Shown: in pieces, positions 1 to 64,000 of the stretch
Layout: every line of letters starts with the position of its first letter
Numbering within the stretch: the first letter of the stretch is position 1
Source: Fidelibacterota bacterium 408169
GTDB taxonomy: Bacteria > Fidelibacterota > Marinisomatia > Marinisomatales > TCS55
Reading direction: 5' to 3'
NCBI GenBank assembly: GCA_002256485.1
Contig: NNSG01000005.1
Location: 1-64,000, forward strand
DNA: 64,000 nt
The notes under the pieces: model-generated
Told to the model about the DNA's origin: nothing
The model's database searches: none
The model's input: the letters and a program-made list of their open reading frames with translations, nothing else
Position numbers and translations under genes: made by a program

Positions 1-2
1 TG

Positions 3-1076
3 TGGGATTTAAATCACACTGATCGATTTTTATCTTACCTTCCGTGGCATCATAGCTTTGGCGGTATATTTGAAAAATTTGCCGCAATCGTCAATGGGGC
101 AGTTTTATCTCTCGAACATGGGTATGGAAAAAACTTGGATATTCTTCTTGAAAATTGGAAGAAAGTAAAACCAACTGTCTTCTTCAGTGTTCCAAGAATT
201 TATCAAGCTATTGCAACTCGCGTCATGCAAGATAAAGAAGTAGAAAAAATAATTTTCCACGATGATTTGAGATTTGTTTTTACTGCCGCTGCCCCTTTAC
301 CAAAAAATATTACCGACCTTTTTGATGATCATGGAATCCCAGTTGTAGAAGGTTGGGGTTTGACTGAAACATCACCTTGTTGCACCATCACTGATCCTAC
401 AATCTCTCGGGGACAAGGCATTGTGGGCAAACCCATTCCCGGTGTTTCTATCCAAATAGCGGATGACGGAGAAATCTTGGTCAAAGGCCCAAATGTTATG
501 ACAGGTTATTTTAATAATCCTGAAGCCACCACCGATGCACTGATAGAAGATGGATGGTTTAAAACGGGTGATGTTGGTGAATACACCGAAACAGGCTTAA
601 AACTTATTTCTCGGAAAGATCGAATTTTTAAATTAATCAATGGTGAAAAAGTCGTTCCAACTGAAGTTGAAAATCTCATTGCAAAAGATTGTGCTTACCT
701 TGCCCATGCTTATCTCCATGGAAGCGGCAAAAATCATCCAGTTCTTTTGGTATTTCCGAATAAAAGTTTATTCTCCCAAAAACCTGACGCATCCCTTCTT
801 TCTGACAATTGTAAATGCCCCGAAGGAATGGATGATTATTTTGATTGCCTGTCAGATTGTTTATTAAAATGGAACGAAACCAACGAAACAAAATTTTCCC
901 GATATAAAAAAGCCATGCTGATTGATTACGAATTGAGTATAGAAAATAACGAATTAACCCCATCCATGAAACTGGCACCCAATGTTGTTGGGAAAGTATT
1001 TAAAGCAGAAATCGAATCTCTCTATAATCCTTCGGAAATGAAACCCGAAGATGTATACATCATTAATATGGATTAA
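3..1076 (+). CDS. AMP-forming acyl-CoA synthetase, 5' end outside window
   Basis: The frame is open from the left edge and the true start lies upstream. The protein activates a carboxylic acid through an acyl-adenylate to its CoA thioester. Visible family motifs are LPWHHSFGG near the edge, the adenylate-binding GWGLTETSP, and the hinge/C-terminal region DGWFKTGD followed by RKDRIFKLINGEKVVP, so both the N-terminal domain end and the C-terminal lid domain are present. Overall it looks like the long-chain (FAA1-like) branch. It lies three bases before the dehydratase gene in what appears to be a benzoyl-CoA operon, so an aromatic acid such as benzoate or 4-hydroxybenzoate is the likely substrate. 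That specificity is inferred from context only. Confidence 0.9.
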   Translation, partial: WDLNHTDRFLSYLPWHHSFGGIFEKFAAIVNGAVLSLEHGYGKNLDILLENWKKVKPTVFFSVPRIYQAIATRVMQDKEVEKIIFHDDLRFVFTAAAPLPKNITDLFDDHGIPVVEGWGLTETSPCCTITDPTISRGQGIVGKPIPGVSIQIADDGEILVKGPNVMTGYFNNPEATTDALIEDGWFKTGDVGEYTETGLKLISRKDRIFKLINGEKVVPTEVENLIAKDCAYLAHAYLHGSGKNHPVLLVFPNKSLFSQKPDASLLSDNCKCPEGMDDYFDCLSDCLLKWNETNETKFSRYKKAMLIDYELSIENNELTPSMKLAPNVVGKVFKAEIESLYNPSEMKPEDVYIINMD

Positions 1077-1079
1077 ATA

Positions 1080-2279
1080 ATGGCACAATTAAAATCTCAA
1101 ATCGCATTAAAAGGATTATTAAAAGATTATTTTACCGGTATGAAAGCACCCATCGCTTGGTGTACCAGTGCCGGTCCTGCGGAAATTCTCCGGGCATTGG
1201 GATTTGAAGTTTATTTTCCTGAAAATCATGGCGCATTACTTGGCGCATCCCGAACGGCAGAAAAATATATTCCCCGAGCCCACCAAGAAGGATATGATGG
1301 TGAAATCTGCTCTTACCTTACAGCTGATATTGGCGCCTGGCTTATGAAGGAAACGCCATTGACAAAAATTTATGGGTTAGAATCTATTCCCACACCTGAT
1401 TTAATTGTTTTTAATACAAATCAATGCAGAGAAGTTGCGGAATGGTTTAATTTTTTCGGACGTGAATATAATTGCCCGGTGGTTGGTATTTTTCCGCCAC
1501 GATACTTGGAAAATATCACACAAGCTGAAATTGACAATGTTGTTTCCCAATTCAAAGAGCTGATAAAAGTAGGTGAAAAAATTATTGGTAAACCATTAGA
1601 CCCAGAGAAATTATCGGAAACAGTCCGGTTGAGTTTTGAAGGATCTCAACTCTGGAAAGAAGTGCTGGAAACAGCCAGTCATTCCCCTTCCCCCCTGACT
1701 TTTTTTGACGGCTGTATTCTAATGGCGCCCATTGTAATACTTCGCGGGACACAACGATGTGTCGATTTTTACAAGGATGCGTTGGCGGAATTAAAAGAAT
1801 TAGTTGCACAAGATGAAGGGGCAATCCCCAATGAAAAAGTACGAATCTATTGGGAAGGGATGCCTGTATGGGGCCGACTTCGTTCGCTTTCAGAATTCTT
1901 TGCAGAAAATCAAACTTCGGTTGTGGCTTCAACTTATTGCAATAGCTGGGTTTTTGATCATTTTGATCCGGATAATCCAATGGAATCCATGGCTTATGCT
2001 TATACACAAATATTTATCAATCGCGGTGAAAACACCAAACTGGAAATGATGAAAGATATAATGGGAAAATTTGAAGTAGATGGTGTTGTTTTCCATGATT
2101 CAAAAACCTGTTTCAACAATGCCAACAGCCGATTCGGCTTACCCAAACGTGTGGAAGAATCAACTGGAATCGATACAATTTCCTTCGATGGTGATTTGGT
2201 GGATTTAAGATTTTTTTCTGAAGGACAGACTCGCACAAAGCTTGAAACATTTATCGAACAACTCAAATACAATAAGTAA
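1080..2279 (+). CDS. 2-hydroxyacyl-CoA dehydratase / benzoyl-CoA reductase catalytic-type subunit
   Basis: This 399-residue protein belongs to the HgdB/BcrB/BcrC family, whose members hold an iron-sulfur cluster that receives one high-potential electron from an ATP-driven activase. Candidate cluster cysteines are C28 (IAWCTSAG), C77 (GEICSYL), C116 and C344 in FHDSKTCFN, which resembles the conserved H-x-S-K/R-x-C block of benzoyl-CoA reductase subunits. Class I benzoyl-CoA reductases normally carry two such paralogous subunits, but only one is visible here; the other may be upstream of the window. The next gene encodes its activase, and Had, Oah and Dch follow, which supports a role in dearomatising benzoyl-CoA. 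A double-cubane-cluster protein or simple dehydratase role remains possible. Confidence 0.8.
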   Translation: MAQLKSQIALKGLLKDYFTGMKAPIAWCTSAGPAEILRALGFEVYFPENHGALLGASRTAEKYIPRAHQEGYDGEICSYLTADIGAWLMKETPLTKIYGLESIPTPDLIVFNTNQCREVAEWFNFFGREYNCPVVGIFPPRYLENITQAEIDNVVSQFKELIKVGEKIIGKPLDPEKLSETVRLSFEGSQLWKEVLETASHSPSPLTFFDGCILMAPIVILRGTQRCVDFYKDALAELKELVAQDEGAIPNEKVRIYWEGMPVWGRLRSLSEFFAENQTSVVASTYCNSWVFDHFDPDNPMESMAYAYTQIFINRGENTKLEMMKDIMGKFEVDGVVFHDSKTCFNNANSRFGLPKRVEESTGIDTISFDGDLVDLRFFSEGQTRTKLETFIEQLKYNK

Positions 2280-2285
2280 AAGATA

Positions 2286-3995
2286 ATGACTCAAAAATTA
2301 AATAATCCGTTAAGAGTTGGAATCATCGGTGCGGGACCTGTTGGCTTAACCTTATCCGCCCACCTTATTGAATCAGGAGCCTTTGTTGTTCTCTGTGATA
2401 TTGATGAACAAAAAATTGATAAAATAAAAAAGGCCGGTATCAAATTATCCCACACCATTCAAAAAGAAATAAACGCCGATCAAGTTTGTTATTCTATAAA
2501 TGAATTGGAAGATTATCCTTTGGATTTGGTCATCATTTCTATCAAAACCACTGCATTACAAATTGTAATTAATCAGTTATCAAAAATTGACGATGGAAAA
2601 ATGTTTGTCATGTGTGCCCAAAATGGCATTGATAATGAACTAATTGCAGCGGAAGCTTTCGGTAAAGAAAGAACATTGCGTATGGTCATTAATTATGCGG
2701 GTGGAATGGAAAATTTGAATACGGTAAATGTTACTTTTTTCAATCCCCCAAATTATGTTGCACCTTTGGCAAAAAGTGGCGAATCAGTCGCAAAATCAAT
2801 CGCTGATCTTCTAAATCATGTGAATCTAAAAACAGACATTTGTAACGCTGCTGAAATACAGAATCATGTCTGGGAGAAGGCAATATTAAATGCTGCCTTA
2901 AGTGGACTGTGTGCTATATCCCATCGTACTATGAAAGAGGTCATGAGTTTTCCAGAAACCGTGGATATGGTCACGGGTATTATTGATGAATCTATTCAAG
3001 TTGCCAAAAAAGAAAATATTGAAATCAAAGATGGGTTTCGCCAAGCATCTATAGAATATCTTACAAAAGCCGGAAATCATAAACCATCTATGCTAATCGA
3101 CATTGAAAATGGTGTAAAAACAGAAATCGATCAATTAAATGGAAAAATTGTAGAGTATGGGAAAAAATTCGGTATTGATACACCTTTAAATCAAGGTGTT
3201 ACTGCATTAATTCATTTGCATGAAAAAAAGAAAATGGGTGTCTATTTTCTCGGAATCGACCTTGGCTCATCTTATACCAAATTTGCTGTGACAGATGATT
3301 CTGGTGGACTTGTGCTGAATAATGTTATTCCTACTTTGAGCAGGAACAAAGGTATGTTCAGAGATCAATTAACAAAAATAAATAAGCAATTTTCAATTAA
3401 ACAAATTTGCACAACCGGATATGGCCGTGATACATTTGATGGCGACCTTAAAAAAACAGAACTTATTTGTGCTTCCGCCGGTGTTTCTGCATTATTCCCT
3501 GAACATAAATGCATTATTGATATTGGCGGTGAAGACATCAAAATAATTGAAAGCGGTCCCGACGGAAAAGTGATCAATTTTTATATGAACGATAAGTGTT
3601 CGGCTGGTACAGGCACATTTATTACTGAAATTGCAGATAAAGCAGAACTGGAAATAGGAGAAATGAGTGATTTAGCGAAATTGTCATCCGGATCAAGTAT
3701 TATCAATAGTTTCTGTACTGTTTTTGCTAAATCAGAAATTCTGGGATGGAAATTTAACAATATTCCTATTGAAGAAATTGCGAAAGGAATATATTTATCT
3801 ATCGTAACGCGAATACGAAAACTCCCAGTTAAAACCCATATCCCAATTATTCTGTGTGGTGGGGTGATTGCTTTTCATCCTTATCTCCAAGAATTATTAT
3901 CAGAAGAATTTGACGTGAACGTTTCAATTGCACCCAACCCCCAATACATGGTTGCATTGGGAGCATCCATTTTGGCAATGAAAAATGAAGCGTAA
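2286..3995 (+). CDS. Fusion: ketopantoate-reductase-like domain + benzoyl-CoA reductase/dehydratase ATPase activase
   Basis: Residues 1 to about 313 form a complete ketopantoate reductase (ApbA/PanE)-like unit: GIIGAGPVG nucleotide fold (13-21), K87, K198 in VWEKAILNA, and the TEIDQLNG block near 279-286. Residues 317-569 form a complete ASKHA ATPase of the BcrA/BcrD/HgdC type: phosphate loop GIDLGSSYTK (323-332), IDIGGEDIK, and the two cysteines expected to hold the bridging [4Fe-4S] cluster, C438 (DKCSAGTGTF) and C477 (SFCTVFAKSE). The activase half couples ATP hydrolysis to electron delivery to the neighbouring dehydratase-type subunit. The junction is only KKKMGVYFLG, and an internal ATG at 3234 would start a normal stand-alone activase. 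The A-rich junction leaves a sequencing indel possible. The role of the reductase half is unknown. Confidence 0.85.
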   Translation: MTQKLNNPLRVGIIGAGPVGLTLSAHLIESGAFVVLCDIDEQKIDKIKKAGIKLSHTIQKEINADQVCYSINELEDYPLDLVIISIKTTALQIVINQLSKIDDGKMFVMCAQNGIDNELIAAEAFGKERTLRMVINYAGGMENLNTVNVTFFNPPNYVAPLAKSGESVAKSIADLLNHVNLKTDICNAAEIQNHVWEKAILNAALSGLCAISHRTMKEVMSFPETVDMVTGIIDESIQVAKKENIEIKDGFRQASIEYLTKAGNHKPSMLIDIENGVKTEIDQLNGKIVEYGKKFGIDTPLNQGVTALIHLHEKKKMGVYFLGIDLGSSYTKFAVTDDSGGLVLNNVIPTLSRNKGMFRDQLTKINKQFSIKQICTTGYGRDTFDGDLKKTELICASAGVSALFPEHKCIIDIGGEDIKIIESGPDGKVINFYMNDKCSAGTGTFITEIADKAELEIGEMSDLAKLSSGSSIINSFCTVFAKSEILGWKFNNIPIEEIAKGIYLSIVTRIRKLPVKTHIPIILCGGVIAFHPYLQELLSEEFDVNVSIAPNPQYMVALGASILAMKNEA

Positions 3996-4021
3996 AACCA
4001 TAATTAAGGACTCACTCATTA

Positions 4022-5092
4022 ATGACTAAAATATTTACATGGCAAATGGTTGAAAAAGATCGGCCATTTGAATTAGGCGAAAAATCTCTTCCATTTTTGA
4101 ATGAAGGCGAAGCACTCGTAAAAATTTCAGGTTGCGGTGTATGCCATACAGATTTGAGTTTCTGGCATTATGGCATCCCGACTCGTCATGAGCTGCCCTT
4201 GGTATTAGGACATGAAATTAGTGGAGTGGTTATTGACGGGCCAGCAGATTTAATAGGAAAATCAGTCATCATTCCGGCAGTGATGCCTTGCGGTAAATGT
4301 GATTTATGTCAATCTGGAAGGAGCAATATTTGCCAAAAACAGCAAATGCCCGGCAATGATTTTCATGGTGGATTTGCCAGTCATGTTGTAACACCGTCCC
4401 AATATTTAGCGGAAGTCCCTGAAAGTGCTTTGGCTCAACATGAATTATGGGAATTGGCTGTTATTGCTGATGCTGTATCTACCCCCTACCAAGTCATGGT
4501 AAAAAGCCAAATCCAAGAAGGTGATTTTTCTGTCATAGTCGGTGTCGGTGGTGTGGGGATTTATGGCGCTCAACTTGCAAAAATTTTTGGTGGCAATGTA
4601 CTGGCATTAGATATTTCACAGGATAAATTAGACCAACTTGAACAGGTGGGCATAAATGAAACATTAAATATTTCCGGGATGGATATACGGGAAATAAAAA
4701 AAGCTGTTAAAGAAAAGTGCAAAGAATTGGGCGCGCCATCCAATCGTTGGAAAATCTATGAAATGTCCGGTACCAAACCAGGACAAGAATTGGCTTATGC
4801 GCTCATGGGAATTGCATCAACCCTTTCCATCGTTGGATTCACTATGGACAAATTGGACGTTCGATTAAGTAATCTCATGGCATTTGATGCAAATATTATT
4901 GGTACATGGGGATGTAAGCCGGAATTATACGCCGATGTTTTGCGATTGGTGTCTGAAAATAAATTAATAATAAAACCATTTACTGAATCGTTTCCCATGT
5001 CGGAAATCAACACCGTATTTAAAGATACATTAGACCATAAATTGAAAAAGCGTTCGGTCATGATACCGGATTTTAAACATATTGGAGAATAA
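4022..5092 (+). CDS. had: 6-hydroxycyclohex-1-ene-1-carbonyl-CoA dehydrogenase
   Basis: A 356-residue zinc-dependent medium-chain dehydrogenase. The catalytic zinc region is CGVCHTDLSFWHYG (C38, C41, H42) followed by LGHEISG. The structural zinc site CGKCDLCQSGRSNIC is intact, as is the nucleotide fold VGVGGVGIYGAQLA. Had oxidises the 6-hydroxy product of Dch to 6-oxocyclohex-1-ene-1-carbonyl-CoA with NAD+. The length and the HTDLSFWH block fit Had better than generic alcohol dehydrogenases, and the gene sits one base before oah, with dch next. The specific assignment rests on this three-gene context plus family resemblance. Confidence 0.87.
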   Translation: MTKIFTWQMVEKDRPFELGEKSLPFLNEGEALVKISGCGVCHTDLSFWHYGIPTRHELPLVLGHEISGVVIDGPADLIGKSVIIPAVMPCGKCDLCQSGRSNICQKQQMPGNDFHGGFASHVVTPSQYLAEVPESALAQHELWELAVIADAVSTPYQVMVKSQIQEGDFSVIVGVGGVGIYGAQLAKIFGGNVLALDISQDKLDQLEQVGINETLNISGMDIREIKKAVKEKCKELGAPSNRWKIYEMSGTKPGQELAYALMGIASTLSIVGFTMDKLDVRLSNLMAFDANIIGTWGCKPELYADVLRLVSENKLIIKPFTESFPMSEINTVFKDTLDHKLKKRSVMIPDFKHIGE

Positions 5093-5093
5093 C

Positions 5094-6179
5094 ATGAATA
5101 CAACACTCGTCAATCACAATTTAACTGATATTGATTATACAGAAATAATCTATGAATTACGCCCTTGTCTGGATGCTGACGGCAATCCAGTTGAAGGACT
5201 CAACAACGCTTGGATTTTTCTAAACAATCCCAAACAATATAACTCGTATACAACAGCCGCTGTCAAAGAAATTATTTTTGCATTTCGTGAAGCATCCAAT
5301 GACCGTAGTGTTGTGTCGGTCATCTTTTCTGCCGTGGGGGATAAAGCATTTTGTACTGGGGGGAATACAAAAGAATATGCCGAGTATTATTCCGGTAAGC
5401 CCATGGAATACAAACAATATATGCGTCTATTTAACGATATGATAACATCCATTCTCCATTGCGACAAACCTGTAATCTGTCGAGTGAATGGTATGCGGAT
5501 TGCTGGTGGGCAGGAAATCGGAATGGCATGCGATTTTACCGTTTCCAGTGATTTGGCAGTTTTTGGACAAGCCGGACCCAAACATGGAAGTGCCCCAGAT
5601 GGTGGTAGTACAGATTTTCTACATCTTTACGTGGGAATTGAACGCGCCATGCAAAGTGGCGTTCTATGCGAAATGTGGACCGCATATGAAGCAAAGAATT
5701 TTGGATTAATTACTGAAGTTGTCCCTGTATTAAAAGTGGATGGTGAAGTGGTACGTAATCCGCTGATTGTAACAGACAAATGGGTGGATAATTCTGGTGA
5801 TATTGTATATGGCTTGAAAAAAACAGGTGATGATTTCAAATCTGGAAAAACACAATTAATGAATGGTGAAATTGATTTGAGTCCGCTTGATGACGCTGTG
5901 AATGCATTGGCAACCAAAATGATGTATTTGATGCCTGAATGCACCAGCAAAACATTGAATAGCCTTCGGAAAAAGAAACTGGAGCATTGGGATCAAAATA
6001 GTCAAACCAATCGTGATTGGTTGGCGCAAAATATGGTTACAGAAGCTCGAGCAGGATTCAGAGCGTTCAACGAAGGTCCTAAAGGGAATCGGGAAGTTGA
6101 CTTCATTAAACTGCGCCTAATGTTGGCTGAAGGACATCCGTGGGATGACGAATTGGTAGATGCGATTTTACCCAAATAA
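5094..6179 (+). CDS. oah: 6-oxocyclohex-1-ene-1-carbonyl-CoA hydrolase (BamA/Oah)
   Basis: A crotonase-fold enzyme of about 361 residues that adds two waters to the dienoyl-derived oxo-ring and hydrolytically opens it to 3-hydroxypimeloyl-CoA, the diagnostic step of anaerobic benzoyl-CoA degradation. Diagnostic stretches are LNNPKQYNSYTT, AFCTGGNTKEYAEYY, RIAGGQEIGMACDFTVSS and GPKHGSAPDGGSTDFL. The length fits Oah (about 375) and exceeds ordinary enoyl-CoA hydratases (about 260). ATG at 5094 is preferred over an in-frame TTG at 5082 because GGAG lies just before it; this leaves one base after the had stop. Assignment is strong because the BamA-type motifs are distinctive. Confidence 0.93.
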   Translation: MNTTLVNHNLTDIDYTEIIYELRPCLDADGNPVEGLNNAWIFLNNPKQYNSYTTAAVKEIIFAFREASNDRSVVSVIFSAVGDKAFCTGGNTKEYAEYYSGKPMEYKQYMRLFNDMITSILHCDKPVICRVNGMRIAGGQEIGMACDFTVSSDLAVFGQAGPKHGSAPDGGSTDFLHLYVGIERAMQSGVLCEMWTAYEAKNFGLITEVVPVLKVDGEVVRNPLIVTDKWVDNSGDIVYGLKKTGDDFKSGKTQLMNGEIDLSPLDDAVNALATKMMYLMPECTSKTLNSLRKKKLEHWDQNSQTNRDWLAQNMVTEARAGFRAFNEGPKGNREVDFIKLRLMLAEGHPWDDELVDAILPK

Positions 6180-6219
6180 AAACTGGAATAATGGATTGCT
6201 GGATTTATGGGAAAAAGAA

Positions 6220-6248
6220 CTTTGCGAAAGTTTCAAACTTCTGCAAAG
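6220..6248 (+). promoter_or_regulatory. Hairpin between oah and dch
   Basis: CTTTGCGAAAGTTT and AAACTTCTGCAAAG can pair over about 13 of 14 positions around a single C. It sits in the only sizeable gap (93 bases) inside the early operon. No T-run follows, so an RNA-processing or stability element between oah and dch is more likely than a terminator. Functional role is inference. Confidence 0.4.
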
Positions 6249-6272
6249 CTAAAAAGGTTATGAAAAAAATAA

Positions 6273-7040
6273 ATGAGTAAAATAATTAGAGAAGAACACT
6301 TTGATGGTCGGGTAATTCGTCTCGTTTTAAATGCACCAAAAGCAAATGTATTAAATGCTACAATGATGTGTGAAATACAGTCTGAATTTGAAAATCTCAA
6401 CAAAGATGTAAAGTGTATTCAATTTATTGGTTCTGGGGATCATTTCAGTTTCGGTGCTTCTGTCCCTGAACATACGAAAGAAAATGCACCAGAAATGTTG
6501 AGACAGTTTCATGGACTCTTCAAATCAATGATAGAACTATCTATTCCCACCATGGTTTTGGTCTCCGGACAATGTTTGGGTGGGGGGATGGAATTGGCCA
6601 TATTCTGTAATTTCCTTTTTTTGGATGAATCAACTCGCATGGGGCAACCAGAAATAAACCTTGGTGTTTTTGCACCACCGGCTTCCCTTATTCTGCCAAT
6701 GAAAGTAGGCCAAACAAAATCAGATGATTTACTTCTTTCTGGAAGAAGCATGAAACCAAATGAAATAATGTCATCTGGATTAGGGACCAAATTATTTGAC
6801 GATGATCAACGCATGATTGAAGGCGCAAATGCTTGGATCGAAAATTTTATTCTGCCTAAAAGTGCATCTTCCCTGCGAATAGCCAATCGTGTTGCGCGTT
6901 TGAAGTTTAATAAAACACTTTCAGAGAATTTGGACAAACTGGCTGAAATATATACAAATGAACTCATGGAAACACATGATGCCAATGAAGGGATTACTTC
7001 TTTCCTTGAAAAAAGAAATCCGCAATGGAAAAACAATTAA
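6273..7040 (+). CDS. dch: Cyclohexa-1,5-diene-1-carbonyl-CoA hydratase
   Basis: A 255-residue crotonase-family enzyme that hydrates the dienoyl-CoA made by benzoyl-CoA reductase to the 6-hydroxy-ene-carbonyl-CoA used by Had. Dch-like signatures are NAPKANVLNATMM, HFSFGASVPEHTKENAPEML, the oxyanion-hole region GQCLGGGMELA, and MGQPEINLGVFAPPAS. These differ from ordinary enoyl-CoA hydratases and match the Dch subfamily as I know it. It follows oah after a 93-base gap containing a hairpin and precedes the SDR gene by 13 bases. Together with had and oah it completes the ring-opening trio. Confidence 0.9.
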   Translation: MSKIIREEHFDGRVIRLVLNAPKANVLNATMMCEIQSEFENLNKDVKCIQFIGSGDHFSFGASVPEHTKENAPEMLRQFHGLFKSMIELSIPTMVLVSGQCLGGGMELAIFCNFLFLDESTRMGQPEINLGVFAPPASLILPMKVGQTKSDDLLLSGRSMKPNEIMSSGLGTKLFDDDQRMIEGANAWIENFILPKSASSLRIANRVARLKFNKTLSENLDKLAEIYTNELMETHDANEGITSFLEKRNPQWKNN

Positions 7041-7053
7041 TAGGATATAATAA

Positions 7054-7803
7054 ATGAATAAAACACTTGAAGGAAAAATAGCATTAGTTACAGGCGGAAG
7101 TTCGGGTATAGGGACAGCAATTGTCAAAAGTTTTGCCCAAGCGGGAGCCCATGTCGCTTTTACTTATCACAGCAATAAAACAGGAGCTGAATCTGTCCTT
7201 TCAGAAATAGAAGCTATGGGTGTGAAAGGTGCTTATTATCAGGCGGATATGGCAGATTTTGAGAAAGCGCAAAATGTAGTCGATCAAGTCATAGAACAAT
7301 TTGACACCTTGGATATTTTGGTTAATAATGCTGGAGCGAATCAGGACAAGGTTGTATGGAAAATGACGGAATCTATGTGGGATGAAGTAATAGATACTGA
7401 CTTGAAAGGTGTTTTTAATTATATCCGTGCCGCATCTCCAATTTTTAGGGGAAAAAAGTATGGTCGCATTATTACTGTTTCTTCCATCAATGCGCTACGG
7501 GGAAAATTTGGACAGTCAAATTATGCAGCCGCTAAAGCAGGCGTAATTGGCTTATCCAAAAGTGTAGCCAAGGAATTGGGCCGTTCGAACGTAACCGTGA
7601 ATGTTGTTTGCCCTGGACTTATTGCCACAAAAATGATCCAAAGTATGCCAGACGATTTTAAGGAAAAAGCCATTGAAGAAATTGTACTTGGTCGTATAGG
7701 GACACCCGAAGATGTTGCTGAAGTTATCACATTTTTATCTGGAAATGGTGCGCAACATGTAACAGGTGAAGTAATTAAAGTAGATGGGGGTCAGTACATA
7801 TAA
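7054..7803 (+). CDS. SDR-family 3-hydroxyacyl-CoA dehydrogenase (FabG-like)
   Basis: A 249-residue short-chain dehydrogenase with the cofactor motif TGGSSGIG near residue 14, NNAG, the catalytic serine in VSSINALRGK, the YAAAK catalytic pair, and the C-terminal VTGEVIKVDGGQYI of FabG-like enzymes. Annotated generically it would be 3-oxoacyl-ACP reductase. Its place between dch and a thiolase, with its stop overlapping the thiolase start by one base, suggests oxidation of 3-hydroxypimeloyl-CoA to the 3-oxo form after ring opening. No fatty-acid synthesis genes are nearby. The fold is certain; the substrate is inference. Confidence 0.85.
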   Translation: MNKTLEGKIALVTGGSSGIGTAIVKSFAQAGAHVAFTYHSNKTGAESVLSEIEAMGVKGAYYQADMADFEKAQNVVDQVIEQFDTLDILVNNAGANQDKVVWKMTESMWDEVIDTDLKGVFNYIRAASPIFRGKKYGRIITVSSINALRGKFGQSNYAAAKAGVIGLSKSVAKELGRSNVTVNVVCPGLIATKMIQSMPDDFKEKAIEEIVLGRIGTPEDVAEVITFLSGNGAQHVTGEVIKVDGGQYI

Positions 7804-8948
7804 TGGAAAAAGTATATTTAATTGATGGGTGTCGATCCGCTATTGGCAGGGGTCATCCTGAAAAAGGTTTATACAGTAATCTTCGTGCGGATGAATTATC
7901 TGTCCAAGTTTTACAAGCATTAATTGAACGCACAGGACTCGACCCAAATAAGATTGATGACTTTTATCTTGGTTGTGTAGGTCAACATTTAGAACAAGGA
8001 AAAAATTTAGCTCGATTGATACTCCTTCTCGCTGGATTACCAGACACCATTCCCGGAGCAACCGTAAACCGTTTATGCGGCTCGAGTTTGAGTGCGCTTC
8101 AAATGGCAACAGACAGTATAAAATCTGGGAATAATAGTCAAATGCTCGTAGGCGGCGTTGAACATCTTGGGCATGTACCCATGACAGCAGCATTGGATTA
8201 TAATCCAAAACTTTTTGATGGATTTGATTTGCAATGGACAAATATGGGACTTACGGCAGAAAAATTATCTGAAGAATTTCAGATTGACCGAAAAGCTCAA
8301 GACGAATTCACTATTGAATCCAATAGAAGATATTTTGCTGCAAAAGAAAACGGATTTTTTTCCAATGAAATCATTCCCGTGAATCTACATGAAGGCCAGA
8401 CAGTTTCAGATGATCAAGAGCCCCGTTTATCTACTCTTGAAAAATTGGGTGAACTGCGAACCGTCTTTAAAGAAGATGGAACAATCTCCGCTGCCAATAG
8501 CTCTGGGATTTCTGACGGCGCTTGCATGGCGTGGGTTGGAAATCAGTCAACTATAGGAACATTGGACATAGACCCATTAGTCGAAATCCAATCAACAGTA
8601 AATATTGGACTTAACCCTGAATCCATGGGGCTGGGACCTGTATATGCCATCCGGAAGTTGTTAGATAAAACCGGCCTTTCCATGGAAGAAATTGATTTGT
8701 TTGAAATTAATGAAGCATTTGCGGTTCAGGTATTGGCCTGCCAACAAGAATTAGGTATTCCTTATGAAAAACTCAACATTCATGGTGGCGCTGTTTCCTT
8801 GGGCCATCCTTTGGGTATGTCCGGACTTCGGATTGCTGTTACACTGGCACACAGTATGAAGAAAAATAATTCTCAATATGGAATCGTTTCTCTATGTGTT
8901 GGGCACGGACAAGGCGTGGCCATGTTGTTAAAACGAAATTCTAAATAA
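7803..8948 (+). CDS. Thiolase (acetyl-CoA acyltransferase)
   Basis: A 381-residue thiolase. The nucleophilic cysteine is C92 in VNRLCGSSLSALQMA, the catalytic histidine lies in GGAVSLGHPLGMSG, and the second cysteine in SLCVGHGQG. It cleaves 3-oxoacyl-CoA with CoA to release acetyl-CoA. The ATG overlaps the SDR stop (TAATG), so the two are probably translationally coupled and catalyse successive beta-oxidation steps on the C7 dicarboxyl-CoA, giving glutaryl-CoA plus acetyl-CoA. It is slightly shorter than the usual 390-400 residues, but all motifs are present. Substrate is inferred from operon position. Confidence 0.93.
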   Translation: MEKVYLIDGCRSAIGRGHPEKGLYSNLRADELSVQVLQALIERTGLDPNKIDDFYLGCVGQHLEQGKNLARLILLLAGLPDTIPGATVNRLCGSSLSALQMATDSIKSGNNSQMLVGGVEHLGHVPMTAALDYNPKLFDGFDLQWTNMGLTAEKLSEEFQIDRKAQDEFTIESNRRYFAAKENGFFSNEIIPVNLHEGQTVSDDQEPRLSTLEKLGELRTVFKEDGTISAANSSGISDGACMAWVGNQSTIGTLDIDPLVEIQSTVNIGLNPESMGLGPVYAIRKLLDKTGLSMEEIDLFEINEAFAVQVLACQQELGIPYEKLNIHGGAVSLGHPLGMSGLRIAVTLAHSMKKNNSQYGIVSLCVGHGQGVAMLLKRNSK

Positions 8949-8958
8949 TCACCACTTC

Positions 8959-9426
8959 ATGGAAAAAGTCACCTTAACTGTTAACGGCTTTACGCAATCG
9001 GTATTGGTTGAATCTCATGAAACGATTCTGGATACCTTACGCAATCGACTCAACTTAACTGGCACAAAAAAATGCTGTGATGAAGGTACATGCGGCAGTT
9101 GTACAATACTAATGGATGGGAAACCAGTTTTGGGATGTTTGACCCCTACCTTGCGTTGTGTTGGCAAAGAAATTCTCACTATCGAAGGAATAAGTTCAGG
9201 TGAAAGTTTACATTTGGTTCAAAAACATTTAGTCAAAAGTTTAGGCCTACAATGTGGTTTTTGCACACCAGGTGTTGTAATGACGGCTATTCCTTTTCTC
9301 GAAGAAAATCCACATGCTTCACGAAATGAAATTAAGGAAAGCCTTTCCGGGAATCTCTGCCGTTGCACCGGATATAAAAAAATTATAGATGCTGTGGAAA
9401 ATGCCGCGGAAGAGATGCGCTCATGA
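8959..9426 (+). CDS. hcrC: 4-hydroxybenzoyl-CoA reductase gamma subunit, [2Fe-2S]
   Basis: A 155-residue iron-sulfur subunit of the xanthine oxidase family. The plant-type cluster is bound by the cysteines of KKCCDEGTCGSCTILMDG plus C in VLGC. The second cluster is bound by QCGFCTPG and NLCRCTGY. It passes electrons between the molybdenum and flavin subunits. The stop overlaps the start of the large subunit by four bases, and the FAD subunit follows, giving the order gamma-alpha-beta. The HBA-CoA reductase identity comes from the [4Fe-4S]-bearing flavin subunit and the benzoyl-CoA pathway context; alone this protein could belong to other CO-dehydrogenase-like enzymes. Confidence 0.9.
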   Translation: MEKVTLTVNGFTQSVLVESHETILDTLRNRLNLTGTKKCCDEGTCGSCTILMDGKPVLGCLTPTLRCVGKEILTIEGISSGESLHLVQKHLVKSLGLQCGFCTPGVVMTAIPFLEENPHASRNEIKESLSGNLCRCTGYKKIIDAVENAAEEMRS

Positions 9427-11699
9427 CCGGAGCGATTGGCAAACCAACACCTTATATCGATGCTGTACAAAAAGTGACCGGACAGGCCATGTATGCAGAT
9501 GATTATAAATTTCCCAATATGGTTTATGTCTCTTGTCTGCGCAGTACAGAATCTCATGCAAAAATAAAATCTCTGGAACTAAAGAAAGCGGAAGCATCTC
9601 CGGGCGTTATTGCTATCGTAACAGGAAAGGATATTCCTGTACCATTTGGTGTCTTATCCATAAGTAGAGATGAAACAGCTATGGCCATTGAGAAAGTTCG
9701 CTACCAAGGCGAAATTGTAGCAGCTGTTGCTGCAGAAACGATTGAAGCCGCCGAAGCAGGAGTGAAATTAATCAATGTGGAATATGAACCCCTAACCGAG
9801 TTTTTTACACCACAAGATTCATTAAAAACGTGTACCCCAGATGAGCAGATTCATGCCCATACTAAAGATCATAAAAATATCCACAAAACAGCAGAACTTC
9901 GTTTTAACGAACCAGAAAAAGAATTAGAAACAGCAAAACATAAACAAACGGGGGAATTCAAATTTGCCGGTGTCACCCACGGATTTACGGAACCCCATTC
10001 CGCTGTAGCCATGTGGAATGGCGATGAAACTCTCACAATTATTTCTGCAACACAAGTCCCCCACTATCTACAGAAAAATCTATCAAAAGTTTTGGGACTT
10101 CCATTACATAAAATTCAAGTAAAAAAGCCAGTATTGGGTGGTGGATTTGGTGGTAAGAGCGACCCATTCCCCCATGAGATGATTGTTTCTTTTCTTTCAA
10201 AGAAAATAAAACGTCCTGTAAAATGCACTTTTTCTCGGGAAGAAGTATTTATTACACATCATGGTCGCCACCCAACTGAAATTAATATGTCACTCTCATG
10301 TGATGCTGGTGGAAAAATAACAGCGCTGGATGCAGATATCATAATTGATGGTGGCGCTTATGGCAGTTTTGGCGTAGTAACATCCTATTATAACGGAGTG
10401 CTGCTTCAAGGCCCGTATGAAATAAACAAATTCGGATTTCGAACACGAAGAACGTATACGAATAAACATCAATGCGGCGCCATGCGCGGACATGGTGCAG
10501 TTAACCCAAGATACGCGGTAGAAACACTTTTAGATATGATGGCCCACAATATGAAAATGGATCCCTGCGATTTAAGGGAAAAGAACTTTTTATCGGAACA
10601 TTCATCTACAGTTGGAGAATTTCGAATCACCAGTAATGGTATCCGTGATTGTATTGCTGCTGTACGGAAAAAATCCGATTGGGACAGTCGATATGGGAAA
10701 CTTCCCTACGGCCATGGATTGGGTGTGGCTTGCGGTTTTTTTATCAGCGGTAGCGCCTTACCAATTCTATGGAATCGTTATCCACAAACAGTGGTTCACG
10801 CTAAACTGGATTTTGATGGGCGGATTGTAATGTTTAGCGGTGCAAGTGAGATTGGACAAGGCAGCGACACCTTATTGGTACAAATAGCGGCTGAAGAATT
10901 AGGTATCCCAATGGATTTTGTTCAAGTGGAAGTCGCTGACACCAAAACAACGCCGGTTGATTTAGGCAGTTACTCCAGTCGTGTTACTTTTATGGTGGGG
11001 AATGCAGCAAAAACAGCTGCATCTAATATCCGAAATGAAATGGTGAAAGCAATATCAAAAGAAAAAGATACTACGGCGGAAAGTTTGATTTTTAGGAATG
11101 GTCGCATTTTTACTAAAGACAAATCCCTTGATATCACTTGGGAAGAAGGTGTGGAAATGGCTATGGCAGGACGGGGTGCTTTTGTTGAAAGTGGATTTTA
11201 TATTTCACCAAAATTGGGCGGAAATTTCAAAGGTGCCGGTGCGGGTTTAAGTCCATCATATAGTTTTGGCGCATTTATTTCTGAAGTGGAAGTCAACCCG
11301 AAAACAGGTGAAACAAATGTGATAAAAGTTTGGGGTGCTCATGATTGTGGAAAAGCATTGAACCCCCTCGCCGTCGAAGGGCAAATCGAAGGCAGTATTC
11401 ACATGGGATTGGGACAAACTATGTCCGAAGAAATGCGTTATAAAAATGGTCAGCAATTGAATGCCAATTTTTTTGATTATCGAATCCCATCCAGTTTAGA
11501 TACACCAGATATGGATGTGACCATTATCGAATCCAACGATCCGGAAGGTCCATATGGCGCTAAAGAAGCAGGCGAAGGTCCCATTCACCCCGTATTGCCA
11601 TCCATCGGAAATGCGGTGTTTGATGCAGTGGGCGTTCGCATGATGGAACTTCCCATTACGCCGGATAAAGTACTGAAAAAAATAAAAGAGAATGTATAA
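9423..11699 (+). CDS. hcrA: 4-hydroxybenzoyl-CoA reductase alpha subunit, molybdopterin
   Basis: A 758-residue molybdenum hydroxylase large subunit. The N-terminal KVTGQAMYADDY is the usual family opening. Cofactor and active-site stretches include GGGFGGKSDPFPHE, AMRGHGAVNPRYAVE, GASEIGQGSDTLL and GPYGAKEAGEGP, the last containing the glutamate equivalent to the catalytic Glu of xanthine dehydrogenase. In 4-hydroxybenzoyl-CoA reductase this subunit reductively removes the phenolic hydroxyl to give benzoyl-CoA. It overlaps hcrC by four bases and hcrB by one. Direction of catalysis (reduction rather than hydroxylation) is inferred from the partner subunit and neighbours. Confidence 0.9.
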   Translation: MTGAIGKPTPYIDAVQKVTGQAMYADDYKFPNMVYVSCLRSTESHAKIKSLELKKAEASPGVIAIVTGKDIPVPFGVLSISRDETAMAIEKVRYQGEIVAAVAAETIEAAEAGVKLINVEYEPLTEFFTPQDSLKTCTPDEQIHAHTKDHKNIHKTAELRFNEPEKELETAKHKQTGEFKFAGVTHGFTEPHSAVAMWNGDETLTIISATQVPHYLQKNLSKVLGLPLHKIQVKKPVLGGGFGGKSDPFPHEMIVSFLSKKIKRPVKCTFSREEVFITHHGRHPTEINMSLSCDAGGKITALDADIIIDGGAYGSFGVVTSYYNGVLLQGPYEINKFGFRTRRTYTNKHQCGAMRGHGAVNPRYAVETLLDMMAHNMKMDPCDLREKNFLSEHSSTVGEFRITSNGIRDCIAAVRKKSDWDSRYGKLPYGHGLGVACGFFISGSALPILWNRYPQTVVHAKLDFDGRIVMFSGASEIGQGSDTLLVQIAAEELGIPMDFVQVEVADTKTTPVDLGSYSSRVTFMVGNAAKTAASNIRNEMVKAISKEKDTTAESLIFRNGRIFTKDKSLDITWEEGVEMAMAGRGAFVESGFYISPKLGGNFKGAGAGLSPSYSFGAFISEVEVNPKTGETNVIKVWGAHDCGKALNPLAVEGQIEGSIHMGLGQTMSEEMRYKNGQQLNANFFDYRIPSSLDTPDMDVTIIESNDPEGPYGAKEAGEGPIHPVLPSIGNAVFDAVGVRMMELPITPDKVLKKIKENV

Positions 11700-12625
11700 T
11701 GGAATATTATCACTCTCCTGATTCTATAAAAGATGCTCTTTCAATGGCCAGGGAATTTGACGGTAACTTCATTTATTTTGCAGGAGGAACAGATGTTCAG
11801 ATTTATCGAAAACAAAAGTTAGAAAAAAATGAACATATTATAGATTTAAAATCAATTCAAGATTTAAATTCCATTTCAATGAAGGATGAAGTGCTTTCAT
11901 TGGGTGCAATGACGCCATTAGATGACATCATTAAATCAAAGGAAATACAGAATTATTTTCCCCTTCTTATGGAAGCTGCAAAATCCGTTGCAACACCTGT
12001 CATTCGTAAAACAGCGACTATTGGTGGAAATTTATTGGTAAGAAACAGGTGCACCTTTTATAATCAATCACAGGAATGGCGTAATGGCGTAGGATCCTGC
12101 TTGCGCGATGTTGGAGACATTTGTCAGGTTACAGGTGGAAATAATGATTGTTATTCCCGAAACGTATCCGATACTGCAGCAGCCTTAATTGCACTTAATG
12201 CTGAAATCACATTGATTAATTCAAATGAGATGACACAAAAACCACTTAAAGACATTTACCTGCCGTGTGGTATAAAATTTCACGATTTAGATAATAAAAA
12301 TATTTTAACACAAATACATGTACCCTTTAGGCCAAAAAAATGGTGGTATAAAAAATTGCGAGTGCGGAAAACATTGGATTTTACTTCATTGACTATCGCT
12401 GCCACAGTTGATAATGATGACATGGCTCGTATTTGTCTGAACGGTGTTTCCATGGCGCCCATTTTGATTGAAGAATCGTTAGACACTTTGACGATTGAAA
12501 GTCTTATTAAACAAGCTCGTAAAAATTGCAAAACGGTTGATAATGATTTAATGCCATTGAAATATAGACGAGAAATGATAAATGTATTTTTGGAAGAATG
12601 GTGGGAATATGAGCATCATAAATAA
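11699..12625 (+). CDS. hcrB: 4-hydroxybenzoyl-CoA reductase beta subunit, FAD and extra [4Fe-4S]
   Basis: A 308-residue FAD-binding subunit of the xanthine oxidase family with FAGGTDVQIYRK and TIGGNLLVRNRC flavin motifs. Between them and NVSDTAAALIALNA lies an insertion carrying four cysteines, C118, C134, C142 and C151, spaced 16, 8 and 9 residues apart. As I recall it, this spacing is that of the [4Fe-4S] loop in Thauera HcrB, a feature peculiar to 4-hydroxybenzoyl-CoA reductase and absent from ordinary xanthine oxidase flavin subunits. That cluster is thought to allow low-potential electrons to enter for reductive dehydroxylation. It overlaps hcrA by one base. Confidence 0.92.
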   Translation: MEYYHSPDSIKDALSMAREFDGNFIYFAGGTDVQIYRKQKLEKNEHIIDLKSIQDLNSISMKDEVLSLGAMTPLDDIIKSKEIQNYFPLLMEAAKSVATPVIRKTATIGGNLLVRNRCTFYNQSQEWRNGVGSCLRDVGDICQVTGGNNDCYSRNVSDTAAALIALNAEITLINSNEMTQKPLKDIYLPCGIKFHDLDNKNILTQIHVPFRPKKWWYKKLRVRKTLDFTSLTIAATVDNDDMARICLNGVSMAPILIEESLDTLTIESLIKQARKNCKTVDNDLMPLKYRREMINVFLEEWWEYEHHK

Positions 12626-12640
12626 AGAATATACCTTTGT

Positions 12641-13966
12641 ATGAAGAATATGTCATTTCCATTAAATGAAAAGATTCTTGATAAATTACTTATAGAAAAA
12701 GAAATAGATCTTCGTCGTGTAAGCATTCGAGAACTGGGACTGCTCGTAAATGATTTATCGGCTCAAACGGAAACAGATTTTATCCGTATGGAGTTTGGAA
12801 TTCCCGGATTACCAGCAGATCGCATCGGGCCCGAGGAAGAAATTCGCGTATTAAAAGAAAATAATAAACTCCCTTCCACATATCCGCCTTTTGATGGAAT
12901 ACCAAAGCTAAAAAAAGCTATTTCTAACTTTACTAAACTATTTTTGAATGTAGATGTTCAACCACAGAATTGTATACCAACTGTTGGGGCAATGCATGGG
13001 TGTTTAATCAGCATGGCAGTTGCGGGACGCAGAAAGCCTGAAGCAGATACAATTCTATTTCTGGACCCGGGGTTTCCGGTAAATAAACTGCAAACCAAAT
13101 TTCTGGGATTACAAACAGAATCAATTGATATATATGATCATAGAGGTGAAAATCTTCTTAAAAAACTTGAGGAATTATTTTCAACCGGTAAAATTGGCGG
13201 AATTCTTTGGTCGAATCCCAATAACCCAACTTGGGTTTGCTTAACGGAAGAAGAGTTGGAGGGAATTGGAAAACTGGCCACTGAATACGATGTAATCTGT
13301 ATTGAAGACGTATCTTATTTTGGAATGGATTTCAGAAATGATTACAGCATCCCGGGGCAACCCCCATTTCAACCTACAGTTGCCCATTATACTGATAATT
13401 ATTTTATTGTTATGTCCAGTTCAAAAATATTCAGTTACGCGGGTCAGAGAGTGGGATTCACAATCCTCTCCCCTGAATTAAGTAAAAAGAAATATCCCCA
13501 TTTAAAAAAATATGCCGATACAGATATAGTTGGTTATGCTTTTATTCATGGTGGAATTTATCCAACCACAGCTGGTGTACCCCAAACAACTCAGCATGCA
13601 CTTACAGCATTACTGGAAGCAGTATGTGACGGTAGCTACGATTTTATGGATAAATTACACAGTTATGGAGAAACAGCTTCAATAGTTAAAGATATATTCA
13701 TATCAAATGGATTTGAGTATGTTTATGACGATATGGGTGAAGAAATTGCTGACGGTTTTTATTTTACAATTAAATGGAAAAGAATGACAGGAGAAAGTCT
13801 TCTTCATAGTATGCTACTTTTTGGAATGGCAGGGATTCCCATTAGCACGACAGGCTCTATAAAAGAAGGTATACGTATTTGCGTATCATTACTTAAAGAA
13901 GAAGATTTTGAGGAATTGAAGAGTAGAATATCTGCCTTGGCCAAATACTTAAACATTAAAAAATAA
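12641..13966 (+). CDS. PLP-dependent class I/II aminotransferase
   Basis: A 441-residue fold-type I aminotransferase. The substrate/PLP region SNPNNPTWVCL, the aspartate of CIEDVSYFGMD, and the Schiff-base lysine in MSSSKIFSYAGQRVGF are all present. It follows hcrB by 16 bases and is the last gene of the first operon. It may convert an aromatic or branched amino acid into a 2-oxoacid that feeds the oxidoreductase encoded 200 bases downstream; this is inference. The protein is somewhat longer than standard aspartate aminotransferases (about 400) and resembles uncharacterised pyridoxal enzymes rather than a named one. Confidence 0.88.
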   Translation: MKNMSFPLNEKILDKLLIEKEIDLRRVSIRELGLLVNDLSAQTETDFIRMEFGIPGLPADRIGPEEEIRVLKENNKLPSTYPPFDGIPKLKKAISNFTKLFLNVDVQPQNCIPTVGAMHGCLISMAVAGRRKPEADTILFLDPGFPVNKLQTKFLGLQTESIDIYDHRGENLLKKLEELFSTGKIGGILWSNPNNPTWVCLTEEELEGIGKLATEYDVICIEDVSYFGMDFRNDYSIPGQPPFQPTVAHYTDNYFIVMSSSKIFSYAGQRVGFTILSPELSKKKYPHLKKYADTDIVGYAFIHGGIYPTTAGVPQTTQHALTALLEAVCDGSYDFMDKLHSYGETASIVKDIFISNGFEYVYDDMGEEIADGFYFTIKWKRMTGESLLHSMLLFGMAGIPISTTGSIKEGIRICVSLLKEEDFEELKSRISALAKYLNIKK

Positions 13967-14167
13967 CTTCATATTTTAATAGCAAAATGTCAGGGTGTTC
14001 TTGACAGATTTAATATTCATAGATTAGTTCGCTCTAGTTTTTTCAAGGTCTAATACATTGAAAAACTGGGTAAAATATAATAAATTCTATAAAAAGATAT
14101 GCTTATCTTATTATGTATTTGATTTCAATAATGAATAAATATACAAATTGTCAGTTCAAGTCATTTT
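13967..14167 (+). promoter_or_regulatory. AT-rich intergenic region, likely promoter of the oxidoreductase operon
   Basis: Two hundred non-coding, very AT-rich bases separate the aminotransferase from the next gene set. A TTGACA hexamer lies at 14001-14006, but I see no convincing matching -10 box, and FCB-type promoters differ from the E. coli consensus. No strong terminator hairpin is visible. The gap is large enough to start a separate transcript. Confidence 0.35.
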
Positions 14168-14437
14168 ATGCTTAAACCTATCAAGAAATATAATTCAGTA
14201 GAAGATGTGCTTATCGATGCAATTACTGAAGAAGAATACGCTGAATATTGGTATACGCAGGCAGCAGAAATGGTTCCGGATCCGGTATTGAAATCTACAT
14301 TAATTACCTTGGCTGCCATGGAAGCTGATCATGCATTGCAATTAAAATACTGTCTGGATCTTGCTAAAGCACAGCAAATGGTAAATGAAGGCATCATGTC
14401 ATCTTTTGGAGAGAACCCATTACAAGAGGAGACCTAA
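14168..14437 (+). CDS. Small ferritin-like (rubrerythrin-half) protein
   Basis: An 89-residue acidic helical protein. EEEYAEYWYTQAAEMV and LAAMEADHALQL supply one E..Y/A and one E-x-x-H helix, the pattern of half a rubrerythrin four-helix di-iron site, so a homodimer could build a full site. Family identity is moderate. It lies six bases before the ferredoxin subunit of the 2-oxoacid oxidoreductase. A protective role against oxygen or peroxide for that oxygen-sensitive enzyme is plausible but inferred. Confidence 0.6.
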   Translation: MLKPIKKYNSVEDVLIDAITEEEYAEYWYTQAAEMVPDPVLKSTLITLAAMEADHALQLKYCLDLAKAQQMVNEGIMSSFGENPLQEET

Positions 14438-14443
14438 ATATTC

Positions 14444-14731
14444 ATGGCTAAAATTCGAGGATCAGTAACAATAAATAAGCAATATTGTAAGGGATGTGAA
14501 CTGTGTGTTTACGAATGTCCCCAAGATTCTCTGAAGATGTCGACAAAACTTAATACCAAAGGATATCATTTCGCATTTTTGGCAGAGGACACGTGCACTG
14601 GATGTATTAATTGTGCGTTAGTTTGCCCAGATGCCTGTATTACAGTATACCGTGGAACCAAAAAGAATCAATTATCAACAGTGAAAAAAACTACTAACAG
14701 TTCGAGCAAAATGGCATTGAAAGCCTTATAG
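14444..14731 (+). CDS. 2-oxoacid:ferredoxin oxidoreductase ferredoxin-type (delta) subunit
   Basis: A 95-residue two-[4Fe-4S] ferredoxin. Cluster motifs are YCKGCELCVYECP and CTGCINCALVCPDAC. Proteins of this kind form the delta subunit of four-subunit KorDABC/VorDABC-type enzymes and transfer electrons from the thiamine site to external ferredoxin. It directly precedes the alpha subunit by seven bases. The last 20 or so residues are Ser/Thr/Lys-rich and probably disordered. Confidence 0.88.
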   Translation: MAKIRGSVTINKQYCKGCELCVYECPQDSLKMSTKLNTKGYHFAFLAEDTCTGCINCALVCPDACITVYRGTKKNQLSTVKKTTNSSSKMALKAL

Positions 14732-14738
14732 GAATTTT

Positions 14739-15815
14739 ATGGGTCAGAAACGTTTAATGAAAGGTAACGAAGCTTTAGCTGAAGCAGCCATTCGAGCTGG
14801 AGTTCAGGGATTTTTTGGTTACCCAATAACACCTCAGTCTGAACTTTTGGAATATATGTCAAAGGAGCTTCCTGATCGGGGCGGTACTTTTGTCCAGGCA
14901 GAGAGTGAAATTGCTTCAATCAATATGGTGTATGGTGCTGCCGGGGCTGGTGCAAGGGTAATGACGAGTACCAGTAGCCCCGGATTTAGCCTGATGCAGG
15001 AAGGAATTTCTTATTTAGCCTGTACCGAAATACCTTGTGTTATAGTCAATGTCATGAGAGGTGGCCCGGGATTGGGAACTATACAACCTTCCCAAGGAGA
15101 TTATTTTCAAGCAGTAAAAGGAGGCGGACATGGTGATTATCAACTCATTGTACTCGCTCCAAATAGTGTACAGGAAATGGCAAACTTTGCTTTTTTAGGA
15201 TTTGATCTTGCAGATACATATCGTGTACCTGTATTAATTCTTGCAGATGGTGCGTTGGGTCAAATGATGGAATCGATTGAATTTCCAGATTATGTTGTAA
15301 AAGAGCATTTGACCGATAAATCAGAATGGGCTACTACCGGTAGAATTAATGGAAGGGAACAGCATATTCTCACATCACTTCATCTCCAACCTGAAGAAAT
15401 GGAAATGACCAATAAAATACTCCAACGTAAATACAGGGAGATTGAAGCAAAAGAAGTACGATATGAAACGCTTTTTACCGATGATGCGGATTTACTGATC
15501 GTTGCCTATGGCCTTTCTTCCAGAGTTTCGCACAAAGCGTTGGAACTTGCTAGGAAAGAAGGCTTAAAGGTTGGTTTACTCCGCCCACAAACCCTCTACC
15601 CTTTTCCATCCACTGTTCTTAATAATTTAGCAGAGAAAGTAAAGAAGATTCTGGTTGTAGAAATGAGTGCAGGTCAAATGGTAGAAGATGTTCAATTAGC
15701 TGTAGAAGGTAAAATTCCTGTGGAATTTTATGGGCGGATGGGCGGTATGATACCGCAACCTGATGATATTTTAGATAAATTACGAAAAATGAATGAATCA
15801 ACATTGAATGTATAA
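14739..15815 (+). CDS. korA: 2-oxoacid:ferredoxin oxidoreductase alpha subunit (KorA/VorB-like)
   Basis: A 358-residue subunit with the standard opening MKGNEALAEAAIRAG, then FGYPITPQSELLEYM, AESEIASINMVYGAAGAGAR, and VNVMRGGPGLGTIQPSQGDY. It contributes substrate and pyrophosphate-side contacts of the thiamine-dependent oxidative decarboxylation of 2-oxoacids, producing acyl-CoA, CO2 and reduced ferredoxin. The sequence resembles both 2-oxoglutarate (Kor) and 3-methyl-2-oxobutanoate (Vor) enzymes, and I cannot separate them. In Thauera a 2-oxoglutarate enzyme feeds reduced ferredoxin to benzoyl-CoA reductase; the nearby pathway makes the same role likely here. Confidence 0.9.
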   Translation: MGQKRLMKGNEALAEAAIRAGVQGFFGYPITPQSELLEYMSKELPDRGGTFVQAESEIASINMVYGAAGAGARVMTSTSSPGFSLMQEGISYLACTEIPCVIVNVMRGGPGLGTIQPSQGDYFQAVKGGGHGDYQLIVLAPNSVQEMANFAFLGFDLADTYRVPVLILADGALGQMMESIEFPDYVVKEHLTDKSEWATTGRINGREQHILTSLHLQPEEMEMTNKILQRKYREIEAKEVRYETLFTDDADLLIVAYGLSSRVSHKALELARKEGLKVGLLRPQTLYPFPSTVLNNLAEKVKKILVVEMSAGQMVEDVQLAVEGKIPVEFYGRMGGMIPQPDDILDKLRKMNESTLNV

Positions 15816-16614
15816 TATGGTTGATGTATACATATCTGAAAGAATATTAACACCTGATAAAAGTATGGATAAAGTTTGGGAACGACCTGACTTATTAATC
15901 GATGTACCAAATCATTATTGTCCTGGCTGCAGTCATTCTGTTGTTCATCGTCTTCTCATGGAAGTTGTCGAAGAATTAGATATTATGGAAAGGACGATCG
16001 GAATCGCACCGGTTGGTTGTTCTGTACTGGCTTATGATTATTTGAATGTAGATATGCAGGAAGCTGCCCATGGCAGAGCAACTGCTTGTGCCAGTGGAAT
16101 CAAAAGAGTATTTCCGGATAAAATTGTATTTACATACCAGGGAGATGGAGACTTGGCTGCTATTGGTACTTCAGAGACCATTCATACTGTTAACAGAGGT
16201 GAAAATATCGTAATGGTATTTATCAATAACGGTATCTACGGTATGACAGGTGGACAAATGGCACCGACAACATTGGAGGGAGCAAAAACATCCACATGTC
16301 CAGAGGGCAGAAATTTAGACCTAATGGGGCATCCTATTAAAATTGCCGATATGATTGCCTTGCTGGATGGTGCTTATTATGTTACAAGGCAAGCAGTGCA
16401 TAACTCAAAAACTGTACGTAAAACAAAGAAAGCACTGCTCAAAGCGTTTCAATATCAGATAGATGGCAAAGGCGGTACCAGTTTTGTGGAGATTGTATCT
16501 AATTGTCCATCCGGTTGGAAGATGACTCCCCTTGAAGCAAACGATTGGTTAGCAAAAAACATGTTTGAATATTATCCTCTTGGAAATATTAAAATTCCCC
16601 AGAAAGAAGAGTAA
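15808..16614 (+). CDS. korB: 2-oxoacid:ferredoxin oxidoreductase beta subunit, thiamine diphosphate-binding
   Basis: A 268-residue beta subunit. Motifs are HYCPGCSHSVVHRLL, the APVGCSVLAYDY block, HGRATACASGIKR, and the thiamine/Mg motif GDGDLAAIGTSE followed by NNGIYGMTGGQMAPTT. The first ATG (15808) overlaps the alpha-subunit stop by eight bases; an in-frame ATG at 15817 just after that stop is an equally possible start. It pairs with the alpha, gamma and delta subunits to form the enzyme. Confidence 0.9.
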   Translation: MYNMVDVYISERILTPDKSMDKVWERPDLLIDVPNHYCPGCSHSVVHRLLMEVVEELDIMERTIGIAPVGCSVLAYDYLNVDMQEAAHGRATACASGIKRVFPDKIVFTYQGDGDLAAIGTSETIHTVNRGENIVMVFINNGIYGMTGGQMAPTTLEGAKTSTCPEGRNLDLMGHPIKIADMIALLDGAYYVTRQAVHNSKTVRKTKKALLKAFQYQIDGKGGTSFVEIVSNCPSGWKMTPLEANDWLAKNMFEYYPLGNIKIPQKEE

Positions 16615-16617
16615 GCC

Positions 16618-17205
16618 ATGAAAACTGAATTAATCATTGCTGGTTTTGGTGGACAAGGTGTTTTATCCCTTGGTATGACATTGGCCTATGCAGGCATGCT
16701 GGAAGGAAAAGAAGTTACATGGATGCCCAGTTATGGACCGGAAATGCGGGGAGGCACTGCTTATTGTGTTGTTATTATTTCCCATAAAAGAATCAGTTCG
16801 CCAATCATTAGTCGTTTTGATACACTTATTGTCTTGAACCAACCTTCATTGGATAAATTTGAAAAAGATGTCAAAACCGGCGGTAGCATTTTTTATGAAG
16901 AAAATAATATAATTAATTCCCCAACTAGGGATGATATTTCTATACACAGCATTCCCGCTGTAGAAGAAGCTGTACAATTGAAAAATGTAAAAATAATGAA
17001 TATGATTCTACTGGGGTCATATTTAGAGTTGAACCCAATATTAGATGTCGATTCAATTATTAAGGCATTAAAAAAAGTGCTTCCAAAACAACGTCATAAT
17101 CTAATTCCTGTTAATGAACAAGCCTTGATTAGGGGAGCTGAAATGGTAAAGGGGTATTCAAATCAATATAAATATTCTGATATTACTGTCGATTCATTGA
17201 TATAG
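16618..17205 (+). CDS. korC: 2-oxoacid:ferredoxin oxidoreductase gamma subunit
   Basis: A 195-residue gamma subunit with the characteristic opening ELIIAGFGGQGVLSLGM and the MPSYGPEMRGGTAYC block. It begins three bases after the beta subunit and ends the operon; a long inverted repeat follows at once. All four subunits of a KorDABC-type enzyme are therefore present and complete. The stop is TAG, showing that TAG is used as an ordinary terminator in this genome. Confidence 0.9.
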   Translation: MKTELIIAGFGGQGVLSLGMTLAYAGMLEGKEVTWMPSYGPEMRGGTAYCVVIISHKRISSPIISRFDTLIVLNQPSLDKFEKDVKTGGSIFYEENNIINSPTRDDISIHSIPAVEEAVQLKNVKIMNMILLGSYLELNPILDVDSIIKALKKVLPKQRHNLIPVNEQALIRGAEMVKGYSNQYKYSDITVDSLI

Positions 17206-17226
17206 TAAAGAATCGATACTCTCTTT

Positions 17227-17279
17227 GTTAACCAAAGTCAGATTCTTCTTTCGGTTTGGAAAATCTGAGTTTGGTTAAC
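17227..17279. terminator. Bidirectional hairpin between korC and the toxin-antitoxin pair
   Basis: GTTAACCAAAGTCAGATT (17227-17244) pairs with AATCTGAGTTTGGTTAAC (17262-17279) at 17 of 18 positions around a 17-base loop. It lies between convergent genes, directly after korC and before the end of the antitoxin gene, so it probably terminates or stabilises both transcripts. No T-run is present, which weakens a classic intrinsic-terminator reading. Confidence 0.6.
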
Positions 17280-17284
17280 AGTGA

Positions 17285-17611
17285 TTAATAATTTGAAACA
17301 ATTCGATAATCAAGAATGTCAGGACTTTTCATCAGTAACTCCAATAGCACTTTTGTTGCGCCAGTGGGAATTCGTTTTCCTTGCTCCCATTGTTTAACAG
17401 ATGATGAACTAACATTCAATAATTTTGCGAATACACTTTGACTTAAATGCGTTGATTCTCTAATGTGTTGTATATCTTTTGCGCTTAATTCAACTTTCGG
17501 AATTTCTATACCGAGAAGTTTCAGTTCTTTAGCTGTAAAAGAAGTTTTCTCACCACTATTTATCAAATCCTGGACAGTACTTCCAATTGCATTTTTTATT
17601 GATTCTCTCAT
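17285..17611 (-). CDS. HigA-type antitoxin, XRE helix-turn-helix
   Basis: A 108-residue DNA-binding antitoxin. The C-terminal half holds a Cro/CI-type helix-turn-helix: LSQSVFAKLLNVSSSSVKQW then EQGKRIPTG. It follows the toxin gene with no spacing (toxin TAA then ATG), the toxin-first order of HigBA-like type II modules. It should bind and neutralise the toxin and repress the operon through the palindrome at the toxin start. Confidence 0.87.
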   Translation of the reverse strand: MRESIKNAIGSTVQDLINSGEKTSFTAKELKLLGIEIPKVELSAKDIQHIRESTHLSQSVFAKLLNVSSSSVKQWEQGKRIPTGATKVLLELLMKSPDILDYRIVSNY

Positions 17612-17983
17612 TTATTTTTCCTCTATTTCTTTAAAGTTTCCTAATGAGATGAGCCTCTCATACTCACTATTTTCTATTGCCAATAAATCTTTTGCTAACT
17701 TTTTAAAATATTTCAATTCGTTTTTATCCAAGTTGCCTTTTTTATTCTTAGAAAAACCATAAACGAATATTGCCTTTTCACTTTCTTTGTAAACAAGAAA
17801 TGTTCTATTTCCACCTCGCTTACCTTTCCCAATTTTGGGTGTACGAATTTTGAAGAGCCCACTACCTAAGTTATTGGTCCCTAACTGATTTGACACATTT
17901 TCAATGGTTTCCAATAACAATCGATCAGTAATAGTTTGTTTCTTTGCCCATTTATTAAACCATTTAGTTTTCAATTTAAGCAC
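17612..17983 (-). CDS. RelE/HigB-family toxin
   Basis: A 123-residue basic protein of the RelE-like family with KWFNKWAKKQTITDRLLLE, the arginine/glycine patch IGKGKRGGNRTFLVYK, AIFVYGFSKNKKGN, and LKYFKKLAKDLL. Members are ribosome-dependent mRNA interferases or similar translation inhibitors. The best start is a GTG at 17983, since no ATG lies near and a TAG is eight codons upstream; this places the start codon inside a perfect palindrome. It heads a two-gene operon with the antitoxin. Confidence 0.85.
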   Translation of the reverse strand: MLKLKTKWFNKWAKKQTITDRLLLETIENVSNQLGTNNLGSGLFKIRTPKIGKGKRGGNRTFLVYKESEKAIFVYGFSKNKKGNLDKNELKYFKKLAKDLLAIENSEYERLISLGNFKEIEEK

Positions 17984-18005
17984 AATGTAATATACTACAT
18001 TGTGC
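17980..18005. promoter_or_regulatory. Perfect palindrome at toxin start, probable operator
   Basis: GCACAATGTA (17980-17989), six-base spacer, TACATTGTGC (17996-18005): ten-base arms without mismatch. It overlaps the GTG start of the toxin gene, the expected position for autoregulation by the HTH antitoxin alone or with toxin bound. Confidence 0.65.
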
Positions 18006-18082
18006 TATATGTTATCAAGAAATATATTTGAAACAATCTCCACGATAACTCGTAACAAGGATTTCAAATATCAGGAGTCTAT

Positions 18083-19090
18083 GTGTATTTCTCAATTATT
18101 TATTCCATTTTTCAATCTAGAGCATCTCTTCAATTAGAAAATATCTTGTTGCGAAAACAGATTGATATTTTAAAACGGAGACAAAAACGTCCGTTGGTCC
18201 ACAATCGAGATAGACTCTTCTTTGTTCTTTTATCCAGATTATATACTAGTTGGGAAAAAGCATTTTTCATCTTCCAACCTAACACATTAATTCGCTGGCA
18301 TAAACAAGGGTTTAAACTATTCTGGAGAATGAAGTCTTATAATAAGGGTGGGCGAAATCGAATTGATTCTGAACTCAAGGCATTGATCATTCGAATGGCT
18401 CAGGATAATCCACTTTGGGGCGCTCCCAGAATCCATGGAGAATTATTGAAACTAGGATTTGATATTTCTCAATCGACTGTTTCATCGTATATGCCTAGGA
18501 AAGAAAGACGAACCGGACAAACATGGCTCACCTTTTTACATAATCATTTAAAAGAAACGGTTTCAGTTGATTTCTTTGATGTTCATACCTTGACCTATTC
18601 CCTGTTATACGTATTTGTGATTCTCTCTCATAATAGAAGAAAGATCATCCATTTTAATATTACAAAACATCCCACAGATGCTTGGGCGGCCCAGCAACTC
18701 ATTGAAGCATTTGCATGGAAATCTTCGCCACGATTTTTAATCAGAGATCGGGATAGCAAGTTTGGACATAAGTTTAAATCAAGATTGAGACATTTAGATA
18801 TCCATGATATTCAAACTGCTTATAGATCACCTTGGCAAAATGGATATGTGGAACGCGTCATAGGCTCTATTAAGCGTGAATGTTTAGACCATGTGATTAT
18901 CATGAATGAAACGCATCTCAACAATATCATGAAATCGTATATTGATTATTATCACAATAGCCGGACACATTTAGGATTAAATAAAGATTCACCTAATCAC
19001 CGAAAAGTGTTCCCAGATGAAAATGGAATTATTCAATCCATTCCCCAACTCGGTGGACTTCACCACCGTTACGAACGCTTTACAACTTAA
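18083..19090 (+). mobile_element. DDE transposase/integrase-core protein of an insertion element
   Basis: A 335-residue transposase-like protein. The N-terminal QLENILLRKQIDILKRRQKR helix and the HTH-like NPLWGAPRIHGELLKLGFD lead into an rve integrase core. The catalytic acidic residues are visible in VSVDFFDVHT, IRDRDSKFG and NGYVERVIGSIKRE, so the active site looks intact. Translation probably starts at GTG 18083, five bases after AGGAG. I could not find convincing terminal inverted repeats or a target duplication on either side, so the element limits are unknown. It sits between the toxin-antitoxin pair and tRNA-Asn. Confidence 0.85.
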
Positions 19091-19348
19091 GACATTTTAA
19101 TAAATAAACTTTTTTTCAGAGAATTATCTCTTTGGGATACGTGCATCTAATTTGAATTATTTTAGAAAATATTATATCAAATTGTACAAATTTGACTTAC
19201 GTTATTAGAAATCAAAACCCAGTAAATCCAATAATTCGTGCAAGTTATTGTACTATCACGCTAAATTTTACCATGGATTTAGTTTTTGGAAGGGACAACT
19301 TCCCGACACTTTGTGTACGGGATAGACTTCTCGTCCCTCCAGACCGTA
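19091..19348. other. Non-coding stretch after the transposase
   Basis: About 260 AT-rich bases with short reading frames of no recognisable character. No IS terminal repeat is evident. It ends at the terminator hairpin of tRNA-Asn. Confidence 0.5.
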
Positions 19349-19349
19349 A

Positions 19350-19374
19350 TAAAAAACCCCATCTTTCGATGGGG
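19350..19374 (-). terminator. Intrinsic terminator of tRNA-Asn
   Basis: On the minus strand CCCCAT-CGAAAG-ATGGGG is followed directly by TTTTTTA: a six-pair GC-rich stem with a U-run, 10 bases beyond the tRNA 3' end. Confidence 0.85.
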
Positions 19375-19384
19375 TCATTATGTG

Positions 19385-19457
19385 CTCCGGAGGAGGGACT
19401 CGAACCCCCGACCTGGTGGTTAACAGCCACTCGCTCTACCAACTGAGCTACTCCGGA
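19385..19457 (-). tRNA. tRNA-Asn (anticodon GTT)
   Basis: A 73-base cloverleaf on the minus strand. The acceptor arms TCCGGAG and CTCCGGA pair fully, with discriminator G. The D-arm contains AGCTCAGTTGGTAGAGC, the anticodon loop CTGTTAACC has anticodon GTT (Asn), and the T-arm contains GGTTCGAGTCC. CCA is not encoded (GCA follows the acceptor). Confidence 0.95.
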
Positions 19458-19504
19458 TCGGTTTTATAAATCTTTCAATAATCTGCGAAGTTGGAAACTG
19501 CCTG

Positions 19505-19523
19505 CCCCGACATCTTGTCGGGG
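19505..19523. repeat. GC-rich hairpin upstream of tRNA-Asn
   Basis: CCCCGACA-TCT-TGTCGGGG is a perfect eight-pair stem with a three-base loop between the symporter gene and the tRNA. It could end symporter transcription, but no T-run follows. It has the look of a dispersed intergenic palindrome. Confidence 0.55.
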
Positions 19524-19605
19524 AGCTACCCCGCAATTTCTCTTTTTAAAATAAATAGGCTTAAAAAAGCCAGCGAATTTATAGTTCTTTTTTCTACTCT
19601 CAAAG

Positions 19606-21453
19606 TTACATTTCTTTTTCTGCTTCAAGAATGCGATCTAATACAAAAAGTCCATGTTTGGCTTGTACCTCTGAAAGGTAGACGATTCCATCTTCGTCAT
19701 GTGGCTCGCCATATACTGAATGAATAGATTTTAATCCCCCAAGCCATTTTCGTTTATCCATAAGATAAACCAAATCACCAGAATCGGCAGCCATATGTTC
19801 CATATCTTTTTGTGAAAACCGAATCACATCTGTTTTAATGCTTTCATCAATTTTCCAATGGACGTCAACAACTTCACCCGGACGATCGTTGGGTTTACTT
19901 CCTTTGAAATACTCCCGTGCATTCGTTACATCAAAAATGGTTAATCCCTTTATGTCATCCATGTTTTTGGGCTTCGTCATAAAACTCACGCCAACCCCAA
20001 CAATTCCACACACAAATAAATTATATAAGGCCCCGATATAGATATAGGATTTTCCTGCCTGGGTTTCAACTCCATGGGCAAATGGTGTAATAAGAGAAGG
20101 GAAGAATTGACCCAAAATCATTAGTCCGGCACCAACCGTAAACGTCGCCACAACGGCTGCAGATGTAAATCGCTTCCAGAAAATTCCGAGAAACACTGCA
20201 ATAATCAATGGTGGTGTAAATGTGGAATGAAACCAGCCATGGGCTTCATAGATTGTTGCAAAAGAATCGAAAACTGGAACGAGGGCAACACCGAGTGCAG
20301 TTACAGCCACGGATGTCCAACGGGCAACTTCCAGATAATGTTTATCACTGTGAACCTTTTTCACAATCGGTCGATAAATGTCATTTACAAAAACCGAGGC
20401 AGAAGCATTAACTAACGTATCAACAGTGGACATCAATGCAGCGCTTAATGCTGCAATAATAAAACCAAATACACCGGGACGAGCAACCAAATTAGTCACC
20501 ATCACAAATACATCATTGGGATTCATACCAGGATCAATCTGACCGGGGAACACATTCACAATAGCTCGACCTATCCAACCTGCATTGGAGACCACAATAG
20601 CGGAAATTGGTAGAACCACTAAAATATTAACAGCCGCGGCTTTCCGGCTTTCATGAACATTTTTACATGCCATAAACCGCATGATCAATCCCTGGTTCAT
20701 GAATAAAAAACCGATGGAACCCGCAATGCCATCCTGCCAGAAAATTCCCACAAAATTAAAGTCCGGGGGATAATTATATGGTGCTAATGGCATCTTTGCA
20801 GACATGGGCAATGCATTCCAAAATACATCAAAACCACCAAGATAATCCAACCCCAGGAAGAAAAGAAACAATCCCGCAAAAAGGAGAATTAACCCCTGTA
20901 GCAAGTCAGTAAAAATCACCGAAGTCTGACCGCCAAAGTGCATGTATACAGCCGTTAAAACTGCAATCACAATAACCGTACCCATAAGGGGTAATCCCAT
21001 GATTTTATATAATGCAGTTGCTAAAGTTAAAAATCCAATTGCAATATAACCGATCATATATAGCAGAATCATTATCGTGGCTAAACGACGAGCAGTGGTA
21101 TTAAACCGACGTTCAAAATATTCCGGTATGGATCGCACTCTAGAATAAATGATAATGGGCAGCCACCCAAACATGAAGAAAGGAACAAAAAACCAATCGT
21201 TCATATACGTCATGGTAGATGAAAATCCGTACTGAAAGGCTTTTGACGAATATTTAATAAAACTATGGGAGCCGATTCCAGTAGCAACAATGGATATGGT
21301 AATCAGCCACCAGGAAAATCGATGTCCGCCAAAAAAGAAATCAGACGTTGTTTTTGCATAACGGCCAAAATAACTCCCAAAGAGTAAAATGACGATAAAA
21401 TATGCAATAATGATAAATTGATCTAAACCTGTTCCTACAATTGGGTTCATCAT
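19606..21453 (-). CDS. Sodium:solute symporter (SSS family)
   Basis: About 615 residues and a dozen or more hydrophobic helices of the SSS/LeuT-fold transporters. Family stretches include DFFFGGHRFSWWLITISIVA, VRSIPEYFERRFN, GGQTSVIFTDLLQGLIL and ALSAALMSTVDTLVNASASV. The roughly 110 C-terminal residues after the last helix are hydrophilic and cytoplasmic. I place the start at the ATG pair at 21448-21453, five bases after the stop of the small upstream membrane protein, rather than at the longer frame. The transported solute (sugar, amino acid or organic acid) cannot be told from sequence alone. Confidence 0.88.
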   Translation of the reverse strand: MMNPIVGTGLDQFIIIAYFIVILLFGSYFGRYAKTTSDFFFGGHRFSWWLITISIVATGIGSHSFIKYSSKAFQYGFSSTMTYMNDWFFVPFFMFGWLPIIIYSRVRSIPEYFERRFNTTARRLATIMILLYMIGYIAIGFLTLATALYKIMGLPLMGTVIVIAVLTAVYMHFGGQTSVIFTDLLQGLILLFAGLFLFFLGLDYLGGFDVFWNALPMSAKMPLAPYNYPPDFNFVGIFWQDGIAGSIGFLFMNQGLIMRFMACKNVHESRKAAAVNILVVLPISAIVVSNAGWIGRAIVNVFPGQIDPGMNPNDVFVMVTNLVARPGVFGFIIAALSAALMSTVDTLVNASASVFVNDIYRPIVKKVHSDKHYLEVARWTSVAVTALGVALVPVFDSFATIYEAHGWFHSTFTPPLIIAVFLGIFWKRFTSAAVVATFTVGAGLMILGQFFPSLITPFAHGVETQAGKSYIYIGALYNLFVCGIVGVGVSFMTKPKNMDDIKGLTIFDVTNAREYFKGSKPNDRPGEVVDVHWKIDESIKTDVIRFSQKDMEHMAADSGDLVYLMDKRKWLGGLKSIHSVYGEPHDEDGIVYLSEVQAKHGLFVLDRILEAEKEM

Positions 21454-21457
21454 ATCG

Positions 21458-21670
21458 TTACCACCATAATCCGGCAATGAGAACTGAACTATGGATAGCC
21501 ATATACCACAAAAACCCGCCAATCAGTATTTTAAACCATAATTTATGTCGCCGAAGTTTTAAATTTAGAGCTTTGTGTTTAATAGTTAGATATAATCCAA
21601 TTAAAAATAATATTCCACCAACACCATAGAGGTATATGTATGGTAACCATGTTTCATAAAAGGGAAGCAT
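21458..21670 (-). CDS. Small two-helix membrane protein paired with the symporter
   Basis: A 70-residue protein with two hydrophobic helices (LYGVGGILFLIGLYLTI and WFKILIGGFLWYMAI) separated by a basic loop. A good AGGAG lies before the ATG. It ends five bases before the symporter and overlaps the HIT gene by one base. Small subunits of this kind accompany many SSS transporters; a role in assembly or function of the carrier is inferred. Confidence 0.7.
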   Translation of the reverse strand: MLPFYETWLPYIYLYGVGGILFLIGLYLTIKHKALNLKLRRHKLWFKILIGGFLWYMAIHSSVLIAGLWW

Positions 21671-22200
21671 TATGTGTCTCCTTTCAGCGAAATGCCGTCG
21701 AAATGTGGTTTTAGGTTATTGTATGATTCTTTCAATCCGTCAACTTGTACTTTTGTATGTCCCAAGACAGGCATGAAATTTGTATCACCTCGCCACCGGG
21801 GAACAACATGAAAATGAACATGTTCTTCAATTCCCGCTCCGCCGGCACAACCGATATTCGCACCGAAATTAAATCCTTCTGCCTTCATAACTTTTTTAAT
21901 GATTATCATTGAAGCATCTGCAAGTTCCATTATTTCACTTCGTTCCTCGCAGCTTAAATCACCTGGGTTATCTGCATGAGTATAGGGCGCAATCAACAAA
22001 TGACCATTATTATATGGAAAAAGATTCATCATAACAAATGCCAGTTTACCACGATGCAGAATTAGCATTTCTCTGTCGTCATCATTTTCAGGTTTATCAC
22101 AAAAAATACAGCCATCTTCTTTTATAGAACGAATATATTCAATCCGCCATGGAGCCCACAATCTGGTGAGTGGTAACTGGTGAGTGGTATCTGGTTTCAT
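21670..22200 (-). CDS. HIT-family nucleotide hydrolase/transferase
   Basis: About 176 residues. The histidine triad is HVHFHVVPRW, and the Ap4A-phosphorylase-like opening LWAPWRIEYI plus CIFCDKP match the branch often annotated as HIT or AP-4-A phosphorylase. It acts on dinucleoside polyphosphates or nucleotide conjugates. ATG at 22200 is chosen because a longer frame (22293) would overlap the upstream four-helix-bundle gene by 50 bases. The linker between that gene and LWAPWR derives from repetitive GGTGAGTGGTA-like sequence, so the native start may have been changed by an insertion there. Confidence 0.85.
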   Translation of the reverse strand: MKPDTTHQLPLTRLWAPWRIEYIRSIKEDGCIFCDKPENDDDREMLILHRGKLAFVMMNLFPYNNGHLLIAPYTHADNPGDLSCEERSEIMELADASMIIIKKVMKAEGFNFGANIGCAGGAGIEEHVHFHVVPRWRGDTNFMPVLGHTKVQVDGLKESYNNLKPHFDGISLKGDT

Positions 22201-22243
22201 ACGTCGAACGATTGGTTGTGTGTTAGCAAAAATTGATGTGTGT

Positions 22244-22675
22244 TCATCGGTTATTTTGACTTTTTTGTTTATTGAGGTAAGCAATGTATCCATTAATTTT
22301 TTTCACTAATTCATAACCGATTTCTTTGATGTGTGAACATTGTTTTATGTCATAATATTTTTCATCAATACAAATATTGAGATCATCAAGAATTTCTTCT
22401 GTTGAACCTCGTGCAATACGGCAAAATTGGATTGACTCTTTATAATGCCAACGTCCATGTGCTTCAGCTATATTATTGGTTACTGAAATGATTGCATCTC
22501 TCATTTGGCTTGTTAATTGATATTTTTCTTCTTCAGGTAATTGATTAATAATAATGTAAACACTTTTTCTAAATTCTCGCGCAAGTATATATACTTCGAA
22601 ATCATCAAGTTTGAATCGATCAGGTTCGCTTATGAAACCAATATTTGTTACTTCTGCATCTTGATAATCAATCAT
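22244..22675 (-). CDS. Four-helix-bundle protein (S23 / 23S rRNA intervening-sequence family)
   Basis: A 143-residue helical protein with the family pattern FEVYILAREFRKSVY, LPEEEKYQLTSQMRDAIISV, and NNIAEAHGRWHYKESIQFCR, then IARGSTEEILDDL. Homologues are found in rRNA intervening sequences and free-standing, and are related to the Avd accessory protein of diversity-generating retroelements. No reverse transcriptase or template repeat is nearby. Flanking DNA contains short imperfect repeats of a GGTAACTGGT/ACCGGTTACC type, typical of this family's insertions. Function is not known. Confidence 0.8.
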   Translation of the reverse strand: MIDYQDAEVTNIGFISEPDRFKLDDFEVYILAREFRKSVYIIINQLPEEEKYQLTSQMRDAIISVTNNIAEAHGRWHYKESIQFCRIARGSTEEILDDLNICIDEKYYDIKQCSHIKEIGYELVKKINGYIAYLNKQKSQNNR

Positions 22676-22713
22676 CTACCACTCTACCGGTTACCGCTCT
22701 ACCAATCACCAAT

Positions 22714-24792
22714 CTACTCATTGTCTTTTTTTGATTTTGCAATAACCTTGTTCTCCATATCTCTGGGCATTTGCTCGTAATGACTGAATTCTTCAGTATG
22801 TAATGCTCTTCCGCCAGTCAATGATCGCAAGGTAATGGAATAATTATAAAGATGTCCTTGAGGGACTTGAGCTTTAATAACCTGTAATGATCCTTCAGAA
22901 TCCATGCCTATTATTTTCCCGCGTCGGCCGGAAATATCACCCATAACATCTCCCATGTGATCTTCCGGAACCTTGACTTCAATATTCATGATGGGTTCAA
23001 GTAAGCACGGCTGCGCTTGCATAAAGGCTTCTTGGAATGCATGCTGCCCGGCAATTTGAAAGGCAATATCTTTTGAATCCACAGGGTGCTGCTTCCCATC
23101 ATAAAAGTTTACTTTAAGATCTACGATGCGATACCCGGCCAAAACACCATCACTGCAGGCAAAATTAACACCTTTTTCAACAGATGGAACAAAAACACGA
23201 TCCACATTCTGTCCTACGAGTGAATTAGAAAATTCCACACCTTCACCACGCTGTTTAGGTTCAATGCGCATCCAAACTTCCGCAAATTGCCCCGCACCAC
23301 CACTTTGTTTTTTATGACGGTATTTTGATTCACCATTACCTTGAATCGTTTCTCTGTAGGGTATCTTCGGTTCTTTTAAATGTATATCAACACTAAAACG
23401 ACGTTTCAAACGATCATGGATAACTTGCAAGTGCAATTCACCTTGACCCGAAATAACTGTCTGTTTCAATTCAGAATCAACTCTATAGATAAATGTTGGG
23501 TCTTCTTCATGTAGAGTAGAAAGACCAACAGCCACTTTTTCCTCATCTCCTTTGGAGTGGATTTCAATCGCTGCATGAATATTGGGTTTTGGATATTTAA
23601 CTTCCTTCAATTTTACTTTTAACCCTGTTCCGCAAAGCGTATTTCCACTATGTGTATCTTTGAGCTTCACCACGGCGCCAAGATCTCCTGCAGCTAATTC
23701 ACCAATATTGCTCCGATCTTTTCCATTCATAATAAATAGCTGTCCAAACCGTTCACTTCTACTTCTGGATGTATTATAGAGATCAATACCTGTTGAGACT
23801 CGCCCGGCATACACCCTGAAAAATGATAATTCACCTACATGCCCTTCAGAAATAGATTTATAAACAAATAATACTGGATCACTGCCAGCTAGATCTACGG
23901 TTTTTTCTTCGCCGTTGATGGCATCCAAAGCAGTGATCTGTGCCCTGTCTACAGGCGAAGATCCATATTTAGAAATAAAGTCCATGAGACGTGCTACACT
24001 AATATTTGATGTTGAAGATGTACAAAAAAGTGGGATGAATGTCTGATTCTGTACTGCTGCATGAATTCCTTCACGCATTTCTTCCTCACTCAAATTTCCT
24101 TGTTCAAAAAATTTCTCCAGGAGTGAATCATCGGATTCTGCAACATATTCAATTAAACTCTGATGCAATTCATCTACTTGAGATTGTAAATCTTCGGGTA
24201 ATTCAGATTCTGTAAAGTTCCCAGATCCATCTGTATTGTATTCAATAAGTTCGCTGCGTAATACGTCAACCACTTTATTGAAACCCGGACCAGCATTAAC
24301 TGGCAATTGCATTGGGAAAACATTGTGGCCAAATCGCTCTTTACATTGCTTTAAAACTTGGTCAAAATTGACATGCTCTCTATCCAACCCATTGATTATA
24401 ATAATTTTAGGAATTTCATTTCTGGTCGCATGATCCCAGACTTGCTCTGTTCCTACTTCTACCCCATTCACTGCACTTACTACGACTGCAGCCATATCGA
24501 CTACGGCCAATGAGCTTAATGCTTCTCCAATAAAATCGGAATACCCTGGAGTATCAATAAGGTTGAATTTTTTCTCATTCCATTCTGTAACCATGGGAGT
24601 AGAATGAATAGATATTTGCCGATTCTGCTCACCCGGGTGATAATCGGAAACTGTATTCCCGGCATCTATTGTGCCCATGCGATTAATGTGTTTGCTGCAA
24701 TAAAGAATGGCTTCACTCAAACAGGTTTTTCCACTAGCTCCATGTCCAACCAAAGCAAAGTTTCGAATATCAGCCGTTGCGTATTGTTTCAT
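22714..24792 (-). CDS. Elongation factor G paralogue (EF-G-like GTPase)
   Basis: A 692-residue translational GTPase with the full EF-G domain series. G1 is GHGASGKT (residues 16-23), G3 DTPGYSDF, and the C-terminal half includes HKKQSGGAGQFAEVWMRIEP and GDVMGDISGRRGKI. The G4 position reads INGLDRE rather than the usual NKxD, so the base-contacting lysine is replaced by glycine. Divergence from canonical FusA suggests a secondary EF-G (EF-G2-like), perhaps used in particular growth states. No ribosomal protein genes lie next to it, also unlike fusA. Confidence 0.87.
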   Translation of the reverse strand: MKQYATADIRNFALVGHGASGKTCLSEAILYCSKHINRMGTIDAGNTVSDYHPGEQNRQISIHSTPMVTEWNEKKFNLIDTPGYSDFIGEALSSLAVVDMAAVVVSAVNGVEVGTEQVWDHATRNEIPKIIIINGLDREHVNFDQVLKQCKERFGHNVFPMQLPVNAGPGFNKVVDVLRSELIEYNTDGSGNFTESELPEDLQSQVDELHQSLIEYVAESDDSLLEKFFEQGNLSEEEMREGIHAAVQNQTFIPLFCTSSTSNISVARLMDFISKYGSSPVDRAQITALDAINGEEKTVDLAGSDPVLFVYKSISEGHVGELSFFRVYAGRVSTGIDLYNTSRSRSERFGQLFIMNGKDRSNIGELAAGDLGAVVKLKDTHSGNTLCGTGLKVKLKEVKYPKPNIHAAIEIHSKGDEEKVAVGLSTLHEEDPTFIYRVDSELKQTVISGQGELHLQVIHDRLKRRFSVDIHLKEPKIPYRETIQGNGESKYRHKKQSGGAGQFAEVWMRIEPKQRGEGVEFSNSLVGQNVDRVFVPSVEKGVNFACSDGVLAGYRIVDLKVNFYDGKQHPVDSKDIAFQIAGQHAFQEAFMQAQPCLLEPIMNIEVKVPEDHMGDVMGDISGRRGKIIGMDSEGSLQVIKAQVPQGHLYNYSITLRSLTGGRALHTEEFSHYEQMPRDMENKVIAKSKKDNE

Positions 24793-24864
24793 GAGATTTT
24801 CCTCGTTTTAGAATTTGTCATTAATGATTTTATCCGCATTCCCTTATAATAGAGAGTCTAAGTG

Positions 24865-24884
24865 TACTGACCTTGTTGTCAGTA
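24865..24884. repeat. Short inverted repeat upstream of the EF-G paralogue
   Basis: TACTGAC-CTTGTT-GTCAGTA forms a perfect seven-pair stem in the 118-base gap between the 85-residue protein gene and the EF-G paralogue. It could be a weak terminator or leader element. Confidence 0.35.
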
Positions 24885-24910
24885 AATCAAGTTATTCTGT
24901 TAGTCTAAAA

Positions 24911-25168
24911 TCAATTTGTTGCTTCATCAATATATGATCTTAAAGCAGGCAAAAGGAATGTGTCTGATAATTTTTCAGTATTAAATGAGTTTGCTAGAAC
25001 TTTTAAACGTTGTTCAATGGGTTTTGATTTATTGATCACAATATAATGTTCATCATTGATTGTGCAACTTCCACCAGTGAAATTCCCTTTATCTTGAACA
25101 ATATTAATGTCCATTTTTTCTGCAAGCTCTTCAAACATGCTCATCAGATTATCAGGCTTTACACTCAC
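24911..25168 (-). CDS. Hypothetical 85-residue protein coupled to manC
   Basis: A small soluble protein that I do not recognise. It has a charged helical N-terminus, a central GGSCTINDEHYIVINKSKP beta-like stretch and a helical C-terminus. Its ATG overlaps the manC stop (ATGA), so it is translationally coupled to the mannose-1-phosphate guanylyltransferase. No signal peptide or membrane segment is visible. Confidence 0.65.
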   Translation of the reverse strand: MSVKPDNLMSMFEELAEKMDINIVQDKGNFTGGSCTINDEHYIVINKSKPIEQRLKVLANSFNTEKLSDTFLLPALRSYIDEATN

Positions 25169-26223
25169 AATAAATCCTGACGGTCGTTGTCATTTAAGAA
25201 TTTTACAGCTTTACGCACATCCTCTACACTATCTTTATTGACAACCAATGTTGCATCATCCGTGGATATCACAACCACATTGTCCAAACCGACTACAGCT
25301 GTAAAATGACCATCATTTTGAATAAAATTATTTTCGCCATCAATAATAACACCACCGCCTTTTACCAAATTACCGTTTTTTCGTTTGGGTAATTCATCGT
25401 ATACCGCATTCCATGATCCCAAGTCATTCCATCGAAAATCCGATTTAACTACATAAATATTCTTCGCTTTTTCTAAAAGTCCGTAATCAATTGAGTCAGG
25501 TACAATCTCTGACCAAATACCTTTATAAGACTTTCCGGATTTAATACGCTTTCCAATCTTCACCAACTGGTTGCTCAAATCAGGCATGTGACGGCCTAAT
25601 TCATCAAGAAATACGTTCACTTTCCAAATAAAAATACCTGCATTCCAGAGAAAATCTTCACTTTTCAAAAATCGTTTAGCAGTATTCAAATGAGGTTTTT
25701 CAGCAAACGTGCGTACAGGATATGCATCCAGTTTATCCACTTGACTATCTTGATCAAATTGAATATAACCGTAAGCAGTTGAAGGGAATGTAGGTTGAAT
25801 ACCAATTGTGACAAGCGCCTCTTTTGCAATAGCAGTTTTGGCAGCATGATTCAGAGCTTTTTCAAACGCTCGATGACCAACTATCAAATGATCAGAAGGG
25901 AAAATTCCCATGACAGCTTCGCCATCTACTTCAGAAATATGCAGGGCAGATAGACCAATGCAGGGAGCTGTGTTTTTACCACTGGGTTCAGCGATTATAT
26001 TTTTCGGTTTTACACCTTTTATTTCTTTTTTAATAACAGTTGATAAATCTTTCCGAGTGGAAATGTAAATATCTTCTGTTTTCTTACACTTCATCAGGCG
26101 GTCAACCGTTATCTGCAACATTGTTTGATCACCAATAATCTTTAATAATTGTTTTGGTTTTGACTTCCTGCTCATTGGCCAAAAACGAGTTCCGCTTCCT
26201 CCGGCCATTACAACACAATACAT
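25165..26223 (-). CDS. manC: Mannose-1-phosphate guanylyltransferase
   Basis: A 352-residue nucleotidyltransferase that makes GDP-mannose from GTP and mannose-1-phosphate for surface polysaccharide. The signature MAGGSGTRFWPMSR with KPKQLL follows at the N-terminus, TFAEKPHL lies mid-protein, and FLWNAGIFIWK and VVSTDDATLVV-like segments are typical. It lacks the fused phosphomannose isomerase domain of longer ManC proteins, so it is the short, single-function form. It overlaps the downstream 85-residue gene. Confidence 0.9.
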   Translation of the reverse strand: MYCVVMAGGSGTRFWPMSRKSKPKQLLKIIGDQTMLQITVDRLMKCKKTEDIYISTRKDLSTVIKKEIKGVKPKNIIAEPSGKNTAPCIGLSALHISEVDGEAVMGIFPSDHLIVGHRAFEKALNHAAKTAIAKEALVTIGIQPTFPSTAYGYIQFDQDSQVDKLDAYPVRTFAEKPHLNTAKRFLKSEDFLWNAGIFIWKVNVFLDELGRHMPDLSNQLVKIGKRIKSGKSYKGIWSEIVPDSIDYGLLEKAKNIYVVKSDFRWNDLGSWNAVYDELPKRKNGNLVKGGGVIIDGENNFIQNDGHFTAVVGLDNVVVISTDDATLVVNKDSVEDVRKAVKFLNDNDRQDLL

Positions 26224-26226
26224 TAA

Positions 26227-27852
26227 TTATTTCCCAACATTGAACGGTTGAAATTCAATATCCCAATTTGCTCGGACTTCGATTGTATCCGGCAGTACGT
26301 AAAACCATTCACTGGGTTGATAGGGGTATGCTTTACCATTGGAAAATGCTTTATCATTATCCACATCTTCAAAGACATGGAAAATATATGAGCTTTCTGG
26401 AATATGTTTATATTCAAATCGACCATCCGAATTTACAACACTATTAAATTTCCATTCTGCTTTTTCAACACTAGATAATTCCGCAATCAATTTGGTTGAT
26501 TCAAATCCTTCAATTGATCCGGTAAACCCTCCATATCCCTGAGGCCGAGTTGTTTTGATGTTTATAATAGTCACAGAATCTTTAAATGTATGCTTCTCGT
26601 TTGAAGCATCATGCCTGAACAATTTCAATTGATACGATTTTTTAGATTCCCATCCATCATTAGGAATAATGGAAATTTTCATGGGCGAGATAATTGTTTG
26701 GTTAATTGAAACATCGTTTGTGTCATCTACCATTAAATCAATATGAATATTACTTGATAAATGAGTTGTCAATGGTCGGGAAAATACCAATTCAATCGGC
26801 GGGCCGAATTGATCAGGAGTAATGGTCTTTTTAGCAACTGGTGAAACAACTGATAAATAATGTGTATCAACTTCCGTAGGAATAGATACATTGATGGCGG
26901 ATGAATCAACCAAAATCGTTTGATTCAAAGAAATATGTTTAAAGCTGATTTGTTCTTTTTCATTTCGAATCGTATCGGTTATTGAAACAACGATCGCTTT
27001 TTTTTCAACAGGATGGTTAAACCATTCCATGTCTTGATTACCGATTTGCAATCCGTCAATGGTCACACTGTCCAGGATGTCATCATTAAAAAATAACTGT
27101 CCCCAAAACCAGTCCTTCCATTCTCCTCGCAATAATCTCATTGATTCTTTTTCCTTGGATAAATGCATTCTAATTCCAGTAATAATAGAATCCAATTCAA
27201 GTTCATTGATAAAAGGAACCCCGTAAAACATTCGATTTTGATCCAATTGCATTCCGGCTGCACTACGGTCTAATGTAAGTATTTTGTATTTACCTTTGGA
27301 AAGATAATTGAATTCAAATGATCCATTATCCTCTGTTTCAGAAATATAATTTGGTTTTGATAACAACAGCGTATCACTACCATTTTCATTAAATAAATAA
27401 ACGGCTGCGGGGTTTTCTGAAAAAACTCTACCTTTAATTATACCTGTATCAATTTCATCCCCAGTACTGTATGCCAGCTGAATCGGCTTGGCCAGTTCCA
27501 CTTCATGTTCATCCTTTATTGCCCTGCTCAATGTTAACACGACTGTCATATCATTTCTAATGCCATCAGGAAAAAAGACATTCACACGATTTCCCATGAA
27601 TTTCACTACAGGATCTTCTTCTAAAATAGGTGCCATTCTAATTCCTGTAGCAAAACTTTTTTCATCCATATATTCAGAAAAAGTTAACTCAACAACTTGT
27701 TCAAGCAGACGAACAGTTCCACTGGGGGGACTTGCAGACACTAATTCAGGTGGAGTAGTATCTTTCTTTCCACCACTGGGTGGTGCGAAAGCAGCGCACC
27801 TCCATGATATAACGGAAGCACAGAATAATAACAGGAATAATTTACTGTTCAT
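26227..27852 (-). CDS. Ig-like (Big_5) envelope protein
   Basis: A 541-residue exported protein. The N-terminus is a hydrophobic signal sequence ending in SWRCAAF, followed by PPSGGKKDTTPPELVSASPP, the opening of bacterial Ig-like domain proteins common in Bacteroidota and relatives. That family is usually lipid-anchored; the cysteine here is not in an ideal lipobox. The rest is beta-rich, with a C-terminal carboxypeptidase-regulatory-like stretch near GYGGFTGSIEGF. The start overlaps sfsA by 11 bases. Precise function is unknown. Confidence 0.75.
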   Translation of the reverse strand: MNSKLFLLLFCASVISWRCAAFAPPSGGKKDTTPPELVSASPPSGTVRLLEQVVELTFSEYMDEKSFATGIRMAPILEEDPVVKFMGNRVNVFFPDGIRNDMTVVLTLSRAIKDEHEVELAKPIQLAYSTGDEIDTGIIKGRVFSENPAAVYLFNENGSDTLLLSKPNYISETEDNGSFEFNYLSKGKYKILTLDRSAAGMQLDQNRMFYGVPFINELELDSIITGIRMHLSKEKESMRLLRGEWKDWFWGQLFFNDDILDSVTIDGLQIGNQDMEWFNHPVEKKAIVVSITDTIRNEKEQISFKHISLNQTILVDSSAINVSIPTEVDTHYLSVVSPVAKKTITPDQFGPPIELVFSRPLTTHLSSNIHIDLMVDDTNDVSINQTIISPMKISIIPNDGWESKKSYQLKLFRHDASNEKHTFKDSVTIINIKTTRPQGYGGFTGSIEGFESTKLIAELSSVEKAEWKFNSVVNSDGRFEYKHIPESSYIFHVFEDVDNDKAFSNGKAYPYQPSEWFYVLPDTIEVRANWDIEFQPFNVGK

Positions 27853-28576
27853 TTGGAGGTGCCAAATTTACTCTTATTTCTGTTTTATATGTCATGTCTG
27901 TTTCACTTACATCAGTCGCTATGCACCAAACGTTTACTCCATTACCTTTCGCATTTAACAAAGCATGTGCGAAAGATGGATCACGTTCCCACATTGGTTC
28001 AAACCGATTTGCATCGGACCGTTGACATACAAACAAAATTCCTGCGCCCTTACCCTTCTTGACTAATTCAGTTAAGGCTTTGGCATGGCGAGTTCCTCTA
28101 TCTGTAACTGCATCGGGGAATTTTGCACATCCGTTTTCCACATATGTAACGGACTTCACTTCCAAAAAGAATTGATTATCATTTGAGTCATTCAACAAAA
28201 AATCAAATCGATGGTTCCCTTGGATTATTTCTGGTCGAATCAACTGAAAATCTTTGAACATGGGTAAACTGCCTCCCTGAAGGGATTCTAAAACAAATCG
28301 ATTTGGAAGGGTAGAAACCAGAGATATTAATTGTCCTTTTTGCTTTACCATAACCGTGGAATATTTAGTTTTTCGATCCGACTCTTTTGGTGCAGACCGT
28401 AAAAGTAATTCAGCGCCGGGAATGAGTAATTCTTTTAATCGTCCCGGATCCGGCAAGTGGGAACGGACAATTTGACCATCAACCTCTACAATCGTAATGA
28501 ATCGGTTTGGCCGTTCTATAAATCTACCCTTAATCAGTGGTCCGGCTATTTTCATAGCTCGGAGTTTAGTTCTCAT
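27842..28576 (-). CDS. sfsA: SfsA-family DNA/RNA nuclease
   Basis: A 244-residue SfsA protein. It has the OB-like N-terminal RFIERPNRFITIVEVDGQ with HLPDPGRLKELLIPG, and the nuclease-like core HRFDFLL, FLEVKSVTYVENGCAKFPDA, and TDRGTRHAKAL. The family was first named sugar fermentation stimulation protein; the conserved core resembles a restriction-type nuclease fold. It is divergently transcribed from the hisC operon with only 18 bases between starts, so regulatory sites must lie within coding DNA. Confidence 0.92.
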   Translation of the reverse strand: MRTKLRAMKIAGPLIKGRFIERPNRFITIVEVDGQIVRSHLPDPGRLKELLIPGAELLLRSAPKESDRKTKYSTVMVKQKGQLISLVSTLPNRFVLESLQGGSLPMFKDFQLIRPEIIQGNHRFDFLLNDSNDNQFFLEVKSVTYVENGCAKFPDAVTDRGTRHAKALTELVKKGKGAGILFVCQRSDANRFEPMWERDPSFAHALLNAKGNGVNVWCIATDVSETDMTYKTEIRVNLAPPNEQ

Positions 28577-28594
28577 TTATCGTAAATTCAATTT

Positions 28595-29680
28595 ATGCCT
28601 TTAGTTCCTTCATATATCCAAAAACTGGCAAATTATGTTCCAGGCAAACCCATTGAAGAATTACAACGGGAAACGGGAATATCTGACATTATCAAATTAG
28701 CGTCAAATGAAAACTCCCTGGGACCTTCTCCCCGTGCAATGGCTGCAATGAAATTGGCAATGGGTAGTATTTACCGCTATCCGGATGCAAATGGGTTTCT
28801 TATAAGAAAAAAACTTGCTGAAAAATTTAATGTCCAAATAAACAATGTGGTGATAGGTGCAGGTTCTGAAGGAATTATTTCTACAATTTTACGCACCTTC
28901 CTTCTGAACGAAGATGAAATTATTACAGCAAAAGGGTCCTTCATTGGCTTTAAAGTTTTAGCCAATGCATCAGGTAAAAAAGTACATTGGGTTCCTATGA
29001 AAAATCATCGTTATGATTTAGAAACCATGGCAGAAAAAATTAACGATTATACAAAACTTATTTACATCGCAAACCCTGATAATCCCATGGGAACATATAT
29101 TACACGTGAAGAATTTGATTCATTTTATGCTCATATTCCAGAACGTGTACTCATCATTCTTGATGAAGCGTATTATGAGTTTGCAAATTCGATTCATGAT
29201 TATCCCGATTCCATGACATACCGCTATGATAATGTGATAACACTACGTTCATTTTCTAAAGCCTATGGATTAGCCGGCGCCCGTATTGGTTATGGTTTTG
29301 CTCATGATAAACTCATTGGAAATTTGATGAAAGTAAAAGTTCCTTTTGAACCATCTTATCTTTCTCAAGTTGCCGGTTATGCAGCATTGGATGATACCCC
29401 TTTTTTAAATAATACAATTAAACTAAACCAATCAAGCATGGGCTACATGATTAAAGAAATGGAAAAATTGAATATTCAATTTGTACCTTCTATTACAAAT
29501 TTTATAACAACCATTTGGGATTCTGAAGACAAAGCTATTTCAATTACAAAACAGCTGCTGGAAAAAGGAGTTATTGTTCGACATTTAAATCCTTTTGGTT
29601 GGAATAATTGTATTAGAGTCTCATTTGGACTTAAAGAAGAAAATCAACGATTTATAGCTGCAATTACGGAAATATTATAA
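28595..29680 (+). CDS. hisC: HisC-type aminotransferase, probable aromatic aminotransferase
   Basis: A 361-residue histidinol-phosphate aminotransferase-family enzyme. The substrate region is KLASNENSLGPSP, then ANPDNPMGTYI, LDEAYYEFA, and the PLP lysine in RSFSKAYGLAGARIGYG. Several HisC-like enzymes also use tyrosine and phenylalanine. No other his gene is present, while the next gene, abutting it, is HPPD; conversion of tyrosine to 4-hydroxyphenylpyruvate is therefore the probable job. That is inference from the operon; a histidine role cannot be excluded. Confidence 0.85.
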   Translation: MPLVPSYIQKLANYVPGKPIEELQRETGISDIIKLASNENSLGPSPRAMAAMKLAMGSIYRYPDANGFLIRKKLAEKFNVQINNVVIGAGSEGIISTILRTFLLNEDEIITAKGSFIGFKVLANASGKKVHWVPMKNHRYDLETMAEKINDYTKLIYIANPDNPMGTYITREEFDSFYAHIPERVLIILDEAYYEFANSIHDYPDSMTYRYDNVITLRSFSKAYGLAGARIGYGFAHDKLIGNLMKVKVPFEPSYLSQVAGYAALDDTPFLNNTIKLNQSSMGYMIKEMEKLNIQFVPSITNFITTIWDSEDKAISITKQLLEKGVIVRHLNPFGWNNCIRVSFGLKEENQRFIAAITEIL

Positions 29681-30769
29681 TTGAAAAATTATACGTTAAA
29701 AGCATTCGATCATTGTGAATTATATGTCAGCAATGCAAAGCAGGCAGCACATTATTATCGAACTGCACTTGGTTTTTTACCCATCGCTTATAAAGGATTA
29801 GAAACCGGCTCCCGGGATCGTGTCAGTTATGTAATGAAGCAAAATAAAATTCGTTTTGTATTAACATCACCTCTGGAAAAAAATACTGAAATTGGTCATC
29901 ATATTGATGCCCATGGTGACGGTGTAAAAGATGTGTCTTTTACCGTTGATGATGCAGAAGCTGCATGGAAAGAAACTACCCGTCTCGGAGCTGAAAGTGT
30001 CTCCAAACCTAAAATGATCGAAGATGAACGCGGTGAAGCTGTTACTGCAACAATCAAAACATTCGGCGAAACCAACCATACATTTGTCCAGAGAAACAAT
30101 TATGGTGGTGTATTCCTTCCGGGATATAATGTTTTCGAAGACGACAGTATAGCTGACCCAACAGGATTGGTTCACATTGATCATATTGTAGGGAATCAAG
30201 CTGATGGTGAAATGCAACAGGTCTGCGATTTTTATGAAAAGGTCTTTGGTTGGCACCGTTTCTGGACTGTAGATGATAATGACATTTCAACAGAGTTTTC
30301 CTCCTTACGCTCAATCGTCATGGCCAATGAAAATGAAAAAATTAAAATGCCTATAAACGAACCGGCAGATGGTTTGAAAAAATCACAGATTCAGGAATTC
30401 ATTGATTATTATGAATCAGCGGGTGTTCAGCATGTGGCAATGTCTACCAAAAACATTATTAACACTGTTATTAAATTACGTCAAAATGGTGTCGATTTTT
30501 TACCAACACCTCAATCATATTATGACACTTTGATTGATCGAATTGGTGAAATAGATGAAGATATAAATACACTTTCAGAACTGGGAATTTTGGTTGATAA
30601 AGATGATGATGGATATATGCTGCAGATTTTCACCAAACCTATTCAGGATCGACCTACATTATTTTATGAAATTATACAGCGTAAAGGATCCAACAGTTTT
30701 GGAAAAGGAAATTTTAAAGCGTTATTTGAATCTATTGAACGAGAACAGCATCAACGCGGTAATTTGTGA
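29681..30769 (+). CDS. hppD: 4-hydroxyphenylpyruvate dioxygenase
   Basis: A 362-residue non-heme iron dioxygenase that converts 4-hydroxyphenylpyruvate plus O2 to homogentisate. The two-His-one-Glu site is visible as H168 (VHIDHIVGN), H251 (GVQHVAM) and E330 (LFYEIIQRKG), and the C-terminal GKGNFKALFESIEREQ is diagnostic. The start is a TTG directly after the hisC stop. It requires oxygen, which contrasts with the oxygen-independent aromatic genes at 1-17 kb. Confidence 0.96.
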   Translation: MKNYTLKAFDHCELYVSNAKQAAHYYRTALGFLPIAYKGLETGSRDRVSYVMKQNKIRFVLTSPLEKNTEIGHHIDAHGDGVKDVSFTVDDAEAAWKETTRLGAESVSKPKMIEDERGEAVTATIKTFGETNHTFVQRNNYGGVFLPGYNVFEDDSIADPTGLVHIDHIVGNQADGEMQQVCDFYEKVFGWHRFWTVDDNDISTEFSSLRSIVMANENEKIKMPINEPADGLKKSQIQEFIDYYESAGVQHVAMSTKNIINTVIKLRQNGVDFLPTPQSYYDTLIDRIGEIDEDINTLSELGILVDKDDDGYMLQIFTKPIQDRPTLFYEIIQRKGSNSFGKGNFKALFESIEREQHQRGNL

Positions 30770-30784
30770 TCAATTGAGGAAAAG

Positions 30785-31771
30785 ATGAAATTTGTAACAT
30801 ATTTAGATAGGGGTAATGACTCACAACGATTTGGCTTTGTCACGGATGGATTCGTAGTTGATGTACTCCGTTCAGCCATTTTTATGAACGAAGAAAAGAA
30901 AGATGGACAATTTTTAGAAATACCATCTTCTCTCCATACATGCCTGGAAGATTGGGAACCAAACCTGATAAAGTTGCAAAAACTTCAAGACGAATTAGAA
31001 AATGAGCCTATTTCTGATCTCATGACAAATAACCAGCATGTTGCTCAACCTGAAACAAACGTACAATTGCTTCCGCCTATAACAAATCCCAGTACATTCC
31101 GTGATTTCTATGCATTTGAACAACACGTAAAAGCAGCACGAAAATTACGTGGATTAGATATGCATCCCGATTGGTTCAGGCTACCCATATTCTATTTCTC
31201 CAACCCCAATGCCCTGTATGGACATGGAGACGAGATCCCCTATCCTGAAAATACGGAAGAACTGGACTTTGAACTGGAATTTGCCGTGATCATCGCCAAT
31301 GGCGGCCGGGATGTAAAAGCAGAAGATGCCGACAGATTGATCGCCGGTTATACCGTCTGCAATGACTGGTCATCCCGGGATCTCCAGCGGGAAGAAATGC
31401 CCTTAAGTCTTGGACCGGCCAAAGGAAAAGATTTTGCCACAAGCTTTGGACCTTACATGGTTACACCTGATGAACTAGCAGATGCCTGGGATGATGATGG
31501 AAAACTGCAGCTTCGCATGACGTGCCATGTTAATGATAAATTGATCTCTGATGGCAACACCAATGACCTCTATCATTCATTTCCAACAATGATCGAGCGA
31601 GCCAGTATGAATGCCAACTTAGTGGCGGGAGATTATTTGGGCTCCGGCACAGTCGGCACAGGCTGCATCCTTGAGCTGCGGCCGGAAAAGACCGGTGGTT
31701 GGATAAAAAAAGGTGATGTGGTACGCATGGAAGTGGAACGATTGGGTGTTTTAGAAAATCAGGTGGTGTAA
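30785..31771 (+). CDS. Fumarylacetoacetate hydrolase family protein
   Basis: A 328-residue FAH-family hydrolase. Metal-binding and active-site stretches are ELDFELEFAVIIANGG, AGYTVCNDWSSRDLQ, GPAKGKDFATSFGPYMV and SGTVGTGC. In this operon it should split fumarylacetoacetate to fumarate and acetoacetate. No maleylacetoacetate isomerase is seen nearby. Base composition changes inside the gene: the first 400 bases are about 35-40% GC, while 31,200-31,760 is about 50-60%, and the next gene returns to about 40%. Its stop overlaps the dioxygenase start by one base. Confidence 0.88.
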   Translation: MKFVTYLDRGNDSQRFGFVTDGFVVDVLRSAIFMNEEKKDGQFLEIPSSLHTCLEDWEPNLIKLQKLQDELENEPISDLMTNNQHVAQPETNVQLLPPITNPSTFRDFYAFEQHVKAARKLRGLDMHPDWFRLPIFYFSNPNALYGHGDEIPYPENTEELDFELEFAVIIANGGRDVKAEDADRLIAGYTVCNDWSSRDLQREEMPLSLGPAKGKDFATSFGPYMVTPDELADAWDDDGKLQLRMTCHVNDKLISDGNTNDLYHSFPTMIERASMNANLVAGDYLGSGTVGTGCILELRPEKTGGWIKKGDVVRMEVERLGVLENQVV

Positions 31772-32919
31772 TGCCTTTTTATCAAAAACGAGGAGATATA
31801 CCAGAAAAGCGTCATATCCAATTTCGTGATGACGATGGAAATTTATATTGGGAAGAATTGATTAGTCGCGAAGGCTTTAGCTCTATTTATTCCAATGTGT
31901 ATCATAAAAATCCGCCTACAGTTGTGAATAAAGTCGGTAATTTTAATCCTCTGAAACTTGAAGCTTGGACCGATACTCATCGCCATCATCATTTGACAAC
32001 TCACAAACTTGATTCATCCGGCGATGCCATTACAGCAAGGATACCCTTGTTTTTTAATAGTGAATGTGTTTTATCCAAGGCGCATGTGGATTCATCCATG
32101 GATAATTTTTACCGAAACGGACATTATGATGAAGTGATTTTTGTACACAATGGTTCAGCAGTTATAAAATCGAATTTTGGAGATTTAACTGTTTCATCCG
32201 GTGATCAAGTGGTCATTCCTAGAGGCGTCATCTGGAAAATGGATATTTTGGAAAATTTGAAATTATTTATTGTCGAATCATCCGGACCAGTAGAAACACC
32301 CAACCGCTATCGAAATAACCATGGACAATTACTGGAGCATTCACCTTTTAGCGAAAGAGATATTCGTACTCCCAACTTTATAAAACCTCAAACGGATGGT
32401 CCAGTTACAGTAAATGTGCGGTTAAACGGCGGGTATCAATCATATGAGTACACAACTCACCCTTGTGACATTGTGGGTTGGGACGGTTATTATTTTCCAT
32501 GGGTGTTTAATATTAAAAACTTTATGCCTATTACCGGCAAGGTTCATCAACCACCGCCAGTACACCAGGTTTTTCAGACATCCGGACTGGTTATTTGTAA
32601 TTTTGTTCCTCGTTTATTTGATTATCATCCCGAAGCTATTCCGGCACCCTACGCCCACAGCAATGTGGATTCGGATGAAATCTTATATTATGTGGAAGGG
32701 AATTTCATGAGTCGAAAAGGTATGGAAGAAGGATCTATTACATTCCATCCCAGTGGATTGCCCCATGGTCCCCAACCGGGAAAAATAGAGGAATCTATTG
32801 GCGCGAAAGAAACATCTGAATACGCTGTAATGGTTGATACATTCAAACCATTGAAAATCACTTCAGCAGCAAAAGCTGTGGATGACGATAACTACCCTGC
32901 TTCATGGCTTGAAAAATGA
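31771..32919 (+). CDS. hmgA: Homogentisate 1,2-dioxygenase
   Basis: A 382-residue cupin-type dioxygenase that opens the homogentisate ring to maleylacetoacetate. The iron-binding pattern appears as H in PYAHSN, E in DSDEILYYVEGN and H in SGLPHGPQPG; TDTHRHHHLTTH lies near the N-terminus. The length is slightly below the 430 or so of proteobacterial enzymes. It starts within the FAH stop and ends overlapping the flavin reductase start (ATGA). Confidence 0.9.
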   Translation: MPFYQKRGDIPEKRHIQFRDDDGNLYWEELISREGFSSIYSNVYHKNPPTVVNKVGNFNPLKLEAWTDTHRHHHLTTHKLDSSGDAITARIPLFFNSECVLSKAHVDSSMDNFYRNGHYDEVIFVHNGSAVIKSNFGDLTVSSGDQVVIPRGVIWKMDILENLKLFIVESSGPVETPNRYRNNHGQLLEHSPFSERDIRTPNFIKPQTDGPVTVNVRLNGGYQSYEYTTHPCDIVGWDGYYFPWVFNIKNFMPITGKVHQPPPVHQVFQTSGLVICNFVPRLFDYHPEAIPAPYAHSNVDSDEILYYVEGNFMSRKGMEEGSITFHPSGLPHGPQPGKIEESIGAKETSEYAVMVDTFKPLKITSAAKAVDDDNYPASWLEK

Positions 32920-33536
32920 TATTTGATCCCAAAGAACATTCATTAGCTGAAACACATAAACTCATGATTGGGTCCATTCTACCGCGTCCCATTGCATTTG
33001 TATCTACATTATCAAAAGATGGAATTGAAAACCTGGCACCCTTTTCCTATTTTAATGGAATTTGTTCCGATCCGCCTTCCATCATGTTTTGTCCAGCTCG
33101 TCGTGGTTATGACGGCAAAACAAAGGATACCCTGAATAACATTCGTGATACTGAAGAATTTGTCGTCAATATTGTTTCTGAAGATCTTGCAGAACAAATG
33201 GTTGCCACAGCTACAGATTTTGAACCGGACATAAACGAATTTGACGTTTCAGGTTTAACGCCTGATCCGTGTCAAATAATTGCTCCTCCCAGAGTAAAAG
33301 AAGCCAAGATCAGTTTTGAATGCAAATTGAATCAAATCATTCCTGTAGGCAATGAAGGTCCCGGTGGCGGATTTGTCGTTATAGGAACTGTTGTTCTGTT
33401 TCATGTTGATGAGGATGTATATAACAACGGCCATATTCTTATTGAAAAACTACGCCCCATCGGCCGGATGGCCGGAAATAAATATATTCGCCCAACAGAT
33501 CAATTCGAAATTATTCGAAAAATCAAACCTGAATAA
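32916..33536 (+). CDS. Flavin reductase-like (FMN-binding split barrel) protein
   Basis: A 206-residue protein with the family opening IGSILPRPIAFVSTLSKDG, NLAPFSYFNGICSDPPSIMF and NIRDTEEFVVNIVSEDLA. Members bind FMN and often supply reduced flavin to monooxygenases. It is translationally coupled to hmgA. No flavin-dependent monooxygenase is in the operon, so its partner is unclear; a role in phenylacetate/tyrosine catabolism is inferred. Confidence 0.85.
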   Translation: MIFDPKEHSLAETHKLMIGSILPRPIAFVSTLSKDGIENLAPFSYFNGICSDPPSIMFCPARRGYDGKTKDTLNNIRDTEEFVVNIVSEDLAEQMVATATDFEPDINEFDVSGLTPDPCQIIAPPRVKEAKISFECKLNQIIPVGNEGPGGGFVVIGTVVLFHVDEDVYNNGHILIEKLRPIGRMAGNKYIRPTDQFEIIRKIKPE

Positions 33537-33538
33537 AT

Positions 33539-34456
33539 TTGTCTAAAAAACTTGCAAAACGCATTTACCAAGCGCAATGTTTGGGCAATGTGGAGCCTAT
33601 CGAATACATGACACCTTATCCGAATTTGCACGGATTGGTTGAGGGGCAAAATGTAAAGCACCATGGTAAAATGATCTATGCTGATTTGGGTATGACCAAC
33701 AGTGAATTTTATTCGCTCGTTCAAAAATTAGCAAACTGGCTCGTAAGTACCGGACTTAAGCCAAAAGAACGGGTTTGGATCCATCCACAACAATTTCCAC
33801 ATACTGAATTACTCGTTTTTGGAGTATGGACTGTAGGAGCTTCTGTTGTTCTCGCTGAAAATCCATCGCAAGATATTGATCATATCATTCGTCCAGATCG
33901 CGTAATTGATACAGATCCAATTCCGGATTGCTTTGAAAATCAAGATGACACATTTGATCCAACCTTCAAACCAAACTTAGATAATGAAGCAATGGTTTTT
34001 ATTTCAGGCAAAAAAGGAATTCGACTTTCACATTATAATTTGCTGGTCAATGCCAATGACGTTCAACGGAAATTAGATTTGTATGATGATGGAAAATTTC
34101 ACGTTGAATTAAAACCAAACAGTACAGCTTGGGTTGTATTGCAGGCCATCTTTCCTCTATATACCGGAGCTCCTGTAACAAAAGAAAATCCGGATTTAAC
34201 TATCGGGCATGAAAATGTCGATTATATTGTCAATTTTGATTGGACTGAAATCAGCGCGTCTAATCAACTCTATATTTTGCCGGAAAATACTGCTGTCGTT
34301 TCTGTAGGTACATCAGGCTTACCCATGACAACATTAGAACAAGAAGGAACTCACCTATCTGTGGAAGGACATTCTGTCATGATGGGTTATACAGATGATG
34401 AATTAAATAAAAAAGTGTTTACAGGAGAATCTTTAGCTCTGCAATTGAGTCGATAA
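33539..34456 (+). CDS. Degenerate, truncated AMP-binding (acyl-CoA synthetase-like) protein
   Basis: A 305-residue protein with a recognisable adenylate-forming N-domain: SEFYSLVQKLANWLVSTGLKPKERVWI, FGVWTVGASVVL, and a late VSVGTSGLPM...GHSVMMGYTDD stretch. The usual serine/threonine/glycine ATP loop is replaced by FISGKKGIRLSH, and the protein stops where the D-G-W-x-x-TGD hinge and C-terminal domain should follow. It is therefore probably inactive as a ligase, or a remnant. The start is TTG at 33539, two bases after the flavin reductase. It overlaps the convergent HAD gene by 38 bases. Confidence 0.65.
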   Translation: MSKKLAKRIYQAQCLGNVEPIEYMTPYPNLHGLVEGQNVKHHGKMIYADLGMTNSEFYSLVQKLANWLVSTGLKPKERVWIHPQQFPHTELLVFGVWTVGASVVLAENPSQDIDHIIRPDRVIDTDPIPDCFENQDDTFDPTFKPNLDNEAMVFISGKKGIRLSHYNLLVNANDVQRKLDLYDDGKFHVELKPNSTAWVVLQAIFPLYTGAPVTKENPDLTIGHENVDYIVNFDWTEISASNQLYILPENTAVVSVGTSGLPMTTLEQEGTHLSVEGHSVMMGYTDDELNKKVFTGESLALQLSR

Positions 34457-35201
34457 TTGCATCCGGAATTATATCCGATTTTTCTAACAACTTTTTACGA
34501 TACTTCCCTGTTTTTACCAATATGCTCTTTATTCCCAATGCTTGAGAGCCACCAATATCATTAATCAAATCATCTCCTACCATCACAACATCATTTGATG
34601 AACATCCAAGATCGTCCAGTGCTGCTTGAAAAAATTCTTTGTTAGGTTTACCAAGGGTGATTGCCTGTTTCCCGGTGGCATATTCCAATCCTGAAACTAT
34701 GGCACCAATATCCAGGTCAAGACCATCATTTACTTGAAAATATTTCCCTTTATGCAGTGCCAATAATTTTGCACCGTCCATCATGAGTCGAAATGCCTCA
34801 TTTATATCATCATAGATCCAATCATGACCACGGTCGCCCATAACCACCCATTCTGGTTTATCTTTACCACAATCGAAACGGTGATAATCTTCTTTTAGGT
34901 CATTGCTGATGAGTAAATGGCATTTGGGTGTACCGAGAGAACTTAAATAGATCACTCCTGCCTGGCCGGCGCTGACGATCTCACTTTCTGTCATATCCAA
35001 ACCAAGGTCATTGAGTTTTTGTGTAAGTTGTTTTCGTGTCTTGGTAGTGGTGTTGGTGACAAAGCGAAAGGGAATCTCTTTCTTTCGTAACAGAGATATT
35101 GTATCTGCTGCCCCAGGGATCAATTCCCCGGAAATGTAGAATACACCATCCAGGTCAAAGAGGAATGCTTTGGGTGGCTTCAAGGTGTTGATTCTTTCCA
35201 T
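34419..35201 (-). CDS. HAD-IIA (NagD-like) phosphatase
   Basis: About 260 residues. Motif I is FLFDLDGVFYISG, motif II FVTNTTTK, motif III/IV GKPNKEFF and MVGDDLINDIGGSQALGIKS. The order and the cap between motifs II and III fit HAD-IIA enzymes (NagD/LHPP/HDHD2 type) that dephosphorylate small substrates. The ATG at 35201 is preferred to a TTG two codons earlier. It is the last gene of the long membrane-protein operon and overlaps the convergent gene at its end. Confidence 0.85.
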   Translation of the reverse strand: MERINTLKPPKAFLFDLDGVFYISGELIPGAADTISLLRKKEIPFRFVTNTTTKTRKQLTQKLNDLGLDMTESEIVSAGQAGVIYLSSLGTPKCHLLISNDLKEDYHRFDCGKDKPEWVVMGDRGHDWIYDDINEAFRLMMDGAKLLALHKGKYFQVNDGLDLDIGAIVSGLEYATGKQAITLGKPNKEFFQAALDDLGCSSNDVVMVGDDLINDIGGSQALGIKSILVKTGKYRKKLLEKSDIIPDAIIDSIAELKILL

Positions 35202-35650
35202 CTCCAACTATTTGATTCACTTTCAAACTCATTGTCATCATTCCTCCGCTTCAACTGTTCCCGATTATAAACCCAAATGGCTTCGTGGAGTTTATTATAG
35301 GATTCATAGGCAGCGAAGGCCCCCAGGAAAAGAGATCCAAAATAAACAGAAATAAACGATCCTTCATCAGTATTAACTAATGCAGAACTCGCTATGGGTC
35401 CAATTATTAATACTCCCAACCCTAGCATACGCATTATAAATGATTTTTCATATAGATCGCTTGACTCTTGGTATTGATCCATTTCCTTTCGGATCGATCT
35501 CAAGTGAAACGATTCTCCTCCTTTTACATACTTTTGCCCAAAGAATCCCTGCTGCAAATAGATCGCATCGTAGTAGTATTGTGTTTCAAAGTCTGTGTTT
35601 TGGGCAAATAAAACACTAACAGTTAAAATTGTTAATATATGTTTCTTCAA
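35180..35650 (-). CDS. Hypothetical exported/membrane protein
   Basis: A 156-residue protein that I do not recognise. An N-terminal signal sequence (KKHILTILTVSVLFAQ) is followed by a tyrosine-rich segment and a charged helix. Two hydrophobic helices follow (LGLGVLIIGPIASSAL and FISVYFGSLFLGAFAAY) with an acidic tail. Its start overlaps the upstream stop by four bases and its end overlaps the HAD start, so it is part of the same translationally coupled operon. Confidence 0.7.
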   Translation of the reverse strand: MKKHILTILTVSVLFAQNTDFETQYYYDAIYLQQGFFGQKYVKGGESFHLRSIRKEMDQYQESSDLYEKSFIMRMLGLGVLIIGPIASSALVNTDEGSFISVYFGSLFLGAFAAYESYNKLHEAIWVYNREQLKRRNDDNEFESESNSWRWKESTP

Positions 35651-36183
35651 TTTTTATCTCCTTTAGTTGAAACAAACTGGCTCCACTGCCAGAAATGCAT
35701 TATGGATGCAATTCCTCCACCCGTCACAAACGCACTCCCGATCCATGATGTAACAAGAGGATAAGGCCTGTCAATTATAGGTGTGGAACCAATAGCCCAA
35801 GCATCCAATGGTTTAGCTGCCAGGATCAAGGCAATTGAAACAAAATGAAATGCATTGGCAAAAATATGGTTCATATACTCACCGTTTGATAGGCCGCCGT
35901 ATCTGTTTCGACTTCTCCCTTCTTCTCTGACGTCAAGAACTAGAAATAACATATCAACAGCTACAACGGTAACCCCCAGCCAGAGGATCGGTCCGCTGTG
36001 GTCATGGGCAAAAAGAGTATACATTATGATTGTAAATAATACAGCACGGATGGTATGATAAATGTGTTCCAGGATCGATTCCTTATCCTTTGCCAGTCTA
36101 TATTTGATATCGTGATAATACACTCCGTCTATGATGGCCAGGATTCCAAAAGCGACCATACAGATGGTAGCAGCAATGATCAT
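35647..36183 (-). CDS. Hypothetical multi-pass membrane protein
   Basis: A 178-residue protein with about five hydrophobic segments beginning with IIAATICMVAFGILAII and including AVLFTIIMYTLF, LGVTVVAVDMLFLVL, and FHFVSIALILAAK. I know no named family for it. ATGA overlaps on both sides tie it to the Lgt-like gene and to the exported protein gene. An inner-membrane function related to its neighbours is inferred. Confidence 0.7.
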   Translation of the reverse strand: MIIAATICMVAFGILAIIDGVYYHDIKYRLAKDKESILEHIYHTIRAVLFTIIMYTLFAHDHSGPILWLGVTVVAVDMLFLVLDVREEGRSRNRYGGLSNGEYMNHIFANAFHFVSIALILAAKPLDAWAIGSTPIIDRPYPLVTSWIGSAFVTGGGIASIMHFWQWSQFVSTKGDKN

Positions 36184-36977
36184 GAAACTTTTTCCGGTTT
36201 TAGTTCATTGTTGTAGAACACCCGGACAAAATAAAGTACGACCACCAGAAGCAGCCACTGTACCGGTTTCATGAATCCCGTATCCGGCATGGGCGAATCT
36301 CCCCGGACGAATTCTTCCAGTAAACGGAACCCGCCATAGAGAGCAAGATACAGACGAAACATACTTCCCCTGATCTTAAAACTGTCTCTCTTAATCCAGA
36401 AATATGCAAAAAGACCCAGGTTGAAAATGATCTCATAAATAGGGGTGGGATGAACCGGCAATGTGCTCGTGGCCGTTTCCGGTATTAACCCTAAAGCCAT
36501 TTGCGTAAAATAAGCTACCGATCCTTCCGGATATACTACTGCCCACGGTAAGCTGCACTCTGTACCAAAGCAGCAGCCTCCAAGATAACAGCCAACACGC
36601 CCAATGGCATGAGCAAGTGGGATCGCCACAGCAAATGCATCACCTGTTGAATGGGGATAGCCGATCTTTTTCTTGGTGATCTCTACACCAATGAAGCCCC
36701 CGGCGATACCTCCCAGAACCGTTTTGCCGGCAAAATCCAGCATTCGAACTTGATCTGGAATATCTTCCCAGCCGGCAAAAAAGACGTTGAACAGGTACGA
36801 CCCAAACACGGCACCAATGATGCAGCCGGCCATGACAAACAGCATTTCCTCCAGCTCCCAATCCATCCGGCGAAACTCTCTGTAAAAGACCATACCGCCA
36901 ACGATCCACGCCAGGAGGAAAAAAACGGAATAGGAGTCAATGATGATCGTGTCTGATTGGTACAGGATGGGATGCAT
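36180..36977 (-). CDS. Lgt-like prolipoprotein diacylglyceryl transferase family protein
   Basis: A 265-residue polytopic protein of the Lgt family. The conserved region HAIGRVGCYLGGCCFGTEC followed by PWAVVYP, then VHPTPIYEIIFNL and LYGGFRLLEEFVRGD match Lgt topology. The usual HGG motif is not present: the corresponding segment reads VLGGIAGGFIGVEI. This suggests a paralogue that may transfer a lipid moiety to something other than standard prolipoproteins, or have lost activity. GC content is higher than in flanking regions. It starts three bases after the small membrane protein gene. Confidence 0.8.
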   Translation of the reverse strand: MHPILYQSDTIIIDSYSVFFLLAWIVGGMVFYREFRRMDWELEEMLFVMAGCIIGAVFGSYLFNVFFAGWEDIPDQVRMLDFAGKTVLGGIAGGFIGVEITKKKIGYPHSTGDAFAVAIPLAHAIGRVGCYLGGCCFGTECSLPWAVVYPEGSVAYFTQMALGLIPETATSTLPVHPTPIYEIIFNLGLFAYFWIKRDSFKIRGSMFRLYLALYGGFRLLEEFVRGDSPMPDTGFMKPVQWLLLVVVLYFVRVFYNNELKPEKVS

Positions 36978-36980
36978 TTG

Positions 36981-37145
36981 TCAACCTTTTTTTGATGGCT
37001 GAAAGATGAGGATAATGGTCGCTATGATGCCCAATAATATTCCTAGCCAGAACCAATTATGGCTATTGTATCCTTTCCGTTCGGCAACATACGCCGTAAG
37101 AAAGCCAAAGAAGAGCCCGTAGAGTAAGATCAGTATCCAGTTCAT
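36981..37145 (-). CDS. Small 54-residue membrane protein
   Basis: A short frame easily missed by gene callers. The protein begins MNWILILLYGLFFGFLTAYV, has a central AERKGYNSHNW loop and a second helix FWLGILLGIIATIILIF, and ends QPSKKG. Its ATG overlaps the permease stop (ATGA), and its TGA lies three bases before the Lgt-like start, exactly the spacing of the rest of this operon. The two-helix design resembles small subunits of membrane complexes. Function is unknown. Confidence 0.75.
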   Translation of the reverse strand: MNWILILLYGLFFGFLTAYVAERKGYNSHNWFWLGILLGIIATIILIFQPSKKG

Positions 37146-37999
37146 GGTATCATCCAGGAGACAAGAAATCCTGCCATGGTGAAGAGGACAAAAATAGTAA
37201 TCAAATAAAGAACCAGCAATTCCTTCTTGAACACCCGCGTCAAAAGCAAAACACTCGGGAGGCCCACTCCGGAGGCGGCCATCATGAACGAAAAAACCAG
37301 GCCCGTGTTCAAGCCTTTATCCAGAAACAGTTGACCGATGGGGATCAGCATGACAATATCAGCATAGATCGCTCCGCCAACTCCCACGGCTCCAGGAATG
37401 GCCGCCATCTGATATTGATCCAACACTGACAATATCGATTCACTTGGGGCCCAGCTCTGGAGCCATGTAGCCAAAAAAGCAGCAATAACCACCACTGGTG
37501 CGAGGGATCGTAAAAAACCTGCGTACTGCCGGTTTACAGCCTTCAGTGTGAAAGTATCAACATCATTAATAAAAAAGATCTCGATCAAATATTTTCGCAA
37601 TGATCCTCTGTCCAGTACGATGCCTCCAACTACGGCAATGGTTAAACAGATAGCTATATATACCAGAGTTATCTGTCCTCCAAACAGGGCATAAAACAGG
37701 ATAAGAGCTGGAGGATTCAGCGTAGGAGAGGCGATGAGAAAACTCACTGCATAGCCTAAACGAATATTACTGTCGATCATGCCGGCGAATATTGGAACGG
37801 TTGTGCAAGAACAGAATGGAGTCACGGCCCCGGCGGATGCGCCCAGAACATAGCCCAAAGGACCTGTGTTGCTGCCGAACCAGCGTTTAAGGCGCAGCTC
37901 ATTCAAAAACCCTTTCAGCCAGACTGCTATGAGAAATACAAACCAGTATAGGATAAAGAGTCCAATGACGAACGTGAAGAAATAGGTCCAGTCAAACAA
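37142..37999 (-). CDS. YraQ-type permease (DUF318 / ArsP-like)
   Basis: A 285-residue polytopic protein with the family core GASAGAVTPFCSCTTVPIFAG, FLIASPTLNPPALILF and GVGGAIYADIVMLIPIGQ. The family includes ArsP organoarsenical efflux permeases and many uncharacterised members with the FCSC cysteine pair. The substrate is unknown. It begins four bases after the upstream glycine-zipper gene. Higher GC than the adjacent AT-rich small genes hints at a different history. Confidence 0.82.
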   Translation of the reverse strand: MFDWTYFFTFVIGLFILYWFVFLIAVWLKGFLNELRLKRWFGSNTGPLGYVLGASAGAVTPFCSCTTVPIFAGMIDSNIRLGYAVSFLIASPTLNPPALILFYALFGGQITLVYIAICLTIAVVGGIVLDRGSLRKYLIEIFFINDVDTFTLKAVNRQYAGFLRSLAPVVVIAAFLATWLQSWAPSESILSVLDQYQMAAIPGAVGVGGAIYADIVMLIPIGQLFLDKGLNTGLVFSFMMAASGVGLPSVLLLTRVFKKELLVLYLITIFVLFTMAGFLVSWMIP

Positions 38000-38003
38000 T
38001 GAA

Positions 38004-38606
38004 TTATTCTATAACGATCTGCCAGTCATAGGGACCGATGATAAATTCTTCCGCTTTTTGATCTGCAACCATACCTCTAACGAATCCAATTACACCGCCG
38101 GCGACCGTGCCACTGCCTCCATAAAAAATACTGCCGGCTACTGCTATACACCCGGGACTATCAAGCCCTCTCCCACTACTTTGTGATGCTAATGATGACA
38201 ATAACAAAATTCCAGTACACCCTAAACCGAGCAAAGCTCCTCTTTTCATACCCTGTCGAACATATTTTCCCACACTTTTGTATTCTCCGTGGTAGATCGT
38301 TCCGATATCAATCAGTGGAATGCTCATCTTCACCCCATCTTTTGACTGGCGGATCAAGAGTCCGTCTGCCGAAACGCCAACCAGCTCGCCGCCGGTATAG
38401 TTTTTTGAATCCCAGACATCCACGGCAACGATCCAGTCTCCATTGGGAATTGTCACCCGCTCTTCAACCATTTCTAAAACAAGATCACTGGTCTCCTGCT
38501 GGGCGTGGATACTTTCCTTATTGAAATGGATCGCATTGGTTTCCACCAAACCTATAGCCACTGCTGTTACAAGTAAGCTGATCAGTAACGATCTTTGGTT
38601 ATTCAT
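38004..38606 (-). CDS. Glycine-zipper envelope protein, AIGLVE family member 1
   Basis: About 200 residues, starting at MNNQRSLLISLLVTAVAIGL, a signal/anchor sequence shared with two neighbours. After a beta-rich middle (GGELVGVSADGLLIRQ) comes a glycine-rich hydrophobic pair (MKRGALLGLGCTGILLL and AGGVIGFVRGMVA), and the protein ends DWQIVIE. ATG at 38606 is chosen: its ATGAATAA overlaps the previous stop by eight bases and GGAG lies upstream. Not a family I can name; likely periplasmic or membrane-inserted. Confidence 0.7.
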   Translation of the reverse strand: MNNQRSLLISLLVTAVAIGLVETNAIHFNKESIHAQQETSDLVLEMVEERVTIPNGDWIVAVDVWDSKNYTGGELVGVSADGLLIRQSKDGVKMSIPLIDIGTIYHGEYKSVGKYVRQGMKRGALLGLGCTGILLLSSLASQSSGRGLDSPGCIAVAGSIFYGGSGTVAGGVIGFVRGMVADQKAEEFIIGPYDWQIVIE

Positions 38607-39135
38607 TTGCAATTCTCCAGCCATCGGTCCCCAGTTCAAAGGTCTCCTTTTTTATTTTTTGCGTATACCCATACCCCGCCCCTACAATACCTAAAGCGAG
38701 AGCATCGATACCAGTACAAATGGGGACAGTAAAGATCATATAATGATAAGATTCATCTGGCATCGTTATTGCCACTCCGGCCATCGCACCAACCAATCCA
38801 CCATACAACATTCCTTTTAAACCATATTGCTTACTTTTATTTCCTGCCGGAATATCTATGGCGGAAATATCTGTAAAAAGGACTGTGGATTTTTTCATGA
38901 TCAGAATCTCTTGTTCCATGTCCACCGATTCGTATTTCATTACCTGGTCATCGATGATTACCTTGTTGCCGGGTTCGATCACAAATACCTCATCCCCTTT
39001 TTTTAATAAGAGAGGGATCTTTTCCGGTTCGGCAAATAAATAGTGATCCTGTAATTGAACAACATCCGATTCCACCAAACCAATGGCAACAGCTGTGATT
39101 AGAATACTGATCATTAAAGTCTTTTGATTATTCAT
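38599..39135 (-). CDS. Glycine-zipper envelope protein, AIGLVE family member 2
   Basis: A 178-residue paralogue of its neighbours. The N-terminus MNNQKTLMISILITAVAIGL is nearly the same as in member 1; a short beta-rich segment (GNKVIIDDQVMKYESV) precedes a glycine-zipper hairpin (YGLKGMLYGGLVGAMAGVA) and the C-terminus GTDGWRIANE. Eight-base ATGAATAA overlaps occur at both ends, so translation is coupled. The terminal NE is a by-product of that overlap. Confidence 0.7.
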   Translation of the reverse strand: MNNQKTLMISILITAVAIGLVESDVVQLQDHYLFAEPEKIPLLLKKGDEVFVIEPGNKVIIDDQVMKYESVDMEQEILIMKKSTVLFTDISAIDIPAGNKSKQYGLKGMLYGGLVGAMAGVAITMPDESYHYMIFTVPICTGIDALALGIVGAGYGYTQKIKKETFELGTDGWRIANE

Positions 39136-39694
39136 TTGATATCACCCAGGCATTAGATCCTTGTAATGGAATGGAAAACCATTCACCTTTTCCATATTTT
39201 TTTGCTGTTGGCCAAGAATTAATAAAAGCATTACCCATAATTAATGTCATTATTCCCATAAAAATTGGACTTTCTGATGGATCAATATCTCCATTGTCAT
39301 CCGTTTCTCTATTGCTTGACCAAGTTAGTCTATAATAAATACCAGCGGCTGCACCGGCTAACATCCCTTGTGGTAAAGCGTGCACGAAAAGATTGGGATA
39401 CCAAAGAAGCAATGCTCTATAAAATGTATTATCTAACCGTAGTTGAATTCTATCAATTTCAGTTAAGTTATACTCTAGTTTTTTGCGTTTGGTATAAAAT
39501 ACCTTATAGCTGATATCCTTTACCGTAATGGTATTAGATACAGGATCATAATCTTGAAAAAACAATTTTCTCTTATCGTCATTAATTTTGATCTGCTGGC
39601 CTTTTTGAATTTCTACACGATTATTTCCACTAGAAATTTCAAGTATATTTCCGTACAACAGATTCAATACTATAACGGGAATAATAATTCTCAT
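39128..39694 (-). CDS. Glycine-zipper envelope protein, AIGLVE-cluster member 3
   Basis: About 188 residues from the ATG at 39694 (MRIIIPVIVLNLLYG), which overlaps the upstream stop as ATGA; a longer frame exists but is less likely. It lacks the AIGLVE N-terminus but shares the rest of the plan: beta-rich segment, LPQGMLAGAAAGIYYRLTW zipper, and the C-terminus GSNAWVISNE. Thirty-three bases of its zipper-coding DNA (39332-39364) are identical to part of the gene at 42058-42567. Confidence 0.68.
   Translation of the reverse strand: MRIIIPVIVLNLLYGNILEISSGNNRVEIQKGQQIKINDDKRKLFFQDYDPVSNTITVKDISYKVFYTKRKKLEYNLTEIDRIQLRLDNTFYRALLLWYPNLFVHALPQGMLAGAAAGIYYRLTWSSNRETDDNGDIDPSESPIFMGIMTLIMGNAFINSWPTAKKYGKGEWFSIPLQGSNAWVISNE
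39332..39364 (-). repeat. 33-base exact repeat, copy A (partner 42172-42204)
   Basis: Begins ATAATAAATACCAGCGGCTG on the + strand and ends CTAACAT, identical to 42172-42204 about 2.8 kb away. Both copies encode the glycine-zipper peptide LAGAAAGIYY in different paralogues. DNA-level identity beyond protein constraint suggests recent gene conversion. Confidence 0.9.
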
Positions 39695-40479
39695 TCCGGA
39701 CTCCAAACGGACCATTGAGATAAATGAATTTCTTTCCACGAATCGGATAATACAGCTGGGTCTGATACAAATGCATTAAGTGCAGTTGTGGTGGCCCACA
39801 TTCCCATTAAACAGCCTGCTAACATTAATGAGCCATCACCATTATGTTGACCATCAGCAGCAGCACCTAATAATGATCCCGTAAGTCCACCAACACATCC
39901 ATAACCAATTATTTTCTTGTTTAGTTTAGGTATTTGTTGTTCTATCAATTCCCATTCACCTGATTTATTCTTATTTAAAGTCTTTTTAGAATGAGTAGGA
40001 TGTAAGTAATCCTTCGCTAAAAGAATTTTCAATATATTTATTTTAGATAATTTATACTCTAATTGCAGGTTACTACCCGCAGTAACAATAATAGTATTCT
40101 CATTTGGGTTATGTGATTTGAATTGAAATACATTATCACCCTCATTAATCATTAATTTTGTATCTGGTCTTACGGTAATGACCTCACCATCGATATTGTT
40201 TTTTAATAGCATAAAATCATTTAATAATAAGGTCTCTTGTTCACTCTCTAATTCTGAAGATGTATTTTTTAAGGTATCTTGCCCTCTATCTAATTCTGAA
40301 GGGGTATTTTTGGGATGTAAGTTGACTTGATTTAAAATTGCTCTAAGTAAAATTTCAGAAATTTCATCTGTTTGGGCATGGACACCATTGTTTTGGAATT
40401 CTATAACATCCGTTTCCACCAAGCCAATGGCAGCGGCAGTAAGAAATAAACAGAATAGTAATGATCTACTTGTTCTCAT
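39691..40479 (-). CDS. Glycine-zipper envelope protein, AIGLVE family member 4
   Basis: A 262-residue paralogue starting MRTSRSLLFCLFLTAAAIGL. After the anchor comes a spacer with an internal near-repeat (NTPSELDRGQDTL / NTSSELESEQETL), then a beta-rich region, the zipper IIGYGCVGGLTGSLLGAA, and the C-terminus WSVWSPE. It overlaps the radical SAM gene end by 14 bases. AT-rich (about 35%) relative to the radical SAM gene. Function unknown. Confidence 0.7.
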   Translation of the reverse strand: MRTSRSLLFCLFLTAAAIGLVETDVIEFQNNGVHAQTDEISEILLRAILNQVNLHPKNTPSELDRGQDTLKNTSSELESEQETLLLNDFMLLKNNIDGEVITVRPDTKLMINEGDNVFQFKSHNPNENTIIVTAGSNLQLEYKLSKINILKILLAKDYLHPTHSKKTLNKNKSGEWELIEQQIPKLNKKIIGYGCVGGLTGSLLGAAADGQHNGDGSLMLAGCLMGMWATTTALNAFVSDPAVLSDSWKEIHLSQWSVWSPE

Positions 40480-42040
40480 GTATTACCTCCGAATTCTGTT
40501 TTACATGACCATTGCTCTTTCCATTCTGGCCATTTGTAGGTATAAAACCATTTGCTTTTGCCATAGGCATTGGAATGGGCATGGGGATATTGCCATTCTG
40601 CCAGTGGCGGACCTCGTGTGTCTCCCGATAGAGCACATTATAGGTATCAAAGGGAATGGTCTTTCCATCGGGCATGGCAAAGCCGATACAGCATTTTTTC
40701 ACCACTTTCATGTCCCAGTTATATTTATCCTGGAACTGGATCAGGATAATCCGAAATGCATTTTCATCGGCGATCTTCTGCCGTCCTTCCAGACTGAAGA
40801 AATTCTTTTTCACGGGGATACCACAGACGCAGGAAAAATCATAGAGCGTCTTCATTGAATTGAAGCTGGATGAGGCGGACCACAAGCCTTCAATGGCCTT
40901 TTTATAAATGGGCCTAGGATCGGTGAAAATAGTATTGGTGAACTGATCCATGTAGGGCTCAAGGTCGATGAAACGGGGAATAGGCTTTACTTTCTTGCCT
41001 TTTACATAAGCGTAGGTCATAGCGATCTCACTGGGGTGACTGCAAGGCAATGGTAGGAAGTCTGTTTTGCGGAACATGCCCGAGGTCTGCTCTTCCAACC
41101 GATCCATGATCTCCGTATTAGTTACGCGGTCCATGGGGTTGAAATCGTGGTCATAGCGCCCGGCGAAGAATGCCGGCTGAAAATTCACACCGCGGATGCC
41201 TTTGGTCTTGATACCGAATTCAACGATCTGTCCGATCTGGTCCTCATTCACACCCCGCTGGATCACCGCTGCCAGGTTAACCGGTAATCCATGTTTCAAC
41301 ATATTCTCGATGGCCTTCATTTTCATATCGGCCATCTTGGCTCCCCGAATCTTCTGGTTCACTTCATCGGTAAAACCGTCAAACTGGAGGTAGATCTCCA
41401 GTTTATGATCGCTCACATCTACAAGGCGTTTTACTAGGTCCTCATCTTGGGCAAGCTTGATGCCGTTGGTGTTGATCATAACCACTTCGATGGGCCGGGA
41501 CACCGCTTCCTTTACCGCACCAATAATATTGGGATGGACGGTTGGCTCGCCTCCGGAGAACTGCACCACAGCGCCTACGCCTTCCTGCTCAATGAACCCG
41601 TCCAGAGAGGCCTTGATCTGGTCCATGGTCAGATGAGCAGAGCCATCAGAATCTGCGAAACAAGTGGGGCAGGCCAGGTTGCAGGCATCGGTAAGGTCAA
41701 TAAGCCCAAGGCACATGTGCTGTTCGTGGTCCGGGCAAACACCGCAATCATAAGGACAACCACGATCCACTTCTGTGGGGAATTTTAGAGGAAGGTCTCC
41801 GGGGCGGTTAAATTTTTGAGCATGGAAGTACCAATTGGCATCGGAATGAAGAAGGCATGATTCAAAACCGTGGTCGGGGCACCATTTACGGAGGATAATC
41901 TTATCGTCGTCTGTTTTCAGTATTTTGGCATCCACCACGCAAAGACACTTGGAGCAGAGGCTCCGTGTCATCTCCAGGAAAACGTCTTTCCGGCGTTTCC
42001 GTGGATTCTCAAGTATATCTGGTTGTTCCGATGGGAACAT
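40466..42040 (-). CDS. Radical SAM protein of the tetraether-synthase (Tes)/MJ0619 type
   Basis: A 524-residue radical SAM enzyme. The [4Fe-4S]-SAM motif is C120-NLA-C124-PT-C127, followed by FSGGEPTVHP and MINTNGIKLA. The N-terminus carries extra metal sites: C29/C32/C34 in CSKCLC, C54 in WCPDHG, and C95/C99/C102/C110 in RGCPYDCGVCPDHEQHMC. The RGVNFQPAFFAGR stretch and C-terminal FSCVCGIP and KKCCIGFAMP fit the family that includes archaeal tetraether synthase and the methanogen pterin methylase. Tes joins lipid tails by C-C bonds; what this bacterial homologue modifies is unknown. The last 45 residues are Pro/Asn/Gly-rich and probably flexible. GC content (over 50%) is well above that of neighbours. 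Confidence 0.85.
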   Translation of the reverse strand: MFPSEQPDILENPRKRRKDVFLEMTRSLCSKCLCVVDAKILKTDDDKIILRKWCPDHGFESCLLHSDANWYFHAQKFNRPGDLPLKFPTEVDRGCPYDCGVCPDHEQHMCLGLIDLTDACNLACPTCFADSDGSAHLTMDQIKASLDGFIEQEGVGAVVQFSGGEPTVHPNIIGAVKEAVSRPIEVVMINTNGIKLAQDEDLVKRLVDVSDHKLEIYLQFDGFTDEVNQKIRGAKMADMKMKAIENMLKHGLPVNLAAVIQRGVNEDQIGQIVEFGIKTKGIRGVNFQPAFFAGRYDHDFNPMDRVTNTEIMDRLEEQTSGMFRKTDFLPLPCSHPSEIAMTYAYVKGKKVKPIPRFIDLEPYMDQFTNTIFTDPRPIYKKAIEGLWSASSSFNSMKTLYDFSCVCGIPVKKNFFSLEGRQKIADENAFRIILIQFQDKYNWDMKVVKKCCIGFAMPDGKTIPFDTYNVLYRETHEVRHWQNGNIPMPIPMPMAKANGFIPTNGQNGKSNGHVKQNSEVIHENK

Positions 42041-42057
42041 AGGCTTCCCTTCCTTCT

Positions 42058-42567
42058 TTAATAGATCAAATTAGTCTGGATCCATTCCTTTTTTTCATCC
42101 AATGTCCACATGGACATATCTGCCAGGACCTCTGGCTGTCCTTTTAAAAAACCACCACCAAGCTTTCTTCCATAATAAATACCAGCGGCTGCACCGGCTA
42201 ACATAAACAATCCAGGTAGTGTCCCTTCATCATTATTAAATGAACCAGGAAACATCATTACACCAGTCAAGCAACCGCCAATTGCACCGCCATACCCACA
42301 AAAGAAGCCACCTAAAATTTGGCCCAGTACACTTGGCCCAGGAGGCATCAAGATCATCTCTATTTCATCCAGTGCAACCTGAACGTCCCAATTGCCATTA
42401 TTTAACATGAGTTGATCATTCTCCAAACCAACTACTTGGTAATCTTTCATTTCACTGGAAGTGGTATAGATCCAATATGATTTCCCTTCTGGTTCTGATT
42501 GAGCATAAAGACTACTCAAAGATAAGATTATTATTATAACTGATATCAACCTATTGTTTTTGAACAT
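42058..42567 (-). CDS. Exported glycine-zipper protein, tandem copy 1
   Basis: A 169-residue protein with a signal peptide (ISVIIIILSLSSLYAQ), a conserved YWIYTTSSEMKDYQVVG start, a NNGNWDVQVALDEIE beta segment, two glycine-zipper helices (GGFFCGYGGAIGGCLTGV and LAGAAAGIYYGRKLGG), and an ADMSMWTLDEKKEWIQ tail. It is a tandem duplicate of the gene 17 bases upstream, with even the last DNA bases nearly the same. Probably an envelope protein of unknown function. Confidence 0.72.
   Translation of the reverse strand: MFKNNRLISVIIIILSLSSLYAQSEPEGKSYWIYTTSSEMKDYQVVGLENDQLMLNNGNWDVQVALDEIEMILMPPGPSVLGQILGGFFCGYGGAIGGCLTGVMMFPGSFNNDEGTLPGLFMLAGAAAGIYYGRKLGGGFLKGQPEVLADMSMWTLDEKKEWIQTNLIY
42172..42204 (-). 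repeat. 33-base exact repeat, copy B (partner 39332-39364)
   Basis: Identical to 39332-39364 and encoding the same zipper peptide in the 169-residue protein. The flanking bases differ at once on both sides. Confidence 0.9.
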
Positions 42568-42584
42568 TCTTTTACCCTCCCTCT

Positions 42585-43100
42585 TTAATAGATCAAATTA
42601 TTCTGGATCCATTCCTTTTTTTCATCCACGGTCCACAAGGCCATATCCACCAACACTTCCGAGTCTCCCTTTAAATAATTGCCTCCCATTTTGCGTCCAT
42701 AATAACTACCGCCTAAAGCGCCGGCAATAATAAATGCGCGTAATCCATCAATTCCTTCTTCCCGTACTCCCAGCGATTTAGGAAAAACAATTACTCCGGC
42801 TAAAAAGCCTACGCACATTCCGCCGCATGCACCCAAATTTCTACCTAAAAATTGACCTCGGCCACTCGGTCTCGGAGGCAGAGAAAAATGTTCTATTTCT
42901 GCAATGGGAATTTTCACATCCCAGCTGCCATTATTCAAAAGTAGTTGATCATTCTCCATACCTGTGATCTGGTAATCTTTCATTTCGCTGGAGGGGGTAT
43001 AGATCCAATAGTGTTTACCTTCCTGCTGTGATTGAGCATAGATACTGTTCAACGATATGATGATAACGATGGTCGTTATCAGTCTGTTGTGTTTAACCAC
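42585..43100 (-). CDS. Exported glycine-zipper protein, tandem copy 2
   Basis: A 171-residue paralogue of the next gene with the same plan: signal peptide ending SIYAQ, YWIYTPSSEMKDYQITG, NNGSWDVKIPIAEIE, zipper helices (GACGGMCVGFLAGVIVF and IAGALGGSYYGRKMGG), and VDMALWTVDEKKEWIQNNLI. The paralogues differ mainly in the central zipper, as expected after an older duplication. It lies 35 bases after the barrel-protein gene and is probably cotranscribed with it. Confidence 0.72.
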   Translation of the reverse strand: MVKHNRLITTIVIIISLNSIYAQSQQEGKHYWIYTPSSEMKDYQITGMENDQLLLNNGSWDVKIPIAEIEHFSLPPRPSGRGQFLGRNLGACGGMCVGFLAGVIVFPKSLGVREEGIDGLRAFIIAGALGGSYYGRKMGGNYLKGDSEVLVDMALWTVDEKKEWIQNNLIY

Positions 43101-43135
43101 TGGCGTCCCTTTCCTTTTTATTAATTTAATGGTAG

Positions 43136-44269
43136 TTAAAATTTATAATAAAATGCAACAAAGGGTCGCTGAAAATGGATACCGATCCTGAATTTTTCAT
43201 TATAGGCGTAGATGAAGCCAAAATCGAAATCAATATCAGAAATGTGTTCTTCTTCAGCAAATTCCAGCATGGATGTCCAATAAGGATCGTAAAATACCTC
43301 AAAAAGCAGTTTCAAACTGCGTCGGGCATCGGCCGTAACGGCATAATAGGCCCGGGGCATGAGGTCATAACCGGGGTATGATGTTATATTTGCACCAATG
43401 GTGTGGTTGATCCGACCTTGCCCGGATTGTTTCAAATTTGATACGGTAAATGCAGCAAAGGCTTCCCACCAGATCTCGCCGCCACTAAAGGGATTTTCAT
43501 CATAGTAACCATCTTCATTCAATTTTGACCCAACGCGCACCCAATCATTTCTATTTTCATGCCACGTAGTATCACCAACATAATAATCAATATTATATTC
43601 GTGAACTTCTTTCAATTCATATTTGTTCGGTGTGCCCCGCATATGAAAATGTCCACCCACTGAAAAAGCTTTCTCTGATTTCAAATCACCCGTTTTAAAG
43701 AGCATGAATTTGGGTCGAAGATTTAGGTCCCCATAAAAATAACCTCCCCATTTGGATGTGATCTGAATACGGTCAGTCAGACCATAGCCCCAGGAAAGCC
43801 CGCTTAAGTACAGGACATTTTCTTCCAATACATATCCGGTAGGATCAAAGTAAATATCAATGAGTCGCTCGTCGCCATAGTACCAGCGGCCTCTTTCTGT
43901 TTGACCCGGTCGTGAAAATTGTCCCCTAGATTTCCCCATACTTTTAAAATCGATACGCTCAATTTTATCATGACTGACAAATACTTCGCCAAATTGAGCT
44001 TTGACCGTTACACCCTCGTCGCTTTCCGATATAATGATTCCCCGGAGCTTATCTCCGGATTTGAGAATAATGAATGCTTCTTCCGGTTTAACTTCGTCTT
44101 TCTTGATCATTATTTCACCAAAAGATGTCTGTACGATATATGTAGAATCTGTTTCGGATGTAATGGCACCCGTTACTGTATCTCCCGATTTGAGATGAAA
44201 CGTTTTTTCCTGGGCAAATAGGCTACCCATTAATGCTGTGATTAAAATCGTTATTTTAATGACCTTCAT
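43136..44269 (-). CDS. Outer-membrane barrel protein with two N-terminal G-box repeat modules
   Basis: A 377-residue exported protein. The signal peptide MKVIKITILITALMGSLFAQ is followed by two tandem 38-residue modules with the pattern LKSGD..xG.I.SE.D...V...FGE....D.V/I, the first LKSGDTVTGAITSETDS and the second LKSGDKLRGIIISESDE. The remaining 250 residues alternate in beta-barrel fashion and end in FVAFYYKF, an aromatic C-terminus usual for outer-membrane insertion. A similar module occurs once in the protein at 55180-55950. Function unknown. Confidence 0.72.
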   Translation of the reverse strand: MKVIKITILITALMGSLFAQEKTFHLKSGDTVTGAITSETDSTYIVQTSFGEIMIKKDEVKPEEAFIILKSGDKLRGIIISESDEGVTVKAQFGEVFVSHDKIERIDFKSMGKSRGQFSRPGQTERGRWYYGDERLIDIYFDPTGYVLEENVLYLSGLSWGYGLTDRIQITSKWGGYFYGDLNLRPKFMLFKTGDLKSEKAFSVGGHFHMRGTPNKYELKEVHEYNIDYYVGDTTWHENRNDWVRVGSKLNEDGYYDENPFSGGEIWWEAFAAFTVSNLKQSGQGRINHTIGANITSYPGYDLMPRAYYAVTADARRSLKLLFEVFYDPYWTSMLEFAEEEHISDIDFDFGFIYAYNEKFRIGIHFQRPFVAFYYKF

Positions 44270-44362
44270 GATTTTCTCCTTTTAAAAATGCGTGTAGCCA
44301 TTCAGACATTAAACACATTTATGAAATCAAATTAACTTATTTAATGTCTTCAATTCATAATA

Positions 44363-44400
44363 CTTGAATAATATTACAGTATATGTTAATTTAATTCAAG
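44363..44400. promoter_or_regulatory. Inverted repeat in divergent promoter region
   Basis: CTTGAAT (44363-44369) and ATTCAAG (44394-44400) are inverted copies 24 bases apart in the 170-base AT-rich gap between two divergent genes. They could be an operator for the HTH regulator encoded just downstream. No experimental support. Confidence 0.3.
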
Positions 44401-44439
44401 AATTATTTATGAAAAAATAAAATTAGGTAATAATAAAAA

Positions 44440-45150
44440 ATGAAAACAGTACAAGAAATAATTTCTGATGTTATGGCGAGTCAAGGATTACGTCACAAGT
44501 ACCAAGTGGCGGAGTATTTTGGAGTAACGCCTCAAGCAGTCAGTACGTGGCTCACTTCCGGAATTATACCGTCCAAACACATATTGAAATATCAATCTGA
44601 ATCTACACCGTCATTTTCCATGCCCGCCCCAGTGCCTCTTTCAGAAGAAGGTGAAGTAAACCGTCAGAAGGAAGTTATTGATTATTTTATCGCTGAAAAC
44701 GTAACACTAAAAAATGAAATCGCCCAACTGAAACAAAACATAACACGCATTCAATCATCTAAGGGGAAAGATGACATTATAGAAAAAGTGAATGCAGAAT
44801 CACTGTTTATTTCCGGGCGTATTTCCGATGGCGCTATCACCGATGTTCGTGGAGATTGGCAAAAGCATATGGGCTATGGGGAGAAAGACTTGGTTGGACA
44901 TAAATACGATCGGGAAGACTTGATCCACCCTGATGAATTCGAGCGAACAAAGCGCCACCAACGAACACTAAAAACGTCAGAAGGAATAAAGGAAACACGC
45001 TTCAGTACCATCCAGCGCTGGAAGCACGGAAAGACCGGTCAATACGTTATGTTAAGTATGGTCTGGTATGCGAATATTGAAGAAGATCGAGTGGACATTG
45101 TAGCAAAACCTATTGATTCATTTATGGGATCTGATTATTTAAAAGAATAA
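44440..45150 (+). CDS. HTH (CI-type) and PAS-like transcription regulator
   Basis: A 236-residue protein in three parts. Residues 1-50 hold a phage-repressor-type helix-turn-helix (YQVAEYFGVTPQAVSTWLTS then GIIPSKHIL). Residues 75-110 are a charged probable coiled coil (EVIDYFIAENVTLKNEIAQL). Residues 120-230 are a PAS-like sensor domain with SDGAITDVRGDWQKHMGYG and LIHPDEFERTKRHQR. It is divergent from the barrel/zipper operon, which it might regulate. A signal cannot be deduced. Confidence 0.75.
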   Translation: MKTVQEIISDVMASQGLRHKYQVAEYFGVTPQAVSTWLTSGIIPSKHILKYQSESTPSFSMPAPVPLSEEGEVNRQKEVIDYFIAENVTLKNEIAQLKQNITRIQSSKGKDDIIEKVNAESLFISGRISDGAITDVRGDWQKHMGYGEKDLVGHKYDREDLIHPDEFERTKRHQRTLKTSEGIKETRFSTIQRWKHGKTGQYVMLSMVWYANIEEDRVDIVAKPIDSFMGSDYLKE

Positions 45151-45153
45151 GGC

Positions 45154-46419
45154 ATGAAAAGAATTTTACTCTTCCTATTCATCATTAGAGGGATATGTTT
45201 AGGACAAGAACACGTTTATCGTAATGCGTTGCAAAACGCTTTGGCAGACAGCACAATTTCTTCGGATGAATCATCCATGCTGGAAACACTGCGTATCAGT
45301 TTAGACTTATCACAAGACCAAGCGTTAACGATTAAACAAAATCTCATAAATAATAACAATATAACCCGTGAACGGATACTAAATCAGGAAGGCCGCTGGT
45401 GGATTATTTATCAAAATATGCTCCTTGGGAATGGGTTATATGGTACTGCATTACCTTATGTTTTAGGAATTGAAAATCCAAATGTATTAGGTGGACTTCA
45501 ACTATTATTGTTTGCCGGAGGGTATTACACGACTTCATCCTATACAAAAAAGATGGACATTCCTTATGGTCGGACAATATTCCAGAACACTGGGGCCGGT
45601 TTAGGGATGTCTGGTGCCTACACTTTGATTCCAATCATTGGATTCGAAAACTGGTTCGATTTTGATCCTGACGCGAAAATATTTTTAACAATAGAAATGA
45701 TTGCCGCACCATTGGGAATCTGGCAGGCAGATAAAATTTACCGCAATTGGAACCCGTCCGATGGTCAGGCAGCATTGATTACAGGCAGTACCGGATTGGG
45801 AGCATTTAATACGTGAGGCCTTTACACATTTTTAACAGACATTCCTGAAGAATTTGACGATGTAGAGAATTGGTTACGCTTGGGAATCCCCTTAACCTAT
45901 GGAGGAGCTCTTGCATCTGCATATTTCACAAATCGGTACGTTCAGACAAGAAATTATACTCGGGGAGATGCAAACTTTGTTTCGTCCGGAGTTGGTCTCG
46001 GGCTGTTTTATTGGTTAGAATTATTTGCTCTTTTAGAACCGGACACTTATAGAGGAAATATTTTATTAGGATTAGCTACTATCAACGGAGGTGTTTTTCT
46101 GGCAGATCGTTTAGTTCAATCTGTGGATATGACGCAAGGAGATGCCAGTATCATTATACTTGGCTCTGCTGCTTCCTAGCTGGCATGGCAAGGTGTTGCA
46201 CTATTAACATCAATGAATACCGAGGACGACATTTTTAGGTTGGTAGATTTGGCTGCTGTTTCAGCAGGATGGTATTTTACATTTAAAACTGTCTCCAAAA
46301 AGAGATTTGTCCAAAGTGATCATGATACAAATAAATGGATTTTTTCCCTGAACCCCTCTTTTATCCACCATCCTAAAACAGGTGTGTTACCCGCTTTAGG
46401 ATTTCAGATTCAATTTTGA
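45154..46419 (+). pseudogene. Exported repetitive protein broken by two in-frame stops
   Basis: One continuous frame of 421 codons from ATG 45154 (signal MKRILLFLFIIRGICLGQ) to TAA 46419, interrupted by TGA at 45814-45816 and TAG at 46177-46179 with no frameshift. The protein is built of repeated membrane-like units (GAGLGMSGAYTL, GSTGLGAFNT, SSGVGLGLFYWLELF). In the unit alignment each stop falls near a position held by Trp, and both stops are one G-to-A change from TGG. Most likely an inactivated gene; recoding is less likely because TAG is a normal stop elsewhere (korC). Confidence 0.75.
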
Positions 46420-46435
46420 TTATACTTAAATAAAG

Positions 46436-46888
46436 CTATATTTCATTTAAAATATCTGCTGCATGTGTCTTTACTTTTACTTTAGGATAGGCTTTTTCAA
46501 TTTTCCCATTTTCATCAATGACATATGTGTAGCGAAAAATGCCTTCATATTCCCGGCCGTATAATTTTTTCTTTCCCCAAGCACCAAACGCTTTAATCGT
46601 TTCTTTACTTTCATCAGATAATAAGGTATAAGGAAAATTATATTTTTCGCTGAAATTCTTCTGACGTTGAATCGAATCAGCACTCATACCAATAATGGCA
46701 ATATTCTGTTTTTTATACTTCTCGAATTCATCACGGAATCCTTCTCCTTCTGCAATTCAGCCAGGTGTGCTGGCTTTTGGATAAAACCATATTACTACTT
46801 TTTGTCCTTTAAAATCTGACAATGAAATATGATCTCCATCCTGATTCGGAAGTGAAAAATCCGGTGCATTATTTCCAACTTCTAACAT
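46436..46888 (-). CDS. bcp: BCP/PrxQ-family peroxiredoxin with probable selenocysteine (TGA at 46757-46759)
   Basis: Read from ATG 46888 (AAGGAG upstream), the frame gives a complete 150-residue BCP peroxiredoxin. It opens [19 protein letters not shown], reaches [10 protein letters not shown], and then has an in-frame TGA as codon 44 before [14 protein letters not shown]. In cysteine homologues this position is the peroxidatic Cys of TPGCT, so TGA encoding selenocysteine is the simplest reading. Downstream sequence ([35 protein letters not shown]) is intact. The usual resolving Cys five residues on is Gly, and no other Cys is present, so it would be a one-Sec enzyme that reduces hydroperoxides. 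It ends a tgt-nudix-bcp operon. A simple annotation would show only a truncated C-terminal part. Confidence 0.88.
46724..46741 (-). promoter_or_regulatory. Candidate bacterial SECIS hairpin
   Basis: Sixteen bases after the TGA, GGATTC-CGTGAT-GAATTC forms a six-pair stem (one G-U) with a six-base loop containing two guanines. Position and size match the apical hairpin bound by SelB in bacterial selenoprotein mRNAs. Found by eye, not by covariance search. Confidence 0.5.
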
Positions 46889-46897
46889 GCTTTCTCC

Positions 46898-47356
46898 TTA
46901 TTTAATTTCTGACCAGCGCATACGGTCATCATTTCTTAATACCATATCATTTACAACGTTAATTCCTTCTTTCTGCCCTTTCCAAACAAGATGTTCCAAT
47001 GCTTCTTCCAAGGTGACCCATTTATATTCACTATGTTCATCAGATAATTTAATAACCTCTGAATCTACTTCAATCCCAAAAACGGGTACAAGATTGATAC
47101 GGTCGCCATGAACTTCGTAAAACTGACTTACATGGTCAGCAATAAACATTCGATTAGGAACTAATCCTGTTTCTTCCAACAGCTCTCTTTTTGCTGCTTC
47201 GGGAGCTGATTCATCTTCTTCGATTTTTCCTGCTACACCTTGCCAAATATGTTCATATAGTTTTGTTTTGGCTCTTTTTAAAATTAAAAAGAGTAATCCA
47301 TTATTTGTTTTGCGGAATACATATGCATCTATAACTCGAACTTGAATATCTGTCAT
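46898..47356 (-). CDS. Nudix hydrolase
   Basis: A 152-residue Nudix enzyme with the complete box GKIEEDESAPEAAKRELLEE followed by TGL, and an N-terminal IQVRVIDAYVFRKTNNGLLF strand. The sequence resembles the dihydroneopterin-triphosphate pyrophosphatase/dATP pyrophosphohydrolase branch, but the substrate is uncertain. It shares one base with the tgt stop (TAATG) and lies nine bases before bcp. Confidence 0.85.
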   Translation of the reverse strand: MTDIQVRVIDAYVFRKTNNGLLFLILKRAKTKLYEHIWQGVAGKIEEDESAPEAAKRELLEETGLVPNRMFIADHVSQFYEVHGDRINLVPVFGIEVDSEVIKLSDEHSEYKWVTLEEALEHLVWKGQKEGINVVNDMVLRNDDRMRWSEIK

Positions 47357-48489
47357 TACATCCCTTTTTGTTCCAGCATAGATTTCAAAAAATTATGTGA
47401 CCAATCATCAAATGTTCCAGTAGCAATTTTAGAACGCATTGTTTCCATGAGATCCATATAATAGGTCAAATTATGCATTGTCGCCAAGCGATGTCCCAAA
47501 ATTTCATTCACATTCATTAAATGTCGGAGATAGGCGCGAGGATGATTTTTGCAAAGATTACATCCGCACTTTTCATCCACAGTAGAAAAATCTTCTTTAT
47601 ACTGCTTGTTTCGAATATTTACAATTCCATTCGATGTAAATAATTGCCCATTGCGGGCGTTGCGTGTAGGTAAAACGCAATCAAACATATCTATACCACG
47701 TTTGACTGAACGAACCATATCTGTTGGGCGACCCACACCCATTAAATATCTCGGCTGATCCTTTGGCAGTAATTCATCCATTTGTTCAATAGTTTCAAAC
47801 ATTGCACTTTTTTCTTCTCCAACAGCCAATCCACCAATGGCAATTCCGCATGTTGCAAATGGAATTAATTCTTCCGCACTTTTTTGCCTCAATTCTTCAT
47901 ATACATTTCCTTGAACAATAGGAAACGCATTCTGCTCCCAATCATGGATACCATGATTTTCAGTTAGATAGTCACTACAGCGATTCATCCATTTTGTCGT
48001 GCGCTCAACAGCAGTTTCAACCGTATGATAATCTGCTTGTCCCGGAGGACATTGATCAAATGCCATCACAATATCTGACCCAAGATGCTGTTGAATTTCC
48101 ATGGATGATTCGGGGGTAAACAAATGTCGGCTGCCGTCAATATGGGATTGAAATTCCACACCCTCATCATTAATTTTATTCAGTTTTGCTAATGAAAAAA
48201 CCTGAAATCCACCGCTGTCAGTTAACAAGGCACCATTCCAATTCATAAAGTTGTGTAAACCGCCGGCACGACCAATTAAATCATGCCCTGGTTTTAAATA
48301 TAAATGATACGTATTTCCTAGAATGATTTTGGCTGAAATGCTATTTAACTCTTCAGTACTTACTGCTTTTACTGTGCCACGTGTACCAATAGGCATAAAA
48401 ACGGGTGTTGGAATTGAACCGCGATCTGTTTTTATCTCACCCGTACGAGCAGATGTCACTTCATCTTGATGGTGAATTGTGAATTTCAT
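47356..48489 (-). CDS. tgt: Queuine/preQ1 tRNA-guanine transglycosylase
   Basis: A 377-residue enzyme that exchanges guanine-34 for preQ1 in tRNAs with GUN anticodons, including the tRNA-Asn in this window. Signature stretches are PVFMPIGTRGTVKAV, GNTYHLYLKPG, LLTDSGGFQVFSL (substrate Asp), LMGVGRPTDMV, FDCVLPTRNARNG (nucleophilic Asp), and the zinc site CGCNLCKNHPRAYLRHL. Standard length and complete. Confidence 0.96.
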   Translation of the reverse strand: MKFTIHHQDEVTSARTGEIKTDRGSIPTPVFMPIGTRGTVKAVSTEELNSISAKIILGNTYHLYLKPGHDLIGRAGGLHNFMNWNGALLTDSGGFQVFSLAKLNKINDEGVEFQSHIDGSRHLFTPESSMEIQQHLGSDIVMAFDQCPPGQADYHTVETAVERTTKWMNRCSDYLTENHGIHDWEQNAFPIVQGNVYEELRQKSAEELIPFATCGIAIGGLAVGEEKSAMFETIEQMDELLPKDQPRYLMGVGRPTDMVRSVKRGIDMFDCVLPTRNARNGQLFTSNGIVNIRNKQYKEDFSTVDEKCGCNLCKNHPRAYLRHLMNVNEILGHRLATMHNLTYYMDLMETMRSKIATGTFDDWSHNFLKSMLEQKGM

Positions 48490-48544
48490 AAGTCTTAATT
48501 TTTATAACTTTAAATATCTATTTGTTACCATATGCATGCCAGTG

Positions 48545-48593
48545 GTAGAACAGACATTCGTGTCTGTTCTACTGCAGATAGGAATGTCTGCAG
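48545..48593. repeat. Two tandem hairpins between tgt and radA
   Basis: The first, GTAGAACAGACA-TTCG-TGTCTGTTCTAC (48545-48572), is a perfect 12-pair stem with a TTCG tetraloop. The second, CTGCAGATA-GGAA-TGTCTGCAG (48572-48593), is a nine-pair stem with one mismatch sharing the GACA/TGTC theme. They lie after the radA stop and upstream of tgt on the minus strand, and look like a palindromic interspersed repeat or a terminator. Confidence 0.7.
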
Positions 48594-48622
48594 TACTTTT
48601 AAAAATATTTTCATAAACTAAA

Positions 48623-49975
48623 TTAAAAAATTATTTTAAACGCTTCACGAACAGATTTTACGCCTTGGATTTTTAATCCTTTTAAGGATTTTACATTCTT
48701 CATATTGCCTTTGGGTATAATTGCAATTTTAAATCCCAAGGCTGCTGCTTCCTGTAAACGCTGATCAATCCGCGCCACTGAACGTACTTCGCCCGTCAAT
48801 CCTACTTCACCTACAAGGACCGTTCCATCGGCAATAACATTATCTTTACTGCTGGATGCCACAGCAGAAATAATCGCCAAGTCTGCCGCAGGATCTTGAA
48901 TCTTCAATCCTCCAACCAGATTCACAAACACATCATTCATACCCATGATATTCCCAAGTCGCTTTTCCAACACAGCCAAAAGCATGGAAAGCCTGCGATT
49001 ATCCACTCCATTTGTATTCCGTTGCGGTGTTCCAAAATTAGCTTTGGAAACCAATGCTTGCACTTCCACCAAAATGGGACGACTGCCTTCCATAGATGGG
49101 AAAACAGCTGTCCCGGCTGAATTGGCGGTCCGTTCAGCCAGAAAAAGTTCAGATGGATTTTCCACTTCATCCAACCCGGCAGATGTCATATGAAAAACAC
49201 CCACCTCATTGGTGGCGCCAAAGCGATTTTTAACAGAGCGAAGTATGCGGTGATCGTAACGCTCATCCCCTTCTAAATACAAAACAGTATCCACCATATG
49301 TTCCAGCATTTTTGGACCGGCAATAGTACCTACTTTTGTCACATGCCCAATGACAATAACGCTAAATCCTTTTTGCTTACACGCATTCAGCAACTGCTGA
49401 CCGCAGTCTCTAATTTGGCTCACAGAACCGGGCAATGAATCCAAGTCTTCATTATAAACCGTTTGGATAGAATCAATCACCAGCAAACTTGGTTGTAAAA
49501 CAGATACTTGTTCTAACACATTCAAAATTTCATTTTCTCCTGATATATGTAAATCTTTCGATTTTACACCTAAACGTTCGGCTCTTAACGCAAGTTGGTC
49601 TTCACTTTCTTCTGCAGATACATATAGAGCTGATTCACCACAACCTGCAACAATTTGTAATGCAATTGTGGATTTTCCAATTCCCGGCTGACCACCCAGC
49701 AGAATCATGGATCCTGGAAGCAGTCCACCGCCCAAAACTCTATCTACTTCATTTATCCCGGACGATGTTCGTTTGCGGTCTTTTTTATATGTAATTGTGT
49801 GGAGCTTTGTCGTTTCTCTAGGGGGAACGCCTTTGGATTTACGTCTTGATTTAGGTGGATGAAATTCGCTTAAGGTTCCCCACTCTTTGCAGGCAGGACA
49901 TTGACCATGCCATTTCGGGAATTCATTCCCGCAGCCGTTACAGAGAAAGATTGTTTTAGATGAAGATTGTGCCAT
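48623..49975 (-). CDS. radA: DNA repair protein RadA
   Basis: A 450-residue RadA. The N-terminal C4 zinc finger is C12/C15/C26/C29 (FLCNGCGNEFPKWHGQCPAC). Walker A is GGQPGIGKST, the RadA-specific KNRFGATNEVGVF is present, and the Lon-like C-terminal domain follows (GLKIQDPAADLAII, VGEVGLTGEVRSV). It promotes branch migration of recombination intermediates. Complete and of standard size. Confidence 0.96.
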   Translation of the reverse strand: MAQSSSKTIFLCNGCGNEFPKWHGQCPACKEWGTLSEFHPPKSRRKSKGVPPRETTKLHTITYKKDRKRTSSGINEVDRVLGGGLLPGSMILLGGQPGIGKSTIALQIVAGCGESALYVSAEESEDQLALRAERLGVKSKDLHISGENEILNVLEQVSVLQPSLLVIDSIQTVYNEDLDSLPGSVSQIRDCGQQLLNACKQKGFSVIVIGHVTKVGTIAGPKMLEHMVDTVLYLEGDERYDHRILRSVKNRFGATNEVGVFHMTSAGLDEVENPSELFLAERTANSAGTAVFPSMEGSRPILVEVQALVSKANFGTPQRNTNGVDNRRLSMLLAVLEKRLGNIMGMNDVFVNLVGGLKIQDPAADLAIISAVASSSKDNVIADGTVLVGEVGLTGEVRSVARIDQRLQEAAALGFKIAIIPKGNMKNVKSLKGLKIQGVKSVREAFKIIF

Positions 49976-50074
49976 AGTCCGGTTAGAAAGTTATTGGTAA
50001 CCGGTAACGTGTGCAAAGCTTACAGAGAAAAATTTTAAATGAAAGTGATTGGCTACTAGAAGTCAATCACTTGT

Positions 50075-53000
50075 TTACCAATCAGTCCCTAAAGAAAAAT
50101 AATATTGTGGTTTGGAGTATCCTGTTTCATTGATATCCCAAGCAGAATCAATCCGAAGTAAGAAATACCCCAGGTTAATCTTCATTCCCCAGCCAAATCC
50201 GGCAATTTGATTCTTACTAAAATCATCGCCTTCATCCCAAGCTGTTCCCACATCAAGAAAAATATGTGAACCTAGATTGCTTAACATGAATTTGTTTGGA
50301 ACACCCACAGCCAAAAGGAACGGAAAACGAAATTCAACATTTGCCAAGGCTACATTTGATCCGACACTTTCCATATAACGACGTCCCCTGACCGGCATAA
50401 CAAATTCTGAAAAGAATACATCGAAGAGATCATTTTCACCGTCCAATATATCATTACGAGAACGGCTATCATCTTCTACCCCATCTGTCTCACCAGTACC
50501 AAATATCCAGTTTTGTAAGCCGCCCAAATAGAATTTTTGTTTATCTGCTCCACGACTGGTTCCCAGTGTCAATCGTCCGGCCAAACTTGAATATCGACCA
50601 ATCTTAAAATATTTTCTGAAATCCATTTTGAGCGTTTTGAAGTCCAGCTTTTTGTTGCCCCAACCTGGGCTTACTGCTAAAGTTGTATTCTGGCGAAACC
50701 CATCAATAGGACCTGTGTAACCATAGACCGTATTATCATAGACCCAACTGGTGACAGGTAAAATGACGGAAAAATCATTATTGTTCACTTCTTCGAACTC
50801 ATAGTAATTCACTTGCTGCCATTCACTAAACGAAAAATAATTATAGGATAATCCTCCTTCAATCCTCATAAAACGACTGAATGGACGTGAAACATATCCA
50901 ATCAAAGAAAGGTTTCTTAAGAGGCCGCGATGCTGATATCCATTCATATCATAGCCAAGAAAATATTCATTCGCTATATGGGAAATAGAAAAATAATAAT
51001 CTGTTGGTCGGGTTAGATATGCATAGCTAAAAAAGTAATCACTGCGTTTCAGATCAATAACCATTTCAGTTCCAAAATAGATTTGGTGATCACCCAAGAT
51101 ATCACTGAAAGCAAACATAGTCATTCCCTGGGCACCAAATACATTATTGTACGAAGCGTATCCATTAACTAAATCCAGTGTAAAGCGTGTTTTATATGCT
51201 TTGGGTATATAGCCATTTTCGGATAAATCAGTTGTATCGGGAACAAATCCTTCTGAAGCATCTTCGGGTGATTCCATGGGTTTATTATAATGATCATATT
51301 CCCTGGCAAAAATCCACTCCTGATAATCTCTGCCCGAAGACCTGCCGGAACTCCATCGCCCTCTTTTATGACGACGAAGATCTGTTAAATCATCAGATAC
51401 TTCATCCTGTTTCATTTTATATCGCGTTACGGGTACATCCATGGCTTCTTTATCTAATGGGAGGCTTATGCTATATACATCCCAGCCCATATCGGCGTAG
51501 CCGGAAAAAACCATATAGCCGTCATCTTCCGTAAGACTCAATTGAAATGCGCCGGTAAGAATGTTGGTCAAGGCCACCGGTTCAGCATCCGAATTATGGC
51601 GATAAATATTCCATACACCGCTTTTATCCGAGACGTAAAATAAAGTGTTCATTTCCGTATGAGCCCAAATCGGATAATCTTCATTATGCTCTGTGGCAGT
51701 TAATCGCTTTATTTCACTCGATTTCAAATCGATTGTATAGAGATCTTTTTGAGAAAATGTTTCCTTTTCAATAGATTCGGGTTCATACTGACCGGTGAGA
51801 TCATCTTTGCGGTCTGAAACAAACACCAATGCGGATCCATTGTTGTTCCATGCCGGTTCAGAATCGGAATATATATCATCTGTCAACGGCGCGAGTTTTT
51901 CAGTTTCAAGATTATAAACATATAAGTCGCTGGCACCTGCTTTCGTACCAATAAAAGCCAATTGATTTCCATCGGGACTCCATGCAGCAGTAAAAATACC
52001 ATCCAGGTTAAATGTCAGTTTCTCTTTCTTTCTGGTTTGAACATCTATTAAATACAATGCATCCGTTTTGCCTGCTTTCGCTGCAATGGCAATCCGTTTA
52101 CTATCCGGTGACCAGGAAATTCCCGGCTGAAGTAATTTTAATTCTTCAAAGTCCACAGACCTGTTCCCTTTAACCAAGCGTCGAATTTCTTCACCATCAA
52201 TTGCGTCTATAACATAAATATCAAAATAACCTGATCGATCAGATAAAACAGCTATCTTGCTCCCATCCGGAGAAATGGCAGGAGATATATTGTAGTAATT
52301 TTTCGCTTCTTTATGATCTGTCAAGCGTTTGGCAATATCTTCTATTTCATCCCTCCCGGCTACATCCGGCCAATATTCTTTTTTCAAATATTTATGCCAC
52401 TGTTTGGTCAAATCTTCAAAATCCATGCCCAGTGCCCGTTCAAAACCCTTTTCTGCGTTTTGGGTCATTTTCATAGCATTTATTATTTCGCCGATTTTTT
52501 CACGGCCATATTTTTCAGCAATGAATCGCCAAACGGACTGACCGCCTTTATAGGCCATATAGGATTCAAGTTCTTTTACCGTAGGCATTTTTTCATTGAT
52601 GGATAAGTCGCGCATGGTCATATCCGCCTTGGTTTCCCAATTCATGGATAGGTATTCTGCCAATCCTTCATTCACCCAAAGTGGAATTCTCAATTTTACA
52701 CGACCGGCAATAACACTTTGAATATTTCCGTCATAGATCATGTCATTCAATAATGCATGAACCAACTCATGGTGAATCACATGACGGAATTGTTCATAAT
52801 CCCCTTCGAAAGGGAGCACAACCCTATTTTTGAATAATTCTGTTACTCCTCCAATACCTTCCTGCATGTATTGCCAGATTACATTCGTCTGCTGGAAATC
52901 ATTATGGGAATAATAAACAATAATCGATACTCGCTTTTTTAATGTCCAGCGGAGATGTTTTGATATCTGTTCGTGGGCATCTTCAGCGACCTTTGCAGTA

Positions 53001-53161
53001 AATTCAGCTAAATGGGAATCATCACCATAAAAGTATACATCAAAATTCGGTGCTGAAATTAATGACCAGTCAAAATCCTTGTACTGAACCTTATTTTGGC
53101 CAAATGATTGAGCCAGAAGCCCTCCTGTTAATAGAATGACAATGACAATTATTTTTCGCAT
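50075..53161 (-). CDS. Peptidase MA-like / beta-propeller / outer-membrane barrel protein
   Basis: A 1028-residue exported protein. After the signal peptide, residues 40-270 form a gluzincin-type peptidase region with H131-E132-x-x-H135 (HHELVHALL) and WVNEGLAEY 30 residues on. Residues about 280-600 contain TolB-like propeller repeats (ISPDGSKIAVLSDRSG, WSPDGNQLAFIG, WNNNGSALVFVSDR). The last 370 residues are a BamA/surface-antigen-like barrel (FYLGGLQNWIFGTGE, HIFLDVGTAWDEG) ending in an aromatic residue (SLGTDW). This combination is known from FCB-group genomes, but a specific function is not. Catalytic activity is unproven. Confidence 0.82.
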   Translation of the reverse strand: MRKIIVIVILLTGGLLAQSFGQNKVQYKDFDWSLISAPNFDVYFYGDDSHLAEFTAKVAEDAHEQISKHLRWTLKKRVSIIVYYSHNDFQQTNVIWQYMQEGIGGVTELFKNRVVLPFEGDYEQFRHVIHHELVHALLNDMIYDGNIQSVIAGRVKLRIPLWVNEGLAEYLSMNWETKADMTMRDLSINEKMPTVKELESYMAYKGGQSVWRFIAEKYGREKIGEIINAMKMTQNAEKGFERALGMDFEDLTKQWHKYLKKEYWPDVAGRDEIEDIAKRLTDHKEAKNYYNISPAISPDGSKIAVLSDRSGYFDIYVIDAIDGEEIRRLVKGNRSVDFEELKLLQPGISWSPDSKRIAIAAKAGKTDALYLIDVQTRKKEKLTFNLDGIFTAAWSPDGNQLAFIGTKAGASDLYVYNLETEKLAPLTDDIYSDSEPAWNNNGSALVFVSDRKDDLTGQYEPESIEKETFSQKDLYTIDLKSSEIKRLTATEHNEDYPIWAHTEMNTLFYVSDKSGVWNIYRHNSDAEPVALTNILTGAFQLSLTEDDGYMVFSGYADMGWDVYSISLPLDKEAMDVPVTRYKMKQDEVSDDLTDLRRHKRGRWSSGRSSGRDYQEWIFAREYDHYNKPMESPEDASEGFVPDTTDLSENGYIPKAYKTRFTLDLVNGYASYNNVFGAQGMTMFAFSDILGDHQIYFGTEMVIDLKRSDYFFSYAYLTRPTDYYFSISHIANEYFLGYDMNGYQHRGLLRNLSLIGYVSRPFSRFMRIEGGLSYNYFSFSEWQQVNYYEFEEVNNNDFSVILPVTSWVYDNTVYGYTGPIDGFRQNTTLAVSPGWGNKKLDFKTLKMDFRKYFKIGRYSSLAGRLTLGTSRGADKQKFYLGGLQNWIFGTGETDGVEDDSRSRNDILDGENDLFDVFFSEFVMPVRGRRYMESVGSNVALANVEFRFPFLLAVGVPNKFMLSNLGSHIFLDVGTAWDEGDDFSKNQIAGFGWGMKINLGYFLLRIDSAWDINETGYSKPQYYFSLGTDW

Positions 53162-53325
53162 ATGTTTAACTTACGTCGATACGTTGATTGAGTTCCAGAA
53201 ACTATACTCCTTAAGAAACTATGGATGTTTATTGCAGAAGTCAATGATTGGACACATAAATAATATAAATGTTATATATGACATTTCCTTTGTCTATACA
53301 TCTTCAAAAAAGTAAGTTTCTGCTT

Positions 53326-54066
53326 ATGCAATTGCCCGTCTACTTTATTTCCGACATTCATTTAATGCTCAATTACGATGAGCAGGAAAAGAATCGGCAG
53401 GAAAAGCTGTTTCGATTTATGGATTCAGTCGCTCAATCCGGAGGCACATTATTTATCATTGGCGATCTATATGATTTTTATTTTGAATACAAACATGTTA
53501 TTCCAAAGGCCTACTTCCCTCTCTACCAAAAATTGTATAGCTTAAAAAACACAGGTGTTGAAATTCATTTTATTACGGGTAATCATGATCACTGGACCAT
53601 GGATTTCATGAATCAAACTCTCTCCACAAAGGTCTATTTCGATGATGTATCACTGGAGATTAACGGCAAACGATTTTACCTGACACATGGGGATGGTATT
53701 TTGTCTTGGGATAGAGGATATAGACTTTTAAAAACTGTTATTCGCAGCAAACTGTTTGTCTGGCTCTACCGCTGGCTCCATCCAACCATTGGGTACGGAA
53801 TTGCTAACGCCATTTCAAAGCGAGGCCGTCATTATGAACATTCCCGGGAGTATAATGAAAAGGTGCTCAAAGAGTTGCGTGTTTTCACAGAAACCATTGC
53901 AGCAGATGGTCATGATTATGTTTTAACCGGCCATTATCACCAAACTTGTATAGAAAGTGTAAATGGTGGGAAGCTGGTAGTACTGGGTGATTGGTTGCAG
54001 TATTTTTCCTATGCTGTTTTTGATGGTAATGATATTGAACTCAAATTCTGGGATGAAAATGCCTAG
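53326..54066 (+). CDS. lpxH: UDP-2,3-diacylglucosamine diphosphatase-like metallophosphatase
   Basis: About 246 residues from ATG 53326 (MQLPVYFISDIHL); an upstream in-frame ATG (53269) would add an unlikely extension. Metallophosphatase motifs are FISDIHLM, IIGDLYDFYFEY, GNHDHWTMDF, THGDGIL and LTGHYHQT, all intact. LpxH removes UMP from UDP-diacylglucosamine in lipid A synthesis; the GDLYDF and GNHD spacing fits LpxH-type enzymes, and other lipopolysaccharide genes occur in the window. Confidence 0.82.
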   Translation: MQLPVYFISDIHLMLNYDEQEKNRQEKLFRFMDSVAQSGGTLFIIGDLYDFYFEYKHVIPKAYFPLYQKLYSLKNTGVEIHFITGNHDHWTMDFMNQTLSTKVYFDDVSLEINGKRFYLTHGDGILSWDRGYRLLKTVIRSKLFVWLYRWLHPTIGYGIANAISKRGRHYEHSREYNEKVLKELRVFTETIAADGHDYVLTGHYHQTCIESVNGGKLVVLGDWLQYFSYAVFDGNDIELKFWDENA

Positions 54067-55183
54067 ACTCATCCTATTAATATTTTTGGCGGCTTCCCTT
54101 TCTTTTCAAGGTTGTTCAATGATTAAAGGACTCTTTGGGAAAAAGAAAGGGAAAGCCGATGTAAATCTTGCTCAGGTGGAAAATCTGCGCCGGGATTACC
54201 AAGACGGGCGCGTTCAAGCATTGCAGGAATTGATTAGTATGTATAATGATTCTAATCTGCCGTTTGATGTACGCATTGCCGCGGGAGATGTCCTGGCTCA
54301 ATCACAGCACCCAACAGCAATGAATGCCATTGCCTCGGTTGTATCAGACGCTGAAGCGCTGGATTTGAGTTTTATGGAAGCATCCATTGAACTGTTGGCT
54401 GAATTTCGAAATAATCCTGCTGCCGGAGATGCTATGGTAAGAGCCATGCATACCATTGATGAAAAATCCAATAAACTGCACATGACCCTAGTGCGCAGCT
54501 TAAATAGAGTTCGGACGAAAGATCAGGTATTGGCATTGCTGGAATTATACGAAGTATCCAAAGCAAATGTCTCCCGAACGGATAAATTGTTAACGGAAAC
54601 ACTGGGGGCAATTGGTTCGGAAGAAGTGATCCCAATTCTTGTGACTATTTCCAAAGATTCGGATATAAATATTGCTGTAAGAAATCGCGCTTTAGAAATC
54701 CTGGGAAAGAAAGATCCCCACGAAGTCGCACCGGCCTTTGCCGAATTATTGGGCGATCCGGATATGAATACGGAAATACGGGAATTTGCCATCAATACCA
54801 TGGCGGGAGTCAAAGAAGAAAACTTGATCCTTGCACTTATCGAAACATACAACACTGGCAAGCGTCAGTATTTCAGCATGCTCAATACATTGTTGGATGC
54901 CTTGGGCGAATTCGATGATCCCCAAGTATATAAAGCAACCGTTGATATAGCTCAAAATGATGAATTTCCTGTACCAATCCGAGCAAAAGCAATCCGTGCC
55001 CTGGGGCGATTTGCAGATGATAAAACAGTTAAAATGGTCTTACCAGTTCTAGCTAATGCAGATAATTATCCCTTACGTCCGGCTATGATGGATATGCTTC
55101 AAACTATGGATAAAACAGATGTATTTGCAGAAGATGTTCGCCGGTTGGCTTTTAAAGCACAACAGGATGCATTAAATCAATGA
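54053..55183 (+). CDS. HEAT-repeat lipoprotein
   Basis: About 376 residues. I start it at MKMPRLILLIFLAASLSFQG followed by C, a signal peptide with a lipobox-like cysteine, overlapping the lpxH end by 14 bases. After a basic SMIKGLFGKKKGKA segment the protein is a series of helical HEAT-like repeats (LPFDVRIAAGDVLAQ, NIAVRNRALEILGKKD, VPIRAKAIRALGRFAD). Such proteins are scaffolds; the partner is unknown. It overlaps the next gene by four bases. Confidence 0.78.
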   Translation: MKMPRLILLIFLAASLSFQGCSMIKGLFGKKKGKADVNLAQVENLRRDYQDGRVQALQELISMYNDSNLPFDVRIAAGDVLAQSQHPTAMNAIASVVSDAEALDLSFMEASIELLAEFRNNPAAGDAMVRAMHTIDEKSNKLHMTLVRSLNRVRTKDQVLALLELYEVSKANVSRTDKLLTETLGAIGSEEVIPILVTISKDSDINIAVRNRALEILGKKDPHEVAPAFAELLGDPDMNTEIREFAINTMAGVKEENLILALIETYNTGKRQYFSMLNTLLDALGEFDDPQVYKATVDIAQNDEFPVPIRAKAIRALGRFADDKTVKMVLPVLANADNYPLRPAMMDMLQTMDKTDVFAEDVRRLAFKAQQDALNQ

Positions 55184-55950
55184 AACCGTTTTTCATATTA
55201 ATTTTCTATTCATTTCTTATGGCTCAAGAAGAAGATTCGGTAAAAACGGATTCTACTACATCAATTGATTCAACTTTATTTCCAGAAGTCATCATTGAAA
55301 AAAATAAAGTAGAAAAACTAACAGACGAAAATTTCTTTTTTGATTATAAAGATGATCTCCAAGGGTTACAGATTCAAATTGATTCATTAAAGCGCGTCAT
55401 TCGTGTTATGGAACGGAAAAAAGCCATCCCCGGCATTAATGAGGAATTGCTTAATCTTATCAGAATACCCGAACTCCAACATCGCGTTGAACTCACAAAC
55501 GGTACAGTTGTTATCGGTGAGATCATAGAAGAATCAGATTTGGAAATCATTATCCAAACCACCCTCGGCCAATTATCCATTGATAAAGACAAAGTGGTTA
55601 ATATTGAAGATGAAAAACCTCCGGCGCCAAAAATAGAATTGATGAGCGAACCGTTTGTCAGTGTATACCCGGATCATGAAGAAATTACGGGCATGGTAAA
55701 AAATTCAGGTAAGGCACGGGCAGATTTTGTACGCATTGTTGCAAAACTCTGGACACCGGAAACAGAACTCGCAGCATCGGATTCTGCTTTTGCATCAGGA
55801 TCAATTCAGGAATACAGTACAGGTGTAATTTCAGATACCGCAATCAAACCGGGAGCTACTGCTAGTTTTACAATTACTGTACCTTTAAAAGAAGGATCTT
55901 CAACAGTTGAATATCGAACCTATGATATTCATTGGACTGAATCAGACTAA
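55180..55950 (+). CDS. Exported protein with coiled coil, G-box module and FxLYD-like domain
   Basis: A 256-residue protein. The short signal sequence (FFILIFYSFLMAQ) is followed by a Ser/Thr/Asp-rich linker and a short coiled coil (DLQGLQIQIDSLKRVIRVME). One module LTNGTVVIGEIIEESD...TTLGQLSIDKDKV resembles the two modules of the protein at 43136-44269. The last 100 residues (VYPDHEEITGMVKNSGKARA) look like an Ig-like FxLYD domain. It is coupled by ATGA to the HEAT lipoprotein. Function unknown. Confidence 0.7.
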   Translation: MKPFFILIFYSFLMAQEEDSVKTDSTTSIDSTLFPEVIIEKNKVEKLTDENFFFDYKDDLQGLQIQIDSLKRVIRVMERKKAIPGINEELLNLIRIPELQHRVELTNGTVVIGEIIEESDLEIIIQTTLGQLSIDKDKVVNIEDEKPPAPKIELMSEPFVSVYPDHEEITGMVKNSGKARADFVRIVAKLWTPETELAASDSAFASGSIQEYSTGVISDTAIKPGATASFTITVPLKEGSSTVEYRTYDIHWTESD

Positions 55951-55951
55951 T

Positions 55952-56866
55952 TTACTTCATAAGTAAAACTTTTTCTGACTGAACATTATTCCCGCTTACT
56001 AACTGAACATAATACACACCACTCGGATGGGATGATGCATTCCAAATGATTTCATATTCACCGGCACTCAGAGTCTTATTCACTAATGTTTCCACCAACT
56101 TTCCGGTAATATCATAAATCCGTAGTGACAACAGATTTGATTTCTCTACCGAAAATCGAATAGTGGTGGTTGGATTGAATGGGTTTGGAAATGCTGGATA
56201 TAATGTGAATTTATCAGGTATGGCCGGTTCATTTTCCACACCCACTTGCGGTAATACAACGCCATTCAAATTAATAGACCCATTTGAAATATTGATAACT
56301 CCAGGCGGAATTCCTGCTTTCAACGCACCCACATCAAAACTGCCATTGATTGAATCTGCTGAAATTGTATTTATATTAATTGAGCCTGATAATCCTAAAT
56401 AGGTATCATCTGATATAATTAATAATATTTCCGTAATTAAATCTTCCAGAAATGTTGAGTCAAGAAGCATGGAATCTTGCTCAATAGAATCAGGGATCAG
56501 ATCTGCGAATTGACTGAAAAAAGAAGTATCAATTTCGGGGAAAAAACCAAATACAACATCAGGGTTTTCAAAATCATTTGGCGGCAATATCCATGTACTT
56601 GAAGTCAAATTTGAATCGGGCGATTGGAGATAAATAAATAAAGCTGATATAGAAACTGAATCTATAGGTTGGAATGCAGAAATTAAGAAACTTGTTCCGT
56701 CTTCATTTTCCATTCGAATTGCTGATGCACCGCCAAATGTGGAGTCCGTTAATTCCGCATTAAAAGATCCGTTGATGGAACCGGAATAATCAAAACTTAC
56801 AGAGCCTATATAGGTGTTTTGTCCTAAACAAAATGATATTAAAAAAATAAGAGCTATTTTTTTCAT
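55952..56866 (-). CDS. Secreted protein with type IX-type C-terminal sorting domain
   Basis: A 304-residue protein with an N-terminal signal peptide (KKIALIFLISFCLGQ) and a repetitive acidic beta-rich body. A C-terminal Por-secretion-type sorting domain runs YPAFPNPFNPTTTIRFS, LRIYDITGKLVETLV, LSAGEYEIIWNA, SGVYYVQL and ends SEKVLLMK. That tail directs export and surface anchoring through the type IX system in FCB bacteria. It overlaps argF by four bases. Confidence 0.87.
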   Translation of the reverse strand: MKKIALIFLISFCLGQNTYIGSVSFDYSGSINGSFNAELTDSTFGGASAIRMENEDGTSFLISAFQPIDSVSISALFIYLQSPDSNLTSSTWILPPNDFENPDVVFGFFPEIDTSFFSQFADLIPDSIEQDSMLLDSTFLEDLITEILLIISDDTYLGLSGSININTISADSINGSFDVGALKAGIPPGVINISNGSINLNGVVLPQVGVENEPAIPDKFTLYPAFPNPFNPTTTIRFSVEKSNLLSLRIYDITGKLVETLVNKTLSAGEYEIIWNASSHPSGVYYVQLVSGNNVQSEKVLLMK

Positions 56867-57777
56867 TTTGACGTCAGTGTCACCATGATAGCATTTTGGG
56901 CATGAAGGCGGTTTTCCGCTTGATCGAATACGACGGAGTAATCTGCTTCCATAACTTCATCCGTCGTTTCCCGTCCCCGCTCTGCCGGTAGACAATGCAT
57001 AAATAACGTATCTTTTCCTGTACGTGTTATCATTTCACCATTGACTTGAAAATCAGCAAATACTTTTTCACGTTCTACCGCTTGATCTTTCTGACCCATG
57101 GATGCCCATACATCTGTATAGATAACATCTGCTCCTTTTACTCCATTAATTGGATCATGGGTAATAACAATTTCAGACCCACCATTTGCTTTGGCCAATT
57201 CCACTGTTTCTACATCCGGAGTAAATCCTTCCGGACACACACAGGTAAATTTCATTGGGAGTTGTGCAGCTAATTGCAGCCAGGAATGAACAATATTGTT
57301 TCCATCTCCAACATAGCACACGTGGAGATCGTCCAATGAATTCCGATGCTCACTGATGGTTAAAATATCCGCCATGATCTGGCAGGGATGATTATAATCC
57401 GTTAGACCATTCACAACAGGTGAATCAGAATATTCCGCCAATTCTAAAATATGATCATGGGAAAAAAGCCGAGCCATAATTATGTCGTTGTAACGGCTTA
57501 CCACCCGAGCAATATCCTTGATTGCTTCCCGCTTACCGATACCAATATCGTTGGGACCAAGAAATAAGGCATGTCCTCCCATCCATGTAAAACCAGTTTC
57601 AAAAGAAATCCGTGTTCGTGCTGATGGTTTGGCAAAGATCATTGCCAGTGATTTGTTATGAAAATGCTTGAAATCATTTTTATTATGGAATTTAGATTTC
57701 AACTTCTTGGCCAATGCAATGAGGTCGAAGATTTCGTCTTTTGTGAGGTCTTTGATGTGTATAAAATGTTTATCCAT
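56863..57777 (-). CDS. argF: Ornithine carbamoyltransferase
   Basis: A 304-residue transcarbamylase making citrulline from ornithine and carbamoyl phosphate. The carbamoyl-phosphate motif reads KPSARTRISFE (family usual STRTR, here SARTR), followed by YNHPCQIMADILT, WLQLAAQLPMKF, and the ornithine-side HCLPAERGRETTDEV. Complete, standard length. No other arg gene is in the window. An acetylornithine-type enzyme is a less likely alternative. Confidence 0.9.
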   Translation of the reverse strand: MDKHFIHIKDLTKDEIFDLIALAKKLKSKFHNKNDFKHFHNKSLAMIFAKPSARTRISFETGFTWMGGHALFLGPNDIGIGKREAIKDIARVVSRYNDIIMARLFSHDHILELAEYSDSPVVNGLTDYNHPCQIMADILTISEHRNSLDDLHVCYVGDGNNIVHSWLQLAAQLPMKFTCVCPEGFTPDVETVELAKANGGSEIVITHDPINGVKGADVIYTDVWASMGQKDQAVEREKVFADFQVNGEMITRTGKDTLFMHCLPAERGRETTDEVMEADYSVVFDQAENRLHAQNAIMVTLTSK

Positions 57778-57848
57778 TATACTCCGTGTACATTACCTTT
57801 CATTGGGCTTATCACACTTTGAAAGATTTCGTATAAGACTTTGTATTC

Positions 57849-57890
57849 CAATAACCTTCCAAAGGCTAAAAGCCTCTGGAAGGTTATTGG
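57849..57890 (-). terminator. Long hairpin after hflC
   Basis: CCAATAACCTTCCAAAGGCT (57849-57868) pairs with AGCCTCTGGAAGGTTATTGG (57871-57890) at 19 of 20 positions with a tiny AA loop. It begins three bases after the hflC stop, so it likely ends that transcript, though there is no U-run. It could also be a palindromic repeat element. Confidence 0.65.
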
Positions 57891-57893
57891 TTA

Positions 57894-58739
57894 TTACTTA
57901 TTAAGTGTTTTAAACAACTTTGAATCTGCCGGAAGTACAAGTGTTGTTTTAGTATCAATCACTTTTTTGTATGCTTCCAAAGTACGCATGAATTCATAAA
58001 ATTCAGGATCTTTGTTGAATGCATTCGCATAAATTTCTAAAGCAATGGCTTCTCCTTCACCGCGGATTTCTTCAGCCTCTTTATAGGCATCAGCAAGAAT
58101 AATGGTCTTATCTTTTTCGGTAGAAGCTCGGATTTTTTGAGCTTCTTCTTCTCCTTCGGAACGAAATTTGTTTGCCTGTCGTTTTCGTTCCGCATCCATC
58201 CGGGCATAAATGGATTCTTCATTTTCCCGGGGAAGATCTACGCGCTTAATACGCACATCCACTACTTCAATCCCGTACTGATTCGTAGCTTTGTCACTTG
58301 CATTTGTAACAATCTCCATAATTTCTTCTCTGGTTTCGGTAATGATTTCTGACATGTTGTGTTTTCCCAGTTCTTGACGAAGTTCTGAATACACAATGTC
58401 ATCTAATCGGGTTACAGCATTGGGAATAGCTTGGACAGTTTGGAGAAAAAGCAATGGATCCTTGATCAGCCAACGGACATAATTATCTACAATGAGCGTT
58501 TTTTTATCCTTACTCAATATTTCTTCCGGAGCAACATCGTATTCTAATAAACGATCGTCAAACTTAACGGCATTTTGAAAAGGAACAGGTAGTTTAAAAT
58601 GCAGCCCGGGTTCAGATATGGTACGTACAGGTTTACCCAATTGCAAAATGACAACCTGCTGGCGCTCATCTACAATAAATACGGTTGTGAAAAAAACGAT
58701 TAAGCCTAAAGCAATAATAATTAATATTGATTTTTTCAT
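57894..58739 (-). CDS. hflC: HflC, membrane protease modulator
   Basis: A 281-residue SPFH/prohibitin protein: an N-terminal membrane anchor (SILIIIALGLIVFFTTVFIV), then the band-7 domain (EPGLHFKLPVPFQNAVKFD, RLLEYD) and a charged coiled-coil region (EEAQKIRASTEKDKTIILAD). With HflK it forms large membrane assemblies around FtsH that modulate proteolysis. It overlaps hflK by four bases. Confidence 0.92.
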   Translation of the reverse strand: MKKSILIIIALGLIVFFTTVFIVDERQQVVILQLGKPVRTISEPGLHFKLPVPFQNAVKFDDRLLEYDVAPEEILSKDKKTLIVDNYVRWLIKDPLLFLQTVQAIPNAVTRLDDIVYSELRQELGKHNMSEIITETREEIMEIVTNASDKATNQYGIEVVDVRIKRVDLPRENEESIYARMDAERKRQANKFRSEGEEEAQKIRASTEKDKTIILADAYKEAEEIRGEGEAIALEIYANAFNKDPEFYEFMRTLEAYKKVIDTKTTLVLPADSKLFKTLNK

Positions 58740-59695
58740 TTTTTACCTCCTTCTGAATTTAGATTCAAGAGGTTTAATAAATTTCCTCCTCCACTTTCCG
58801 GGATGATGTATTTTTCAATGTTAGGTAGAATTTCTTCCATCGTTTCCAGATACATACGCTTACGAGTAACATCTTTCGCTTTTTTATATTCCACCAGCAT
58901 TGCATTAAATTTTGCTACATCTCCTTCTGATCGTTTGATTCGTGATTCTCTGAAACCTTCCGCTTCACGTATCATCGCTTGTGCTTCACCCCTGGCTTTT
59001 GGTATTACATCGTTTCTATACCCTTCTGCTTGGTTAATCATTCGATTCTTGTCTTCTTTTGCAGATGCCACATCCTTAAATGCAGCAATAACCTGTTTGG
59101 GTGGAGATACATCCTGTAATTGAACTGCAACAATTAAAATTCCGGTTCCATACTTGTCCATAATGCTTTGAAGCAATTCTTTTGTTTCTTCCTGCACTAC
59201 GAATTTTCCGGACGTAAGGGCTTCATCAATTTTATGCTTACCAATGATTGTTCGTAATGATGCTTCTGCTGCTTCTCTGACAGTTAGTTCTGGCCTAACA
59301 AAATTAAAAAGATAATTCACAGCATTTTTAATTTTGTATTGCACAATGAGTTCAGCATCGACGATGTTTTCATCGCCTGTAAGCATGAGGCTTTCTTTTT
59401 CTATGGCGCGGTATTGATTTTTACCCATTGATCGAAATCCAATTTCTATTCGTTTTACTTCTGTAACTTTTGGTGTTTGCACAGTTTCTATGGGAAAGGG
59501 GAAATGATAGTTTAATCCTGATTGAGCAACGCGGGTATGTTTTCCAAAGGTCTGCACGACGCCTACTTCATCAGGGCCAACAACATACACACCTGAAATT
59601 AACCATAGAATCAGTCCAATGCTTATTATGGGCCATAGCCCTAAATCGGGAAGACTTAATTCCTTATCGCCAATTATTATTCTTTTTGGTGACAT
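58736..59695 (-). CDS. hflK: HflK, membrane protease modulator
   Basis: A 319-residue partner of HflC. One N-terminal transmembrane helix (LGLWPIISIGLILWLISGVY), SPFH domain (VGPDEVGVVQTFGKHTRVAQ) and a long charged coiled coil (AQAMIREAEGFRESRIKRSE). The order hflK-hflC with ATGA overlap is standard. It follows rpoN by 26 bases, so the pair probably shares a transcript with the envelope cluster. Confidence 0.92.
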   Translation of the reverse strand: MSPKRIIIGDKELSLPDLGLWPIISIGLILWLISGVYVVGPDEVGVVQTFGKHTRVAQSGLNYHFPFPIETVQTPKVTEVKRIEIGFRSMGKNQYRAIEKESLMLTGDENIVDAELIVQYKIKNAVNYLFNFVRPELTVREAAEASLRTIIGKHKIDEALTSGKFVVQEETKELLQSIMDKYGTGILIVAVQLQDVSPPKQVIAAFKDVASAKEDKNRMINQAEGYRNDVIPKARGEAQAMIREAEGFRESRIKRSEGDVAKFNAMLVEYKKAKDVTRKRMYLETMEEILPNIEKYIIPESGGGNLLNLLNLNSEGGKK

Positions 59696-59721
59696 TATTT
59701 TTCTCCATGTTTATTAATTGA

Positions 59722-61053
59722 TTAAATCTGTTTACGTAACCTGGCAACGGGAAAGTGAAGCTGTTCACGATATTTTGCCACAGTCCGGCGTGCGACAGGG
59801 TATCCATGATTATTTAACATTTCTTTTAACTTTTCATCGGTATGGGGATATTGTTTATTTTCTTCACAAAGTAACTCTTTCAGCAATCGCTTGATTTGCA
59901 TGGTACTGATTTCCTCTCCACTTGTTGTTATCATCCCTTCTGTGAAGAAAGATTTTAATTCAAAAATACCATATGGTGTATCTACATATTTCCCCCGAGT
60001 AGACCGGCTGACAGTGGAAATATCCACCTTTAATTCATCGGCAATATCCTGAAGTTTCATGGGTTTTAATTGGTTTAAGTTTCCTTGGAAAAACTCCCGT
60101 TGGCGATTGATAATTTCCCCCATCACATTTGTTAATGTTTTTCGTCGTTCAGATACAGCATCAACAAACCATTCAGCATTATCTACTTTTCCCTTAATGA
60201 ATGATTTGGCTTTTTTATCTAATTCACCCGCCAGCATATCCACGTATTCACGGTTTACTTGAACTTCAGGTAACCAACTGTCATTTACTACAATCACCCA
60301 ATTTTCTTCCCGTTCGTACACAATCAATTCAGGAATAACTGAAATGGTTTCAGCACTTTCATGCCCTGCCCCCGGCTTGGGATTCAAATGACTTATAACG
60401 TCCAATGCTTTTTTTATTTCATCTTCTGAACACCCTACTTTTTCTGCAAGTTGATCGTAACGATGATTGGCTACATCATCAAAATATTTAAGTAATAATT
60501 TGTGAGCGACTGGATGTTTAGAATCTTCAATTTGTATCAATAAACATTCCTGTAAATCTCTGGCGGCAATTCCTTTGGGATCAAATGTTTGAATTTTCTT
60601 CAAAATTCCAATAACATCTACCAGTTCCATTTCAAACCGGTCGCTGACCAGTTCCATATCCATTGAAATATAGCCGTTATCATCCAAGTTGTAAATGATC
60701 TCTTCTGCCACTGCTCTTTCGTTTGGAATAAAATCACAGAGGTCTAGTTGGTCGACTAAATATTCCACAAAATCCTTTTTCTGAGGAATAGGCATATCTT
60801 TGTATTCTTTTTTTTCATAGATATTGGGAGGTTCATATTCATAATCCTGATCCCAATCCAAACCATCATCGTCAACTGTTTCTTCTTCAGGTTCATTGGT
60901 TCCTTCAACTTGATCCAATGCGGGATTAATTTCCAATTCATCCAAAATACGTTCTTCTAAATTAACAGCATTGAGTTGCAAAATAGCTGCCTGCAGGATT
61001 TGTTGAGGCTGAAGGACTTGTTTTTGTTCTAATCGCTGTTGCAGTTTTGCCAT
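59722..61053 (-). CDS. rpoN: RNA polymerase sigma-54 factor
   Basis: About 443 residues from ATG 61053, ten bases after the lptB stop. The glutamine-rich activator-interacting N-terminus (LQQRLEQKQVLQPQQILQAA) is followed by an acidic spacer, the core-binding domain (KKIQTFDPKGIAARDLQECL), the HTH (MKLQDIADELKVDISTVSRS) and the C-terminal RpoN box ARRTVAKYRE that reads the -24 element. Position after lptB is the arrangement also seen in proteobacteria. Confidence 0.95.
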   Translation of the reverse strand: MAKLQQRLEQKQVLQPQQILQAAILQLNAVNLEERILDELEINPALDQVEGTNEPEEETVDDDGLDWDQDYEYEPPNIYEKKEYKDMPIPQKKDFVEYLVDQLDLCDFIPNERAVAEEIIYNLDDNGYISMDMELVSDRFEMELVDVIGILKKIQTFDPKGIAARDLQECLLIQIEDSKHPVAHKLLLKYFDDVANHRYDQLAEKVGCSEDEIKKALDVISHLNPKPGAGHESAETISVIPELIVYEREENWVIVVNDSWLPEVQVNREYVDMLAGELDKKAKSFIKGKVDNAEWFVDAVSERRKTLTNVMGEIINRQREFFQGNLNQLKPMKLQDIADELKVDISTVSRSTRGKYVDTPYGIFELKSFFTEGMITTSGEEISTMQIKRLLKELLCEENKQYPHTDEKLKEMLNNHGYPVARRTVAKYREQLHFPVARLRKQI

Positions 61054-61063
61054 TTGGTTTTTC

Positions 61064-61798
61064 TCAATCCAACTTAAATTTTTCACCTAAATACAGACGT
61101 CGTGTTTCTTCATCGTTTGCCAGAAATTCCGATGTACCGGAATTCAAAATTCGGCCATCAAATAATAAATAGGATCGATCGGTGATGGAAAGCGTTTCAC
61201 GTACATTATGATCCGTAATCAGCACACCGATGTTGCGGTCTTTTAATGAACAGACGATCTGCTGAATATCTTCTACTGCGATGGGATCCACCCCGGCAAA
61301 TGGTTCATCCAATAAAATGAAATTTGGATCCATGGATAAGGCCCTGCAAATTTCTACTCGGCGCCTTTCACCTCCGGAAAGAGTATTCCCCTTATTGTTC
61401 CGTAAATGGGATACGGATAATTCATCCAACAGTTGATCAATCTTTTCCTGCTGTTCTTTTTTAGTCATGGCCGTCATTTCTAAAACCAATTTCAAATTAT
61501 CTTCCACAGATAATTTTCCAAAAATAGATGCTTCCTGGGACAAGTATCCAATTCCTTTCCGTGATCGCATGTACATAGCGTCGTTGGAAATATCTTGGGT
61601 GTCCAGGGAAATATGCCCTTTAGATGGTTTTATCATTCCGGTAATCATATAAAAGGTCGTTGTTTTTCCCGCACCATTTGGACCCAACAATCCTACAATC
61701 TCACCCTGGCTCACCTCCAAGTCTACATCGGACACTACCCAGCGTGTACCGTATTGTTTCGATAAATTCTGTCCTTTGAGGGTGTGTTTATTGCTCAT
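61064..61798 (-). CDS. lptB: Lipopolysaccharide export ATP-binding protein
   Basis: A 244-residue ABC ATPase powering LPS extraction from the inner membrane. Walker A is GPNGAGKTT, the Q-loop lies in YLSQEASIF, the signature is LSGGERRRVEICRAL and Walker B is FILLDEPFAGVDP. The close neighbours lptC and kdsC support LptB over other branched-chain-type ATPases. It overlaps lptC by 11 bases. Confidence 0.93.
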   Translation of the reverse strand: MSNKHTLKGQNLSKQYGTRWVVSDVDLEVSQGEIVGLLGPNGAGKTTTFYMITGMIKPSKGHISLDTQDISNDAMYMRSRKGIGYLSQEASIFGKLSVEDNLKLVLEMTAMTKKEQQEKIDQLLDELSVSHLRNNKGNTLSGGERRRVEICRALSMDPNFILLDEPFAGVDPIAVEDIQQIVCSLKDRNIGVLITDHNVRETLSITDRSYLLFDGRILNSGTSEFLANDEETRRLYLGEKFKLD

Positions 61799-62363
61799 TT
61801 TCTTTTATTGCTGTCACGCCGGACGGCTTGAGAATCCGCCAGTTTTCCATGGCAATATCCGATTCAAAACCGATGCCGTAAAGTGTGTCGCCCTTTTCGG
61901 TTGTGAGCATGACATTATCCTCTGTATAAATTAACTCTTCTTTGGAATCCCAAACCAATGTATCTGTATAAAGTGTTACTCCACTATCGGAGACCACAAT
62001 CACATTTCCCATGGCCCGCATAAAATCATTCCCCTCTTCAACTTCTGCCAACACTGACTTGAGGTTTGTGGTATGATTTTCGTCTTCATCAAAAAAATCA
62101 GAATTTACACGCTGATCTAATAAGATGAACTGTTTGTCATCATATTTCTCCAAATGGCCTGAACGCACAATGGAGCGAATCGTACCATGATCTGTGAGTG
62201 TTATCGTTACGTTCCAACTTTCCTGATCCGGCAATCCTTCGCGTGTATTTTCATTTTTGTCCACAACTCGATTGGAACAGCTCATTGAGCACATAAAAAT
62301 AAAAACCCATAAACCCAAAAGTGGAGAAGAATTAATAATTAAAAAATGCTTTCTCGTATTCAT
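61788..62363 (-). CDS. lptC: LPS export periplasmic protein LptC
   Basis: A 191-residue envelope protein with an N-terminal hydrophobic segment ending in a lipobox-like FMCSMSC, then the beta-jellyroll pattern of LptC/OstA proteins (WNVTITLTDHGTIRSIVRSG, MRAMGNVIVVSDSGVTLYTD, EDNVMLTTEKGDTLYGIGFE). It would bridge LPS from LptBFG to LptA. A strong GGAGGTGAT ribosome site precedes the ATG. The separate lptA gene that usually lies between lptC and lptB is missing here. Confidence 0.85.
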   Translation of the reverse strand: MNTRKHFLIINSSPLLGLWVFIFMCSMSCSNRVVDKNENTREGLPDQESWNVTITLTDHGTIRSIVRSGHLEKYDDKQFILLDQRVNSDFFDEDENHTTNLKSVLAEVEEGNDFMRAMGNVIVVSDSGVTLYTDTLVWDSKEELIYTEDNVMLTTEKGDTLYGIGFESDIAMENWRILKPSGVTAIKENEQ

Positions 62364-62507
62364 AATAATATCACCTCCCCACCTGCTTCCTGCAGAGATT
62401 TAGGGGTGGTGTAATTTATTTAATTTTTTCCTGCTTTCTCATTGCTCCAATCTATGACTTCTTGAGGTGTTCAGCAAAATGTAGCAAGAAAAAAGAAAAA
62501 GATAAAT
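62364..62507 (-). other. 144-base gap between kdsC and lptC
   Basis: No gene supported. It ends in an exceptional GGAGGTGAT ribosome site for lptC. One frame reads like a lipoprotein signal (FIFFFFLATFC) but has no start codon and stops at once, so I do not call it. Confidence 0.5.
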
Positions 62508-63080
62508 TTAATGATACGGATCCGTTTCAGGGGGATTTTGGACTTCATCCCCCAAAGCCAGTAATACCTCATCCAAACGCCCTTGCTGTGTAAGAATCCA
62601 TTCCAAAGCCTCCCTAAAAGCTCCCTGTCCTCCTGTTTTTTTAGTCACATAAACAGAAACATCTTTCACACGTTTATACGCATTTGCTACAGCAATCGGA
62701 ACAGCAACTTGCTCCATAACTGCAATATCGATGAGATCATCACCTACATAAGCTATTTCTTCATCAATAAGTCCGTATTTTTCCTTGATCTTTGAATATG
62801 GTATCACTTTGTTCAATGTACCATTATACACATCTGAAATTTTCATTTCTGCAGCTCTCACAGCAGTAGATTCTGAAAACCGACCGGAAATCAACGCTAA
62901 TTTAAGTCCCGCAACCCTTGCGATTGCCGATCCGGCCCCATCCGTCACATTGAAGCGTTTTAATTCTTCACCATTTGTTCCTTTGTAAATGGATCCATCT
63001 GTAAGAACACCATCCACATCGGAAATGAACATCTTTATATTGGCGCAAAGTAATTTTGTGTCAGTCAAGAACAGCCTCAC
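62508..63080 (-). CDS. kdsC: 3-deoxy-D-manno-octulosonate 8-phosphate phosphatase
   Basis: A 190-residue HAD phosphatase without a cap domain that makes free KDO for lipopolysaccharide. Motif I is FISDVDGVLTDGSIYKG, motif II ALISGRFSEST, and motif III/IV AYVGDDLIDIAVM with GGQGAFREALEWIL at the C-terminus, all typical of KdsC. It overlaps the kdsA end by 20 bases. Confidence 0.93.
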   Translation of the reverse strand: MRLFLTDTKLLCANIKMFISDVDGVLTDGSIYKGTNGEELKRFNVTDGAGSAIARVAGLKLALISGRFSESTAVRAAEMKISDVYNGTLNKVIPYSKIKEKYGLIDEEIAYVGDDLIDIAVMEQVAVPIAVANAYKRVKDVSVYVTKKTGGQGAFREALEWILTQQGRLDEVLLALGDEVQNPPETDPYH

Positions 63081-63879
63081 GGATACGCTTTATTGACACC
63101 AGCAAATCTTCCAATTGGTCCAAGGGCCATTGGGTAGCCGCATCGGACTTTGCAACCTCTACATTATCATGGATCTCCATAAAAATTCCATCCGCTCCGG
63201 CGGCAACGGCTGCCTTGACAATAGTCGGAATAAATTCCCTTGAACCGTCTGTATTGCTACCACCTGTTCCCGGCATTTGTGAGCTGTGAGTCGCATCAAA
63301 TATCACGGGATAGCCGGTTTTCTTCATGACAGGAATAGAGCGCATATCAGAAATCAAACTCTCATAACCAAATGTTGTACCTCGATCCGTTAGTAAAATT
63401 TGATTTCCTCCCGCATCTTCTATTTTAGAAACAATGCTTTCCACTTTCCATGGCGATAAGAATTGCCCCTTTTTTACATTCACCGTTTTCCCTGTTTTTG
63501 CTGCCGCTTCTAAAAGGTCTGTTTGCCGACACAAAAAAGCCGGGATCTGTAAAATATCTGCAACTTCTCCAACAGCGGATGCTTGCTCCGGATGGTGGAT
63601 ATCCGTCAGGACAGGAATTCCCAAATTTTCTTTCACATCTGATAGAATTTCCAGTCCTTCATCCATACCGGGGCCTCGGAATGCATCTCCGGAAGTTCGG
63701 TTCGCTTTATCAAAAGAACTTTTGAACACCAAGGGTACGTCTGTATTTGAGCATATTTTTGCAATTGCATCTGCCATTGCAAGTGTGTGTTCCCTGCTTT
63801 CGATAACGCAGGGACCTGCGATAATGGGTAAAATATCACCGCCAAAGGAAACGCTGCCTGCAATAACAATATTAGTCAT
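63061..63879 (-). CDS. kdsA: 3-deoxy-8-phosphooctulonate synthase
   Basis: A 272-residue class I-aldolase-fold synthase that condenses phosphoenolpyruvate with arabinose-5-phosphate. Motifs are [61 protein letters not shown] and [13 protein letters not shown]. Complete. Its ATG overlaps the pyrG stop, so the two are translationally coupled. Confidence 0.95.
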
Positions 63880-64000
63880 GGTTAGATTTTAATTGATATT
63901 GGACTGCTGATCCAACAAAATCCCGAAAAAGTGGATGGGCAGCGCTGACCCTACTTTTTAGCTCAGGATGAAATTGCCCGGCCACAAACCAGGGATGATC
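63872..64000 (-). CDS. pyrG: CTP synthase, C-terminal 42 residues
   Basis: The minus-strand frame from the right edge reads [19 protein letters not shown] then [13 protein letters not shown], the end of the glutamine amidotransferase domain of CTP synthase, where the His-Pro-Glu of QFHPE completes the catalytic triad. The TAA stop lies inside the first codons of kdsA. The rest is beyond the window. CTP synthesis next to KDO synthesis is a common pairing, since KDO is activated with CTP. Confidence 0.9.

Follow-up and report, generated by a model that had tools for sequence, protein, structure and literature searches.

Organization of the gene run

The window, the whole stretch of 64,000 nucleotides analysed, contains 11 genes between 34419 and 42040 that all lie on the minus strand. 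The initial annotation had described them as a tightly packed operon of ten genes headed by a radical SAM (rSAM) gene. The one-strand packing holds, with the genes named there and with gaps and overlaps as claimed, but the set it listed adds up to eleven. With start codons picked by overlap and ribosome-binding context, the spacings in bases (negative values are overlaps) are rSAM/z1 -14, z1/z2 -4, z2/z3 -8, z3/z4 -8, z4/ArsP +4, ArsP/54-aa -4, 54-aa/Lgt +3, Lgt/178-aa -4, 178/156 -4 and 156/HAD -28. The rSAM gene does not head the run: upstream of it come two zipper genes (u1, u2) and a 377-aa gene (u3), separated by 17, 17 and 35 bases, and with them the run continues to 44269. The features are as follows.

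44440..45150, plus strand: divergent HTH/PAS-type protein, candidate regulator (weak PAS_3 and HTH matches)
43136..44269, minus strand: u3, exported protein of 377 aa with two N-terminal beta repeats
42585..43100, minus strand: u2, tandem duplicate of u1, 171 aa
42058..42567, minus strand: u1, glycine-zipper protein with signal peptide, 169 aa
40466..42040, minus strand: rSAM enzyme, Tes/TrsS superfamily, 524 aa (Pfam, NCBIfam, fold, motifs)
39691..40479, minus strand: z1, paralogue of z3/z4 with an insert, 262 aa
39128..39694, minus strand: z2, diverged zipper protein (start moved from GTG 39739)
38599..39135, minus strand: z3, paralogue of z4, 178 aa
38004..38606, minus strand: z4, exported, beta domain and glycine-zipper helical hairpin, 200 aa (conservation; low-confidence model)
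37142..37999, minus strand: ArsP_1/YraQ-type permease, 285 aa (PF03773, 135.6 bits)
36981..37145, minus strand: 54-aa membrane protein with two helices (conservation in relatives)
36180..36977, minus strand: Lgt2, Lgt-like diacylglyceryl transferase paralogue, 265 aa (Pfam LGT; motif GRVGCYLGGCCFG)
35647..36183, minus strand: 178-aa membrane protein, family unassigned (conservation after Lgt2)
35180..35650, minus strand: 156-aa exported protein, family unassigned (conservation after the 178-aa gene)
34419..35207, minus strand: HAD-IIA hydrolase overlapping the operon end (TIGR01458, 223.4 bits, cut-off 175.95)

Promoter-like sites did not exceed their frequency in shuffled sequence, and terminator-like sites did so only slightly; neither kind was used as evidence.

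The rSAM enzyme has a predicted Tes fold but belongs to a distinct subfamily

The rSAM enzyme matched Pfam PF04055 and PF23545. Its N-terminal part carries a rubredoxin-like CxxC..CxxH and then a CxxxCxxC..H auxiliary motif, followed by the radical SAM CxxxCxxC, all of which it shares with Tes/GDGT-MAS (MJ0619; 7TOL, 7TOM). The predicted model superimposed on 7tom/7tol over its full length (TM 0.71/0.75, 512-514 columns; 30% identity), while matches to other radical SAM structures extended over no more than roughly half of its length (TMq <=0.40). With regard to the four-domain fold of Tes, which holds three [4Fe-4S] clusters and a rubredoxin-like iron, the model gives a TM of 0.75 to 7tom and the sequence has the first three cofactor motifs, while confidence is low for part of the modelled C-terminal region.

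In contrast to the fold, the scores and residues set the enzyme apart from Tes. Against the NCBIfam Tes model (NF045702) it reached 316.9 bits, below the cut-off of 450. A clear Tes in the same phylum (genome G205, locus L033), used as a control, scored 560.7 bits against that cut-off. Met439 and Tyr459, reported as fully conserved in archaeal Tes homologues (PMC9433317), are replaced by I434 and F454. The C-terminal cysteines are C333, C404, C406, C450 and C451, and the C-terminal motifs are P[LV]PC, CxC, KKCC and PFD in place of the HxHCG, RC and PFC types of Tes. This pattern, as P[LV]PC / CxC or CC / KK[CS]C / PF[DE], is common to the Marinimicrobia enzymes and most Lgt-linked enzymes of Bacteroidia and Gammaproteobacteria; the actinobacterial Lgt-linked enzymes differ in keeping PFC. 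A fully supported branch separates the enzyme from Tes in the tree. Given the cut-off, the residues and the tree, we rejected Tes orthology. The best-scoring NCBIfam model, matched over nearly the full length, was that of the (seleno)protein TrsS (NF045646), but the score of 321.8 bits is far below its cut-off of 490, and we rejected membership in that family as well. The enzyme is therefore a protein with the Tes fold that is not Tes. Of the label 'tetraether-synthase-type' given to it earlier, the fold stands and the function is not supported. A Tes-like fold would not by itself prove a lipid substrate.

Lgt2 is a second Lgt homologue

Lgt2 scored 119.3 bits with Pfam LGT (PF01790; gathering cut-off 24.9). 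The genome has another Lgt (C1:92870-93643), of which Lgt2 is a paralogue. Equivalents of Arg143 and Arg239 are kept as R127 in GRVGC and R225 in EEFVRGD. Unlike typical Lgt, the protein has TVLGGI at the position of the HGGL histidine (H103) and GRVGCYLGGCC in place of the signature GRxGNFINGE, thereby lacking N146, and it is a second copy tied to an rSAM gene. We dropped the missing histidine as proof that Lgt2 is no transferase: H103 and N146 are also missing from the genome's other Lgt, so their loss does not settle the matter.

The module is conserved within the phylum

Among 245 genomes of the phylum, the rSAM gene is present in 8 and Lgt2 in 8, with both in 7 (Fisher p = 6.6e-12, kinship between genomes being ignored). 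One genome has the rSAM gene alone and one Lgt2 alone, both exceptions being cuts at contig edges. Gene order in the module is kept in the relatives, with the exception of the HAD phosphatase. The combination of lipid-type enzymes in one operon proposed initially is thus confirmed as co-conserved, and a search of gene neighbourhoods for scattered genes in relatives found them together, giving no support to a chance assembly. The HAD phosphatase overlaps the operon end, but it is not conserved with the module: none of the relatives has a match to it next to the module, and it therefore looks like a local passenger outside the conserved unit.

In all relatives with the respective stretch, the permease adjoins the 54-aa gene and z4 is kept; the 54-aa gene remains between ArsP and Lgt2 (64-91%). 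The number of zipper genes varies. The 178-aa gene directly follows Lgt2 in L027, L029, L030, L208 and L209 (59-65%), and the 156-aa gene comes after it in L027, L029, L030 and L209 (41-46%). Of the upstream genes, u1 has homologues inside the module in L029 and L209. A u3 homologue precedes the rSAM gene in L028, L029 and L030 (63-66%), and L032 has two copies (38-39%). The neighbourhoods of L028, L029 and L030 also contain homologues of the HTH/PAS-type protein. The L027 operon additionally contains a fatty acid hydroxylase (PF04116, 6e-29) and a PAP2 phosphatase (PF14378, 7e-9).

The zipper proteins, the permease and u3

The first 36 residues of z1 are 39-56% identical to those of z3/z4, compared to 23-26% for the remainder, and this N-terminal sequence is found nowhere else in the genome. 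The N-termini of z1, z3 and z4 are signal-peptide-like with an apparent A/Q-type cleavage site; u1, u2 and z2 lack the shared sequence. On inspection, the N-terminal parts of z1-z4, u1 and u2 show no lipobox cysteine. A lipid anchor on the small proteins is thus unsupported. At the DNA level, a 91-nt repeat spans the z3 and z4 starts, and u1 and u2 form a repeat of 72-75%. The TTG start at 38639 listed for z4 is probably too long. The predicted structure of z4, which has low confidence (pLDDT 61, pTM 0.47), comprises eight strands and two long helices between a TM helix and a C-terminal hairpin. Against the PDB it found no match better than E 0.25, several weak matches being SH3-like, and we abandoned the identification of its fold.

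The permease passed PF03773 (ArsP_1; gathering cut-off 32.3) and remained below the cut-off of SaoE (NF040736; 75 bits against 325). The protein u3 is a probable outer-membrane barrel.

The Lgt-like/rSAM pair occurs in at least four phyla

A scan of genome contigs returned mostly archaeal matches, so the bacterial breadth was taken from class samples and plasmid records. An Lgt-like gene adjoins the rSAM relative in 18/18 Bacteroidia and 7/9 Gammaproteobacteria. The pair is also found in a second Methylococcus, in Persicobacter and in three actinobacterial plasmid records, so that the two genes are neighbours in four bacterial phyla or more. No Lgt-like gene was detected near archaeal-type Tes genes in 73 stretches, some of them short. 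No other gene family recurs beside the pair across phyla. The actinobacterial pairs are adjoined by small or DUF3558 genes; those of Bacteroidia and Gammaproteobacteria have no recurring small-protein partner. The permease is missing from the pairs of all three groups and so cannot define the core. Relatives of the rSAM enzyme at L148 and L152/L153 have no Lgt neighbour; L122, a TrsS-like relative (41%), also lacks one and lies among redox and methyltransferase genes. The trees, whose deep forks lack resolution, do not recover one ancestral pair for Marinimicrobia, Bacteroidia/Gammaproteobacteria and actinobacteria. The pair is nevertheless co-inherited and conserved across phyla.

A possible lipid-modification module and its alternatives

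The pairing of these genes across phyla suggests a lipid modification, apparently an undescribed one. In agreement with the initial annotation, we found no described system with this gene pair or set in the searchable literature. Our leading reading, to which we give slightly less than an even chance, is a lipid-modification module with the Lgt-like homologue and the Tes-fold rSAM enzyme as its core. In favour of it are the co-occurrence of the two genes, their pairing across phyla and its absence near archaeal-type Tes genes, the full-length fold match, the common C-terminal pattern, and the fatty acid hydroxylase and PAP2 phosphatase of the L027 operon. In Tes, the lipids sit in a hydrophobic pocket and a substrate-cluster C-S intermediate is formed (PMC9433317). 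In our reading, the rSAM enzyme would take hydrogen from an unactivated acyl-chain carbon of a membrane glycerolipid. The carbon radical might then be held or captured by the enzyme's C-terminal iron-sulfur cluster, leading to a new C-C or C-S bond. The predicted role of the Lgt-like enzyme is to bind the diacylglyceryl moiety of the lipid (phosphatidylglycerol-like) that serves as substrate or product and to transfer this moiety to an acceptor, probably not a normal lipobox cysteine. In Marinimicrobia, the pair is accompanied by the ArsP-type permease, the 54-aa membrane protein and a fast-evolving group of exported glycine-zipper proteins; these additional proteins may position the product in the envelope, bind it there or take it up. 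Arguing against this reading are the permease, which has no evident role in lipid work, the relatives without an Lgt neighbour, the divergent actinobacterial enzymes and the single origin that was not recovered.

Were the rSAM enzyme instead a bacterial Tes, it would join the acyl chains of two lipids into membrane-spanning products of the same kind as brGDGTs or diabolic acid, with the Lgt-like protein as a helper. The fold and the similarity to archaeal Tes (32-36% identity, about 245-275 bits) are consistent with this, and it has been suggested, though not proven, that bacterial homologues of Tes make brGDGTs, which serve as climate proxies (PMC8941075; PMC11868695). Mss and Ger are bacterial enzymes of membrane-spanning and ether lipids, and Mss, like the activity envisaged here, acts on fatty acyl chains of bacterial lipids (Sahonero-Canavesi et al. 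2022, via PMC11868695). However, the score below the Tes cut-off that the G205 protein passes, the lost Met439, Tyr459, HxHCG and PFC cysteines, and the supported branch make a bacterial Tes unlikely. The genome also has no protein with DUF2229, the Ger/PlsA-type domain, which argues against ether-lipid genes of this type.

Alternatively, Lgt2 could put a diacylglyceryl group, perhaps radical-modified, on the exported zipper proteins, guided by their shared N-terminal sequence. The restriction of this sequence to z1, z3 and z4, its higher conservation and the small or DUF3558 genes beside the actinobacterial pairs would fit. Such lipidation is rather unlikely, given the missing cysteine at the lipobox position, the absence of the sequence from u1, u2 and z2, and the Bacteroidia and Gammaproteobacteria pairs without a small-protein partner; the 91-nt repeat moreover permits plain duplication or gene conversion. 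A system for a metal, metalloid or small molecule, with a small-molecule substrate for the rSAM enzyme, transport of that molecule by the permease and a lipid carrier step performed by the Lgt-like protein, recalls the nearly full-length TrsS match, the surroundings of L122 and the weak SaoE similarity. We consider it quite improbable, since the enzyme falls below the TrsS cut-off, the operon has an Lgt-like partner and no methyltransferase, and the permease is confined to part of the pairs. That unrelated genes accidentally share one long transcript would account for the variable HAD and zipper genes, but is highly implausible: for the core genes it is contradicted by the conserved order and co-occurrence and by the pair in several phyla.

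A more novel reading also appears possible, though we hold it to be somewhat less likely than not. The Lgt-like/Tes-like pair, whose carriers belong to four or more phyla and include Methylococcus, Chryseobacterium and mycobacterial plasmids, would encode acyl-chain radical modification coupled to diacylglyceryl transfer, and the product would be a bacterial lipid or lipid-protein conjugate of a class not yet described. Bacterial Tes homologues are now counted as possible evidence of membrane-spanning lipids in metagenomes (PMC8941075; PMC11868695). By its similarity to archaeal Tes, the rSAM enzyme would probably be counted as a homologue under the published criterion, and the Lgt-linked group is probably swept in by such cut-offs. 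It should be treated apart for the time being, because residues reported as invariant in Tes are missing and the partner is different. Methylococcus capsulatus and Chryseobacterium carry the pair and offer a culturable test case for new radical lipid chemistry.

Operon composition and extent

All genes that the initial annotation had listed, from a radical SAM gene to a HAD phosphatase, are present on the minus strand of the window with the spacing it described. They total eleven rather than ten, and the radical SAM gene does not head the run: three further upstream genes, at gaps of 17, 17 and 35 bases, extend it to 44269. These are two tandem-duplicated glycine-zipper genes (u1, u2) and a gene for a 377-aa exported protein (u3), which stands before the radical SAM gene in relatives too. 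The features referred to below are:

34419-35207, minus strand, HAD hydrolase
36180-36977, minus strand, Lgt-like protein (Lgt2)
40466-42040, minus strand, 524-aa radical SAM enzyme (rSAM)
44440-45150, divergent from the operon, HTH/PAS-type gene

The HTH/PAS-type gene has the same neighbourhood in three relatives and is a candidate regulator. At 29681-33536 on the plus strand lie genes, named by eye, of tyrosine/homogentisate breakdown type (4-HPPD, fumarylacetoacetase, homogentisate dioxygenase, flavin reductase); they suggest an oxygen-using host.

Conservation within the phylum

At E <= 1e-30, rSAM matched proteins in 10 of the 245 phylum genomes searched. Setting aside G205, a true Tes by the curated cut-off, and G131, a diverged partial gene, leaves eight genomes with close orthologues. 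Lgt2 orthologues likewise occur in eight genomes, and both genes in seven (Fisher's exact test, 6.6e-12, genomes' relatedness uncorrected). The two single-gene genomes are due to contig ends: the 3.9-kb contig of G005 (z3-z4-ArsP-54aa-Lgt2-178aa) is cut inside z3, and in G032 the contig that carries rSAM (locus L028) stops just past z4. The genes are co-conserved and, apart from insertions, stay arranged as u3 - zipper(s) - rSAM - zipper(s) - ArsP - 54aa - Lgt2 - 178aa - 156aa. The HAD gene, counted as an operon member initially, had no match at the relatives' modules in the phylum. One operon (L027) additionally holds more lipid-type enzymes, a fatty acid hydroxylase and a PAP2 phosphatase.

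The G205 gene (L033, 170-1648) scores 560.7 bits against the Tes cut-off of 450 and may encode a true synthase of tetraether type within the phylum to which the window belongs. In G131 (L032, 137-3405, at a contig end), the radical SAM gene lies downstream of two u3-like genes and is 64% to the Chryseobacterium type versus 43% to the window's.

The core pair outside the phylum

In a scan of named genomes, Methylococcus and Chryseobacterium carried rSAM relatives (36-38%), each adjoined by an Lgt-like gene. In the class sample of Bacteroidia, 18 of 295 genomes had an rSAM relative, and in all 18 an Lgt-like gene precedes it on the same strand; in that of Gammaproteobacteria the relative occurred in 9 of 274, seven with an Lgt-like gene. 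One gammaproteobacterial carrier (L148/L156) had no Lgt-like gene within ~18 kb, and another, G780, had two diverged rSAM copies in a different cluster. Both genes also lay within 2 kb in records of plasmids from Persicobacter, Nonomuraea and two mycobacteria. No Lgt-like gene was found in the stretches, some of them short, around 73 archaeal-type Tes genes, and all-against-all neighbour comparison gave no further family common to several phyla. All four genomes checked had a second Lgt elsewhere.

The G780 cluster (L160, 888-13642) contains no Lgt; of its two diverged radical SAM genes of Tes-like type, one has its N-terminal Zn-ribbon duplicated. By eye, it also holds three SDRs, a class-III aminotransferase, a sterol-desaturase-like hydroxylase, an HpnH-like radical SAM protein and a phosphopantetheinyl transferase-like gene. 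A Mycolicibacterium plasmid (L122, 7302-12342) carries a TrsS-like radical SAM gene whose neighbours encode a methyltransferase, CcdA, a disulfide oxidoreductase and another radical SAM protein.

Relationship of rSAM to Tes

Tes from Methanocaldococcus is the best solved relative of rSAM by sequence, and the predicted rSAM structure matches it over its full length (TM 0.75). The first three cofactor motifs are retained. However, rSAM scores below the cut-off of either curated model, Tes or TrsS, and the same holds for its relatives in Chryseobacterium, Methylococcus and actinobacteria. Met439 and Tyr459, reportedly invariant across 1000 archaeal homologues (PMC9433317), are replaced by I434 and F454, and the HxHCG and PFC cysteines of archaeal Tes are absent. 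The description "tetraether-synthase-type" suits the fold but is not supported as a function. Common to most Lgt-linked enzymes from Marinimicrobia, Bacteroidia and Gammaproteobacteria are instead P[LV]PC, a cysteine pair (CxC or CC), KK[CS]C and PF[DE]; we infer that these bind the C-terminal cluster. When the C-terminal ligands were left out of the tree, the Tes group split off on a branch with 100/100 support. The Marinimicrobia, Bacteroidia/Gamma (81/89) and actinobacterial groups were each coherent, with no settled order among them.

Lgt2 and the glycine-zipper proteins

Lgt2 belongs to PF01790 and keeps the equivalents of Arg143 and Arg239 of E. coli Lgt, but lacks the HGGL histidine and GNFINGE signature described for that enzyme (PMC4728403). 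Their absence is not telling of Lgt2 function, because the genome's only other Lgt (L021, G000:C1:92870-93643) is missing the HGGL histidine and GNFINGE asparagine as well; this family may use a variant Lgt. In the Lgt tree, module Lgts fell outside the well-supported canonical group and formed no single clear clade.

The six zipper proteins (z1-z4, u1, u2) have a common plan, judged from the sequences and a low-confidence z4 model: signal sequence, beta region, glycine-zipper helical pair and C-terminal strand with a conserved Trp. An N-terminal sequence found nowhere else in the genome is common to z1, z3 and z4 (39-56% identity, versus 23-26% over the remainder). A 91-nt direct repeat (73%) at 38534-39153, covering the z3 and z4 start regions including the ribosome-binding site, suggests that a duplication or gene conversion took place recently, so the N-terminal likeness may partly stem from such an event. 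No lipobox was found in any of the six, which leaves the proposed lipid-anchor link of the small membrane proteins unsupported.

Possible function of the module

Two lipid-type enzymes are co-inherited and adjacent, and rSAM combines a Tes fold with a different C-terminal cysteine set. The reading we favour, at slightly under even chances, is a lipid-modification module joining acyl-chain radical chemistry to diacylglyceryl transfer. By analogy with Tes (PMC9433317), rSAM would abstract hydrogen from an acyl chain and capture the radical at its C-terminal cluster; Lgt2, acting like Lgt (PMC4728403), would bind phosphatidylglycerol at the outer face and pass on its diacylglyceryl group. Protein lipidation directed at the zipper proteins, for which the N-terminal sequence of z1, z3 and z4 speaks and the missing lipobox against, we consider unlikely. 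Synthesis of membrane-spanning lipids, as in Tes, is similarly improbable, with the common fold on one side and the missing Tes residues on the other. A TrsS-like small-molecule or metal system is less probable again: the TrsS model spans nearly the whole protein, and the score lies below the TrsS cut-off.

In published work bacterial Tes homologues are treated as one group, with brGDGT synthesis as a proposed but unproven role (PMC8941075; PMC11868695). As the initial annotation had supposed of the gene set, no description of the Lgt-like/radical SAM pair was found in the open-access literature searched. The folds are known; the subfamily and the pairing appear to be new.
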